Positions 1 through 64,000 of a DNA stretch of 64,000 bases are shown here, in pieces. Numbering within the stretch: the stretch's first letter is position 1; each line of letters opens with the position of its first letter. The translations under genes and the position numbers were made by a program. Below the pieces are notes generated by a model. The model searched no databases. It was not told where the DNA came from and saw only the letters and a program-made list of their open reading frames with translations. Source of the DNA: Hymenopellis radicata (taxonomy: Eukaryota; Basidiomycota; Agaricomycetes; Agaricales; Physalacriaceae); contig JADNRX010000215.1 in the NCBI GenBank assembly GCA_015501595.1, positions 1-64,000 on the forward strand, in the 5' to 3' direction.

Positions 1-850
1 ACGATGCCAAACACAGCACACGCATCGCGGCGCGCCACTTTTGTTTTGGTTTCTGCTGGTTCTATTCCCCATACCTCGTTACGACTACTGATGTCCTCTC
101 ATTTCTCACATACTCTACCATTTTCTGCCAACACTGTCTTCTAAATACCGACTAGCTGCATTAAAGTAGTAGTACCATTACTGGCACACCTCCCGCTTGC
201 CCCAGGCTTGCCCTCCCAAAGCGCTAAAAATCGAGCATTTAGGACATCCATAACCCTCCACCGTGCATTTCAAAGAGAACAGGCCAAAACCGAGACGAAA
301 GTGGTGGATGAGGGCGGGGCAGCGTTGGGGCAGCGCGATGCGTGTGCGTGTTTGGCATCGTAATGCCGAGATTCGTGCCGCAGGAGTTGTGCCAGCCGTC
401 CTGTCGTTTCACCTTCCCGTTGCTCTCGTTCTCATTGGCTCCGTACATGTGATCATTCACAAACCGATTTTAAGAGGATTTGTGCATATCCACCATGAAG
501 TTTTTTGTGCCTGTGACGTTTTGATATTGACCTCTTATATAATCCGTTCCCAGGCTTGCTTCCCTTTGGTTTTCGTTGTCGGATTGATGTTTTTCCGCCA
601 TTTGTGTGACGTCGGCTTACTCGTTGCTTATTCACAAACCTCCTAACTCTCCCTGAAAAATTTGCATCGTTAGCATGCGTTTGACGACGTGCGGTTAACT
701 AAGGGCCCCATATACGTTGTTTGGATGTTGCGCCTATGCTTTTCTGTGGGTGGAACCACCATTGCTGTTTTTATCGTTCCATGCTATGGGTTCTGGCCCT
801 CCGCATTCACTCATTATGAGACAACACCGTCACCTTAAGCACTCCCCATC
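1..850. other. No supported gene (upstream of the Helitron)
   Basis: I see no convincing coding exon here. The open frames on both strands are short, overlap each other and show no recognisable domain. The stretch probably holds the upstream region of the Helitron gene, but I could not identify a Helitron 5' terminus with confidence. Confidence 0.4.
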
Positions 851-2134
851 ATGGACTCTTCTTCTTCGAAAAAAAGATCCTCAGAGTCTGAGTCGAATAG
901 CGTTCATAAGCGTCGTACGAGTCTTGAATCATGCCATCGAGTGTTAACTGATTATTTTGGATTAGCCCGTGCCGGCCTTTACGCCACAGGCCTCTCCGAC
1001 GATGCTAAGACCAATATTTTGCAATTAGCTTTGAAGACCGGTCCCTCCCCAGACGAACTTCGTCTCTTGGCCTGTGATCATATGGTGAGGCTGGCGGATA
1101 CCGACCTTTTACAGACAACATTGGCCATCCATTCATGTTCTCTTAACTGTGCCGTTCGCACTGTTGACGCCGACCGATTCCAAGCTCCCGCATTAGCTTC
1201 TGCCGATTGGGCCCCCAACGGTGAGTAAATGTCCCGGCAATCTTTCTTCGTTGGCGTCTAACTGGTATAGAAACAACCGCTTCTACTGGCTATAGCTCTA
1301 CCCTAACGGCCACTCAGAAAGCGGCAACCTTATCGTTTATTATGACAACCAAACTGCACAACGCCCCCTATCGCGACTTGCTTTCGATTGCGTCGGATCA
1401 TGGTGTCCGACGAACAAGTCAGTCCTCCCTGTGGCAGGCGCTAAAGGAGCATGAATGCACCTGGTCGTGCGTTGTTGTCACGGACGACGCCATTCGAGCA
1501 GGACAGAGCCCCGCTCATGTAGAGGATGTGTTTTTAGAGCTATCCCGAACCCGCACGTACGATGAGGTGGCGCAAGGCCTTCGGGAATCAGAGTTCTTTC
1601 GGGATCATCCTCTTTCCCCTCCTGAAGATCTCCTTGTCAATAGTCGTGTGTTACTCGCTGCTAAAGGTCCGGCTTATCGTCACTTTGGCTTTATAAATGC
1701 TAACTGATTCCGTTGGGATAGGCCAACATGGACATTACATGACTGACTTGACCTCGACGGAGAAGCTCTATATTATGCACCATTTGTTGACCTCCACCTT
1801 GCCCTCCGCGGGCTACGCCGAATTGCTTACGGTTGCCGCCGACCATAATATTGGCGAACGGGAGCATATGCGTTTGTGGACCGCGCTCAATAATCATTTA
1901 TGTTCATGGAGCTGCCTGGTGCGTCGACAGGACGCGATTTCCGCCACCCAAGGCGACGTCGAGATGCATTCCGCCGACGATTTCCCCACACGCCCATCCA
2001 CGGAACGTGAACACGAGGTTGATGGCTCGACTTTAGACGCCGAAAGACAAGACATCCTGTTTTGGAAGGAACATTGGCCTCAGATTGAGAACTGGGATTT
2101 TCTGAAAACGGTTCGCCTCCCCTCTCTCTTGTAA
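851..2134 (+). CDS. Helitron N-terminal region with three HxC..C repeats
   Basis: The chosen start is the ATG at 851, giving a Ser/Lys-rich leader (MDSSSSKKRSSESES). A first intron (gtgagt...ggtatag, about 1219-1271) joins the leader to the next block in frame. Three units of about 60 residues follow, each with a helical part containing an (L/V)A.DH motif and ending in H-x-C-[ST]-[LW]-[SN]-C: HSCSLNC near 1131-1151, HECTWSC near 1450-1470 and HLCSWSC near 1895-1915. The units resemble each other more than chance would allow and look like a triplicated SAP-like or zinc-binding module, perhaps for DNA recognition; this role is inferred. A further intron follows 2110 and leads into the next block. 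Confidence 0.6.
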
Positions 2135-2160
2135 TACAAGTATTTTTGACGTTTATCAGA

Positions 2161-3048
2161 TTCTAGAAGAATCCCGTGCCGCCACAAGTGCCGATGCGCT
2201 GCGCAGAGTTCGTTGTTCGTTCTGCGACATGAATGAGCTATCCACGCGCGTACAGGTATGGGAAGTTGGAGATTTGGATACCACCCTACTTGACAACGCC
2301 GTCGTTGAGCTCCGTACACAACATGGTGTTCCCGAAATCGCTGGGTATCAGCTGTACAATGGAAGATTTCAATCTTGCTCGTCTTGCAGCAGCTGCATCA
2401 AGCATCATTCCTTCGTAAGGGTACCATTGTATGGTTGGGCCAATGGATGTTGGACGGGTCAGGTGCCAGAACAGCTGGAGTGCCTAACATTTGCTGAGGA
2501 ACTAGTAATCTCTCGTGCTCACGCCACGAAAAACATGGATCAAGCTTAACGCCGAACACTCCAGTCATCAGCAACGCGCCTCCCATGGAAACGTCTGCAT
2601 TCATCCCCATGAAATCGTTGAGCTCGCCGGCAAACTGCCCCTCCCCGCTGATGCGCTTTACGATCAAATCGTCGTTATCGTCGTAACTAACGACCAGGCA
2701 GCTACAGCTGACATGTTTCGCCGAACACCGCTGTTAGTGCGACCCGACAAGGTGATGGCAGCGCTTCGCTGGCTTAAGCAACACAATCGGCTGTATCATG
2801 ACATTGAATTCGACCCCGTCGCACTGTCTAGCTATAATCCCAATGGACTTCTCCCCTTTCCCATCCAGAATGTAGCCTCGAGCGCGACGACGAGTGGCCA
2901 GAACGCCACCTATACGGGCCACGGCGCCGATACGGTTGAATCGATGTTCTCCGTTAATCACGATGAGGATGATGCTCAGATTCCGCTGACCACGACGGGT
3001 ACGAGTCCTTCCCTATTCAAAGAGAAAAAGACGAATAATAAACGTTAA
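2161..3048 (+). CDS. Helitron zinc-finger/DUF6570-like region
   Basis: After an intron ending at about 2166 the frame reads a CxxC motif (RVRCSFCD), then a block whose ending ANGCWTGQVPEQLECLTFAE matches the conserved start of the DUF6570 region found just before Rep in fungal Helitron proteins. The rest of that domain (GNVCIHPHEI, then RRTPLLVRPDKVMAALRWLK) lies in another frame, so one base appears to be inserted in the A5 run at 2529-2533. The region ends with an acidic linker and an intron of about 60 bp (from about 3000) that joins in frame to the Rep exon. The function of DUF6570 is unknown. Confidence 0.7.
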
Positions 3049-3061
3049 CCTTCCTAAGGCA

Positions 3062-5092
3062 CATTTGATGTCGATCTCACGGAGACAATGTTGGATCTTC
3101 GCAAAATCGAAGAATTACGGCACCTGAAAGAAGGCCGGCCCTTCGTAAAGACATCTCAATCAACTGACACCCTTAACACGCGTAATAATCCTGATGTATA
3201 TGGATTATTATGGCCAACGTTGTTCCCATACGGTGTCGGTATGTTTGAGGACCCCATCCGACACATGCCGGGCTTTCGCCCCATTCATCTCAAGTCCCAA
3301 GTAGCCCACTATCTCCAAACACACGACACTCGATTTCAAACTCATCTTTCCTTCATTTTCGTCATGCAGAACGTGATGATGCTTCGACGTTCTAGTCACA
3401 AGTCCAATCTTGCAGTACGGCGTGGATGGTGGCCAAGGGCTATGAAAGCGATGGATGTCGTCAACGATGAAGTTCTGAAGCACATGACTGACGTCCTCGT
3501 CGCCAAGAAAGCCCGAAAGGACTACACCCCATATCATGCCGAGAATGAGGGCGAACAAGCTGCCCTTGATCTCTTACGATATCTTGAGTACTGTTCAGAT
3601 CATATTGAAGGCTCTACGGCGGAGGTCACGGTAATGCGTCAGGAAATACGCGCCTTGTGCAACGATTCTGGAACGCCTTCGATTTTTTTTACACTAAATC
3701 CCGCGGACACTTTCAATCCCCTCTGCTCTTTCATGTCCGGTCACGACATCAACCTGGACACCCTTTTTGATGAACCCGACTCCCGTTTCTCCGCCTTTCA
3801 GCGCGCTCGATCGCTCGCCGCCAATCCCGTTGGAGGCGCACGGTTCTTCAAGCTTATGGTGGATCAGCTGATCAATCTCTTCCTAGGCTTTAAACGCGAA
3901 TGCAGGAAAGGCGTATTTGGGCGGGTCAAACATTACTATGGCGTGGTGGAGGCACAGAATCGCGGCTCCCTTCATCTTCACATTCTCATCTGGCTCGAGG
4001 GCGCCCTATCTCCTCGGCAGATCCAAGAACGCACCGCGACTGATGACGAATTTCGGCTTCGGCTGTTTTCTTGGCTGGATTCCATTATTAAGTACGAGCT
4101 TCCCGAAGGTGGCCCATCAGAGGACGCTCTTCGACGTGAAGATAAACGTAGCCTCCTCAGCCGTCCCCCCGACCCCAGGCTTCCCAACTTCGACGACCTA
4201 TGGACGACGCATCTCGCACGCGTTCTGGCCGCCTCGAGCCAAATCCACTCCCATAACGATACTTGCTTCAAAAAGATCGTACGCGCGTTTGCTTTGTTGA
4301 CCGCGATAGAGAGAGACCAGCTTTGTCGATTCTTTTATCCGCAGGATCTTGTTCCCGAAACGTACATCAATGAGGACGGCCGTATTTTCTTCCGTCGCCT
4401 GCATCGCTTTATGGTTGGCCACAATCCTATCATTTCCGGAGGCTTTCAGTGCAATACAGATGGCAAATTTGTTGGCTCGGGGTCGTTTGGCATGGCGTTA
4501 AGCGTCTACATGACCAATTACACTGCCAAATCGTCTCTCGACTCGGCCATCGTCATGAGTGCACTTGCGGCTGCTCTCAGTTCACTCGGAAAGGAGATGG
4601 CCAATGCAGATGAAGAACAATGTCGCACGTTGCTTGTCAAAACGCTCAATCAAATGAATAGCCGGCGGGAGCTTTCGGGGCAACAGGTGGCCTCCAGCAT
4701 CCTGTCAATTCCCAATCATTTCACCGACCTTCACTTCGTTAAGGCCTATTGGTCTAGTACGCTATCGTGGCTCGCTCCAGCTGTATTCGAAGCGCCACCG
4801 GCCATGGTAGATGACGAAAATGCGTTGCACGCAGCGACCGGCAACACTGACTCCACGGAGGAGAGCGACTCTGTCAGCGACGAGCTTGTGGACATTAACA
4901 ATGCCTTCGTCGCTTTTCGCCACTCCCATCAAGAGCCGCCCGTATCATCCTTGGTATACGATGTACTTTATCGTCCGCTGGCGTTGGAGAACATATGCAT
5001 GTGGGACCTTTTGGGCCAATATGAGAAAATTTCCCTTACTCCAGGTGCCGAGCGCGTCCCATCTGATACCGATTGCGATGATGAACGTTCCG
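3062..5092 (+). CDS. Helitron Rep endonuclease (HUH, two-tyrosine)
   Basis: A single open exon of more than 650 residues carries the Helitron helicase-like N domain (PF14214 type). The opening block NPDVYGLLWPTLFPYG is typical of the family. The metal-binding HUH motif is GSLHLHILIW, with HLH at 3973-3981. The catalytic two-tyrosine motif is YMTNYTAK, with the tyrosines at 4507-4509 and 4519-4521. These residues would nick the strand and hold the 5' phosphotyrosine during rolling-circle transposition. No stop or shift was seen inside this exon, so Rep itself is the best preserved part. It splices onward after 5092 into a Cys/His and acidic linker. Confidence 0.9.
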
Positions 5093-5135
5093 GTCAGTTT
5101 TTTGGGCTAGATTTTTGTGTCATTTATGTTAACGC

Positions 5136-5888
5136 TTTCCGAAGCAGATAAGGCTTTACCCCGACCAACACTATCGTTTGCTTGTGGACATCCCCAACAA
5201 AGTACCCATGGACTACGAAAGCGCAGCGTACGCCACGTACCCGTTCTCCTTGGCTGTCCCATCCCCCGCAAAGATCTTTCAAAAGATGATGATCGCTATG
5301 CAATCGCAATGTTGGCGTTGTTTATGCCGTGGAGACGATCTAAAACGGCCCCTCTCAATCCGAATGATGTTCTCTCCAAGAACGGTATTCAGGCCTTGCT
5401 TAAGGGCCTAGATCCCAGCTTGATTGATGTAATAAACCATATGCAGGAACAGTGGGAGTGTAGAGACGCCGCCGCGGACTTTTCCGCTATGAGCCGGCAA
5501 CGATATGCTTTCGCGCGGTGGCGGTCATCCCACCACGCACATCGATGGCGAGGAAGATGATCTTTCCCACGACTTGAATTGGCAACTTGGACAAATGGAA
5601 TCCGAGCCACAACCGAGCCCTGATGCGGAGAACCCGGAGATATCATCAACCAGCGATTTCCAAGAACGGTGTGGACATCGCGCATTACAAACCGTCAACG
5701 CTGTCCGAGTTCTGACCATGGCGGCCAACATATACACCCCTAATCTCGTTGATCACCATTATGTGGGAAAGATCGGAGGAAGTGTTCACGCCACGTCTGG
5801 AGAGGCTAGTTATGAAATTCTCGACGCCGTGGAGCGTATGGCGGGTCATCGTGCTGCTGTACGACAACTTCGACATGGTATGCTGTAA
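5136..5888 (+). CDS. Helitron Rep-helicase linker region
   Basis: This block continues the Rep polypeptide: FACGHPQQSTHGLR, then PVLLGCPIPRKD and AMLALFMPWRR are the usual conserved steps between Rep and helicase in fungal Helitrons. Near 5500 the good frame changes (RQRYAFARW in one frame, GGGHPTTHIDGEEDDLSHD in another), suggesting a further indel or an unrecognised intron. The 3' part is acidic and then helical (QTVNAVRVLTMAANIY) and ends at an intron beginning near 5880. Confidence 0.6.
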
Positions 5889-5939
5889 ACAATAATCCCT
5901 CCCCTTCTCCCCCGCTAATCCGAATATAACATTTAGCAC

Positions 5940-7842
5940 GCCAGGGATCAAACGCTAACGGTGACGCAGAGTCTCATAGACAACGAAATTATTCACACTG
6001 GTACAATGCTCCCATGAGAACAACGCTTTCCCAGGAAGCTGAGCTCGCGAAAGCGCAATCCGTCCGGGCGCATAAAGGCGACGATCGTTATTGGGCGCAG
6101 CTTGACGGTTGGAAGAAATTAGCGATATCGGTTTCGGAGGCTTACACACTCAATAGGGAACAGCGGCTGGCGTTCCTCCTTATTGCAAACAGTCGACTCC
6201 AATTGTTGGGCAACCCCGGCCGTGCTCCCTATCGTCTTGTAGTAGCTGGCCCCGGTGGAACCGGCAAATCCCGGATGTACGACGCTGTCAAGACTTTTTT
6301 TTACGGCGCTCGGAATCGAACAGGAGCTAACGTTCACTGCTCCCACTGGTATAGCTGCCGCCAACATCGGCGGTTCCACTGTAGCGGCTGAGCTTTCCCT
6401 TCGGGTGGCGCTGAAGTCTCTCCTGGCGAAGAACTCCCGCTCCCTTGCCACATTGTCCGAGCGCTTACAATATACAAAAATGCTCATCATAGACGAATTT
6501 CTGTTTATGGGAACCTCTCAATTTGAGAAGGCCTCACGGTATGCTTCAATATCCGACTCTTCCGTCTCCATCCGTTGATTTTCGTTACAGGTATATCAAT
6601 CTAGCTCGACACTGCACAGACGATGCATTTGGACATCTGGACGTCGTCTTGTCTGGCGATCAATTTCAGCTGTTGTGTCCAAACACCACCTCTCTATATA
6701 ATCATCGATACACTTCGCTTGCGGACATATCCGCAAGCGTTCAAAGTCTTAGCGCGCACGCTAGGAGCAACGCTATTGCTGTCAAGAATTACTGGGAAAT
6801 TCAAAACTGCGTTGTTTTTGATCAGGTTATCAGACAACAATGTCCCCGATACGTCGACTTGTTAACGCGTCTACGCAAGGGACTGTGCACGATCCGCGGG
6901 AAGGACAGTGATCTCGCCTATCTACAGCAGTTTGAGCTTAACCGACACCATTACACATCTACGGACGATCCAGTCAACATAGACCGTGGGTAGAGGCCTC
7001 TCTTTTGCCCCCCGACAAGAACATAAGTCACGAGCTGCGCCACTCATCACATACACGAATTTCGCTCGAAATATGCATAATTGGAATATGACTCAGGCCT
7101 TTTCAACGGCAACTGGTCAAGAATTCGCAGTATATTATGCCCAAGACATCATTGGAACGGGTAAAAATAGCGTTGAGCTAACAGGTGGGCATCTAAATGA
7201 GCTCTATTGCCTTTCCGTCATGCTAATGTATTGGCATAAAGGGCGCAATGCCGAAGCCGCCTGGCGAACTCCAATCAAAGCGAACGCCAGCGACCTAAGC
7301 GGACGCCTTCCCTGGTGGTTGGCATGCCGGTTACGATGGTAGATAACAAGGCCGTTGAACTAGGCTTGTGTAACGGCGCGAGTGGCAAGTTAATTTCCAT
7401 TAACTATGCCGTTCGAAATCATCGCCGATATGCAATATCCGCAGAAGTTGACTTCCCTAGCTACAGCAATCCAGACCCCAACGCCTCCCACCCGCATCGT
7501 GCAGTCGTGACGCCGAGCCTCAAGGGCATTGACTATATGTTGGATTCAGATTCTAAAGTGTACAGCGCCGATCGATTCCAACTGCCCCTCGTTCCTGGCT
7601 TCGCATGCACTGTACACAATTCGCAAAGTCGAACATTGAATTACCTAACAGCTCATCTAGAAAGTTGTTCCTGCATCGCAGCCTCGTATGTGATGCTTTC
7701 CCGAATACGATGCGGCCCGAGGGCCGACGGGCCTACACATTTTGGGAGAAGTCAAACCGAAAAACATCTCAGGTCATGTTTCCGAAGAAAGCCGGAAAGA
7801 GGAGGTACGGTTGAAGGAGCTCGCGGAAAAAAACTTTGTTGA
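5940..7842 (+). pseudogene. Helitron PIF1-like helicase, frameshifted
   Basis: SF1B helicase motifs are present in order: LNREQRLAF (Q-like motif), Walker A GPGGTGKS at 6248-6271, TAPTGIAAANIGG (motif Ia), Walker B MLIIDEF near 6482-6502, FGHLDVVLSGDQFQLL, then GMPVTMVDNKAVELGLCNG and the C-terminal FACTVHNSQSRTL...YVMLSR. Directly after Walker A a T8 run (6295-6302) has one base too many, so the frame passes from VKTFF to ALGIEQELTFTAPTG only with a shift. One intron (gtatgc...gttacag, about 6540-6591) is clear, and others near 6980 and 7310 are likely. The protein would unwind the donor strand for rolling-circle transfer if expressed intact. Confidence 0.8.
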
Positions 7843-8506
7843 GGGCTAGCCAAGATTTATGCTGGTATACAGATGCTGTAGGACATGCGCTATAAGCGCC
7901 TAAACCATTTGATGGTTTAACACTGTCACGTTAGTCTATTTCTGATGGACAAAGTATCGGCCCGACCTCGCGAATATCACCGTGCGGTGATTGCCGCGAG
8001 AACATGTTGCCATCATCTCATCATTTTTAAACTCTGTTGTTTGCTGTGAAGAACTCGCCATTACTATTTGGGTCACACTGGTAAAGCGATACCTCCCTTG
8101 CGTCAGCCGACTGACACGCGACGTTCATCTCTCGCAGCTTTCAAATGGTAGCTCACACCTCCGCCATAAGGGGCCGGATGACTTTCGATGTCGTCCGCCA
8201 TCTCTCCTCCATAATGGCAAAAAGAGCGTACGGTATTTGTTACCTTCGACAAGGTTTTGTACGACGCTCAATGTTTCTCCCTCCTCGCGAACGCTTAAAG
8301 AGATCGGCATCTTTCAAGCGGATAAATGATTCTGTGTTTTATAGGCAATGGAAAACTTCGCCTGCTTCCGAAAGGTTCAATTACCGCGCTTCTAGTTTTG
8401 AGTCATCCGTTTAAAACAACATCGGCGTCTCAGCCACGATACCGGCGCAGCCCCTTTCCCGTCCTTACCACCTTTCCCCTCCCATCCTCATAATCCCAAT
8501 TCCCTC
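7843..8506. other. No supported gene between Helitron and F-box gene
   Basis: The frames here are short and unrecognised. A small perfect palindrome (TCACCGTGCGGTGA near 7978) is present, but no CTRR follows at the spacing expected for a Helitron 3' end, so I do not call the element terminus. Confidence 0.4.
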
Positions 8507-10322
8507 ATGAGTGACCGCCAGCTGGAATTTTCAGTTTTCCTTCCGGAGGAAATCACGCAGCATATATGCATGCTTTCTTGGAACGACGTTCACTGCCTTC
8601 GAATTGGTACTCTTGTATCCAGGTCGTTTCGTCGTTTTTTTCTCCCCCGATGTTTTTCAGTCATCCGATGTGGCGCTCCCTCCCAGTCCGTCCGTTCACT
8701 ACGAACGTGGCTCATCCGTTTATCGTCGTCACCGTCATTCGCGACCTGCATTACTCAAATCATAATTATGGCCCCGATGACGGAGCCTCCCGAATTGCTC
8801 GCAGAACTGATTCAACTGTGTACACGACATGCTGATCTACAATCGTTAACATTGGTCGGCGTACCGTTCATGGCCTGTTAACAACATCTCTGTGCGACGT
8901 AATCTTTGGCCACACGTTCTCTCTCATCCTTGAAGATGTCACCATCGACCCCGACGCCTTTCTATCATTAATGATAGCTGCTAAAAAATTGACATCCCTC
9001 AAGCTGGATTCCAATTGCTCATGTGGTCAATTGAGCGACTTCGCATCCCGGATTGTCACCGCCCGCGCTCTCGCATCTCATCTCATTGCCCCTCACGTCA
9101 CCGACCTTACCATCTATTTGACTGAAAATGCATCCCGACGTGATTTGTTTGGCATCTTACGCCACCTTTATCAAAACACGTTGTGGAGCATTCAGCGGGT
9201 TTGTTTTGACACTGGCCTTGAACCATCTGCGAGCTTGGCGTCCCTGATTGAAATCATTGCTCCCATCGTCCGCGTTGTGAAGTTAACTCTCAACAACTGT
9301 TGTACGTTTTCCTCCCCACCTCCTCCTCCTGTTGTTACTTTATTCTGAGGTCGTCACACAGCTTCTACCAACGAGCTGTTTTCCAAATTCCATCTCCTAA
9401 CGGCTCTCGTACAGCTCTCCCTCGCCGTCAATGAAACCATGATTTCCGATTTGGCCGAGGCTCTGCTCTCGCTACCCAGGCCACACGAGCTCGCATCTCT
9501 TAGACTGGAGATCACCTTGGACCGTCAGCTTCATAGAGACGGGTGGACGCAACTCGGATCATGTATTGCATCGCGAGGTTGGGTGGCCGTCATGGGATTG
9601 CAATCCGTCCTCATTTCCATGCCCACCCCGGAGTCCTTTGTCCGATGGCAGAGAGAAGCGTTTACCGTTCGACGCTTGATAAACGGAAGCATGTCTTCTG
9701 ATAATGTGCAACTAGAGGTGCAGCCCATGATGTCCCTTCGAAGCCGAGAGCCATACTACCCACCAGGTCTCCCCGAGCACAACGAATCATCCATACAGCG
9801 AACGTCGAATATGATTGAGCAATCTCATTTAATGCCCAATGTACGTCATCACTCATTGAAGGACCAACAGCACTAACGAGCGACTTGCACCTCATAGCTG
9901 CGATGCATGGTAATTGCAACGACATCTCTACGCCCTTCGTTGGCATACATCGAGGTACCGAATTTAAACGCCACCGTGGCAACCTTGAAGAACTCAAGCC
10001 TCAAACGATACATTTGTGACGCATATTCAACTCCATCCGAATCACCCTCCACCCCATCCCCACAATTCATCTATCAAACCCCTTGGCCGACTCCACCTTT
10101 CTGCATATTGCTATCTGCCCCATTCAAGAATTTTATTCACGAAACCTCAAAAATGACATCGTTTCGTCCTATCTTCGCGCGGTGTCGTCGAGCGTCGATG
10201 GGATGTTTAACATTTGGACCGGAAACATCGTCGTTATGCGGTCTGAAAACGGACTTTTGAAGGATGTAGGCGAAGCTGACTTCCCCATCATTGCTGGAGA
10301 GCTGCCGAGGTTCGTTTCATAA
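8507..10322 (+). pseudogene. F-box/LRR-like protein with frame lesions
   Basis: The start MSDRQLEFSVFLPEEI leads into an F-box (LPEEITQHICMLSWNDVHCL, then LVSRSFRRFFLPRCFSVI), the SCF ubiquitin-ligase adaptor motif that binds Skp1. Leucine-rich stretches follow (TSLKLDSNC, VTDLTIYL, VVKLTLNNC, LASLRLEITL). Introns fit at about 9303-9360 and 9841-9897 with good GT-AG borders. The frame breaks near 8876 (FMAC then stop, while LLTTSLCDVIFG continues in another frame) and at a C4 run at 10079-10082. Either the copy is decaying or the assembly has single-base deletions. Substrate specificity cannot be read. It is one of several F-box genes in the cluster. Confidence 0.65.
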
Positions 10323-10732
10323 CAACATGTCATTCAAACAAACCTATAACTGCTGACAGCTTTCTTCTATGGTACATGTCGGAAGGTCGTTTCGAAGATT
10401 GACCCGAATAAATGACGAATATGGCTCTGTACTTGTATTATGGCATGTGCCTACGTCCGTATGTCGTGTAAAATATCTCAAAATCGTTTACCACCCGTTG
10501 TGAGAACTCCCCGTCGAGGTCGTTAAACAGTAGGCCCATACCTCAATTCCGCCACGCCCGCTTCGGCCCGCATGTCACATATGACGTAAGTTGATCCGCC
10601 TTCTCGGTATAGATCCCCGACCGCAACACACCTTAACCTTTCACTGCCACAATGTTGGATATGTAAGACCTCACAAAAATTTCTTCCCCACTGACCTAAA
10701 CACTCCACAGAGCGATACCGTCGACCCCACCC
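10323..10732. other. Intergenic stretch, nothing recognised
   Basis: Only short frames of no recognised family lie between the F-box gene and the first family B gene. It probably holds the 3' and 5' flanks of the two genes. Confidence 0.4.
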
Positions 10733-11667
10733 ATGGCAGAAACTAATCCCCAAATCGTACCAAGCTTTGCTTTGCGGGACGCCTTTCCGTACGATCCCGA
10801 GAGACTACGGCACGCTTAGATCCATCACTTACTGCCGATGCTAACCGTATATTGTTTAGCAACGTCTTATCTCTAGGCAACGCGCCCCGGATTCCAAACC
10901 TAGATAACCTATTCTCCGCCAATCCCAGCACCTACACCCGCCTACTAACATCGCCAACCTCATTTAGGATTGTCACCGCATCCGAAACGTTGAGAACCAA
11001 TCCCAAAGAAGCAGCTTTCTATATCATAGGCCGCGTCGTATGCTCTCACTTACTTGAACGACCCGAAGGTCGTGTTCGATATATTGCGGTGCAACCTATC
11101 ATGCGTCTCGCCTCTCAGACCCTGCTCAATGCCTCCTCAATCTTACAATTTCAACATCCAAAATTTGAAATCGCACATAACGGACTGGTGGCGGGCACTG
11201 TACTCCGTACACGCCACGGTATGAACCCTCATCCGCCTGTAAATTCCCCGCTCACTGTTTGTAGACTTTGAACGAAAGATTGGTTGTCCCGAACCCGAAC
11301 CTCCGATGAACGGACTCACTCACGGTCCGAGTGCGCCACTTCTCTCAATATAATCGTTCCCTCACCATCTGTAGTCCCCCGCCCCAATGATCGCATTGTA
11401 CCTTGCTTCGACGGCCAACATAACATGCACCTACCATGTTACCCGGGCCTTGATCAGATCGCGACGAAGCTTGACACCGGCGACGTTGTGCTCATAGCGT
11501 TTGCTCTTCGAGGACACATAGACGAAGATGGAGTTGAGTTGGTGGATTTGAAAATTTTGTTCGCCATTCTCCTATCACGTTTGCAAGACCAAATAAGAAA
11601 ATCGCAAATGGGCCCAGCTGACCATGCGTTAATGAGCGAGGTCCCCTTAACAGTAGTCTACATGTAA
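10733..11667 (+). CDS. Uncharacterised family B protein, copy 1 (appears intact)
   Basis: I do not recognise this family. The start is MAETNPQIVPSF at 10733. An intron from about 10789 to 10859 joins in frame to NVLSLGNAPRIPNL. Two more introns fall near 11221-11266 and 11331-11390. Conserved blocks shared with two other copies downstream are: a β-like segment with IAVQPIMRL, then FEIAHNGLVAGTVL; RIVPCFDGQ; GDVVLIAFALRGH; and VDLKILFAILLS near the C-terminus. With these splices the protein is continuous with no frame lesion, unlike copies 2 and 3. No signal peptide or membrane segment is seen. The family may be a single compact β-rich domain; this is a guess from alternating hydrophobic patterns. 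Confidence 0.5.
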
Positions 11668-11830
11668 TCTAGAAATGCACAAATATATTTTCCCTTCCGC
11701 CCTTCGTTCTCATGCGGCGTATGACCGTACATGCTCGAATAAGCGTTCCGACCCCACAAACGACAACCAAATCAGTAACACCTCTGGTAGGTGTATATTA
11801 CATTCCGGAAAACACAGTAAATTGCCGCGT

Positions 11831-13013
11831 TCATAGTAACGCACGGTATATGTTAATATCAACCAGAGCGTGCTTCAAGGTAAGACTACCGTCAACATGA
11901 GCGCCGGCCCATCGAAACCAAATCGCAGGAGAGTCCACCACGCGAACCGCATCGACCTTAAAACGCATGGCACCTCCCATTTGTCTATGAATAGACAAGA
12001 GAATACTCGTCAACGACTCCGCGTCAGACAATGATAGAAAACAATCGTCAAGCGCGAGTCGTAGGTGCTTTAATCCGTTCGGAAAGACGACTGAGGATAG
12101 CGTAGGTATGACGAAGTGCAGGTGTTTGGCGTCGCAAACAATAAGGAGTCGATGAAGGCTCGTGGCTAAACTCAAATCAACTCCATATTCCGCTACGTCC
12201 GGGGAAACTATCAGGAAGCCGTTAGCATAAAGAACAAGATGAGATAACTTTGCCTCACTGTTAACGACCCGCAGAAGTACGTGACGCACCGAATGTTCTG
12301 TGCCACGCATCAACCGATTGATTAACGGCAGATCATGAGCGTCGAACCACACCCGTAACACCGTTAAGTTCATGCAGGCCCGCAACATGCAATTCCCAAT
12401 GATCCTAACCCGTGAAAAGAAGGACTCGGAATGCAGCATAGGCTGACATGGGTTTTGATGAACCTCGAGGACGTCCAACTCGCAGAACTGCGGTTGAACG
12501 AGGGGAAGACGACCGGCAAATGGCCTGAAGCTCCAAGTCCGATGCGACTGAACTTGCAGAACCTTAAGCTTGTAGCAATTCAGCCACAGGTCCGCTAGCA
12601 AGTTCATGTCAAAATCAGCGTTGTAAAACACCAGCGCATGTCGATTGTAAACGCTGAGGGGCCACGCCGTCGGCAACGCCGCATATCTAAATTGGATGGT
12701 GTCCAACGTTAGTCCGACGTCACATACTTTGACGAGCCGATACATTTGGTCCGCCGTGTCAGACGTTGCGTCGATATAGAGGTAACGCACGTAAGATGCG
12801 GCTTGCGGGAAGCTGGTCAAAAAAGATATGCATGCGTGATGGGCCTTGACGGATATGGCGTGTTGCTTTTAAACACAGAAAACAAATATCGATAACAGAA
12901 TGACGATAGCTTGTGGCAAGTTAATGCAAGCGAGCGTCGGTCGCCTCGAGCCATTCGTACGATGATGTCCAAGATCTCTGGAGGAAGATCAAGAAAACGG
13001 GTAGTCGGTATGA
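11831..13013 (-). pseudogene. F-box/LRR protein, frameshifted after the F-box
   Basis: On the minus strand an F-box (LDLPPEILDIIVRMARGD, then LALTCHKLSSFCYRYLF) lies at about 12830-13010. It is followed in another frame by 329 residues of LRR-like repeats (ASYVRYLYID, LKVLQVQSH, LTVLRVWFD, LKHLRLALDD). The two parts join in register if one A is added to the A6 run at 12819-12824. Typical F-box/LRR proteins of Agaricomycetes have this layout, with a short F-box then loosely repeated leucine strands. The first exon and start codon were not resolved. It lies tail-to-tail with family B copy 1. Confidence 0.6.
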
Positions 13014-13570
13014 CCTACACGTCCTCATTTCAGCAAATCCCACAATCAGAACAAATCTACACACCTGTACATCAGAAAATTCCGACAACATGACGGTAAA
13101 AGCACAAAAAGAGAAATAAAGAAGACACATAGATCACGCCTCGGCCTTTTTTTGTCGTGTGCCTGATTTCAAGCGGAAGTGTCATCAACTATGACATCTG
13201 CTAGCCGCTCACTTCCGACGTTAAACACTCTGAATGCCTCTGGTCCTCTAAGCTCAGACCAAGTAAGCGAATCTATGGACGAATGACTCGTTTACATTTC
13301 AGCTGATCAATCTAGAGCTGCCTGTCTGTTCAAAGTCTCGTTCTGTACAGTATATGAGGGCACCAAAAACCACCAGATTCGATGTCTTCGACCGTCATGG
13401 CGAAAATGTCTTTCCTCAGTGTAATGTTTCTACTGCTAGGGCTCGAGCTCTTAATGCTGGCCCTACCCTGGTGGCAGTTGATAGTGTGTATACCAGTCGC
13501 GCTCTATGGTAAGCGGCTTCAGCCAAACACGCCTGACGACCAACGCTAATGTCTACATAGGGGAGACGTC
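13014..13570. other. Head-to-head interval between F-box and NTase-like genes
   Basis: The F-box gene (-) and the nucleotidyltransferase-like gene (+) diverge from this stretch, so it probably contains both promoters. No motif was certain enough to name. Confidence 0.3.
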
Positions 13571-14829
13571 ATGAACCAACACATTCTTACCCGTCTAAAC
13601 CTGTACGAAATCAAGAAGTTTACGCTTTGCAACAAAATGGTGGAACACGTATGCGACCAGTATCTAGACCAACGATTCAGTAACCCATTCAATGTTATGA
13701 TCGCACCATTCATGACGCTAACGTCCGCACCCGCGTTCCGTCAGCTGCTGGCCGACACAAATGCTGTCGTATCCGGATCGTCCGCATTAGCATTCTTCAA
13801 CATTGGCAGCTTTGTGGGCGCCGATCTCGACATCTACACGAAGTTCGAGTCGGTCTACCTCGTCGGATCATTTTTCATCGGCATGGGATATCACTTCGTG
13901 CCCCATCTACGACAACATTTCCCTTTCCCCGCTCTGGCATGCTATGGCTCGCCAGACGACTACCCCGGCGATGACTCGCTTGTATATTTATCCTCCACTA
14001 TCGTAGACGTCTTCACATTTATGAATCACGCCGGGAAGAAGGTGCAGGTAATCGCTTCGCGCCTTAGCTTCATGCACACCATCCTATCCTTTCACTCTAG
14101 TGAGCGGCCCATCTTTTTACCACCCCCCATGATACATTGACCTATTATCAATAGCATTGGTAATGAACTTCATTACCGCCACGCATGCCATCAGTCTGTA
14201 TCCCTTCCAAGCCTTCATTCTACACGTCAATGCCCGCGCGGAGGCAAACGGCCTAGAGAAATAGACGCACACAGAAAGTACGCCTGGCGAGGATGGCCCT
14301 TACTCGACAACCGCGCCTCTCTCTTCTTTTCCGGTCTTTATCTAGGCACCGTTCGTATGGTGGGCGACCGACACTGTTGGGTACACCGACATAACGGCAA
14401 ACATCGCACTGACGTCGCCGATGTCGACCGACACAGCTGGTGCGCCAGAAGCCTAACCAACGCACCTGCGTTCGCCATGAGATATACAATCCTACGTCGC
14501 CCCGGCCTCGATATCGAGTATTGTTGCGACTATCCCTTGGCGTCGTGGATCCGATTCCTCGGACCGACCATGTCAGTATCTCACTCTAATCATGTACCTT
14601 TCCTGACCAATTGTCCAGGACGACATCACGACTGGAAATCTTGGCACAATTTGTTTTGCGCCACGATCTGAATGTCATCACCCTTCGACAGCTGATCGCA
14701 AGAATTCGCGCGCACAAACATAACAGGTACTGTCGTCAGTCAAGTGATAGGCGCGTATGCCACTGGGTCAAGGTTAGGCTAATGAGCGTGGGTCTAGAAC
14801 GCTTGGGATTATTAACCGCGCCCGCGTGA
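13571..14829 (+). pseudogene. Nucleotidyltransferase-like family protein, copy 1
   Basis: The start MNQHILTRLNLYEIKKF begins a protein of a family common in Agaricomycetes but, to my knowledge, without a named function. Residues 57-85 read VSGSSALAFF then GADLDIY: a Gly-Ser followed about 14 residues later by D-x-D, the pattern of the nucleotidyltransferase fold. Further blocks are KKVQVIASRLSFMHTILSFHS, then after an intron (gtgagc...caatag, about 14100-14151) VMNFITATHAISLYP, and later VRMVGDRHCWVH. One base seems missing in the A3 run near 14258-14260 between the last two blocks. The C-terminal end after about 14570 is unclear. Catalytic activity is inferred from the motif only. Confidence 0.55.
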
Positions 14830-15068
14830 AAAATGAATATTGAAACAAAGAATACGCACATGTACTTATATCGTGAGCTGTAGCTTAAGCGTAATGTATT
14901 ATTATCGCGGTCCTATGAAATCGAACAAGTTAACGACTTCTCTCATCTCACCGCAAGCGAATGGAGCTTTGAGACAAAAGTTAGAAGGATCAAGCCTTGG
15001 CAGACGCTTGCCATTATTAACGCTTGCATTAATTTATGCGCGTCTAACTAACGGCCGGGGAAATAGAA

Positions 15069-15070
<2 letters not shown>

Positions 15071-15100
<30 letters not shown>
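15071..15100. repeat. (CA)n microsatellite, about 15 units
   Basis: A perfect run of the CA dinucleotide lies in the convergent interval (14830-15230) between the two nucleotidyltransferase-like genes. Nothing else was recognised in that interval. Confidence 0.95.
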
Positions 15101-15103
<3 letters not shown>

Positions 15104-15230
15104 CGACGCTTCCATACGCCTATCGTAGTAGCGAACTTTGTCCCCTCACTAACCTTTGCCTTTTCGTTATATCATTGGGCAAGTCATTGCTAACATTCGC
15201 ACTGTTTGATAACAGAACATAGATTCAAAT

Positions 15231-16528
15231 TCAACAAAACGGTCGTAACACTACAGACGCCATGTCAAGCAAATCTGCCTGAACCAACCGATCACGTAAA
15301 ACAGTGCACAAACCATCACCGCCAAGACGACAAAACCTAGTGTGACTGTGCCGACTGGCGAAAAGGGCGAACTCGTCAAAGAGAACCTGATTGACGTTAG
15401 CGCTCGAGACAAAGCTCGCGAGCGCCTGACATTTGGCATTCATCCTAATAACCACAGATTCATTGAACAAGCACAAAAAAAAAAAAAACAAAAAACATAC
15501 ACGCACATTTCGGTCGGCGCACAACGAATCCACGTCGACAAACTCCCTTCCATACAATACGAAACGTCCATCATATCCCTGCGAACGACATTCAAACTGC
15601 ATGCTAAACGAGAAATCAGCCACGGACGCCCGCATCGACCAACTATGCGGCAGAAGAGCGACCGTTTCGTCTTCTTCGACACCGGCGTGAGGATGAATCC
15701 AACAAAATCTATCACCAACGACGCGAATTTGTCCCAAATGTGCATCTGTCCCGAGCGTAGCGAGCTCCGTATCTAATAAAGGCCAATCTCCAATAGCAAA
15801 CAAGACCCGTGCGTGAATTGCATCCTCGCTGATAGCACCAGATGGAATATTGACGTGATGCAAGAAAGACAGACGGGGATATATGCAGACCGCCCGGAAA
15901 GCATCCACAAAACACATAGCAATCGCTTTCATCCCATGCATCAAATTAGAAATCAACAGTGACATCAAGGAAGAAACTCACTTGAATGAAGCTCCAAGAC
16001 AACGTGCATAAAGCTAAATCGGAACGCAGATATGCGTACTGACTTTCCGGATTGCAAGCTCAATAGTCTGAAAACATCGACAACGGCAGAGGTTAAGGAG
16101 CCATGACGGCCCTTCCCCGGATAGTCCGCAGGCGAACGAAAAGAGGCAAGTGCTCCAAACGTCGAAGTGCTGTGAGCTACGGGGAACAAAAACGTAACCC
16201 CTTGCTAAGAAGAAAATGCCAAGAGAGACGACCATGTCAAAGGCGGCGTAAATATCCAGTTCAGCGCTTCGAAGCGGATGAAGATCGAAAGTATGCCAAC
16301 GCAGAGGCTCCCGAAACGACCGCCCCGTGTCCCGTAGCAACTCGCGAAACGCCTCGGCATCCCCACATCCATGAAAGGCGACACCATGGTAATAAATGGA
16401 TCGTGATCTTCAAGATATGAGTCGCACACCCCTTGAACCAAACGGTTGCAGGACGTGAACTTCTTCAGCTCGTATAAGTTCAAGTACGGAAGGATTCGTT
16501 GATTCATGAGTTCGCCCCTACAAATCAT
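15231..16528 (-). pseudogene. Nucleotidyltransferase-like family protein, copy 2 (two frameshifts)
   Basis: This is a diverged paralogue of the gene at 13571, in convergent orientation. The N-terminus MNQRILPYLNLYELKKF matches copy 1. The nucleotide-binding-like block VVSGASALAYF and the block AELDIYAAFD sit in different frames. A second shift falls between GYVFVP and the stretch ending in PADYPGKGRHGS. After an intron near 15975 the frame carries AMCFVDAFRAVCIYP and IRVVGDRFCWIHPH, equivalent to the copy 1 blocks. With two shifts the copy is likely a pseudogene unless the assembly is wrong. The first acidic position of the D-x-D is Glu here. Confidence 0.55.
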
Positions 16529-18070
16529 TCAGACTTCGCTAACAAAATGACACGGCAAATCATACCAGAATCCAACGTTAAATTCTTCCCTCGTACCGGC
16601 CACTAAAGTCAGCGAGGTGAACAATACCACATACGCGATTTCTGAACGCATGATGAGAGCCTGACAAACAGCAACGGAACATTGGACGAACCATCGTCTG
16701 ACATTCTCCAAACATCCGCGAAACAGACGCATCTAGACCTGAATGCGCAATACAATCGTTAGTAAAGCTCCAAAGACAATGGAAACTATGAAACCGACAT
16801 ATAAATCAACGCCCACATTCAAAACTGATCTGCCTCATTCAACATGCCTCCAAAACGACCGTCCTCACCGAAAACCGCTGAAGAAGCCAAAAAAAAAAAA
16901 ATGAGGCACGTACTGTCCCACATCCGCACCTTACACTAGAACTAATTCCTTACTTGTAGCAAGAACGTTAACGACGCCGAGTGTGAGTCATTCTCGCTCT
17001 CAACAACAACAAAAAAACGTGCCAAACCCCTGCACAGCCGCTACCCCGGCCTCCGGCACCTCGCCCCAAACCAACAGCAACCCAGCCACCGATTCGAACC
17101 CCAATGATTTGTATGCTCAACAGTCCCCTTGCTCTTTGACACTGACTAGCAACCCCAACAGATTTTCATCTAACACAAATATCACATATGCATCAATCGA
17201 AGTCGACCAATGAATCCGAAGGGGAGCCCGGCAAAGAGCACCCCCCGCCGCTTGAACAGGAGCCACCGCCGAAATATCCTCCTAAATGCCATGGCGTTAG
17301 ACACACCAATTCAACCGCCGCGCCTTACAAAGTACGCGTCTGATACCCCCATCTCACACTAATAAGCTAACATTGCCGATTCCTCCTTCAAGCGCAATTG
17401 CCCCATCGTACACTACCTCCCAGCGTCCAGACATCACCAACGAATCCATCAAGACCAATCTAGCACAGGCGCCACCGATATCGCCTCTGGCAGCGAACAT
17501 AGCGAGGAGCGGACGTTTGTGCTAACGGAAAGGTAGGAGGTCGAACATTAGACCCATAACTTCGCTAACTCTCCCCACACCCCTTGAAGTCAAATTCAGA
17601 CGATTTTAACGAATTATTTAAAGGCTCAGAATGAACCTCAAGCTCCCACCATCGACTCAACACAACCGTAGCCGCAAACAATCCAATCTTTTGCCAAGCG
17701 TCCCCGAGCCTCCGTCCATGGTAGAAGACCAGCCAACTCCGAAAAAGTCCGTAGCGACAGCGCGGCATCAAACGCACCGTCCCCACCCGCGGTAAAGTAC
17801 GTTCGCCTCCATTTACGCTCCACATCGTCAATCTAATCGCTCTCTAGGCCGCTCTTTGAGCCTCCCAATCTTCCTGCCTCACCTCGAGTCCCGAAATTGG
17901 CCATGAGTACAATGTTGGACGACGGACATTACCATACTGTGAACTATATCGCTTTTTTCAGAATAACGTCGCCAAAATCCAGTACGCCTGCCAATCCACC
18001 GACTTAGATGATAAATAACCTTTCAAACCCCCTAGATGACTCCTAGCGATCACGACAGAAGGCGGCGGTT
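16529..18070 (+). other. Low-complexity stretch, possible disordered 5' exons of family B copy 2
   Basis: The region holds short plus-strand frames rich in Ser, Pro, Asn and Gln, such as MPPKRPSSPKTAEEAKKKK at 16844 ending in an A-rich tract, and SRSQQQQKNVPNP at 16986. They could be disordered 5' exons of the gene that follows, but I could not place splice sites with confidence. Confidence 0.3.
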
Positions 18071-18947
18071 GTGAACTCGACAGCTGGTTCTCAGCTGATC
18101 CGACACGACTATACTCGAATCGCGTCCTGGTCTGGCTCAACATCGTCCAGAATCGTGCGAACGACCCCTGGAGTCCCAATCACATTTAATGACCGCAACG
18201 CCACTTTCTTCGTCATTGGAAGATGTACTCACTCCGCCCTGTTCAATGACGGTAGTGACGACCAACGACTTCGACAGATATCAATTCAGCCCATTCCATC
18301 GATTCACGCCCCGAATGGTTGCTGTCGCAGCCACCATGCTTGAATTCCGCAATCCAATATTTGCCATCGAACGAGACGGCATTAACTTCACGACTCTTAG
18401 TAAACCGAGAACCGGTAGAGCACCCCCCCCCTCCATCAATTCAACATACTCACACTTGTTGTCACACAGGCAAAGGCAGCCCCAACATACTCCGAGCGGA
18501 AATGAATAGCGTAACACATGGAGATTGTATGTCACTGTCATCAAACAAACCTTTCAAAACCTTACTCTCCGATAGGCCCAAGACACATGATCAGGACGTC
18601 CCATGCTTGAAGGCATCGACGGAATCGACCTCAATGCATACACAGAATATCCGCAACGCTTCGAGGAGTATGACGAAGACGACTTTGTTCTTGTCGCATT
18701 TAGCTTCAATGGCTACCTCGAACCCTCCCCCCTCCCGAACCAGGCCGCTGCGCAGCGAGTCGGCATGAGTATCCGCTTCACCATTCGAATCGCCCACGTC
18801 GATGATGGCGACAGCGATCCAACAGCAGTCCCTAGAGGCCAGCTGCGTGATGAAACACCGCTGTCAGTCATTGGCACGCACGGCGTAGCAGATCAAGCAT
18901 CCGGGGTAGCTGTAAAGCAGGAGCTGAAAAAAGGTCGAGTCATGTAA
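18071..18947 (+). CDS. Uncharacterised family B protein, copy 2
   Basis: The core matches family B copy 1 at 10733: ATFFVIGRCTHSALF corresponds to AAFYIIGRVVCSHLL, PRMVAVAATMLEFRNPIFAI to the equivalent block, then DDFVLVAFSFNGYLEP and GMSIRFTIRIAHVDDGD near the C-terminus, ending with RDETPLSVIG. The blocks lie in different frames, some separated by plausible introns (one at about 18408-18600) and at least one (near 18215) possibly by a shift. The 5' end is unresolved. The function is unknown. Confidence 0.4.
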
Positions 18948-19569
18948 TTTCTCAACGGTATAAACGTTGTCTTGAACTTCATCGATCAATGTATTAAATA
19001 TCTCCCTTGGTACAAACAAGCTTATGAAAAACCGATGTCAATCATGAAATACAATACAGACAACGCTGCCATTAACCTCCACCCCAACACGAACGGTCAT
19101 AATGAATGAATTAATGCCTAACGCAACCAACCACTCGTCGGTTCCCGTATTCGCCACCCTAAGCCCATGCTAATCTTCCATTAGACCTGAATTTTAAAAC
19201 GCCAAAATCGAGGGCTGTGACCATAAATGAGGTAGCAGCGCGCATCCCAGCATGCGACATCGCATCATCCTGCTCCAATAACCCTAACGTCGCGCTGTGA
19301 GTCCCCGATAACACATACATCGTGTTTCTCAACGACACAAAGATGAACATTGAATATAGGCCGCCCATGCCACCGGATGGAATTTAACCAACATCCACAC
19401 CGTCAATTCCAACGACTTCGCGTCAAAACAACAAAACGACGCTGTATACCGGGTCTCAGCAAAAAGCCACCCACGTACCGACGCCATATTCACCACAGTA
19501 GGAAAAATTACGGCTTCCGAACTGTACCCAACGCCCAACGTCAGCGCACCTCGCAAAACTCAAGCGCAG

Positions 19570-20250
19570 AAAACCCCTTGTTGAAGAACGCGCAAACGGT
19601 ACGCTTCGTCTCATTCAGCCGATACGTCGCTTCATGCCACGCATGATTGCAACCATCTGCGAGCTGTTGAGATTTTCTAGTCCCACCATCCCAATCTTTA
19701 AAGATGGCATCCTAGCAACTACGGCCATCTACCCCCAAGACGGTAATGAGCGCCCACGCGAATGAAACAGAACCTAACACACATATTTAGACGAACACTT
19801 CCAAATAAAATACAACGAAATGGACGGGCACACCCACGGCCATGTAAGTGATACGTCTCGCAATTCAACAAACATAGCCCCCAATCGAATTCACAGCGCC
19901 ACGCCCTCCTAACTCAATCGTACCACTCTTCGACGGTCGAGCGCCATTCGCGCTCTCAGAGTACCAGAAGCTACCAACCCTCCACGAAGAACTCCTTCCC
20001 GACGATTTAGTGTTGATCGCATTTTCGCTGGCGGTGAAAAGCGTTAGGCCTAAACCCCGTGGCTACAGGCGCCCGACGAGCTCGAATAAACGTTTGCTTC
20101 CTGATTCTGTTATATAGGCCGTCCGACAACGAAGAATATGCGTCACCACCCATGCCGAGATGGCTTATTGACGAGACACCACTAGCTATAAAGACTGCTA
20201 AAATCAAAAAGAAGCCGGCGCTCCAATTCCAAAAAAAAAGAAAAACATAA
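19570..20250 (+). pseudogene. Uncharacterised family B protein, copy 3, probably broken
   Basis: The conserved sequence runs LVEERANGTLRLIQPIRRF, PRMIATICELLRFSSPTIPI, then two introns (about 19745-19790 and 19843-19876), NSIVPLFDGRAPF, DDLVLIAFSLA and, in another frame, RINVCFLILLYRPSDNEEY followed by LIDETPLAIK. The last change of frame near 20035-20060 has no clear intron and looks like an indel. The order of blocks matches copies 1 and 2, so the three genes are tandem paralogues spread over 9.5 kb. N-terminal exons before 19570 were not resolved. Confidence 0.4.
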
Positions 20251-22230
20251 CAAGGACTTATATACTTCACATGCATTCTGATATGTCTTTAGCTCCCCTC
20301 CCTACGTAAACAGTAACTTGAACTTCAATATTAATGTGTTTCACCCCCAAGCTGACCATACTGATGCGTGAAAAGGTTAATCCCAAAGGAAATCAATCGC
20401 CAATGCCAAACATTGACATACAAAAACAAAAACAAAAACCGAATCCTAGCTTTCACCACATCCCAGAGCAAGCAAACGCACCTATAACGCTCACAATCGA
20501 CGCAGACGATGCTTGCCTTGGACCAGTGGTCAATAAGATTCACCTCCCCTAAGACTGTCTACAGGCCATGATACGGGAACATGACGGACAACCAAATGAA
20601 GGGATAAAGGCATGTCCTGCATTATGATGAAACAACATTGCTGATCAGAGCTTAGATTGTCAAGCCTCAACAATGTACAAAACGCAACTACAACTCCCCA
20701 GATGAAGGTGATCAAACGCGAAAGCACATCAGAAAATAATGACTTGTTCCCATCCCTTATTGTCAACGTCACGTTGAGGACGCCGTCCACGCGCCCTTTT
20801 TACACCTCGCCATGGAGCAGAAATATAGGCAAATCAACTTCGCGTATCTGGGTCATAAGATGATGAGGTCGCTGTGGAGGGCATTTTGTGGCGCGCCCTC
20901 CTTCGGACCATGTATCTGTGGCCCAAGTGCCGTTGTGTCCTTGGTCCCAGAGTGGTTATCACGCCCCCACCACGTGTGCCCGTCATACTACTCACCTGTC
21001 GTGCCACCAAAACACACCCACACAGACGCAGCTATGCCCAGGCTTCATCCGATGCCGTGTGTCCGAAAACTAAGCGAGCTGGATCTGTTTGTGCGTCCGA
21101 GTCGATGGATATCTCGCCCAAGATATACTCCTTTTCCATGACCGTACCCCTCACGGCGCCGCATCTCGGTGATCCCGACGCATTCGCAAATTTTCTCAAC
21201 GCACACACGCACACCCTCCGACATCTCTGTTTTAGCACCACCCCCGACCCCCCCAAAGCGACCAAACGCGTTGACTTACATTTATGCCAGTTCGAGACGT
21301 CCACCACGAATATGTGAGCATTATTCCCACTCAACCTACCGTTGTCCTTATGTCAATTCCCGCTAACACAAACCATCAATCAGCGAAAGGAGATATAAAT
21401 TCAAGTACAACACAACAGCGGATATACGACTTTTTTAGACTACCGTGAGGTAAGCATTTTCCCAACACAACAAAACATAAATACTAACCGATAAAACAGA
21501 TTGCTCAACATAGACTATCCACCTGATAGCCAAACTTCCCTATGAAATTCTACTCTGCAACGCAAGCGATAAGCAAGCGTTTGCAATTGCTACTGAATGA
21601 AGTACCTTGCTTGACTCCTTTTGTTTTTTGGCCGCCTTGAACTTAGCTGCACATCGTACTCCAACTTTAACGTCAACGGGTGACTTTTCGCGTTCAACGG
21701 AGACCTGAGCGGAACGCGACTGGGCTGCGTTCCCAACTTCAAGACCGCCAGCATCCCTCGCAGTAACCAATGAATCTCCAGGGTCGAACAAGCCAGGAAG
21801 CAACAGCGCCACCATATCAGGCGATGGCGACACATCGGACAGGACGCCTCCCATATTCTGAACAAGCGTCACCACGACTGCTGACACAAAACGAACGATG
21901 GCGTACCTCCAAGTCGCCACCGCGAACTGCAGTGTCCTTGAGCATCAAGCTATGCAATAAAATACGCCTATTCATCGAGCGGTCGCCCTCATATGTTCCA
22001 CGATACGCAGCGCATGTCCGAATGGCCTCGTTTTTGTTAATATCCCGACAGAAAAATCCACGAAGCCCAAAGAGCCGCGACATAATGTACTTTGGTCGTG
22101 GGAGATCAGAACAGAAACGATCGAGAACGTAACCCACCGCGATCAAGCCAGGCTTCAAACCACGAGCTGGACGTATCACCACATACCCAACCTACATTAA
22201 TTTACCGCCCACCCCGACCGAAGGCAAAGC
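20251..22230. other. Mostly unassigned; short LRR-like fragment at 21120-21317
   Basis: No complete gene was recognised. A plus-strand piece at about 21120-21317 (APHLGDPDAFANFL, then HTLRHLCF) reads like the repeat region of an F-box/LRR protein and may be a gene relic of the same array. A minus-strand frame at 21540-21920 has no recognisable domain. Confidence 0.3.
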
Positions 22231-23066
22231 AACAAACGAAACCCGCTAAATTTCGGAAAGCCGAGTCGCAGATCGTGACCGATATACTTCGTGTGCACCA
22301 TGTGGGAAAGGTCATCGCTACGGGAGGCGGCGTGGTTGAGCTTGAGGCGAACCGGAATCTGCTCCAGCGGTTCAGACAAATCGGACCCGTCATCCACGTA
22401 CTGCGCGAGAAGGATGCCGTGTTGGAGTTTCTACGACAACCCAATCGTCACTTTCCGCCCCTCCTCCACGAGACTGCACGCGAAGCATGGACTCGACGGG
22501 AAAAGTACTTTCACGAGATCTGTTCTTTCGAATTCGTGTCCATGACTATTCCCGTTCCACCACCGGAACAAGGGGATCGGACGTTTGCCTTCAAAGCCGT
22601 CGAAGACGAATTCTTCCGTTTGCTTAGATTCATCCACGGTGTCGATTGTAATAAGGTTGTCCTACATCCCCGAGGCGCCCGCCCTTACCTTCTTGCTCTC
22701 ACCTACGACGACATCCGCAATGCAATCGCTGACTTGTAGGATATGTCCCTCGGGATTGATCTTTACGAGGTGCGGGCAGATCTACTACTCTCACAAGACC
22801 CGACCTTCATCGCATACCAAATAGCCACCCTCCGTCGACATTCTAAGCTCCCATACTATTCACCCTTCGAACCGCATCACAAGGTGAGAAAATATCCAGA
22901 CGATGGACCACCTCTACGGTACATTCTTTATCACGCGCCGACACTGAGCGTCAAACTGACGACGAACACGAAGGCCGCAATGAAATGTATGTCCACTTAT
23001 GAGAGGTACGTCGGCAGCTATCCCCCTGTCCTCGCTGTCACTTCGCTATCCTCCAGACGCCTGTAG
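22231..23066 (+). pseudogene. aro1: Fragment of pentafunctional AROM (aro1): shikimate kinase and dehydroquinase parts
   Basis: AROM carries five shikimate-pathway activities on one polypeptide. Here only the last half of the shikimate kinase domain is present (GKVIATGGGVVELEANRNLL, GPVIHVLREKDAVLEFL, AWTRREKYFHEICSFEF), running straight into the start of the type I 3-dehydroquinase domain (YLLALTYDDI, GIDLYEVRADLLLSQDP). The kinase P-loop, the three upstream/downstream domains and the rest of the dehydroquinase are absent. A TAG interrupts the frame at 22737-22739 between the two domains, and two opposite shifts follow (PILFTLRTASQGEK is in another frame, then KYPDDGPP returns). It is a dead partial copy, and the genuine gene must lie elsewhere. 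Confidence 0.85.
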
Positions 23067-24140
23067 CTCACACGCTAAAAGGGTCGAACGAGAGTGACTA
23101 TCGACCCAACGACAGCCTCGACGTCTGAATCGAGAAGTAATGATGGACGAAACGAGGGAGCGGAGGAGGCTTGAAGGACATGTCTAAAGACGATTGGCGG
23201 GTCTATTCGATAAAGCTGTCGTGAACGGTGTGTTGATGCCACTAGATGCTCACATTAAAGGCCGTTAACTTTTTCTACTCTGCATACCACAGTAAACGCA
23301 TTCCCTGTCCGTCTACGCCAAGCATGCAAGTGGAGAGGACATAAAAGCAACAAGTACGCCTTTGTTTCACTCACAGCTTCACGATTTCACTTACAGCAAA
23401 TTTATAGCTCATATCCGACCACGACCTCAAAAGCTTGCCCGATACCTGTCTAGCGAGACTAACACTCACCTTGGACGAAACATTGGCCTGCACAGCAAGA
23501 ATCATGACCGAATGGAATTCGGGGCCGCCCCACAAGACGGGGACTATTGGCACATCCAGAATCAACGGTTACGACAATCTCCATACCAATGCATACCGAC
23601 CTGTCCGAACTGACCTCGATAACAGACGTTAGACGGAAGTGTTTACTAGCCACTCCACGCCACGGATTAGCCGCATCGGACATCGAATAGAAAGACGCCA
23701 TGGCGAAAATACATTAAGGAGGTGAAGAGCAAGTTCGACGAGAGCCTATATACATGCTTGCCGGCCACTTTCACTATGTCATTGTAAACCTACGTACCAC
23801 GATCAATCCTTCGCAAATCTGAAAGAAGGCGGTTTGTGACTCGCCGCTTGCCGGCCACTTTCCGTCATCATATTATTAATCATATTCGGTCCGACCTTCC
23901 TTTCGCCGCCACAGTATTTCGAGTGAAACGACAGCGACGGCTGGGTTCGGAGCCTGGCTGTACATTGGCTGTACAACTGGAATGTGTAACAAGTACAGGA
24001 ATAAGTAATGTTCATAAATGCGCGTAAATCGTGACTGTCATAGTAAAATGCACAAATAGATAAACGAAATCCGTTAGTAACGCGGTCGTCTTAGACGACC
24101 GTATTCTCCTTAGAGCCGAAAATCTCCCTCTTTGTCGCAG
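23067..24140. other. No gene recognised
   Basis: Frames are short. The motif CTTGCCGGCCACTTT occurs twice (near 23756 and 23848), perhaps the footprint of a small repeat. The right part should contain the 3' flank of the kinesin gene. Confidence 0.4.
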
Positions 24141-26820
24141 TCAAAGACCCTGGAGAATCTTGCCCTTGAGCTTGAAATCATCATCCATTTTCGCTTTCAA
24201 GCTGCTCTCCATCTCGAAGCTCAGATCACCAAGGATGCTCCAGTCTTCCTCCGGCACCTGGTCAAGCAGACTAGGCAGTTTGGCTGCCTCGTCGCGCTCT
24301 CGTCGCGGGCGTCTCGCTGCTGGTGATCGCGCAGGCGACGCCGATAGGGCTCCGGCACCTGGTCCACCCAAGCCAAGCGAGTCGACCATGCTGACAAAGG
24401 AAACAAGAGCTCGCCGCTCGTCTTCTAATTTCACGCGCAACTATAGGATGATAAGAACGTTGAACCCAGAGAACAAGGAACCAACAAACCTTCTTCTCCT
24501 TATCCAGCTCGCGGACTAGTTCATCGGCCCATCGTTCCTTCTCTTCCCTCTTTGCGATCTCATCGGCGAGCATCTTCCGTAGCTCAGCTTCGCTACCCTC
24601 GACACTTTCAGGTGGCGGTATCGCAGCCTCCAAAGACAGGATCTGTCTCGCTTGAGACTCTAACTGGACGCGCGCCGCCAGCAATTCCTGTTGCAGCTGG
24701 GAAAAATGTTTGGCATCTGTCATTCAACAGTGGATGAAAACATACTTGATACGGCTCCATGTCAAAGTCAACCTTGACCGGACTGCCGGGTCGCGACTCG
24801 CCCGATTCATCCACGGTGTTGCTGGTCAATATCAATTTCGTGAGCTGCTGGATACGATTGTTCAGATCCTTCATCGCCTTGTTTTCGTCGGTCTTCTCTT
24901 TCGCTGACAAGCGACGAACCAGCCTCCTGGGCGAATTGTCCTCCACAGCAGCCTCCTTCTCTGCCAGGCGTGCCTTGAGTTCTTCGATTTCCTTCCTGTA
25001 ACGCTCAATGAGAGCATCGGTGTCGACGACTTCCTTCTTCTGGGCGTTCAGCTGTTCAAAATGTATTAGTTCAGTCGTCGACGGGACTAACGCAGAAGAT
25101 ACAACGAACCTTGACGCTCTTGATGCGCTTGGCGAAGAGAAGCGTGCTGGTGCTTTCGGTGATCGCGTTGACATCTGGATTGATGGTGCAGATCACACTA
25201 ATTCGTGCATTTCCAGAAAGTGAAGGTTGAAGCATTCTTGTCAGTTTTGAGTTGCGATAGGGGACGTGATCACTGATAATGGATTAGTGTATGATGGCCA
25301 TCGTAGCGAATCAATATTAACCTTTTGCCTTTAGCAGAGTTTTCCGCTAGCGTTCCGATAACGCTTCCGAGAGTCAGGAGGCTAACATAGTGTCAGTGGT
25401 CGTGCATTCATTTAGAATGGAGTTACTTACCTAGTGTTGATGTATTTACCCTCGCGCGTGCGCTCTTTGTCAGAAGTTGCTTTTTCGGAACCAGCGAGAT
25501 CAATAAGGCTCTAATCCAGTTATGAGATGCGCGCAAAAAATGAGTAAGGAACTTAAGCACTGACCAGAACAGAAGTCTGAACGCTACGACCACCAATAGC
25601 TTGGAGACGGGGACCTGGTGTCTGTCGCCCGCTCAAACCTGGAGTCTGCCTGCCTGAGGCGCCAGGAGTCTGGCGACCATCTGAGCCGCTGTTGCGTTCT
25701 CGGCTTTCAATCACCAGTCGGAAGACACTGTGACTACGACTACTGCGTTCATTCCAATCTGTGCATGCCGTTCGTCGATGGCTCTCGCCACGTTTCAGGA
25801 CCTCCTGAATACCCTTCAAGCTGATCACGACCTCTTCTCGCATCGGGGATAGAATAATCTCGCTGCCGACGCCACCCTGGATGCCCACAGCGGCACTGCC
25901 AACTGGAGCCAACAGATCGTGTATGGTCTCGTTGTAGATTTCCAGATACGAGCACCTCAAGAGATATTCGCGGGTCTCATTGCTCTTGATATAGCGGAAG
26001 ACATCTTTCATTGAGCGGGGGATGATACCCGGTTCGTCCTCGTCACCGGACAGCGTGTACGTCTTCCCGGAGGCCGTTTGGCCATACGCAAATACGACGG
26101 CGTTGTAGCCCTCCATGGCGGCGGAGACGTGGGACTGAGCAACAGTAGAGTATATGGGTTTGTTGGAGAGCCACTGAGGACCGCGTCAAAGTCGAATTTG
26201 GCGGCATCCGAGTTGCCTTTGGCGTGAGATGGGTCGAGGGAAATGGTGGCTGAGCCAGGAGTCGACACCCAGGCAGAAGGCTTGTCGCTTGGTCGTATAC
26301 TAGTTCCGGTCAGTAAGAGCTGGGAACGGAAGACAAGTTGTACGTACCGAACAGAGACCATAACCTTGTCCTGCTTGCCATGGTTGGCCCGCAACCATGC
26401 CTCATCTATTTCGCCAGACATGTCTGCAGCATCGACCGTCTCAAAGTCGACCAGCGCTTCCTCTGGGTCGACGTTGCTAACGTCCATCTTGCTGGGCGGC
26501 TCATCGATACCGGGCGTGTTGGGACGGGACGGTGTTTTGGGGCGACCCGAGGCTGGCGAACCCGGTACTGGAGGTAATTTCGTGCTCCGAGCCTCAGAGG
26601 AAATAGAGGCTTTGTACCGTTTATGTGTCGAACCGAGGAGGCTATTACCAGCGTTGGAACGGGTCAGTCGGTTGGTAAGCGAGTCGCTCTTGGATGTGGA
26701 CGACGACGAAGAGGCAACCGAGCTCGTCGAGGATGACGACGACGACAAAGGTCGTTTGGGGGTGAATGGGAGGCGGCTAGTGCGCGCAATCTTGCTAGCG
26801 GGCGTGCTTGGTATGGACAT
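24141..26820 (-). CDS. Kinesin motor protein, kinesin-7 (CENP-E/Kip2) like
   Basis: A microtubule motor. The start chosen is MSIPSTPASKIARTSR at 26820. A disordered Ser/Pro-rich N-terminus is followed by VMVSVRIRP, the P-loop AYGQTASGKTYTLSG, IIPRSMKDVFRYI, YLEIYNETIHDLL, switch I NERSSRSHS, switch II LIDLAGSEKATSDKERTREG and the motor end LLFAKRIKSVK. A coiled-coil tail (RYRKEIEELKARLAEKEA and later blocks) ends at 24141. Introns near 25560, 25430, 25325, 25055, 24735 and 24440 all have GT-AG borders. A three-fold SGRQTPG repeat sits in the loop before switch II. One base appears to be missing near 26160-26168 (GSP then NKPIY expected), so the frame breaks once. As the rest is well preserved, an assembly error is likely. 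Confidence 0.85.
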
Positions 26821-27486
26821 GTTGTCGCCGTTGTCTTGAGGAATGGTTGCCGTGGGAATATGTGCAAATCGGGAATTCCAACAGACGCGCTGCGTCACGT
26901 GGGCGCTTGACCCTCTCCCCGGCATCTACCGGCTCTTGAAACTCCCCATGAACCTCTGAACTTGCAATCTCCTTGTATCAGACTTGTCACGCACAGCTGA
27001 CTTTTCTTGAACTCAAATATAGCTCCTCGTACTACTACATGCTCCGCGCTGGCAATATTTGGAGGTCTGACAACACGGGATAGTTGAGTTCTCCACCGGA
27101 TTTACTGTCATGTCATCCCGCAATCCGTATACATAAGTATAGTTCTTCTTCGCACCATATGATATCTGCCACGACTTCGGTGTGGAACTTCCCGAGAATA
27201 TAGGATACAAGATAACTACGGTAAAGTTCTTCTTAAACGTATTGCTGTGCTCAGCGCAGCAAATTTTGGGACTCCTCCGTCGGAATCGACACACGAACGA
27301 CAACCTCCGTACCATCACATTACGTTCAATAGAGATTATCGGAATGGTATGTGTCATCCTCCGTCGGAAAATGCCTCATCCAAGTGCAGCCAGCACAGCC
27401 ATGTATGCTTTTTATTCGATGGGCGATAGCATCTCCTCAGAACAGAACCTATCTTGTGACTCCTTCCATCTGCTTCTACCTTCACG
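26821..27486. other. Divergent promoter interval, kinesin (-) and TMEM184-like (+)
   Basis: The two genes are transcribed away from this 666-bp interval. I see no further gene in it and name no specific site. Confidence 0.4.
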
Positions 27487-29205
27487 ATGGCAAAGTGCCC
27501 CGAACAACCAACGCTCTCGAGCAGCGAACAGAGCTTGTGGGATTCGGGAAATTGGGATGCCTTCAAAGTGCAATGGGCCATCTCAGGCGTCTGCTCCCTC
27601 ATTGTACGTGTCCTACGGTCTCTCGTTATATCGCTCACATCCACTTAGACTATGCTCATTACCCTTTGGTCGGTGATCAGCCATTCGCGGTTCGCATTCT
27701 ACTTCTGACGGTCTGATCAACCATTGATGATTTGTATAGACATTATGTTGTCCGGGACGAGCAGCGCCAAATGTATGCAGTGTCTGCCTCTTCTCTCCGA
27801 AATAGTCTGACCCTTCATTGAACAGACTCCGAATCCTGTACATGCCCGCCGTATTCGCTCTTGTGTCTTTCTTAACGTTTCGACACTACAATGGCTATAC
27901 GTACTTTTCTCTTATCGATGCTGGTAAAATTCCTTCATTCATCTGCTACAATATCTCACGCTTTCGCAGCATACGAGGTCAGCACCCGTTCGATAGCTTA
28001 GGAACATTTACTTACCTGCGTCTAGGCAGTCACCGTTAGTGCTTTTCTGTAAGTTCTGATTCACTACATCAGGCTAGACTCCTTACTCGTTCAACTAGTC
28101 TCCTGCTGGTTCAGTATGTCGCGAAAAGCACGAGGAGCGGCGATATCCATGCAGCGCTTGCAACGAAGGAGAAGCGTAAGATGCCCCTCGTACGTTCTCG
28201 TCAGTCGCTGTTTGCTCTCCCCATGATTCATGGTCAATGCACAGTTCTGTTGCTTCCGCTACCGACCGACCAAGGTGCGCGAGACGTTGAACCTACTCTG
28301 CCACACTTCTGACAAGAATTTCAGGCCTACTTCGTGCACGCAGTCAAATGGAGCGTATTGCAGTTTGTCATTATCCGACCGTTGGGCTCACTCGTCGGGA
28401 TCATCTGCGAGGCTGCAGATGTTTTCTGCGAATCTGAGGGCATGGACCTCCATTACGCCTACGTGTATATCAACATCATCACCGTCATCAGCATGATGTA
28501 CGTCTTGTCTTGCCGCTTCACGCTCCGCTAATTCAGCCTAGATTCGCTATGTACGGGCTACTTTTATTCTTCTTGCTGGTCAAGAACGAAATCGAGGAGA
28601 GGAAACCGCTGAAGAAATTCCTGAGCGTCAAGTTCATCGTCATTGTGCCGACGTTGCAGTCCTTAATTTTGTCGTTCCTCAAGAGTAAAGACATCATCAA
28701 AGGTTCGCCCCTTCATACTGTTGCTCCTCCGCCTTCCTACTAAGCGGACACGTAGCCACTGATAGTCTTACGGAGACCGAGGTTATGAACGGAATCAACG
28801 CGATGTTGATTTGCCTCGAGGTATGAAGATTGTTTTCCGACGTCGTTGAATTTAGCCTGAGCGCGCATGCAGACGGTCTTCCTAAGCTTCCTCATGCTTC
28901 GCGCCTACAACATTTCCGAGTACAGGAACCACAATACTCCAGTGAAAGGCTTCTTCGGCGCCATATTGGACTCCCTCAACCCCCTTGACTTCTTCTATGA
29001 AATTGCTTCCTCCCTACGCTTCCTCATCAAAGGCAACCGGGCTACTCATGGTCACGGTCATTTGCAGAACCATAATCGCATCAGTTTTTCGGAGGCTTTC
29101 AATGTCGACAACTCGCATGGGGCAGCTGGTAGGCGCGAACACGTCGATTTGGGTCATTTCAGATCGCCGTCGAGCGTCCCGCTCACGAAACCTGAAGACG
29201 TGTAG
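27487..29205 (+). CDS. TMEM184/DUF300 family membrane protein
   Basis: Family PF03619 (organic solute transporter alpha/TMEM184), a seven-helix membrane protein of endomembranes. The start is MAKCPEQPTLSS at 27487. The first exon ends in VQWAISGVCSLI (helix 1). Short introns then separate HYVVRDEQRQ, ILRILYMPAVFALVSFL, YTYFSLIDA and AYEAVTVSAFLLLLVQYV, followed by FCCFRYRPTK, KWSVLQFVIIRPLGSLVGII, YGLLLFFLLVKNEIEERKPL, FLSVKFIVIVPTLQSLIL and the last exon MQTVFLSFLMLRAYNISEY. The C-terminal cytosolic tail is His/Ser-rich. The order of motifs matches the fungal family and all splices keep the frame, so the gene looks intact. Confidence 0.88.
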
Positions 29206-29576
29206 TAAAGACTGTAAAATGGACTCAGTAGTAATGAAAGATCAGGATATTAACCTTTAGGGCGAGTGAGGCTCCTTAGAGCTGTGAGCCTCCAAGCACG
29301 ATTCTCGTTCGGATGCATGAGTCCTCCTCCATCTCCCCCGTCCATCTTCTACCGTATTTGCTTTGAAGGCATATCATAGAATTTCACGCGTTCATGTATT
29401 AATACTAAGCACGAGCGCGTCGCAAGCTCGGCGGCATCACGGCTGCTAACGCCCGATTAGAATTTGCCAAGTCCAAATCGGGACTCAGCGTCTTCCCCAG
29501 ACATGACTCATGGCGTCGTTGGCTTTGTATTATCACAAGGCGTTGATCGACTCCCAGTCCCTTGACTAGAACCATC

Positions 29577-30444
29577 ATGACCGAACTCAACGCTGCAGAA
29601 CATGCCCAGGTTGACGCGCTGGGCCAGAAAATATTTGACTGGGAAAGACTTACCGAGGAGCACTTCGCCGTATTGCGAACAGATCCGAACGCGTACGCCG
29701 AGGCATATCAGCAGTACGCCGCCAAGGCACCTCAGATTGGTACTATTCCGCCCCGCGGCGAATACGAGGAGCACATTTTGCTTGGGGAGCGACTTCTTGA
29801 AAAGGAATGTGTTACGTTCTACGAGTAAGCATGCATGTTACTTTGAGTTGGTAATATCTTTCAACTGCTTTCTTTTAGTCGTGTCGAAGCTGTTAACACG
29901 CTCGCCTATCTCTGTCGCCTTCAGATGACGCTTAATTCTGAATTGAGCTGGCCGGTTCAGAAGGCAATAAGGGAATATGTGTCAGCTAAACAGTAAGCCA
30001 CTGTCGCATCCTTTCGTGTTTTGATATTAACAACGTGATAGTGCGAACCATCAATATGCACCGTCTCATACTGTCATTCCACAAGACCCACATCCTCTTC
30101 TTAGAGCTGCGCTTTATGGACCCGGTTCAAACACGCCCACATCCATGCCACCCGACGATGACATTGAATATCCCGGCATTCTTCCCGGAAAGCCATTCTC
30201 CTGGAGCGAGATTCAGCACTATCCCCGCACATCGCTCTTGCCCACAGATGTAGCCCTTTATAAAAGTAATCCGGAACTCCTCAGCGAACTAACTTTCACG
30301 GCGTCTGGCGATATGGGCGACGAAGCCTTCCGGGTTTCGTGCTTTTTAACAACTTTAGGGAAGGACTCGGAGAAGATATTCTATCTGGTTCATGCAGATG
30401 AGGGCGCGGACGCTTTTGGCTACTCGAGTCGGCATTTTTTTTGA
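29577..30444 (+). CDS. Hypothetical protein, three exons
   Basis: I do not recognise the family. The start MTELNAAEHAQVDALG is at 29577. A first intron (gtaagc...cttttag, about 29825-29879) gives FYDRVEAVNTLAYLC, and a second (about 29995-30096) joins YVSAKQ to AALYGPGSNTPT. The C-terminal exon has IEYPGILPGKPFSWSEIQ and KIFYLVHADEGADAFGYSS. The protein is soluble, acidic and about 190 residues long, with no signal peptide. Splices keep the frame, and the codon pattern is that of a real gene. Confidence 0.6.
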
Positions 30445-32420
30445 TCTTCTCGAAACATCGCAGCGTGTTATCACTGAGGGTAGCAACTAATCCTCCGTCT
30501 ATAGCTGGTGTGACTTGTATTCTAAACTCATATATGGACTGTTTTAACTAATGATGGGAGGAATACTGACCAAGTCCTGTCAGCGTCAGGGAGTACGGCG
30601 ACCGTTCGGTCCTCTGAAGTTGTACAAGTCGGCGCCCATGGAGGTCGAGCAGCAGGAACCAACCGCACCACATATGGCCGCCACCCTCGAGAGCATGCGC
30701 GCCACACCCAACGTCCTGCTGTTCGACACCGGCAGCCAGTACGACCGGGGGACGATGAATTTGCTTCATACTCGTCTTGACTTCACACACAACTGTCCGC
30801 AGATCCAATAGCCGAGACGATTTGGCACGCACGGCAGTCGCACTTTCATAATAGGAGATGGGATTGTCGGCCAAACGTCCGCACGTTGATCGGTCAGGAT
30901 ATCACAATCGGTGGTAGATTGAACGGCGGGCTCGAAGTTGAAGATGATCTTGAGAGCCGGACTGAGCTCCACGCTGAATCCTCTGCTTCCACCGAGGAAG
31001 GAGCGCGCCCAAAGAGTATCATTTGAGTCACGATGTCCTTTGCTCAAGAGTCGAGCCTGGCAAGCGCAGGCTCGAACTGTGGTCTCGTGAACGCGACATG
31101 TTACAGTCACGTTACATACACCTCATCGTTCCGGATTTGGAAGTTGCGCCCTCTTCTCCTGACCATCACCAACGCTCGAATTTTCTTCCCCACCCTCCAA
31201 CTTCTGCTACGCTGGACCCTTACCGAGACTGCATTTTAGCCTTTACCGGAGCGTGTCCTTACCTGGCTTTCCACTTCACCGGTGGCTTTCATGGAAACCA
31301 TCTTGCCTGTTCGGTTCCTCCAAGCCCGGACTTCCTCTCACGCGTCGTTGATATGGTGTGGCCCGCTTGAATTGGTCCGATCCGAAGAGAGTGCCGATGT
31401 CTTGAACTGGTTTCCATCATCATCCCTGAAGACTTCGTGCGTATGGGCCGACCGCGGCCGGATTGGCGTTACATGACCGTAAGACTTATATCTCAGGCAA
31501 TAAGGCGACTAGCTGACTAGTGCCAGCAGACAGACCGACTTTACATCGTGCCGATGTTCTGAGTGTTTGCACTATAATCTCTGAGTGTCCGTTTCGTCTG
31601 CCTACATAAGTAGAGAAACCCGTAAACAGCCAAGGATTCATGTCAGCACCATGCGCGCTGTCTTCTGCACTATCAAAAGATGCTCACGTTCGGTTCTTTA
31701 TTACCGTCGAAACGCATGCTGCTATCTCGGTTCCGCCTACAGGCTTGCCAACGACACACGACTGAATACGAGCCATACGCAGGCAAGGTTCCTTCTCCAG
31801 TTCAGTTACTCATCCACACAAATCTTGATGTGCGTGTGTCCATTAGAAGATCCGTCATTGAAGGCTTACTTCACGCTATCTTTGGCAGAACACCTTTGGA
31901 CCTAGGCTCTAGAAAGAAGACATGCTATGAAGTTTGTGTCCAGATGTAGCTCTCCGCCACGAATAATACTAATTCGATCTTACCTGCTTTCTCTGCGGTT
32001 TAAAGCTTCCTTTACGTCCTTTCCGGCGCCCTCACGACATGCTCTATCGCCATTATCTGGCCACATTACGCGTCTGTTCATGTGGAGTGTACGAACAGAC
32101 ACGCGTTACTCGTCCTTGGCGTCGTGGCTCTTCGTTTCACGCCGGCTTGAATGCCCGCAAGTCAGCGTACCCCTTTCATAGTTTGCTATCTCTGTGGGAG
32201 GATGTACTTTCCACAACATCACCATCAGAGTACCCCCGTTTCGGCACCACATGCTCGTAGCGTGTCTTCAACCCGAGCATCATGATATCACCAGTTCTGT
32301 TGGGGTTACTTCTCTGATACCCCGGTGATTACCGCTTCCGCTACTTAAGACGCGACGTTATTATGGTTCCACAGGCTTTCTGCCCCCTTGCTCGCGTATT
32401 ATTCAGACTTTGACGAAACG
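30445..32420. other. No confident gene
   Basis: A plus-strand frame at 30551-30811 (APMEVEQQEPTAPHMAATLE, then NVLLFDTGSQYDRG) has coding-like composition, and a minus-strand frame at 30766-31110 contains ARSFLGGSRGFSVELSP. Both are too short and unsupported to call. The right part should include the promoter of the protease gene. Confidence 0.3.
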
Positions 32421-34643
32421 ATGGTCTTCTTCGCTAGGCTTCTTTCCTTCGTCCTGGTCGCCTTGTCTGCACATGCCGTTCCTTTTCCTGCGGCCTCCAA
32501 GCATGCAACACATCGCACCCGCGTGATTGGACGTCGCGCGCTCACTGTCGAGGCTTTCCATCCTGCGACAGACTACAAGGTGATCCGGCCTCACTTCTGA
32601 TCGCGCTCGAGCGCTGACACTCTTAAGACCTTCGGGGCTGAAGGAAAAGATATTCCGGCCTCTTTTACCGCACAATCTTTGGAGGATGTAACCAAGTCTG
32701 TTGTCGCCTCTGAGCTTGGTATCGACACCGATAAGATTGCCTACACGAGCGGCTTCGCTGAAGACGTTAGCTATACATACGTAAAACAACTCCATGTAAG
32801 AAATGCTTCTGGAATTTCAATGTATGTCAAGTCTGACAGCCTCCACAGGAAGGCGTAGAGTTCATTAATGCTGTCGCCAATGTCGCTATTAAGGATAACA
32901 AGCTCGTTGCTTTCGGTGCTTCTTTCGTCGATACCTGTATGTTCCATCAGAACCATCATTATAGTGTCAAGCGTGTTCATTAACGTACTAGCTAACATCG
33001 CCGACCCTACGCCGACTATCGATGTTCAGTCTGTGATCCCCACGATTGAGGAGCAACTGGACGGCACTTTCAACGGTTTCACAAGCCTCAACTATCTGGC
33101 TCTCGCGGATGGATCTGTCGCTCTCACGCATGCTATCCAAGTCCAGAATGACGAGACGAACGCGTGGTTCGAGGCTTACGTTGATGCGCACACCGGTGAA
33201 CTGCTCAGCGTTGTGGACTTCGTCGCGGAACTCAGCGTATGTGTTCACTCTGTCAAATATAGGAGATTGTACTAACAGCTACGTGTAGTACAGAGTTGTT
33301 CCCATTGAGATTGATGCCGGTGTTGATGGTTTTGAGCAGGAACTCCTCGTTGATCCTGAAAACCTGGACTCTTCTCCTGCCGGATGGGTTACTTCTACAG
33401 CTACCGAGTCAGTGCTCTATCACCATCCCCCACTAGCAGATGTTGTAATCATGATTTAAACAGGGGCAACAATGTCGTCTCCTTCAAAGGCACTCAAACA
33501 AACACAACAACTGGCTTTGACTTTGCTTATGACACCACTTTGGCTCCGACGGCTGGCTCAAATATCGATGCTGCTCGCGTGAATTCGTTCTACCTTATCA
33601 ACGCCGTACACGACATCCTCTACCAGTACGGCTGGACGGAGAGCTCGTTCAACTTCCAAACCAACAACTTCGGGAAAGGTGGTGCAGGGAACGACCGTGT
33701 CTTGATGAGCGTTCAGGATGCCAGCGGAACCAACAATGCCAACTTCGCTACCCCACCAGAGTGAGTCAAGCTTTTCGCTTCGTTTGAAACGGATTCTAAT
33801 GTTGCGTGCTCAGCGGGAGGAGTGGGACTTGCAGAATGTTTATCTTCACCTTGACGAACCCTAGGCGCGACGGAGACTTGCAGAATGACATCGTCGTTCA
33901 CGAGTTCACGCATGGTCTGACGAACCGGATGACGGGTGGTGGAACTGCTACATGCTTGCAGACTCTCGAGGCTGGTGGACTGGGTGAAGGATGGTCAGAT
34001 GCTATGTCGGTGTATGTTGTTTCGTCAATCGCACCGCGCACCATGCTGAACCGCCGGCTATGCAGATGGACTGAACAGACCTCGGCCGAAACTCCTGATA
34101 TGACCATGGGCAAATGGGTACTCGACGACGCCGCCGGCGTCCGCAGTCATCCATACTCAACCTCTGCTACCGTCAACCCTCTTCGCTACTCCACCTTACA
34201 GACCCTCAATGAAGTCCACGGCATGTACCGTCCTCGTCTCGATATGCCACAGTGAAATTGACATCAAGCTAGATATCGGTGAAGTCTGGACTAACATCTT
34301 GTACAACGTCTACGCTGCCCTCGTAGGCGAACTGGGCTGGTCTGCTACCGCCAAGACGGATTCTACGGGTAGCGAAGGCAACGTCGTCTGGCTTCATTTG
34401 TTTGTCGATGCTCTTGCTCTGCAGCCATGCAACCCTACTAGTAAGGAAATGAAACCTCCCTCCCTGCGTATGTTAATGACATCCTTTGCAGTGCCTAATG
34501 CTCGTGATGCGTGGATTCAAGCCGACGTGAACCGATACGGAGGTGCTAATGCCTGCACTTTGTGGACCGCCTTTGCGAGTCGTGGTCTCGGCGTTGGTGC
34601 AGCCAACCATGTTGATAGTTCGGCAGTCCCTAGCGGTTGTTAA
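32421..34643 (+). CDS. Fungalysin-type secreted metalloprotease (M36)
   Basis: A secreted zinc endopeptidase. The start MVFFARLLSFVLVALSAHA is at 32421 and is a signal peptide. A propeptide of the fungalysin type follows (FTAQSLEDVTKSVVASELGI, YVDAHTGELLSVVDF). The catalytic domain has SFYLINAVHDILYQYGW, the zinc motif HEFTH at 33899-33913 within VVHEFTHGLTNRMTGG, and the third ligand in GEGWSDAM near 33985-34005. The end has GEVWTNILYNVYAALV and a Cys near the stop. About nine introns can be placed without loss of frame. One of them, after the block ending NEVH, seems to use a GC donor (gcatgt...ctag) before DIGEVW. The gene appears complete. Likely role: extracellular protein degradation. 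Confidence 0.9.
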
Positions 34644-34845
34644 GCGGAATATACCGATGGTATGATGTACATCGTATGAAGATATACCACGAATTTACTC
34701 GAAGGCGAGTGATCTTTCCTCCAAAGGCCCCATGTCTTTTGCCGTCACAGGGACGGTGTCGGTCATATCTCAATTTGAAGATTTAGTCATTGAATTCATG
34801 AAAAAACATGGGTATCGTCTCTTCCAGACTTATCAAGTGCGCCGG

Positions 34846-36298
34846 TTACCAGTGATCTTTCTCGAACCGTTTCGGGAGAGTAGCGAAAATATCGTTCTGT
34901 GCACCTACGAAGGATCGGCGAAGAGACTCGGTGAATTCATTGAGAGACGTACCGTGTTTGAAGCCGCATTTCGCGTTATATCCAGGTGACTTTGGCGAAC
35001 CCGACAAGTCCCATCCGTTGACATCGATGTTGTTACCATCTGCCTGGTGCCAATACAGCATTTGCTTTGGGCCAGCAACGCATTTCGACTGGTCATTTTC
35101 GCACCATACCGGAGGGACGGCCTTTCCCACCGGGGTCGTGCTCGTCGCACCAGTCACCATGCATTTGTAGGGGAACATGTACATATTCGGCTCGCCGCAT
35201 CTATAAGCGCCGTCGTAAGAATTTGTGCATTCGAGGACGAGGAAAGACTTGCCCATTTGGTATCTGCACAATCGAACTCGACGGTTAAGAGCTATGTCAT
35301 ATATACTGGTATGGCTTACCCAACCCCACTGTGATGAAGTGAGTTCACAACAAACCAAACGAGGAATGAACGCACAGCGCAAATACAACCTCCGGGAGGA
35401 CAAGCAGGAAGACCCGCTGGTACGTCGTAGGTAGCCACTCGGTGCCACGGCGATCTACAAATGGTAAATCTATTGAAGTGAATATTGTAGGAGTAGGACA
35501 CACTTCTCAAGTACACTGAAGACTACAAGGTTTTCCGGCGTGACTTTGTTGATGTTGGACTGCAAAAGGGATCAGTAATGAAATGGGCGAGGGTACAGCA
35601 CTACCTACTTGATATGAGATCGCAAATGCTGTTCCCGCGGCCATCGATTCGTTCTGCGTGTGTACTGTGTCCTTCATCAAGAGGGTGTTGAATCAAATGA
35701 CGACCTATACGCACGATTGGGAGAGGTGATACAGGTGGAATGCTACGAGAGCCCAATTAGTACGAGTGGAGACATGTGAACTTGAACTGACGTCTCGCTC
35801 AAATTCCGGGTGTTCCTCGCCGTCAGGGAAGAGGCCAACTCTTGTTCCTCCGAAAGACAGTGTAGTGAATGCTTGGTTAGCAGCTAGTTCGACCGTGAAA
35901 GAGCCACCGGCGGGTCTAGTAAACACGACTCAGAGACTGTAAGCGCCGTACTTAGAAACTACAGCTCACATCTCGAGAAATTCATGCATAGCGGGTGGGC
36001 GGGACTCGCACTTGCTGAAACGATGCACTACAATGCGGAGTGAGGCTCATCGCGTCGACAGGATACAAAGGATCTTACTCCACCATTTACCCTTGGGCAA
36101 TTGGTACATTGGATCGACACCGATATTGGAATTCTGGTCAGTACCGGAGAGACCCTGAAATAATACGGTAAGGTGTCACCAAGTACGACGAAGGAACGAA
36201 AGCCGCACGTTCTCGCAGTACATCCCGTGTGAGAATGCGACGATATGCGCAACGGCGGAGAGAGAGGTCGAAAGCAACAAGAAAGCAATCGAAAGCAT
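34846..36298 (-). CDS. Secreted copper-LPMO-like protein (AA14-like candidate)
   Basis: The start [17 protein letters not shown] at 36298 is a signal peptide whose likely cleavage leaves [13 protein letters not shown], placing a histidine at the mature N-terminus as in LPMOs. Introns separate [20 protein letters not shown], a second His block ([19 protein letters not shown]) and [20 protein letters not shown]. The C-terminal exons give [52 protein letters not shown] and GAQNDIF. The many Cys and the His/Tyr pattern fit a family of basidiomycete secreted proteins that I associate with AA14 (xylan-active LPMO). That assignment is from memory of family patterns, so the exact AA class is uncertain. 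No lesion was seen. Confidence 0.6.
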
Positions 36299-37293
36299 GG
36301 TGATGAGTTCAGAGCGGCGGTGAGCTTTTGCGTCGAGAAACCCCCGCTTTTATAGGTCGCGTCTACACATGATGGTGCATATTCTGAGGTCCGTCCGTCC
36401 GTCTAGCTTGCAACCGTGAGCATCACTTGGAGTAGTAGTGCATGACGAATATCTGAGAACTATCCGAATGCAGAAACACCGAGCCCTGTTGAGGGGATAT
36501 GGAGCTTCGAATAGGGCACAGGTACCTCTCAAGACACCGTGATTTCGAGTGAAGAGGATAGCCCGTTAACTTCGTGGATTTGTTAAGATCAGAGAATCAA
36601 CGGAATTTGGACCTGCGAGAGCAAGATACCGGAGAACTGACGCCACGAGCTAGCGGTACCGACCGATTGAGGTAGTCATGCGAGATACAAGTCTCGGCCT
36701 TCATTTCCGGTGAGGTGGATCGTTGAAGGAGGAGAAGAATTGGGATGCTCGTGTTGACGCTGTAGCCAAGCAAGGACATACATTCTTCTTGTTCTGCCAC
36801 GGTGTAGCGGATTCAGATGCTCCGAGACCAGCTAGCGAGAGCCCTCTGTCCAGCCTTGTGCACAGTCGGCATACCTTGGACTCCATACCCTTCGTATCTG
36901 ACCAGTTTCTTCATAGGCCTCGGACTTTGCGTCAACAGTGGCATTGGCGCTAGATGCGACTCTTGACAGTAGCGTGTAGTAGCTCTTCTCGCGTCAATGG
37001 CTCTCTTGCTTGTCTGGGACAGGTATGAGTGGCCCATATTCTCTCGCTGACGCTCAGTGAACGTCTGCTTCTGCGTCACATGATGGCGTTTCTACTGTAC
37101 CCGACAAAGGCCTTTGTTCCAAATCAGGGTCGAAGAGATATCTCGTCTTACGGAACCGTGGTCTGCAGTCTCTTCTTGATTCCCATGCTCGATGTATGTG
37201 GTCACATATATCTATAACAAGCTTATCTCCTCTTCTAACGGGACATCAAGTAGCCGTTCTTCTGGTGAATTTGAAGACCAAGGAGTTGTCGCC
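36299..37293. other. No confident gene
   Basis: This is the interval between the LPMO-like gene (-) and the SNF2 gene (+), and it should hold both promoters. Short frames on both strands carry no recognised domain. Confidence 0.35.
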
Positions 37294-39635
37294 ATGCCGC
37301 GGCCTGCGCAACCCAAGGCTGATAGTAGACGCGATTCATCGAGTAGGATGAGTAGGATGACAGGTGGGGCAGCCTAGCCCACATTCTGAACCAGGCTCAT
37401 CTTTATTGCAGAGAAACATGAAAGAAATCAGTTCTCAAAGTCCTTATCATCGACTTCGGCCTATGGGGACCTTCCAGTACCAGCACCACTGCCACCGAAG
37501 GAAAAATATTCTTCGCATCCTCGGCCGGCCATTTCATTTCCTCCTCCAGATTCACCAGAGTGGCTTTCTTCCCCATCAGTCCTCTTCAAAGGAAAACACA
37601 CGGACAATCATCCTCTGGATTGTATAGACCACCTTCTCCCGTATCTCCTAGTCCCACATCGCGCCGTTCTAGTAGCAGTGCATCGGCCCCCCGCCCACCA
37701 GTGAAGAACTCTCCACGAGAAGATACACGCAGATCCGGAATCACACCACTAAACGAGTACTTTCCCACACCGCCAGCATCGTTCAATGCGGGTTCCGCTG
37801 TGCCGTCTACACCGAAGCGCCGACAGCCCGTCAACCCCGCTTCCTTTTATCCAACGCCACCCCCGGAGCCAGTCAGGCAGCCCGCCACAAGTCGTGTCTC
37901 AGGCTCGGTCGTTTCACCGAGCATTCCTCGCCAGGCACCGTCTTACAGTCCACCATCCGAACCAGCGAAGAGAAGCAGTCGCAAGTCTGCCGCTGCCTCT
38001 TCCGTTGCACCTGGTTCGGTTCCAGTACCCGCTGAATGGAGTGCAGAGCGGCCTGGTTGGGAGCATGAGATTCCTTCAGACTGGAAGTTGAAACCGCATC
38101 AGGAATGTAGTCGTACGTGGATGGAGAGGATGGAGGCCAACGTTAAGTACAAGGGTGGGATTATTGCTGATGATATGGGGTACGCGCGCCTGCTTCTAAG
38201 TATCAAGGACGCTATTCATCGTCGCTTTTTGCACAGGTTTGGCAAGACTATCCCGATGGTGGTAAGGGTTTTGGATGACATGGCTCTCAATGGGCGAGTT
38301 GGACCAACGCTGTACGTCTGTCTAGTTTTCATCCGCCCGATTGACTTGCTGAATTGATGCTGGGTACTAGCATCGTTTGTCCGACAGGCCTTTTAACGCA
38401 CTGGCAGCTGGAAATAGCAAAGGTGGATCCGAATAAAACGGCATCGCGAGTATATAAGTGTCATGGTTCCAACCGTAACAAAAGTGAGCTCCTCAACACT
38501 ATTTCTGGTCGATACGTACCCACGTGTGTGTAGATGCGTCATTCCTCCAAGCTCAAGACATCGTCATCACAACGTACGGCATCGTGAGCAGCGACTTCTC
38601 GCCAATGGGCGTGAACAACAAGGGAGTGTGGAGGATCAACCCCGAGAGCGCCCCCCAAGGTCTCTTGGCAGTTGAATGGAGGCGCGTTATTTTAGGTATG
38701 GGACTGGAATTATCGCCGAGTGTTGTTTCCGAGATTAATAGTCTTGGTCAGATGAATCTCACCTGATTCACAGCACAGGTATCAAGCGCGCCATGGCATG
38801 CCGTGCCTTGAAGAGCCAGTGCCGCTGGTGCATGACGGGCACACCAATGTAAGCTTGTTCATGACGGTGCGCGGCGCGATTGATGCCATGTTCCTCTAGT
38901 CAAAATAAAGTCGCCGATTTGTACTCGCTCTTCGATTTCCTGCGTATTACGCATCTTGCACCTGCACTCGTCTTTCCCAGAGGGAAACGCGAGATAACAA
39001 TGTCATCGTCACAAATCGCAGAGCTCCATGTATGTGCCATTTTACTGTTCCTCCATAGTTTACGCCTTACATTCTTTGTAGGCTTTTTTGGAACAGACGA
39101 TGCTCAGGCGCACGAAGAAGGACAAGTACAATTGGGTTGGCACACTTAAGCCGCCTCTTCGCCATAAAGTTGAATGTGAATTCAGCGAAAGGGAACAACG
39201 ATTCTATGGGGTGGTGGCGACTGGTGGAAACTTTATGGTTTGCGGGGAATATGTTCCTGCTTCCAAGAATGCTCTCGCCCGCTACACTCGCATGCGCCAA
39301 GCGTGTCTTCATCCCCAACTCGTCTATCAGAATGTAACCTCGGAGCAAACAGAACACTTCGATGAAGAGGAGACGAAGATTGATCTCGGCGATCCGACAC
39401 AAAGCGAGTTGGATGAAATGGTGGATGAGCCGTATGTTCTTCGTGCTGTTCATGTCACTCGTCTGATTCTGTCCTTAGGTCGGATACCCCGCCGGCAGTG
39501 GAGCAGCTCGACGTCTCTCGTGTTGGCGTCTCGACAAAGATGGGGAAGCTGCTTAAGATCCTTGGAGAGGTTAAGCAACGTCCGGGCTTGGAGAAGACTG
39601 TTGTCATTTCACAGTTCACGTCCTATCTCGCAGCT
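37294..39635 (+). pseudogene. SNF2-family ATPase, 5' part, truncated by inversion
   Basis: Chromatin/DNA-translocase ATPase of the Rad5/Rad16/TTF2-like branch. After a long Ser/Pro-rich N-terminus, motifs appear exon by exon: GGIIADDMGFGKTI (Walker A, spliced near 38180), LIVCPTGLLTHWQLEIAKVD, DIVITTYGIVSSDF, the DESH box in VILDESHLIHSTG (spliced near 38695-38750), CRWCMTGTPIQNKVADLYSL, EQTMLRRTKKDKYNW and the second-lobe start KMGKLLKILGEV, then TVVISQFTSYL. No RING finger lies between the lobes. At about 39635 the frame leaves SNF2 and enters a gypsy chromodomain, so motifs V and VI are missing here. A frame change near 37590-37610 in the disordered region is unexplained. The start at 37294 is tentative. 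Confidence 0.85.
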
Positions 39636-39889
39636 ACAAAGTCAAATGGCTTGGTTATCCTGACTCCAAGAACACCTGGGAGCCGGCCTCCAACTTCTCC
39701 ACACACGCGAAGGAGCAGATTTATGAATTCCACCGAAACAACCTGACCGCCTATCGCGCCCCCGCTCCTCGTACACGTGCTCTCTTCGGCATCACCATGG
39801 GGGATATTTGGCGTGCTACTCCTGTGCTCCAGGCGCAAGCACAGCCTAAAGAGGGGGTATTGTCACGAATCGCCTTCCTCGTGACCTAG
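39636..39889 (+). pseudogene. Ty3/gypsy chromovirus 3' end (chromodomain) joined to SNF2
   Basis: The frame immediately after the SNF2 break reads YKVKWLGYPDSKNTWEPASN, the core of the C-terminal chromodomain of fungal Ty3/gypsy integrases, then a tail running to a stop at 39887-39889. The domain targets insertion to chromatin marks. The preceding part of the integrase is absent here but lies on the opposite strand at 45.41-46.82 kb and 60.38-60.77 kb. A purine-rich tract (aaagaggggg, about 39848-39857) precedes the likely LTR, as expected for a polypurine primer. Confidence 0.85.
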
Positions 39890-40627
39890 CGCCCCTTCCT
39901 TTTTCACTAATAAGGGCGCGCTAGAGTCTCCGGGCCACTCCATTATCACACTCCAGTGTTATCATGCTCTAACATCGTCATGTGTCAAGCGGTCCGGGTC
40001 CCGGTCCGGAAGTGCCGAGATGCCGGTTAGTGAGTCGTCTGGATTTTGGCCCATGGGCCAAAATCTATCCACTGCTAAGTCATGTGACCACCTCATGACT
40101 CCAGATGATCTGATTGGTATTCCCACTGTCTATTGTTCCATCCTAGGTCTTTCCATTGTTCGTACAGCCACAGACTCTATATACATACTGTAGCGTTTCA
40201 ACCGTATATTCTCATATCGGGTCACGGGGCCTCACGAACTGAACCTATACATATAGCATATCGCGTCACGGAGCCTCTTGGCCAGGCACGAGCATCCAAA
40301 AGTGGAAATTTCAGGTCCCACCTGCGGCGGGCCTGTCCAAATAAGGGAATTTAAGGGTCTGCGAAGCTGTTCGCTGTAAGTTCGAGGCATATCGGGTCAC
40401 AAGCTGCGAACCTAAGGTTGAAACGCTACAGTATACGCAGCCCTTGTAGATAGTTCCCCACTCTGTCCTCCTTTGTCTTCGTACTACACAGTCCCCTCTG
40501 TACTACGTCGAGCTAGCACAGCGTCCTCTACGCTTTATCATCTATCATTCTTATCGCATCTCTATTCTCCCGCTCCTCTAGTCGCAGCCCGAGCGGTCTT
40601 GTGCTCACGTGGTCACTGTTCTTGACA
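39861..40627 (+). repeat. Candidate gypsy LTR, interrupted by a MITE
   Basis: The sequence starts TGTCACGAATCGCC right after the polypurine tract, as fungal gypsy LTRs do. It contains a TATA-like box near 40179 and could end at the CA at 40626-40627. The MITE at 40189-40431 is inserted just past the TATA-like box. The second LTR is not in the window, so the limits are a guess from the TG...CA rule. Confidence 0.45.
40189..40431. mobile_element. MITE copy 1 (243 bp, TA target duplication)
   Basis: The element starts CTGTAGCGTTTCAACC and ends with its inverse, GGTTGAAACGCTACAG, flanked by TA on both sides, which fits the Tc1/mariner-type superfamily. It has no coding capacity. It is clearly related to, but diverged from, copies 2 and 3. 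It sits inside the candidate gypsy LTR. Confidence 0.85.
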
Positions 40628-40637
40628 TAAATAAGTA

Positions 40638-40881
40638 CTGTAGCGTTTCGACCGCAAATTCACATAACGGGTCACGGAGGTCTTTGAAGTGAAGCTATAT
40701 ATACATCATAATGGGTCACGGACCACTTTGGCCAGGCACGAGCCTCCAAATAAGGAAATTTCAGGTCCCACCTATAGCGGGACTGTCCAAATAAGGCAAT
40801 TTAAGGGTCTGTGAAGCTATTCGCTGTAACTTCAGACCATAACGGGTCACAGGCTATGAAGTTACGGTCGAAACGCTACAG
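40638..40881. mobile_element. MITE copy 2 (244 bp, TA target duplication)
   Basis: The terminal inverted repeats begin CTGTAGCGTTTCGACCG and end CGGTCGAAACGCTACAG, with TA on each side. By eye it is the exact reverse complement of copy 3 at 48728-48971, so both arose recently from the same source. It lies just outside the candidate LTR, within the inverted segment. Confidence 0.9.
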
Positions 40882-41024
40882 TATTTAGACCAGGAAATAC
40901 AGAACATAAAATAAAGGAAACTATGTGATCCCACTAGCAGGATGGATAAATAAGAGAAAACATAGAACACAAAATAAAGGAAACCTTAAATACTGAAACT
41001 TTGAGCACACTTTGAGCTGTCACT

Positions 41025-42545
41025 TCAAACCACCTCCGCTCCTTCATGTTTCTTAACCTGAATCTCCAACTCACTCATATGAACTTTCTCGAACTCTCCA
41101 CTATGGCCTTCCAACGCCTCCACTCCTTCTCGCTTCTCAACCTGAATCTCCAAATCCATATAAATCTCAGATGAGGCTCCAGTGTGACCCACAAACATCT
41201 TCACTCCTTCCCGCTGCCCAACCTGAATCTCTGATCCTACATAATTCCCATGAATCTCGAGCTCAGGCTCTCCAGCAAGACCTGTCACTCCTTCGTCACC
41301 AACACCCAAGTTCCCTTCTCCTACAAGAGAACCCGTGGCATCTTCAGCTTGACCAGCAGTATCAAGTGTTGATGTGATATTCTGTGCAGGGTGGACACTG
41401 CCAAATTGAATGCTCTCTTCAAGACCGCATATAGTGGAACCCATAGATGGAAGGGAAGAATGTGTCCAGGAGTCATTGGGACGTGCTCCACCAGACATGA
41501 CACGTTGAATAATCATAGTAGGTGCAAGTGCCTAAGTATCATGTTGTTAGTATAAGTTCTTAGAAATATAAAGGTAGAGACTCACAGTGACAGCATTAAG
41601 CAGTCCATATGCATAGTCAGATGTAAAGCTCCAGTATGGCAGGTAGAAATCCCTGACATCTAATACAAGATAGACAATATATGTTGCTGAATATAGAAAA
41701 GCAGATTCAACCAGAATCTCCAGAAGGCCATGATATGTTCGAGCAATCCTGAGTCCGCCAAAGGAGAGAATCCGAAAAATGATAAGGAAGGTGGTAAGAA
41801 CATTAGTGAATGCTGTGACAGAGTAGTACACAATTTGCCAGTTTATCTGATTGAGAGAAGTAGGTGTGGATGGATCAACAATATATGAGAAAACCATATT
41901 CAAAATGTGGCTTACTATCAGTTGAATCAGTAAGCTACTTTGATATATTAGATGCAGTACTCACACAATCCACAGAGCACACAAAGCAACGGAAAACCAG
42001 CAATTAAATAGTTCCGATTATAGAGCTCCCAACATCTCCAAATCTATGAATTTGTCAGCATAATATTATAGAAAAAATTATTTCATACATTAATAAGCTC
42101 TGCAAGAATTGCATTAAATGCAATTGCTGTATTAGCAAATACATTCAGAACTAGTCGTTTCTTTGACCATTCATCTCTGTCATCCATAACATAGCCTAGC
42201 ACAGAGTTCTGTGACTGTCCATAGGTGACATAGGTGGAAACTAGGCCATTCCAAGATATTCCCACGTATACAGTTGTCAGTGCCCATATGACACAAATGA
42301 TAATAGTCAATGCAATTCGTTGTGAAGGCCATTTATCAGCACTACTACGAGCACCTGCATAAAGCAATGAGCTAGAGATCATAATGAAAATGTGAATATA
42401 TACCTATCTGATGTATAGTAGAAACAAAGACCATGGTGTAGAGGCCATAGGTAAAGATTTCAATAATATGCTGGTTGAGGTTGACAGTAATTCTCTGAAT
42501 GACCTCAGCATCTGACAGGCCAAAGTGTTGTGCAACAGAGGACAT
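41025..42545 (-). CDS. Uncharacterised multi-pass membrane protein with C-terminal repeats
   Basis: The start is MSSVAQHFGLSDAEVIQRI at 42545. Successive exons carry hydrophobic helices: FTYGLYTMVFVSTIHQI, IALTIIICVIWALTTVYVGI, LVLNVFANTAIAFNAIL, VYYSVTAFTNVLTTFLIIF, ESAFLYSATYIVYLVLDV and AYGLLNAVTVSLYLYI. The layout of about seven helices is common in large unnamed Agaricomycete receptor-like families. The cytosolic tail (41025-41516) contains three imperfect units of the form EIQV.(K/R).EGVE separated by GH.G-containing spacers. The gene lies wholly within the inverted segment 39.64-45.41 kb, so its orientation relative to its neighbours was reversed. Splicing was read by eye, and its role is unknown. 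Confidence 0.6.
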
Positions 42546-44933
42546 GATAGTCGAGGGATTGATGAGGAGGTAGTGAATGAATATCTGTAAGTACTTCTCA
42601 GTCTTTATATCCTTCTCTATGCATCACATTGATCTTAAGAAGACGAGGACACTGGTGCACAGTCAAGACAGCTTTTGTTCATCATCACATTGCACTGTAA
42701 GTAGAGTTCTTCGACCCGGAACACAGTATGATACATGGAAATTGTACTGTAGTACATCACTCACGGAAGTCAAAGATGGAGACAGTGGTCCTAGACAGCA
42801 TTCGCCAGTCCGCGATTATCCTCTCGTGATTGTTACGCCCCCAGACAGAAGCTGTGATATCGCTGCTTGCAGGGAACAACTGTTCGGTAAATCTGTCTCA
42901 ACCGACGACAGTTCCGCGCGTCCGTGGATCCAGGCGCAAATCCATCGCAAATCCGTCACGGTTGCACAGCGAGACTTCGAACTACACCTCAAGTGCGATC
43001 CCGGACAAACTCGGTGAAGTAGAACCGCAAACAATTGTTGGGAGACGGAACACAGAGAGGAGAACATCAAGTTGCACTGTCGCGCTCTATATTGGGACTT
43101 GGAACATGGACTATTGCTGCTGAGAAACACCTCCGTGGTTCGAATTTGGACCGACATTCCATCCTTGAAAGTCGTCGTCACGTTCCTTCGGAGAGTCGAG
43201 AAAACCGTTGGAATTCCGACAAGGAAAGCTGTACTAGGACAACACTGTTATAATCAGTAAACCCGGAGACCTCACCTCAGTGCGGAACGGCGTAGTGAAA
43301 CCAGCAGATACTGTAGACGCGTCCATTATAGACCTCCGAGACTTTCCAGAGTTCCCCTGTTCAGTGGTGATGAAAGCCGTCATACAGTACTACTCAACGA
43401 CACATTATGAAAGGGTGATACTGATTCCAAGGACGTCGGGGGTGTTAGTCGTCATCGTCACCCGTCGTCAAATCGCTTGGTCCGAGGCGAGCGTTTCCAA
43501 ATGCGCATGGATAATCGAAGGAAGCGAGATCTGAAAGCGAATTTAGGTGTTGCATGGGATATTCGAACGTTCGACACCTACTCGATTCAACCAACGATGA
43601 ATAATCCGGCGATGAAAACAAGTGATCCCAAGGTTGCCAGAGCGCGTGCTGCAAGCATGGTGGGTTTGTTACCGCCGCTGTCGGTACAAGAGACGAATAT
43701 CACTGCACTTCCAGGTGAAATTTGGGTACATCTTCCATTGAATGAGTTCCTTAATTTCCTGAATAACAGCTGTAGCGCACCTATGCCTAGTCGTGGCCGC
43801 CGTCAAATTTCCCGACAATTATTCGAAACCCATCGACGCATCCGCCGGAATGAACGAAGGCGAAAACGAATGCAGTTCAAGTGGCAGATGTGCCGTCGTC
43901 TTGTGGTGGTGAGAGGATAACCTTGAATGGCTTACACAGCCACTCGCTCATCAACGCTCATCCTACTTTACTCCCACCACGACGTCTCCCCCGATGAAAC
44001 CAACACCGGCCGCTACCCAGACACAGACACGCAGGGAAACCGCCCAGACGGCGCGTAAAGGACGCACCAACATGTTGCTGTCGACAAGCGCAGGAATTAA
44101 GCAACAACGTGTTGGTTTCCGTCGTCGACAAGCGCTGGATTTGCCGTCGATGTCCTAGTCGCTATCGGCTACCCAAATTGAAATCGCCGGTCGCATCTCT
44201 CTCCTCTAGGCCAACGGCATCGATGAGGAGAAATCGGGTCGAATATGGGGTCAAGCACGAGGTGAGCAATCACTAGATATGTATATAACCCAGATTTCTT
44301 ACCTGCGCGCTTCAGCGTCTTCCAAGTTCCTCCATGGGGCCACTTGTGCAGTACCTGGACTTGATTTTCCGCTAGCAATCGACGACAATCACCCGTCCAA
44401 GACGCGCTACCCGAAGCCCGCGCGCGCGAATAGTTCACTACACGACGAAGGGATATAGTCGACTATGCAGTGCCGCCGATATCGCACTCAAGTACCAGCC
44501 TCGTGATTCGTCTTCGAGGGTAGCGGCGAAGAGCGGCGACGGGTTCGCGAGGTCAGGCAGTCAGATGTTTTCGAGACAGGAAATGTCCGCCTTGTGGGTG
44601 AATATTCTCAAGCCTTCTTTATGGTCTCTAACGATCTACGTCTCCCAGAGGTAGACCCTACTGTCATAAAGGAGTCCAATTCCAGGCTCTAACCGAGTTC
44701 GAGCATTCTTTCCGCCAATGCCGGCCTTGCATGGACGATTTCTCGCTGCGCGAAAGTGCCCTGCCTCCCGTACATGTACAAGGCTCCCGGTCTCCATCAC
44801 CGTACCTCTGATCCCGCATTCCTAGCACACATCAAAGTGTTACATAGAAGTACACGCTATACAGTAAAAGTCGTACAACAGGTCCCCGGAGAGGAAATAA
44901 TAGTACAAGTTCCATATATGCGCCAGCACGCTG
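42546..44933. other. No confident gene in the inverted segment
   Basis: The longest frame (43477-43920, +) has a basic C-terminal end (RRIRRNERRRKRMQFKWQ) but no known domain. The part before 44934 is the 3' flank of the SNF2 tail gene. No transposon end was recognised here. Confidence 0.35.
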
Positions 44934-45407
44934 TCAATAAGATAGGATCGGTTGTCCCCATAACTCAGATAGCAGTTTCTGCGCCAACACCTCCGACGCG
45001 CTCAACACTCGATCCGCGATTTCCTGTTTCTTCCTCTGCATCTGTACGAGAGTTAGCCGAACAATGCGGAAAGAAAACCAACACACCTCCAAGATCTTAT
45101 CCTCGATAGTACCCGGAATGATGACCTTGTAAATGTGAACAGTCTTGTCCTGCCCGATGCGATGAACGCGGTTGACGGCTTGCTCCTGTGCGAGTCCCCG
45201 ATGAGTACGTCTGGAGTATATGAAGATGCGATGCGCACCTCGACAGCGGGATTAAACCACGGATCCATGATGATCACATTGTTGCAAGCTGCGAGATTGA
45301 GACCTGTGTATTGGTGTTACTATGATAGTGTTCTTGCCAACCAAGATGACCGATGTACCTGTCCCACCCGCCTTCAACGATACTAGCATCACCGTATTAA
45401 AGATGGG
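44934..45407 (-). pseudogene. SNF2-family ATPase, 3' part, separated from its 5' part by inversion
   Basis: Four exons on the minus strand encode helicase motifs V and VI and the C-terminus: [12 protein letters not shown] (exon 45359-45407), GLNLAACNNVIIMDPWFNPAVE (45239-45303, given here only as a motif), EQAVNRVHRIGQDKTVHIYK then GTIEDKILE (45087-45185) and MQRKKQEIADRVLSASEVL to the stop (44934-45041). The introns of 55, 53 and 45 bp have GT-AG borders and keep the frame. The piece has no start of its own. Upstream on the same strand the sequence changes abruptly to a gypsy integrase tail. It supplies just what the gene at 37294 lacks, except for a stretch of a few dozen residues between SQFTSYL and [10 protein letters not shown]. 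Confidence 0.85.
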
Positions 45408-45552
45408 AGGGGAGGCCCGTGGGCATCGGTCTCGACCCAGGGGATAAGAAGGGAGGCGTGGAATACGTTGTGAATCTGCCATTTATTCAGCAGTTTGAGG
45501 CGGAAGTTTACTGTTCCGAGGACTTCAGTGATTTCGAATGGCCCATAGCGTT
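45408..45552 (-). pseudogene. Ty3/gypsy integrase C-terminal piece
   Basis: The minus-strand frame reads [20 protein letters not shown] then [13 protein letters not shown] and [11 protein letters not shown], the conserved stretch of chromoviral integrases just before the chromodomain. It is followed at once by the SNF2 tail. Its upstream continuation, across the hAT-like insertion, is at 46632-46824. The 8 bp at 45545-45552 (ATAGCGTT) are the left target duplication of that insertion. Confidence 0.85.
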
Positions 45553-46631
45553 TAGAGACCTCAACGAGTCAGCGGATCACGCGGATATATCTATACTCGA
45601 TCCGCTCGGGCATCTCGGAGATCCGATCCGTATGATCCGTAGACCCGTGGCGGGTCGGATCAGTAATGGATCGCGGATCAGGCTCTGGACGCACGAGTAG
45701 CGACGAGTACTCGTGTTGACTCGTCAATATTTAGCTATATATTTAATCTTAATTTACAAATTTTTGCGAAGTTAAACGGGGCCGTGCATCGCCCAAATGA
45801 GCCGTTCGCGTGAATTTCCAGTCAATTCCCACGATCCGGCAAATACCGAGAGGCCGCGTAAGCCTGCGATCAGATGGTTTCTCTCTCATCCTCTTACCAC
45901 CACCACCTACTACGACTACCCAGTGCGCGACGGTCGTCACCACTGCCTCTCTGACGATTGTCAGGGGCCTTTGGGGTATTTCTTTTGGCTTTGGCTCCGT
46001 GCTGGGCCTGCTGCTGTCTTCGCGATGGCAGCACGACTACTGGCGCTGGACGACTACGACAACTTGCATGATTGACGACATTCGGGATCGACGACGACGA
46101 CTTGCGGGACCGGGGATACACAACGACTTGCGGGATTCACGACGATGCGCGGGATGGATGATGGTGCGACGATGATGCGCGGGATGGCACCGATAGATAG
46201 ACGACGTGCAAGGACAAACAACTCAGATGTGGAGGTGAGGATGTATTCAATAGTGAGTTTTTTTATTACTCTACTCTTATCTCCCTTTCCCTGTCACCAC
46301 CACCACCCTCACTACACACCCTCACCACCCACCACCCACCACTTCCTCCTCCACTACCACCACTCCACCCTCAGTCTGCATCATGCACGGCTGAGTGTCC
46401 CCGTGCCATTGCCCGGGGATACTCGTCGCGCATGAATAGATTTGGGTGCGTAGAATACTCGAGTTTACTCGAGTACTCGACCCGCTCGGCGATCTCGGCG
46501 ATCCGATCCGTCTGATCCGTCGATTCGTGGCGGGTCGGATCACATAAGGATCACGGATCAGCACTTTCGGCCACGGGTACTCGCGTGATGGATCGCGGAT
46601 CTGATCCGGATTTGAGTCGTTGAGGTCTCTA
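45553..46631. mobile_element. hAT-like non-autonomous element A (1,079 bp)
   Basis: Terminal inverted repeats TAGAGACCTCAACGA / TCGTTGAGGTCTCTA are flanked by a perfect 8-bp duplication ATAGCGTT (45545-45552 and 46632-46639). The TIR start (TAGNG) and 8-bp duplication are diagnostic of the hAT superfamily. No transposase-like frame is present. Subterminal regions are full of short copies of GGATC and ACTCG motifs in both orientations, typical of transposase-binding clusters. It interrupts the gypsy integrase between codons of KRY and GPFE. Element B at 53057 is a relative in the opposite orientation. Confidence 0.92.
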
Positions 46632-46824
46632 ATAGCGTTTATTCGACAACTTAGCTTTCGGCCTCGTTGTAGCGAGGTTTTTTCCATCCAGCAACACCTT
46701 GTCTCCAACCTTGAACGTCGGATGTTCCAGCAGGTAATTGCCGTGCTGCGTCTTCATAACCTCCGCTGCGCTCTTCAAGCTCGCCTCTACCTCTTCTCGT
46801 AATTCCTTCAACGTCTCTAGGCGG
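46632..46824 (-). pseudogene. Ty3/gypsy integrase middle piece
   Basis: The minus-strand frame RLETLKELREEVEASLKSAA then HPTFKVGDKVLLDGKNL and PKAKLSNKRY is the region between the integrase core and its C-terminal SH3-like part. It continues without loss of frame from TLES at 60384 (across the 13.56-kb insertion) and into GPFEITEV at 45544 (across hAT element A). So one integrase gene has been cut twice by later insertions. Confidence 0.85.
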
Positions 46825-47032
46825 CATCAGCAAGTTCGAAGGCTCGTAAGTTGGCGTAAGCAGCGTAATCGTGTAATGTAGTGTAATCTCAGAGAGCAAA
46901 TATGGTCAACTTATGCCATATTATGCTCCTTCAGCCGTTACGATGCGTTATGCCTTCCAGCCTGACTTACGCCATTCACAAACAGCCGTGCCAGTGTGTT
47001 TCGGCTTGCTATCATTTCCCTCCGACAAGTTA

Positions 47033-50000
47033 CTAGAATAAAATCTCATTCGCATGGTAATCTACATACTTATTTACGTAGTACATCTCAAATGCATCTA
47101 GACTGTCTGAGTAATGGAAATCCTTTGGTAGAGGGGCGGGACCAAAAACAGGAAGAAGCTGTACACCACGCAAAAGTGAGTCAAGATGAACAACACTAAG
47201 ATAAGGGGCCTCGTCATGTCCGCGATTATCTGGCTTCACTCTCCACATGCCCGTCTTGGAATCAGGGTGTGCGCCGTGTCGATTAAACCAGTGGACGAGA
47301 GCACACGGGTATTCCGTGCCATCATATGTAAATGAAAAGAATAGGAGTATCCGAACGACGCTCATACCACGGAAACCCGGGGTGTCAGCATCCTCGACGA
47401 CAAGCGCACAATCACGGCGAGGATATCCATACCACGACGGCGTCGAGCGAATGCGTTCGCGTTTCATGCCACGGATGCCAGAGATGTCGCTGGGTGCATA
47501 ATAATATGCAGTGGCAGAATGATGAACGTAGATGTTGACGTCGATATGCGGGCAATCATCGATGTTGTCAGGCAGGGTATCACCGCCATAGAGCTGCTCG
47601 TAAAGAAAGCGGCGGGTGAGGTCCGGGAGGGCGGGTTGATCAACATCCACCGCGAGCTCGTACAGATCGCGTGAATACATGGCGAGCGGCTCTGGCAGAC
47701 ATATTAGCCATGGAGAAGAAATTGCAAGTTATCTTACTTACCTCGCGTTGTAGCGTGGACGACCTCCGCAATCACTCGGTCATCGTCAACGGGACCTTCA
47801 TCTTCGTCGCCACCATCGAAAGGATCAGGACGCGGGGCATGAAAGGCGGATACAAGCCCCGAGAGACGAGATCTGAATGCAGCGCCTGCAGCTTGTCGAG
47901 ACGTTGGTTGATAAGAAGCATTTGGCTAAGAGCGTTATAGCGGTTGGACCGCCTCCATGGCTTCTTGACCGCGGTGATATGACGAGACTCTGTGATCGAC
48001 GAGCAGAGACCGTTGGGTGCGCCGAAGGCCACGATGTTGTCGTAGTAATGCATCATAGAATGCTGGCGTGGAAGGTTGAAGTTCTCACGAACACCCGTTC
48101 GTATGAAAACCTCGCGATATTTGTGAAAGCGTGCCAGAGCGGCTTTGAGAGCTACAAGGGTGTCTTCGGTGATATCGGAGCGACGGGCGAGGTAGCAGAA
48201 GTCGGCAAAAGCTGCAATGCATTTGACGACATCCTCTTCGACGTACTCTGCAATGGCCGGCAAAAAGACCTAAACAGTGATCAACATTGTAACGAAAAGC
48301 AGGAAGACATAAGCTTACCTTCATCAGTGCCTTTGAATCATCTCCAGTCCACTGTTTATATCGTCGGCCTTGGGGGAAACGACGTAAACCAGGGAACTGA
48401 GGTGCAGCAGCAATGCTATTAACATGGTCAGCTGGTAAGCTTCTCCGCAGAGCGATAATACCTACCGTCGATCAATGTCGTCCATTATCTCCTTTGCGCG
48501 CGTGTTTCCCTCGGTAATCTGCAGATACTCGCCCACCCAGTCGACCAAGTGGTCCTTGAACGTGCCCTTGATGAGTTGATGAAGAAGATCAGACGCCATG
48601 ATTTCATGTATATCAGCACGGGGAAATTCATGAGTGAAGGGCTACGAACGACGTATGTTAGAATGACGATCAACATTGTTCGAAGACTTAGATACGCACC
48701 ACAACAGCTTCATCAATGCCCCAGTTACTGTAGCGTTTCGACCGTAACTTCATAGCCTGTGACCCGTTATGGTCTGAAGTTACAGCGAATAGCTTCACAG
48801 ACCCTTAAATTGCCTTATTTGGACAGTCCCGCTATAGGTGGGACCTGAAATTTCCTTATTTGGAGGCTCGTGCCTGGCCAAAGTGGTCCGTGACCCATTA
48901 TGATGTATATATAGCTTCACTTCAAAGACCTCCGTGACCCGTTATGTGAATTTGCGGTCGAAACGCTACAGTATCCCATAGAAGAGTATCCTGGCCCCCA
49001 AATTCATCAATCAACTTCTCAGTGTACTCCTGCGATCGCGGGCGAGCATGGGAGCAATCCAAGTCTGAGCTAAGCGCCGTGCATCTGAAGGTCGATTAGC
49101 ATAGAAAGAGACCATAATAAACGAAACACATGCTTAGGACACCAGTTAGAAACGACGCCAGCAAGTAAAACTTGCTCTGGGTAATCCGCAATGTAGGCAG
49201 CAAGATCATAGATCACGCGACGATAATGGCCGTCGGGGCAGCGCCGGATGACCGGAGTTTCCATAGCAGCCTTCAGCGGACGAAGGATGGAGGCAATGGA
49301 CTCGTGGTAAAGCTGGCGTTTGAAGTTACGATATGCCACATCGCCATCATAGACTCGATCCGCTGTGCGAAAAAACCATGAGCAACGATCACACAATGGC
49401 ACAGAAGAGACATACCCTTTGGAATTGCAAGAAATCCAATGGGAATGACTCCATTACGATGAGCCCGTCGCGCACCACCGTGAATGTTGCCGATCATCGC
49501 GTATAAGGGATGGTACTCGACGTTCCCAGTCATGACGGAAACGGTGGTCTTGTCACTCCCCAAGATAACCGGCACGTACATCGCGCCTTTAGTCGAGTTG
49601 TCGTTCTCGTAGATCATGGTCTAGGAGTCATTTGTTGAGGACGGAAAGCTGATGATGGGGAAAAGACATACCGCGTGGTTCCAAGAGAAATTGCCCGACA
49701 TGAATTCGCTCCAGCGCCGCTTTCCATCCGCGCCGATATGAACGTACGGGGACGTATCAAATTCACCGGCAAAGTTGGGATTGGATAGCATATTGGCGAT
49801 AACAACATCCGGATCGCGAAACCAGATCTGATAGCGCTCCTTCATCCACAACGGTGCAGTCGAAGGGAGAGTGGGATCATCCTCTGTCTGGTAGCACTTC
49901 CACGGCGCACTGCCAAAAGGGATTGCGTCGATACTGGCGAAGAGGTGATCGTGGTCGGCAAATGGACCGGTCCTATCTGTGCCCAGCAATGAGAGAGACC

Positions 50001-50547
50001 AACACTCCATGATCTCGTCGATATCCTCCTTTGATGCCTCCATCCGCTTGAAGAGTACATTTGCCATGCGAAAGCCAACCTGATCCGCGAACGGCGCCCA
50101 TGGATTCTGCGCATCGATAGGGGGCGGCGGTGGAGGAGGAGGAGTGCCATCAGGTAGATCATGTCCGTTTTCATCACATGGCGTACCTTCAAGTCGATGA
50201 GTTTAATCGTATAAGATGAATAGGCAGTACTTACCGGTTAGATGAGGATGAAATATCTTTTGATGACGAGGAAGCTCGGGCTCGGGGGTGGGCTGCCGCT
50301 CGGGTTCTTCATCCTGTGGCAATGGTGGCGTAAAATTATCGCGCATTTCCTGATCATCGCTGTCATCGGCCGCAGGAGGTGAGGCTGGTGTCGGATTGGA
50401 TGGTGGCTGCTGAATGTTGTGGTGAATAGCCTTGACATGGCGAGTCAGTCCGCTGGTGTTCCCCGGCTTGAAGGTCTTCAGACATCCTGCATACGGGCAG
50501 GAAGTGCGGCGGATAGAGGCAGTGGAGACCGTGGGGGCGCGAGGCAT
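47033..50547 (-). pseudogene. Plavaka transposase, interrupted by a MITE
   Basis: The start MPRAPTVSTASIRRTS at 50547 leads to a C2H2 finger (CPYAGCLKTFKPGNTSGLTRH). After an intron the transposase blocks follow: MKERYQIWFRDPDVVIANML, YVPVILGSDKTTVSVMTGN, NIHGGARRAHRNGVIPIGFL, HYRRVIYDLAAYIADYPEQV, PFTHEFPRADIHEIMASDL, QLIKGTFKDHLVDWVGEYL, GAPNGLCSSITESRHITAVK and the end SDSLDAFEMYYVNKYVD. These are the hallmarks of fungal Plavaka proteins. The acidic residues in FPRADIHE and DHLVDW may be catalytic; this is inferred. The 244-bp MITE at 48728 sits in the exon between GGQDTLLW and GIDEAVV. Without it the frame is continuous, so inactivation is recent. Confidence 0.88.
48728..48971. mobile_element. 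MITE copy 3 (244 bp) inside the Plavaka transposase
   Basis: It is flanked by TA (48726-48727, 48972-48973), with terminal repeats CTGTAGCGTTTCGACCG and the inverse. By eye it is the reverse complement of copy 2 at 40638-40881 without a difference. It disrupts the transposase exon. Confidence 0.92.
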
Positions 50548-50723
50548 AGTTGGTGGGTTGTTACTGCAAGAGATGATTAATCAGACACCGCACTGTAAAA
50601 CTTTTGCGATCGAGCAGCTTATCGTGACTCCGACGCAATTTCAAAGTTGGACTTATATCACGCCGGTTCCTTCCTTGACTCCCCTCTAGGCGTATCTTCG
50701 CTTTTCCGCTGACTTGCCCAGCC
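50548..50723. promoter_or_regulatory. Bidirectional promoter between Plavaka transposase and partner gene
   Basis: The two start codons are 176 bp apart and face away from each other, so this interval must drive both genes. No specific binding site is named. The compact divergent arrangement supports the two genes belonging to one element. Confidence 0.5.
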
Positions 50724-53700
50724 ATGTCCACCGGTGTACGCACACGTAACCGCGACAAGGTCTATACCCTGCCTGAAGGCGTTCGAAAGCCTCAGACACG
50801 GAAGGAGCAGAAAGCGGACAGAGATAAGAAGCAGGCTGAAAAGGATGCGGAGACGCAGGCTGAAAAGGACGAGGAGGAAGAAAGGGCCAAAAAATTGGCG
50901 GAATCGAAGGCTAGAATTTCTTCTTTCGAGGCCGCGGATGCTAAAAAGCGCCTTGACTCCCAGAATCTTCGTCCCGACATCGCTGATGGTGGCATTGCTG
51001 CAAAGCCAAAGCCACGCAAGCTTCTAGTCCGTCCCTCTACTGCGACACAACAGCCACCATCACCGCCAGCACCTCCCTCGCCAACACGACGTCTCGTTGC
51101 AAAATCACCATCACCTGCACTTGCGGGTAGCGGGGGCGATGCTGCACAGTCCGCCGAGGATGCATCTGACAACTCGACCACTCGCCGTGCTGCTGCCAAT
51201 GCCGCCATGAACGCAGAGCTTGGACTCGTCGACGATCCACCTTATACAGAATCCGAAGGTGTCAGTGGTGTTGACAATATCAGCATGAGTGACGGCGGTA
51301 ATGTCGGCCGCGGTGGGAGTGATGTAGAGATGGACGATGCACCAGTTACTCCAGCCCGCCCTCGATCTACGCGAGGCACTGTGTCGAAGGTGATACTTGA
51401 TGGTGGGCAAGAAAGCATAGACTCTGGCGACTCAGACGTCTATGAGCCTTCGCCGGATAAGGAGAAGACCACTCACCGCAGACAGAAACATACCCGAAAG
51501 TCGTCCGGATCCGAGAGCAGCGACGGCGAAGGATACCGGGCGTATAAGGCGATGAGACGAGCTGAGAAGGACAAGGCTGCAAAGAAAGCCAAGCGCGATG
51601 AGAAGACTAAGGAGAAAAGGGTAAGTTGACTGCTTTGATTCCTTTAAAATTACCACATTAACTACTTACAGATCGCAAAAACCACTCTTCGGCGCAGCGT
51701 TGACGCCGGTACATCAGAACTTGGCAAGTCAAAGCCGCAAGCCCATGTTAAAACTACTGTAGTCAAGAAAACTGATGAGTAAGTCATGTCGTTCATCCTG
51801 CTAAATGAGAACTCACCGAAAGACGAGATCAATTCCTGCAAAGGCTAGCAAGCCCACAAGCGGAGGCCTCAACGCCAAGTACAAGCGACTCTATAAACAG
51901 CCGCGGGCATCCAAGTCGTCGAATTCCGTCGCCGTTCAGGAGGAGGAGGAGGTAGTGAAGGGAGAATTTGATGCTGAGGAGTCAGCTGAGTCCAAGGCTG
52001 CAGCTCGCGCGGCATCCAAGATCTCCAAGGTATAACTGCTGCCGATTGTCGTTACGATGCTGATGGACGTGTAGAGCAAGACGAGAATCAAACTCGTGGC
52101 TGCTGATGTTGCCGCGATTGACGGAAATGAACGTGGGAAAGCATCTGGTAAGATTCTCGCAAAGGACCAGAATAGCAAGACACTCCCCTTTACCGCTGCC
52201 GAGGACCACAAGAAATGGAACGAGATTTGCATGCGCCGCCTCCTAGAATGGGTCAGCACGCTAGCAGATACGTTCCAGTCGAACAGTCATCCCGAGTTCG
52301 ACGACACGGTCAAGGCTGAATTCAACGATGCCTTTCCCCATCTCACGGCTGCCAAAATCAAGCTGGAAAATGGCACCTCCATCGAGCGTGCATCGCACCC
52401 ATCAGTGGGGGTTGTGGTATGTCTCATCTCATTTTAATACATACCTTGGCCTGACGATTGTGCTATAGGCTCGTGTCTTTGTTCGAACTCACCGATCGAA
52501 TCTTGGAAAAGCGGGTTCAACGACTGTTACCGAGAACTGGAAAACCGAGGAGATGGAGGACTACGATACACCAGAGTTGCGGGCTGAATGGGTAGAGGAC
52601 CAGCTTCGCGATAATCGGTTTTTGTATGAGTTTCCGGATGATCCAAAGGTACGCCGTCAACTGTACATTTTTCGTTAACTCATTGCACTATATTTTATCG
52701 CAGTCGAAAGGTATCTTTCATGGACCGTTGGTCGTCACTACCTTCGCTTACTTCGTGGAACTATACGTCCGCTGTAGTTGGTCTGGAAAGTATGGACCAC
52801 CGGCTGGGATGCTTTGTCTGGCCGCCATCGCGGTAAGTCATCCTTACTTGCGTGCAAATCTTCATTGGTCTGATCAAGTTCAGGTGAAGCGTGGCCTGAC
52901 GCAGTGGGCCTCTGGGACATTCGACAAAGGAGGTTCTTTCGAGCGCGTTCCTTGGGGCATGGAGGCGATGCGCGACTTTTTCCCGACTGCTGGCAAGCTT
53001 ACCGAGTCGAAGTGGGACGAGATTTTTGGCAAGGCCGAGGCCGTTATTGAAGCCACTAGAGACCTCAACGAGTCATACTCGGGTATGACTCGCGATCCGT
53101 CAGGCGGGTACTCGCGCTCCAAAGCACGTACTCGTGATCCGTTATTTACTTGACCCGCGTTGACTCGCGAGTCAAACGAGTCGAGTACTCGCAAGGTCGG
53201 CGGGTACTCGCGCACGATCCGGGTTACCAACGGATCTCGCGGATCACCTCCTCCAACTCACCCAAAGTTCATTCATGCCCGGTGAGCATCCCCGGGCAAT
53301 GGCACGGGGACACTCAGCCGTGCATGAGTACGGACTGAGGGTGGAGGTGGTGGTGATGGACGGAGTAGTGGTGATGGAGGGAGTGGAGGAAGTGGTGGTT
53401 GGCAGTGGTCCTCGACGCGTGGTGGGTGTTGTCGTGGTCGTCGTAGCCGTCGCAGTCGTTGACGACGCGTAGTCGTCGTTGTAGTCCTCGTCATCCTCTG
53501 CTGCTGTCATACAGACAGCAGCAGCGGGTCCGGCATAGAGCCGAGACCCAGATCAGCACCCCAGAGGCTGCCTGACAGTTGTCAGTGCAGCGGGGATGAC
53601 AATCGTCACTCCCCGGGCAGTCGCTGTCGTCGTTGCCGGGCCTGGCGTCCTCAGAGGTCGTTGTCTGCTGCTGTCTTCGCGACAGCAGCAGACCCGGCCC

Positions 53701-54228
53701 AAATCCAGAGCCAAAAGACACCCCACAGGCCGCCTGACAATTGTCAAGGCGGCAGAGGCGACAATCGTCGCGCTCTGGGTAGTGGTGGTGGTGGTGAGCA
53801 GTGAGAGAAACGACCCGATCATGCGCTGACGCGGCCTCTCGGCGTTGGCCGAACCGTGAGAATATCTCAGAAATTCACCCGAACGTCTCGTTTGGGCGAC
53901 GCAAGCGCCTGTTTAACTTGTAAAAAATTGCTAAATTTAGTTTAAATATATATCTACATATTTGCAAGTCAAACCGAGTACTCGCGACGAGTACTCGTGC
54001 CTCCAACGCCGTACTCGCGATCCGCATGCGATCCGACTCGTTATTGATCCGCGGATCAAACGAGTCGAGTAGCCGAGACCCCCGACCGGATCGAGTACCC
54101 GAGTTTCCGTGTGACCCGCAAACTCGTTGAGGTCTCTAGAAGCCACTCGTGGCAAGATCCTACCAGGGAATGGCGACGAGGAGGATGAGGACGAGCAACC
54201 TGCCACCACACTGTTCATGTCCCCGTAA
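50724..54228 (+). pseudogene. Divergent partner gene of the Plavaka transposase, split by hAT-like element B
   Basis: I do not recognise a named domain. The start is MSTGVRTRNRDKVYTLPEGV. The N-terminal third is charged and disordered (long K/E-rich helix, then Pro/Ser and acidic stretches). The C-terminal exons form a folded part: RLLEWVSTLADTFQ, VRTHRSNLGKAG, FHGPLVVTTFAYFVELYVR, GMLCLAAIAVKRGLTQWASG and PWGMEAMRDFFPTAG. After EAVIEA the frame runs into hAT element B at 53057. It resumes beyond it as TRGKILPGNGDEEDEDEQ to the stop at 54226-54228. Two-gene layouts are known in plant CACTA elements, so a DNA-binding helper role is a reasonable but untested idea. Introns near 51625, 51780, 52035, 52420, 52650 and 52835 keep the frame. 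Confidence 0.6.
53057..54138. mobile_element. hAT-like non-autonomous element B (1,082 bp)
   Basis: The ends TAGAGACCTCAACGAG and the exact inverse are flanked by a perfect 8-bp duplication GAAGCCAC (53049-53056 and 54139-54146). Length and internal landmarks (the segment with CCCGGGCAATGGCACGGGGA and the AT-rich segment near the opposite end) match element A in reverse orientation. It has no transposase. It is inserted near the end of the partner gene's last exon. Confidence 0.93.
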
Positions 54229-54489
54229 CTGGTAAGCACGATCGTTTCATTCAAGTCCCCGCCGATGACTAACGCTTCCATCAGGCGCTGCACCACCCGC
54301 GCGTGTTTTCTTTTGGCATCCGAATGTGTCCCTCGACACCGGCGCTGCCTGTACCACCACCGTTTTCGTACCGTAGCATCGCACTGTCCTTACTATATCT
54401 TTAAATGTATGCCAATGCACTCTCCATGGACTGGTATGCCCCCCCGGAAGGAAAACAAAAGCTGTAAATTGGATAATGAGAGGCGTAAT

Positions 54490-54940
54490 TCGGGCTGAAA
54501 GTAGGGTGTAATCGCGCGTAATCGGAGGTGTCGCGATTACGCTTTGAGCATATCCATTTCGTATGTACCTCATCAGGAAAGGCCCTATTGCGTTTAGGCA
54601 GCTCAAGATTAATGTCTTTGTAACATGTAACTTAAGTCTGTAAAGGCACTTAAAAGCTCTAAAGACATCTTAAAGCTGCCGTATCACAGCAAGAAACTCA
54701 AGACACTTAAAGACACTTAAAGATGTCTAAAGGTGACTCTATGCACATGCTCTGAGCACTTCTGTCCACATATAGCTTAAGATCTGAAACATTATAGCAG
54801 TAAATACAAGACATCCAAAGACCTCTAAAGCCAACTCTATGCAAACACTCGGGACATGGCCTCTAAAGACACTCTATACACAGGCCTCAGACACTTCTCA
54901 TTATACAACTCAAGCTTGCAGCAGGAAAAGGAACTATTTC
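54490..54940 (+). repeat. Subterminal repeat cluster, left (inverted partner at 59.8-60.37 kb)
   Basis: The stretch contains GCGATTACGCTTTG, then GGAAAGGCCCTATTGCGTTT, then many CTAAAGACA/CTTAAAGACAC units. The reverse complement of 60.0-60.35 kb shows GCGATTATGCTTTGG and GGAAAGGCCTATATGCGTTT in the same order. These look like related transposon ends in inverted orientation, the left one decayed. No gene lies between 54229 and 54490. Confidence 0.6.
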
Positions 54941-55149
54941 TATTATAAGATTTAAACAATTTGTAGAATACATGCTATCCCTCATCTGCAACAACAGGAC
55001 TGTGGTATGCCAACCCTTTCTTCACAAAGTAGTAGTAGTTGGGAAGGACCTCATAGCTTTCGGTAACACCGAGCCCGAGCTGTACGATGACAAGTCACTG
55101 GGAAGCTGGAAGTCATTGTGTACAGCCCAGCCAATCGACGTTCATAAGG

Positions 55150-57200
55150 GCAGTTGAACGTCTTGGACCCAGCACGGGTGCAGGGGTCCTTGTCGCCGGG
55201 AACGCCGGCTGCGATGATTTGGGTGCACAGGTCCCTGACATTGGCTAGCGGTACACGCTCCCACGAAATACACTCGATAGACCAATCCAGCCCTCGGGAA
55301 AGCAGAGATACCTGGTGGCGGGGTAGTCCCAGGCCAACAGTCGGTCTTCGATGATGTTGGTGTCTTTTTCGCGTCCAGTACGCGTCGGTGTTTCAAGAGC
55401 TCTCGAACTTCTCCCGAGCGCCAAACTTGCCCGTGAGGCAGCGAGAGAAACCGAAGACATCACAGACAAGGCGCGCATTGATACAAGGGCGGGAGTCCTT
55501 CAGGAGGATCATCGACGTCGAGAAGGGTCGGATGGGCGCCACGAGTCTCATCGGAGCAAACATCGCGCTGGAATCAACGTGTTATTTAGTGGGCTTAGCG
55601 AGAGGGAGAGTCGAAAGGAGACGACGTGGCGGCAAGACCATAAGGCATGGCCGGGGAATAGGACATGGCCGGCGCTGCAGACGACACGAGCGACATGGAG
55701 GAACTGCTCTGGTGGGGAAAGGTGTTCTGTTTTCGCGGAAATTTCGATGTTTCGAGTCGAAGGCGCCAAGTTCGAGGAGCGGTACGACGCCGTTCTGACG
55801 CATGGTGGTGAGGCAAGACCAAAACGAATGCGTGCTGCGCGTCCTCATGCGCGCGCGCGACTGAATCTGTCCAAGGCCAGGGATATCCGTGTCGATGGAG
55901 CGACAGTGGGCTGCGCTCATACATCTGTGGGATAATGGGCGACGCCGGTGGATTCGAGGCAAAGTGGCCATATCGGGCAAGATCATAGCAGAACGGCAGA
56001 ACTGCGATGCGCTAAACTCGTCAGCACGTCTGGGGCGGCTGTGACGACGCTATCAAAATAATTAGATTTTTTGACCAGACTGATTAATCGGAACTCACCA
56101 TGAAGAAGCGAATGATAAAGCCAAGCGCAGCAAGTGCAACGAGACCTCCGGCAATACCACCAACTATAGCACTCGTGTTGAGAGCTCCCGATACGGTTGG
56201 CGTACCGTGGCGGCACTGACAATCTGCACACCCGAATCGGTTCGAGCGGATCCAGCGCAACGGCCCTCCGTGGGGACGTCGCTGTCGTGCTAGTGTTGTG
56301 ATTCAACAGGCCGCCGTCTCTTCGAGCCCGCAAAGAGATTTTGCCAATTCATCGAGAGTCTCGGCACGCGAGACGACGATGGCAATGCGACGAGACGAGG
56401 GCTTTTGAGACTGGGATATTCGACTAGAATTTGGGTTAGAATGTGATTCAAGAACTACGAGGCGTGAATGAAAGACCTTAATGAATCCAGATCGTCCAGA
56501 TAGTGAGACGTGCAGCCTCGTTGGAGGGCTTATGCTGCCTTCCAACGTCGCCGTTGTCCTCTGTGAGCTATGGAAAAATATGCGTGGAGAGCAAGCTCGA
56601 CGTGTGCGTCGTGTCAGATACGGGAGAGGTAGCTGACAGTGGGCCTGTTGTGTATGCTGCAGCGATGGGAGTGGGAATATGGGTCAGAGGTGCCGGAAAT
56701 GAGTCTAGAATGCGATCTGTATCGTTGACCGCCGGTTTGGGAGGTGCCTTTCGAACGCTGCTCGCTCTACGAGCAATCAAAGAAACCCTGGAATAGTTTC
56801 TCAGACGACCAAGCACGCCGTTGGCGATAGATACCCTTTCAGCGTCAAGAGAAAGAGTGGGAGGACTGTTGAGGCTAATCGGAAGGTCGCTGCGATTAAC
56901 GACACAAAAGTCGTCGTCTTCGGCACCGCTTCACGCTGCTTCTGCGCTGGAGGCGATGTCGGGGAGACTGTGACGAGGACGTGTGCGAGCCGACTCGGAG
57001 ATTCGAGAAAGCAGCACCGATGGTAGTCGGCAGCTCCGCAAGGGTCCTGCACCTGCACAGGATAGTCGTACGATTCGGACGAGTAAACATTGTGATCCTG
57101 ATAGCAGCTGTTGAGCAGCAGGCCCACCTGGAGCCAGAAATGCGACGTACTTGTAGCATAGCAATGTGCGTTGCGCAGCGCATCCACGCGGTTCTCGAGT
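55150..57200 (-). other. Cargo region with pieces of a membrane protein gene (-)
   Basis: On the minus strand near 56250-56099 a frame reads CADCQCRHGTPTVSG then NTSAIVGGIAGGLVALAALG, a clear single membrane helix ending at a GT donor. Downstream of it lie basic and Ser/Pro-rich frames like a cytosolic tail. Near 55380-55145 another minus frame is Cys-containing (LDWSIECISWERVPLANV, then DPCTRAGSKTFNCPY). The exons could not be joined without ambiguity, and no start was placed. Base composition is higher in GC than that of the neighbouring transposon ends. It may be a host gene captured by the element. Confidence 0.35.
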
Positions 57201-59150
57201 CGTGAGCCAGCAGGGAAGCTGGTTGACGAAGATTGGCTCCTGTCAGCTGGGGATGATACTGGGCAAATGCGGCCTCGTTAGAGGGCTTACGCGTCTAGCG
57301 GGCCCGCCGTATCGGACCACACGAGCCCGTCTCCTGTATCGACTGTTGTACTGTCAGTATCGATAACTGTGGTCGAAAAAAAGACGTACCTGCACACTGC
57401 CAAGCCAGCAAGCGGGGCAGCACAATCTCCTCCTTCTCCCTAGGATCAATGTCATGCTGCCCGTCGTCTGGGGCTTACGCGGCCATGCATCCTGCAGTTG
57501 GATCAGCGGCTTGGTGAGAGGTCGGGTCGGGTCAGAGGAGACGACGCAAAGTCGGTCTCCGTGCTCACTGGCGACGACTCAAAGTCGGTCGCGGGTATCG
57601 TAGATGCTTGCCCTATCGTCGGCGTCGGTAGACACGGGCGTTGCTCGTCGTCCTGAGCGTATCGGTTGTCGATGGTGGTGGTAGAAGATCAAGGAAACAA
57701 ATCCGAACACTGTTCGGTTTAGCGGTCCGTGTCACCGGCGCCAAATCGCGAGGATGGCGTCCTCGATGGTGGGCGAACGGCGCGTCCGTGAGGGTTGATA
57801 CTTCACAGGAGGTATCCCTAATAGTTTCTGAAAACATCTGTAAAGTATCTGAGAAAATGTCAGGAAATGACTTACCAACTCCATGGCCATATCAATGGCA
57901 ATGATCAAGTCTTGCCTCCGAGGTCAGTGCTATTGACGATACAAGACCACTTGCCTAATGTAAGCTCTAGTTGATGAGTTCAATTGTAAAGCATTAGTTC
58001 CAGTACAAACTAGAGCAGTTGGAGAGGTTTCTCGTGCTGGAGGGCACGATCTCAGTGGATACGGGATGGGATACTTGCTATGCAAGGTTTTCCCAAGCCC
58101 TGCTTTGATTATATGACCACAAATTTAGCTTAGATCTATAAAACCGTGTTACTACAGTAGATTCCGACACTTACTTTGGTACTCCGAGGGCATCGTCGTT
58201 GTCCCGAACGACGTTGAGGTCACTCCGTTCACGATCCGGCAAATGCCGGATCGTGAGCAGAGCCCTTTGCTCGTCATCTCTCCGCTCTTACCACCATGCC
58301 ACTACGACGACGACACTACATCCAGCCTCAGATTTTTGTCTGGGGCCTCCTTGTCTAATTTCCTCTACCCTCTGGAACCCGGACTTGGCTCCACGGTTTC
58401 CAACAGCCGTGGATGATGTTGGACTGCATTCTTCATGGCAGTAAGACCTCTAACGACGAGGCTGCCGTGCCGCACAACATGGACGCGCTGAGATGGCTTA
58501 GAATGATGCAGAAACCCCCCGCCCTGCCGGCATGCAGGCTTCAAGCACGGTCTTGGTCGGATTTGGGGCGCCGCGTCGTCTGCTGGCAACGCGGCGCCGT
58601 TTGGTACGTTTATTTCTCATAATTTATTTATTTCTATTTTCGATGGTGTAAATTAACACCGGCTACAGGCTAGCAGTATTGCTGTGGCCATCATCCACCT
58701 TATTCTCCGCACCATACCTCATACTGATTCCCCCCCTAGAAAATTCTTCCAAGTCCATTTGCCGCCGGCACGTGAGGCTGACGTGGCCTCACGTGCCAGT
58801 TGGTTTAAATTCCGATCAGCCCCTTTGCTCGACTTATCCTTTTACCACCAACTCACTGTTCCACTCCTTCCACTTACACCGTGCTGTTGCTCTGCGCACA
58901 GCCCTCCCGTGTCGGCACTGCTTTGCGCATGTTGCCTTCGAGTGTCTGGGTGGGTAGTCATGGACAACGACGGCGACGATGCTGGCGCAACGTCAGCAGG
59001 TGCGGGTACCGTTTTGTGCCCTCTGCATTTCTGACCTGCTGCTGTTGTAGTCCGGAGATGGGCCCAACAACGACACGACCAGTTCGATGACACCACAACC
59101 GGCTCGATGACGACGACATGACCACTTCCTCCCGATGACACGACCACTCG
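57201..59150. other. Unassigned cargo sequence
   Basis: No gene was recognised. Near 58200-58320 the sequence resembles internal parts of hAT-like elements A and B (ACGTTGAGGTC, CACGATCCGGCAAAT, then CTCTTACCACCA), possibly a decayed relative. A perfect inverted repeat (CGTGAGGC..GCCTCACG) lies near 58770-58796. Confidence 0.35.
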
Positions 59151-59159
59151 AGGACCATG

Positions 59160-59540
59160 GCACGAAGACAGGAACACCGAGGACACGTACACGAACACCG
59201 AGGACCCGTACACGAACACCGAGGACCCACGAACACCGAGGACCCGTACACGAACACCGAGGACCCGTACACGAACACCGAGGACCCGTACACGAACACC
59301 GAGGACCCGTACACGAACACCGAGGACGAGGACCTCGTACACCGAGGACGAGGACCTCGTACACCGAGGACGAGGACCTCGTACACCGAGGACGAGGACC
59401 CGTACACCGCGGACACGTATACGAACATGAACACGGACACTTATACGAACACGGACACGTATACGAGCATGGACACGTATACGAACACCGAGGACACGTA
59501 GGCCGGGGACGAGGATCCGTACACCGAGGACTAGGACACG
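59160..59540. repeat. Minisatellite of 21-bp units, two sub-types
   Basis: A block of about six copies of a 21-bp unit containing ACACGAACACCGAGGACCCGT is followed by about four copies of a 21-22-bp unit containing CACCGAGGACGAGGACCTCGT, then degenerate copies rich in ACACGTATACGAAC. Because the unit is close to a multiple of three, all frames stay open on both strands, producing long meaningless repeats such as NTEDPYT and HRGPVHE. I do not call a gene. Confidence 0.9.
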
Positions 59541-59779
59541 ACCACTTGAGGACGATGACGACGACGACAAGCATTGAGGACATGACAACCATGCGGACCA
59601 GTATCAGGAACTATGTGGATGAGTGCTGAGGACCAGATGGATGATGCGGTTGAGATGTTGGGATGACACACAGCAAGGAGCATGGTGAGATATGAGCACG
59701 GTGATGAACATCGAGGCTGATATGCCCTGGTTCCTAATATTATGCTAGATGGTTTCTGTATTATACCCACTGCCTGTAA

Positions 59780-60368
59780 TTAACCTGAATTTTAATATTT
59801 ATTTTCTGAATTATTTTGCCTGCTCAAGGTCTATTTGAGATATCTAAGATTGAGAATTTAGGACATTGTCTTTTGAGATATTTAGCTAGAGACATCTGCT
59901 TTATGTCATCTTTAGAGAGCTTTTCAACGGCTTTGTAAATGACTTGCAGTGCCTTTCAAAGTATTGTACAGCTATCTTTGGAGAAGGTTATCGAACACAT
60001 CAGTCTTGAGTTGACTTCAGAGTGCTTTATGGTAGCTTTGGGAGTGCCTTTTGAGTAACCAAAAAACATATGGAAGTTATCTTTGGAGAAGGTTCTCGAG
60101 GACACATGCTTTATGCAAACTTCAGAGAGCTTTTTGATAGCTTTGGGAGTGACTTGAGGTGTCTTTGAGTGACTTAGAGTATGTGTCTCCGATAACCTTC
60201 TCCGAAAGTAACTTTGTAGCCTTCTAGCTTTTGCAGCCTTTAAGCACTTTAAGTTATCCTAAGTCGTCTAAACGCATATAGGCCTTTCCAGATGCTTGTA
60301 TAATTACACCAAAGCATAATCGCATAAATCGCGTAATTGGCGTAGGATTACGCCAAATACGGGCCTAG
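59780..60368 (-). repeat. Subterminal repeat cluster, right end of the composite
   Basis: Repeated short units (TTTGAGATATCT, TCTTTGGAGAAGGTTATCG, GTGTCTTTGAGTGAC) are followed by TAATCGCATAAATCGCGTAATT and the TIR. It is the inverted partner of 54490-54940. Clusters of this type next to a TIR are typical of CMC/CACTA elements. Confidence 0.6.
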
Positions 60369-60381
60369 GAACTTGCTGATG

Positions 60382-60767
60382 GGGACTCAAGCGTCGGGAG
60401 ATGTGAGTCAGTGCGCAGCGGTGGGAATAGTCTTGGAAGGAACCCATGCAGGAGTTCAAATGGAGATTTCCCTGTAGCGGAGTGAACGCGAACGTTATGG
60501 GAGAATTCGGCGAAAGGAAGGTGCTTAACCCAGTCATCCTGGCGATAATTGCAGAATATGCGCAGGTATTGTTCCAACTCTTGGTTGTACCGCTCGGTTT
60601 CCCCATCCGTCTCTGGATGGTAGGCGGTACTGAGGGCTGAGATGATACTGAGGCGTTTATGGATTCCTTGCATGACCTGGCTGGCGAACTGAGGGCCTCG
60701 GTCGGTGATCATCTTGTCCCAGAGTCCGTATCGTCGGTAGGTGTAATTGAGAAGAAGGTCGATACTG
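60382..60767 (-). pseudogene. Ty3/gypsy integrase core piece
   Basis: The minus-strand frame LLLNYTYRRYGLWDKMITDR then GPQFASQVMQ, STAYHPETDGETERYNQELE, WVKHLPFAEFSHNVRVHSAT and GKSPFELLHG is the core of a Ty3/gypsy integrase. The second D and the final E of the D,D-35-E triad lie in ITDRGPQF and DGETERYNQ. It is cut at its upstream side by a diverged MITE at 60768 and at its downstream side by the composite transposon. Reverse transcriptase and gag were not found in the window. Confidence 0.88.
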
Positions 60768-60955
60768 TACTATTCCGACCATAAATTCATGGTACGGGTC
60801 ACAGGGCTCAATGAACTGAAGATCTGTGGTCCAGGTCACAGGTCCGGAGGGTTCTTGAAGATACTACCTGGCAAGCCTCAAAATGTCACTCTTAGGCTTC
60901 GATATGCGTATGTAGACCTTCCTGACCACTCGCGTAGCTACAGCGCAACAGTGTA
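60768..60955. mobile_element. Diverged MITE (relative of copies 1-3)
   Basis: It begins after TA with CTGTACTATTCCGACCATAA, then TACGGGTCACAGGGCTC, which follow the order of the copy 2 sequence (CTGTAGCGTTTCGACCG, then ATAACGGGTCACGG). It ends near GCGCAACAGTG-TA. Sequence and length differ much more than among copies 1-3. It bounds the gypsy integrase fragment. Confidence 0.55.
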
Positions 60956-62470
60956 CCACTAGTCAGCATCGTTCGAGACGAGGTCGGAAGTGCGAACTAC
61001 AATATATTCGAATTAGCTATCCTCGATATCGGCTACGTTCACTGATGGCGCGAACTGGGAAGGGTGCATAATATCATGCCGAATCTGTCCGTCTCAAAGA
61101 ACAGGAACTTGCGTAAGATACCACAGTCGAATTCTACTTTATTGATTTGGTGTCCGAGTGAACATTGGTATAGATATTGGAAGATGTGTTACAGATAGAG
61201 AGATACAGTGTTGGGGTCGAGAGACGAGAGATTAAACACTAGAAGGACAGTCAGTATCAAGCGATGTGAGCATTGGAAAGGTGGTGTACCTGTCATCTAG
61301 AACGCAGATCATGCGTCAAGTAACGCAAGTAGACATGACGGAAACGTACCATGTCTGGATTGACATTAGCTCGATCTTAGGACAATATACAGAGAAAACG
61401 GACCTTCTTGGGATTGTCAGGCGCGTGGCGGATGTACCGATCGTTGTCGGGCGGCCTAGGTCGCTATCAGAGACGTGTCTGAAGGGGTAGATGCAGTTAC
61501 CGGGCGAGGTGAGCAATGTGCCAAGGTCAAATGGAGGCACGACGTGCCTTGCAGGATGCGAGCATGCTCTGCAGCATCACGCACACGGCGACGACGCTGA
61601 GGATGGGCGACCATTCGTGCCCGAGGATAGAGGCGCAGATATGTCCGTTGGAGTACATGCTGTAGACATTTGTGAGCACGCGTATATAGATATATCGACA
61701 GACGACACACTGGATGAACGAGATCGGCGCGATTACATCCAACGACCAGGTAGATGCTGATAAAGCCCAGGCCTTGAAGGGCATTGCGAGCGGCGAGGTA
61801 ACCAAGGGTTTGGAAGTAATAATCGAGGAAACCTGCAAGTTATTGGCGGGGTTTCTGGCGAGAGCGGCATCGGAAACTACTCACAGAGCTGGGCGACTGT
61901 TGCTTTACGCTTCGCCTCTGCGGTCCCAGAGCTGTATGGCACTCTGCTTGACGGTCGAACCGCCCCTCGCCGTCTGCATATTGATATCATTCGATGAGTA
62001 TGACTATGATAAGCAGCAATAACAACGCACGAAGTGGCTCGTAGCCCGTATCCATCCTTTGAGCGCTGGTTTCATTTCTCCGGATTACGCTGCCGGTAAA
62101 CGCGCTTGAAAGCATTCTGACGAGCTCGCTTTGCCTCGTGCTCCTGTTGTAATCGTTGCTGCTTCTGCGCCATCTCCGCCGCCGTAAGACAATTGTGGTC
62201 ATTGGCGCCGGAACGTCGAACCCGAGCCGTGGAAAAGGCGCCTGATGTTTTGGGTGCAAGCGAGCACCGACAAAGATGTGGGATGGTTGTGGTCGAGATC
62301 AACTTTCAAGTTCCAAGATGATCCTCGATCATGCTTACCACCGAATACTGACTTCCACCCTTCAAGTTCCCATGGTTGGCACACCCTTTGCAGCAAAATT
62401 AAAAGCACAAGTGACCGAGAAATGCGTGTTATTATTAAGAAAGATCGCAAAATAATATACAGTAAGCAAG
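60956..62470. other. No confident gene
   Basis: Minus-strand frames at 61527-61838 (hydrophobic, with FKAWALSASTWSLDVIAPIS and WSPILSVVAVCVML) could belong to a multi-pass membrane protein. A minus-strand frame at 62072-62302 ends in a basic helix (EMAQKQQRLQQEHEAKRARQ). Exons and starts could not be fixed. Confidence 0.3.
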
Positions 62471-63976
62471 TTAATGACGTTCATAGTCTTCACCGCAGTA
62501 CCAACGGTTCGGCTTCACAGTGCGCCCACGATGTGTCTTCTCCGGCAGGACAAGCTCGGGCGAGGACTCCTGCACTGCGGGCTTGGAGCCCTTGGACTTC
62601 TTGGGCAAGCCTGACCCGGATGCTTCGACAGCAGCACCGTCATCTCCTTCTGCAATACCGGCACGCTCAACACTGCCACTAGGCAGAACAGCATACCCAT
62701 CGTCAACGTTCTCACCATGAACGATGGCGGCGACGACATGAAGCGGGATATCACTATCATCCTCGTCTTCTCCGCCTGCATCGAAAGGTGTTTCCTCTGC
62801 AACACCTTGAGCATCGGTGAATTCGCCACGGGAAAGAGCGGCATGAAGGGCAGGGTTGGTTTGGGGAAGGGCGCGCAGCCTGGCAAGAGTTGATGGAGCC
62901 GTCAACGACGTCTGAGAACAGTTTAGGTCACCAACGGCGCACAGCTCAAAAGCCTGTAAAGAATAGAGTCAGTCCTTGACCAAATCCACGGAAAGTGCGC
63001 TCACCTTTTGCACAAATGCGTTGTCACTGATGTCCTTCATGGCATTGACAATCCAGCGAACAGAACGGTTGCGCAGGGTTCCAATTGTCGTATCCAACGT
63101 AGTCTCGGCATCTGGATTGGCATCAAGCTGCGCGCTGATCTCCTCGACGACGTCCCGATGATTGGTGCGCTTCATGCTCAGCTTGAGAACGTGTTGAATT
63201 CCAACATCGAGTGGCTGCCAAAGACCCGTGCAGTTCCCAGGTACGAAGCAGACGATAATGTTCGGATGGTTTTTCCGCATCCAGTCCATGAAGTCGCGCG
63301 ACTTGTGAACGGACCAACAGTCGATCTTCCAGAGTGAGCACTGCGATTTATCGAGTCCAAGCTTCTCCTTCTGCTCGTCAAAATACGGCGCGATGATATT
63401 GTCGACCAAGTCGTGCATCGTCTCGTGGGTGGACCAGTACGTTGCTGTCATGGAAGGAAGGAATCGAATACCCATCTTCAAGGCTTCATCATAATCAGCA
63501 GAGCGAGGAGATGGACAGGAGAGGGAAGTTTTGCCGTGATAGATGGCCTGCATGGGCAGAACCTCGCCGCTAGCGGAGATTGATGGGACGAGAGTAAAAG
63601 CGCGCTTCTCGTCATGGCCCGTGGTCGGTACCTGCTTCGCGTTTCTCTCTGTCCACGTCGTCTTCGACCCTTGTTGGTAGATGACTTGGGTCTGGTCTGT
63701 GTTGACGCGAAGTTCCGCAGGTATACCGTGATCACGAATGATGTAGGCCTCACGAAGGAAGGCGGCGGTCAAGATTTCCTAGGAGTTGGACGGCACTTTT
63801 TTGGCGGTTTTCGTCGCACGACGCTCGCTCCAGCCCAGGGTTTGGCGAAGGTATTTTCGGGTGAAACTTTCCGAGCAGCGGAAGGAGCTACCATCCTTTT
63901 GGCGAACATTGAAGATATCGGGGGCATCGTTCTTGATGTATCCAACCATAATGGCGCGGATTGAGGTAAGAGTCAA
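62471..63976 (-). pseudogene. pogo/Tigger-like DDE transposase, with premature stop
   Basis: The minus strand encodes the end of a CENP-B-like helix-turn-helix region (SFTRKYLRQTLGWSERRATK) and the DDE_1 catalytic domain. The presumed catalytic residues are D in LRVNTDQTQVIY, D in SLWKIDCWSVH and D in GLWQPLDVGIQ. GEVLPMQAIYHGKTS and the block around VPGNC are also typical. An intron (gtgagc...ttacag, about 62955-63008) joins VQK to AFELCAVGDLN and a C-terminal extension ending RTVKPNRWYCGEDYE. A TAG at 63779-63781 lies in frame between KKVPSNS and EILTAAFLREA, so the copy is broken. The 5' end runs off the window. Confidence 0.8.
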
Positions 63977-64000
63977 CGCAACCCCGCTTTCGCGAAGGCT

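What the first reader, a model, noticed from the sequence alone, without database searches (positions are those of the whole stretch)
37294..45552. A gene and a retroelement exchanged ends: inversion with breakpoints in an SNF2 ATPase and in a gypsy integrase
On the plus strand SNF2 motifs I-IV run into a gypsy chromodomain at about 39635. On the minus strand a gypsy integrase tail runs into SNF2 motifs V-VI at about 45407. The two chimeric junctions are complementary: inverting 39.64-45.41 kb would bring both SNF2 halves and both gypsy halves back into line on their own strands. Only a few dozen residues of each are missing at the junctions. All SNF2 splice sites and key motifs on both sides are intact, which suggests a recent event. 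It moved a promoterless SNF2 tail and a seven-helix gene to new contexts and may have created an SNF2-chromodomain fusion transcript.
Basis: partly seen in the sequence, partly recalled or inferred. Interest (0 to 1): 0.88.

Follow-up and report, generated by a model that had tools for sequence, protein, structure and literature searches.

The report
Small inversion breaking helicase gene and retrotransposon
In what is probably one of the two genome copies of a rooting-shank mushroom, a 5.8-kb piece of chromosome was flipped, cutting an SNF2-type helicase gene and a gypsy retrotransposon in two, while the other copy keeps the helicase gene uninterrupted; it is a very clearly readable case of a known kind of event.

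Summary
C687 of the same assembly carries window 23.9-39.6 kb (94-96%), runs through 169 bp absent from the window, and continues into the reverse complement of window 45396-44538 (93%) and on through the seven-helix region. Both SNF2 pieces thus match one uninterrupted gene. Left joint 39630/39631 is blunt; the right joint has a 4-nt filler (45397-45400); 169 bp of SNF2 and 86 bp of gypsy are gone. That fits end joining of two breaks in one haplotype of a probable Hymenopellis radicata dikaryon.

The gypsy is chimeric: its flanking duplications differ (5' ATAGA, 3' TAAAT), and contig C496 carries the swapped pair. C496's arms match the C687 end (95.8%) and the gypsy-free contig C1035 (99.7%). 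This is a reciprocal exchange between two gypsy copies, or an assembler swap; 3 of 7 other copies checked also have discordant flanks. Second, no SNF2-chromodomain protein is directly encoded: SNF2 stops at 39746, in another frame.

New member of a known kind.

The parts
37294..39630 (+). SNF2 gene, N-terminal part (9 exons, 8 GT/AG introns), truncated inside helicase C lobe
   Evidence: 95% to C687 15634-18080
39631..39860 (+). 3' end of gypsy coding region with chromodomain; left joint is blunt at 39630/39631
39861..40628 (+). gypsy 3' LTR, interrupted by a short element at about 40188-40426
40629..40635 (+). TAAAT flank of the 3' LTR, in sequence native to the region downstream of the seven-helix gene
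   Evidence: C676 GGATAAATAAG; C687 GATAAGTAAACAAG
40636..40883 (.). 248-bp short element, inverted copy 100% identical at 48726-48973
   Evidence: 88.4% to C687
44934..45396 (-). SNF2 gene, C-terminal part with motifs V-VI; the block matching C687 extends to 44538
   Evidence: 93% to C687 14599-15464
45397..45400 (.). 4-nt filler at the right joint
45401..45554 (-). gypsy piece upstream of the lost 86 bp
   Evidence: 99.4% to C413
45555..46631 (.). nested element with terminal inverted repeats in the gypsy, 9-10 bp duplication
46632..46824 (-). gypsy, continued
46825..60381 (.). 13.6-kb nested insertion(s) including a Plavaka transposase match at 49621-50202
60382..60767 (-). gypsy, continued; 5' LTR ends at 77268 of the contig, outside the window
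23864..37293 (.). left flank collinear with C687
   Evidence: 96.9% substitution identity over 23952-37292

Best explanation
One haplotype (h1) of what is probably a dikaryotic mushroom, Hymenopellis radicata, carries a 5.77-kb inversion (39631-45400). Shown from the assembly: a second contig (C687) has the uninverted order SNF2 N-half, SNF2 C-half, seven-helix gene; the joints lack homology; 169 bp of SNF2 and 86 bp of gypsy were lost. Inferred: two double-strand breaks, one in SNF2 and one in a gypsy retrotransposon about 5.8 kb away, freed a fragment that was end-joined the wrong way round. The likely result is a null allele of the SNF2 ATPase (N-lobe without motifs V-VI; a tail without promoter), sheltered by the uninterrupted allele in the other nucleus. 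Shown as assembled: the broken gypsy is chimeric and its flanking duplications are exchanged with those of a gypsy on C496. Inferred, about even odds: this is a real reciprocal exchange between two gypsy copies, joining locus 1 (SNF2) to locus 2 (repeat family R), either before the inversion or in the same repair event.
For: C687 collinearity. Third copy C676 is continuous across the breakpoint (12930-13901 against C687 14587-15675, 74.6%). Gypsy pieces collinear with C413 across the joint. Blunt joint, filler and losses; no inverted repeat of 40 bp or more pairs the two breakpoints. Exchanged flanks: C536 5' ATAGA and 3' TAAAT; C496 5' TAAAT and 3' ATA-[386-bp element]-TAGAC. C496 past its 3' LTR is 99.7% to C1035 7808-8194, where C1035 holds the uninterrupted site; C1035 7601-7811 is 97.6% to C536 77479-77269. 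C496 19661-20637 is 95.8% to C687 1-973. C496's gypsy keeps the 86 bp. Two-copy loci elsewhere in the assembly: L001/L002 98.1%, L011/L015 94.9%; Rpb2-type genes at one, two and one places by score pattern.
Against: No reads were available, so neither joint nor the exchange is physically verified. Near-identical gypsy copies could have been crossed by the assembler, giving exactly the exchanged flanks; of 9 gypsy copies for which both flanks were read, 4 match (C413, C1273, C540, C169) and 5 do not (C582, C1040, C1051, C536, C496). The seven-helix part of the inverted segment is more diverged from C687 (87.8%) than the left flank (96.9%), so C687 is not a perfect stand-in for the ancestor there. 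Locus 1 has no exact empty site: C687 reads GATAAGTAAACAAG where TAAAT is expected. C687's own SNF2 frame has a 1-nt break, and the database model splices round it, so that the second allele works is assumed. Rpb2-type genes are doubled at only one of three, so the assembly is at most partly split into haplotypes.
Confidence: 0.82

Rival explanations
1. Inversion real, exchange an assembly swap: locus 1 holds one gypsy with TAAAT on both sides, locus 2 another with ATAGA on both sides, and the assembler crossed them inside near-identical gypsy sequence, giving C536 and C496. (This shares the inversion with the best explanation; the odds are for the exchange part.)
For: Crossing a two-in two-out repeat makes reciprocal errors. 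Gypsy pieces are about 98-99% alike. 3 of 7 other paired copies are discordant as well. It would restore a simple single-gypsy inversion.
Against: From the R flank to the first large nested insertion in C536 is only about 5 kb, within long-read reach. C582's two LTRs look like different subfamilies, which a swap between near-identical copies explains less easily.
Confidence: 0.42
2. C687 and C536 are two loci of a segmental duplication in one haploid genome, not alleles; the inversion hit one duplicate.
For: A more distant duplicate (C676, about 78%) exists, so the region does duplicate. Two of three Rpb2-type genes are single in the assembly.
Against: The flanks have the partners expected of two haplotypes (C536, C496 against C687, C1035), and other genes are also present twice at 95-98%.
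Confidence: 0.12
3. Both joints are artefacts of chimeric reads or misassembly; there is no inversion.
For: Repeat-rich region; no reads to check (no call bears on it).
Against: Two independent artefacts would have to fall at complementary places, each with loss of sequence and no homology.
Confidence: 0.05
4. The SNF2 halves come from different paralogues brought together by separate events.
For: Several SNF2 paralogues exist.
Against: Both halves match one C687 gene at 95% and 93%; the next best are 74-84%.
Confidence: 0.01

Closest known systems
Galileo-generated inversion 2z3 of Drosophila buzzatii (PMC2775673; abstract and passages seen)
   Same: Chimeric element copies with exchanged target site duplications, single target copy in the standard arrangement.
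   Different: There the exchange itself made the inversion, without deletions. Here the exchange joins different loci, and the inversion has non-homologous joints with losses.
Ty-mediated reciprocal translocations in yeast (PMC9879454; abstract, outline and passages seen)
   Same: Crossover between non-allelic LTR retrotransposons; both products can be kept.
   Different: Induced in the laboratory; no inverted fragment at the joint was seen in the passages read.
TE-linked differences between nuclei of a mushroom, Phlebopus portentosus (PMC12411881; search listing only)
   Same: By its title, two nuclei differing by TE-mediated variation.
   Different: Breakpoints were not seen by me; only the listing was read.
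Chromodomain-bearing Ty3/gypsy elements (chromoviruses; recalled)
   Same: Chromodomain at the end of the coding region, LTR of about 520 bp starting TG and ending CA.
   Different: This copy is cut by an inversion and carries six nested insertions.

Membership tests
Inversion by end joining of two breaks | Standard order present in a homologous chromosome | tested here: met
   C687
Inversion by end joining of two breaks | Joints without homology, with small losses or filler | tested here: met
   Blunt and 4-nt filler; 169 and 86 bp lost
Inversion by end joining of two breaks | No inverted repeats at the two breakpoints | tested here: met
   repeats of 40 bp or longer with 16-nt seeds; shorter ones were not looked for
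Inversion by end joining of two breaks | Present in the living strain's DNA | not testable with these tools
   No reads held
Ectopic recombination between transposon copies | Exchanged target site duplications between two copies | tested here: met
   C536 and C496
Ectopic recombination between transposon copies | Single uninterrupted target in the standard arrangement | tested here: inconclusive
   Locus 2 met exactly (C1035); locus 1 approximate only (C687, C676)
Ectopic recombination between transposon copies | Uninvolved copies have matching duplications | tested here: inconclusive
   4 of 7 other copies match
Ectopic recombination between transposon copies | Exchange present in DNA, not made by the assembler | not testable with these tools
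   No reads held
Chromodomain-bearing gypsy element | Chromodomain match | tested here: met
   PF00385, 1.7e-11
Chromodomain-bearing gypsy element | Polymerase gene order (protease, RT, RNase H, integrase) | not tested
   Only the end before the chromodomain was inspected by eye
SNF2-family ATPase | SNF2_N and Helicase_C domains in one protein | tested here: met
   C687 gene, PF00176 3.2e-51 and PF00271 1.1e-20 (protein read with one X); in the window the two lie on separate strands

The most novel reading that the evidence does not exclude
A single repair accident made everything: a break in gypsy copy 1 was repaired by crossover with gypsy copy 2 elsewhere, while the fragment between that break and a second break in SNF2 was end-joined backwards into the same joint. 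The dikaryon then still holds both derivative chromosomes and both standard ones, and the inversion sits exactly at a balanced translocation breakpoint. C496 keeping the 86 bp lost from C536 fits this.
Probability: 0.25. Interest if true: 0.62.

Novelty: new member of a known kind. Interest (0 to 1): 0.45.

Why it matters
If the exchange is real, one dikaryon shows both products and both standard forms of a retrotransposon-linked translocation plus a micro-inversion at base resolution. That would make it testable how such accidents combine homologous crossover with end joining, and whether dikaryons shelter broken chromosomes and null alleles for long. If the exchange is an assembler swap, the lesson is practical: exchanged target site duplications can reveal crossed contigs in dikaryotic assemblies.

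Tried and rejected
Fusion protein: rejected as directly encoded; the SNF2 frame stops at 39746 and the chromodomain is in another frame; on the other side the gypsy frame stops 3 codons past the joint.

Raised divergence as a result of the inversion: not supported. The SNF2 tail lies inside the inversion yet is 94.6% (97.5% over 45000-45396), close to the left flank (96.9%); only the seven-helix part and the stretch to 44.37 kb are low (87.8%).

A Plavaka element spanning 45548-54143, suggested by inverted repeats: rejected; the gypsy resumes at 46632-46824, so 45555-46631 is a separate small element.

Nested LTR element looking older than its host (94%): rejected; the difference is 5 substitutions and one 13-bp gap.

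Search for the R-side 3' end as one uninterrupted word gave 0 matches; explained later by a 386-bp element sitting inside the duplication. Search for TAAAT before an LTR gave 1, on C496.

Homology of C496's left arm with C687 looked absent at first (35 bp only; one 63-bp match on C496, among similar matches on other contigs) and was found only when 3 kb more was read.

The C687 exon-joining script failed at one anchor; the C687 protein was typed by eye from the frames, and is 97% identical to the database model P0001. The window N-half exon join ran but reads out of frame after the C-run difference, so only the part from motif I onward was scanned.

Seven-helix protein: the pieces were joined by eye, the joins unverified; no Pfam match. 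No structure prediction was made and no paper supplements were read.
Full report
What was checked. The window is bases 1-64000 of a 93,321-base contig, C536, in a 75.5-Mb assembly of 1405 contigs. Protein search found two database proteins on contigs of 56,608 and 93,321 bases, the lengths of C687 and C536, both labelled Hymenopellis radicata. The one on the 93,321-base contig is marked partial and ends ...TSYLAAT, three residues past the joint. A paper names the sequenced strain IJFM A160 and says that its genomes used Illumina and PacBio with Velvet, AllPathsLG or Falcon (PMC8480192, passages); which was used for this strain I did not see, and that the window comes from this strain is inferred from the contig lengths and species label. 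C536, C687 and C676 as fetched contain no N.

The SNF2 gene. The N-half has nine exons from 37294 to 39630 with GT/AG introns. The gene of C687, read with one X, has SNF2_N and Helicase_C. In the window these domains lie on opposite strands 5.8 kb apart. Window 37200-39630 matches C687 18080-15634 at 95%, and window 45396-44538 on the minus strand matches C687 15464-14599 at 93%; between them C687 has 169 bp that the window lacks. The rest of the inverted segment follows in order: 44367-41950, 41958-41639, 41616-40919 against C687 14528-12200, 8353-8033, 6384-5707. This is the uninverted arrangement. A more distant copy, C676, is continuous across the breakpoint.

The gypsy. Against gypsy copy C413:91001-99000, contig C536 shows one collinear chain on the minus strand: 77268 down to 76416, 76186-72258, 69048-68608, 68227-67996, 60767-60382, 46824-46632, 45554-45401, then, after the joint and with 86 bp missing, 39631-40187 and 40427-40628, each about 98-99% identical. 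The six gaps in the right-hand part are insertions, most with visible terminal repeats and short duplications. The gypsy therefore spans the right breakpoint, and re-inversion would bring its pieces into line.

The joints. Left: SNF2 ...CTATCTCG, gypsy CAGCTACAAAG..., no shared base. Right: gypsy ...CCCATCT, TTAA, SNF2 TACGGTG.... This is the look of end joining. No inverted repeat of 40 bp or more links the two points.

Consequences. The SNF2 frame runs 38 codons beyond the joint and stops at 39746; the chromodomain is read in another frame, 39575-39889. The gypsy frame on the other side reads ...PSLIR and stops. So no fusion protein is directly encoded. The truncated protein has the N-lobe but lacks motifs V and VI, and the tail lacks a start region; loss of function of this allele is an inference.

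The exchange. LTRs of this family begin TGTCACG and end TTGACA. In C536 the 5' LTR is preceded by ATAGA and the 3' LTR is followed by TAAAT. In C496 the 5' LTR is preceded by TAAAT and the 3' LTR is followed by ATA, a 386-bp short element, then TAGAC. C1035 carries the uninterrupted site: its bases 7808-8194 are 99.7% to C496 just past that element, and 7601-7811 are 97.6% to C536 77479-77269. C1035 is further collinear with C536 (3320-5897 against 87352-90000, 91%) and, by positions of repeated copies, with C496 (24840 with 55126, 25147 with 55434, 25975 with 56259, 26713 with 57018). On the other side C496 19661-20637 is 95.8% to C687 1-973, and the last 35 bp or so before its 5' LTR resemble C687 5703-5737 at 86%; between these two stretches C496 and C687 differ in length and content, with only short matches. 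Thus C687 and C1035 look like the standard forms of two loci, and C536 and C496 like the two derivatives.

How sure is the exchange? Exchanged target site duplications on chimeric copies are what ectopic recombination is expected to leave (PMC2775673, abstract and passages), but an assembler that crosses two near-identical copies gives the same pattern. I read both flanks for 9 copies. Duplications match in C413, C1273, C540 and C169; they do not in C582, C1040, C1051, C536 and C496. C1040 and C1051 share a 5' flank found nowhere else (2 matches in the genome with up to 2 mismatches) yet differ at the 3' flank. Copies on C710, C225, C989, C675, C520, C491, C1279, C173 and C1098 were not paired. 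Discordance is thus common here, which is either frequent recombination or frequent crossing in assembly. I give the exchange about even odds and keep it apart from the inversion, which does not depend on it.

Ploidy. Evidence that the assembly holds two haplotypes in part: L001/L002 98.1% over 3.66 kb, L011/L015 94.9% over about 3.5 kb, and Rpb2-type genes at one, two and one places; two of these three genes are single, so the split is partial at best. A strain of the same name, MG139, is reported as dikaryotic with 4.23% heterozygosity (PMC9961838, passages), so differences of a few percent between nuclei are not unusual in this group.

Age. Substitution identity with C687 is 96.9% left of the gene, 96.4% in the N-half and 94.6% in the C-half block, so the event lies within the differences between the two copies; a date cannot be given. 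The rest of the inverted segment (40919-44367) is 87.8%, and C676 is about equally far from both, so that stretch has its own history.

In print. Six searches of the open-licence library listed, by title and abstract start, nothing on this locus; they showed 15 of 45, 15 of 20, 10 of 1,656, 12 of 207, 8 of 117 and 8 of 547 papers, so this is a look at the top of the lists, not proof of absence.

Noticed in passing
window 457-23863: A 23.4-kb insertion relative to C687 (flanks contiguous at C687 38604-38611, apparent duplication around ATCAT), holding a Helitron-type replicase (3058-5148), a weak Pif1-like match (7240-7839, below Pfam's cut-off) and a shikimate-kinase-domain fragment (22086-22736).
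   Followed up: partly
window 40919-44367 against C687 5707-14528: This part of the inverted segment is 87.8% to the other copy against 96.9% in the left flank, with C676 equally distant; possible old polymorphism or conversion among tandem seven-helix genes.
   Followed up: partly
C582, C1040, C1051 gypsy copies (L042, L062-L066): Target site duplications do not match in 3 of 7 other copies; C1040 and C1051 share the 5' flank but not the 3' flank.
   Followed up: partly
window 40636-40883 and 48726-48973: A 248-bp short element present twice in opposite orientation at 100% identity, suggesting very recent movement.
   Followed up: no
C536 77269-80271 (outside window), C496, C1035, C704: Repeat family R, a multicopy block with several copies on C496; identity unknown.
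   Followed up: no
window 33800-34252: Fungalysin (M36) metallopeptidase gene fragment in the shared left flank.
   Followed up: no
C574 (L011) and C939 (L015): An allele-like pair (94.9%) of another SNF2 copy in which the matches to window 38.7-39.19 kb and 44.6-45.14 kb adjoin, so that the parts equivalent to 39190-39630 and 45145-45396 seem deleted or replaced.
   Followed up: no
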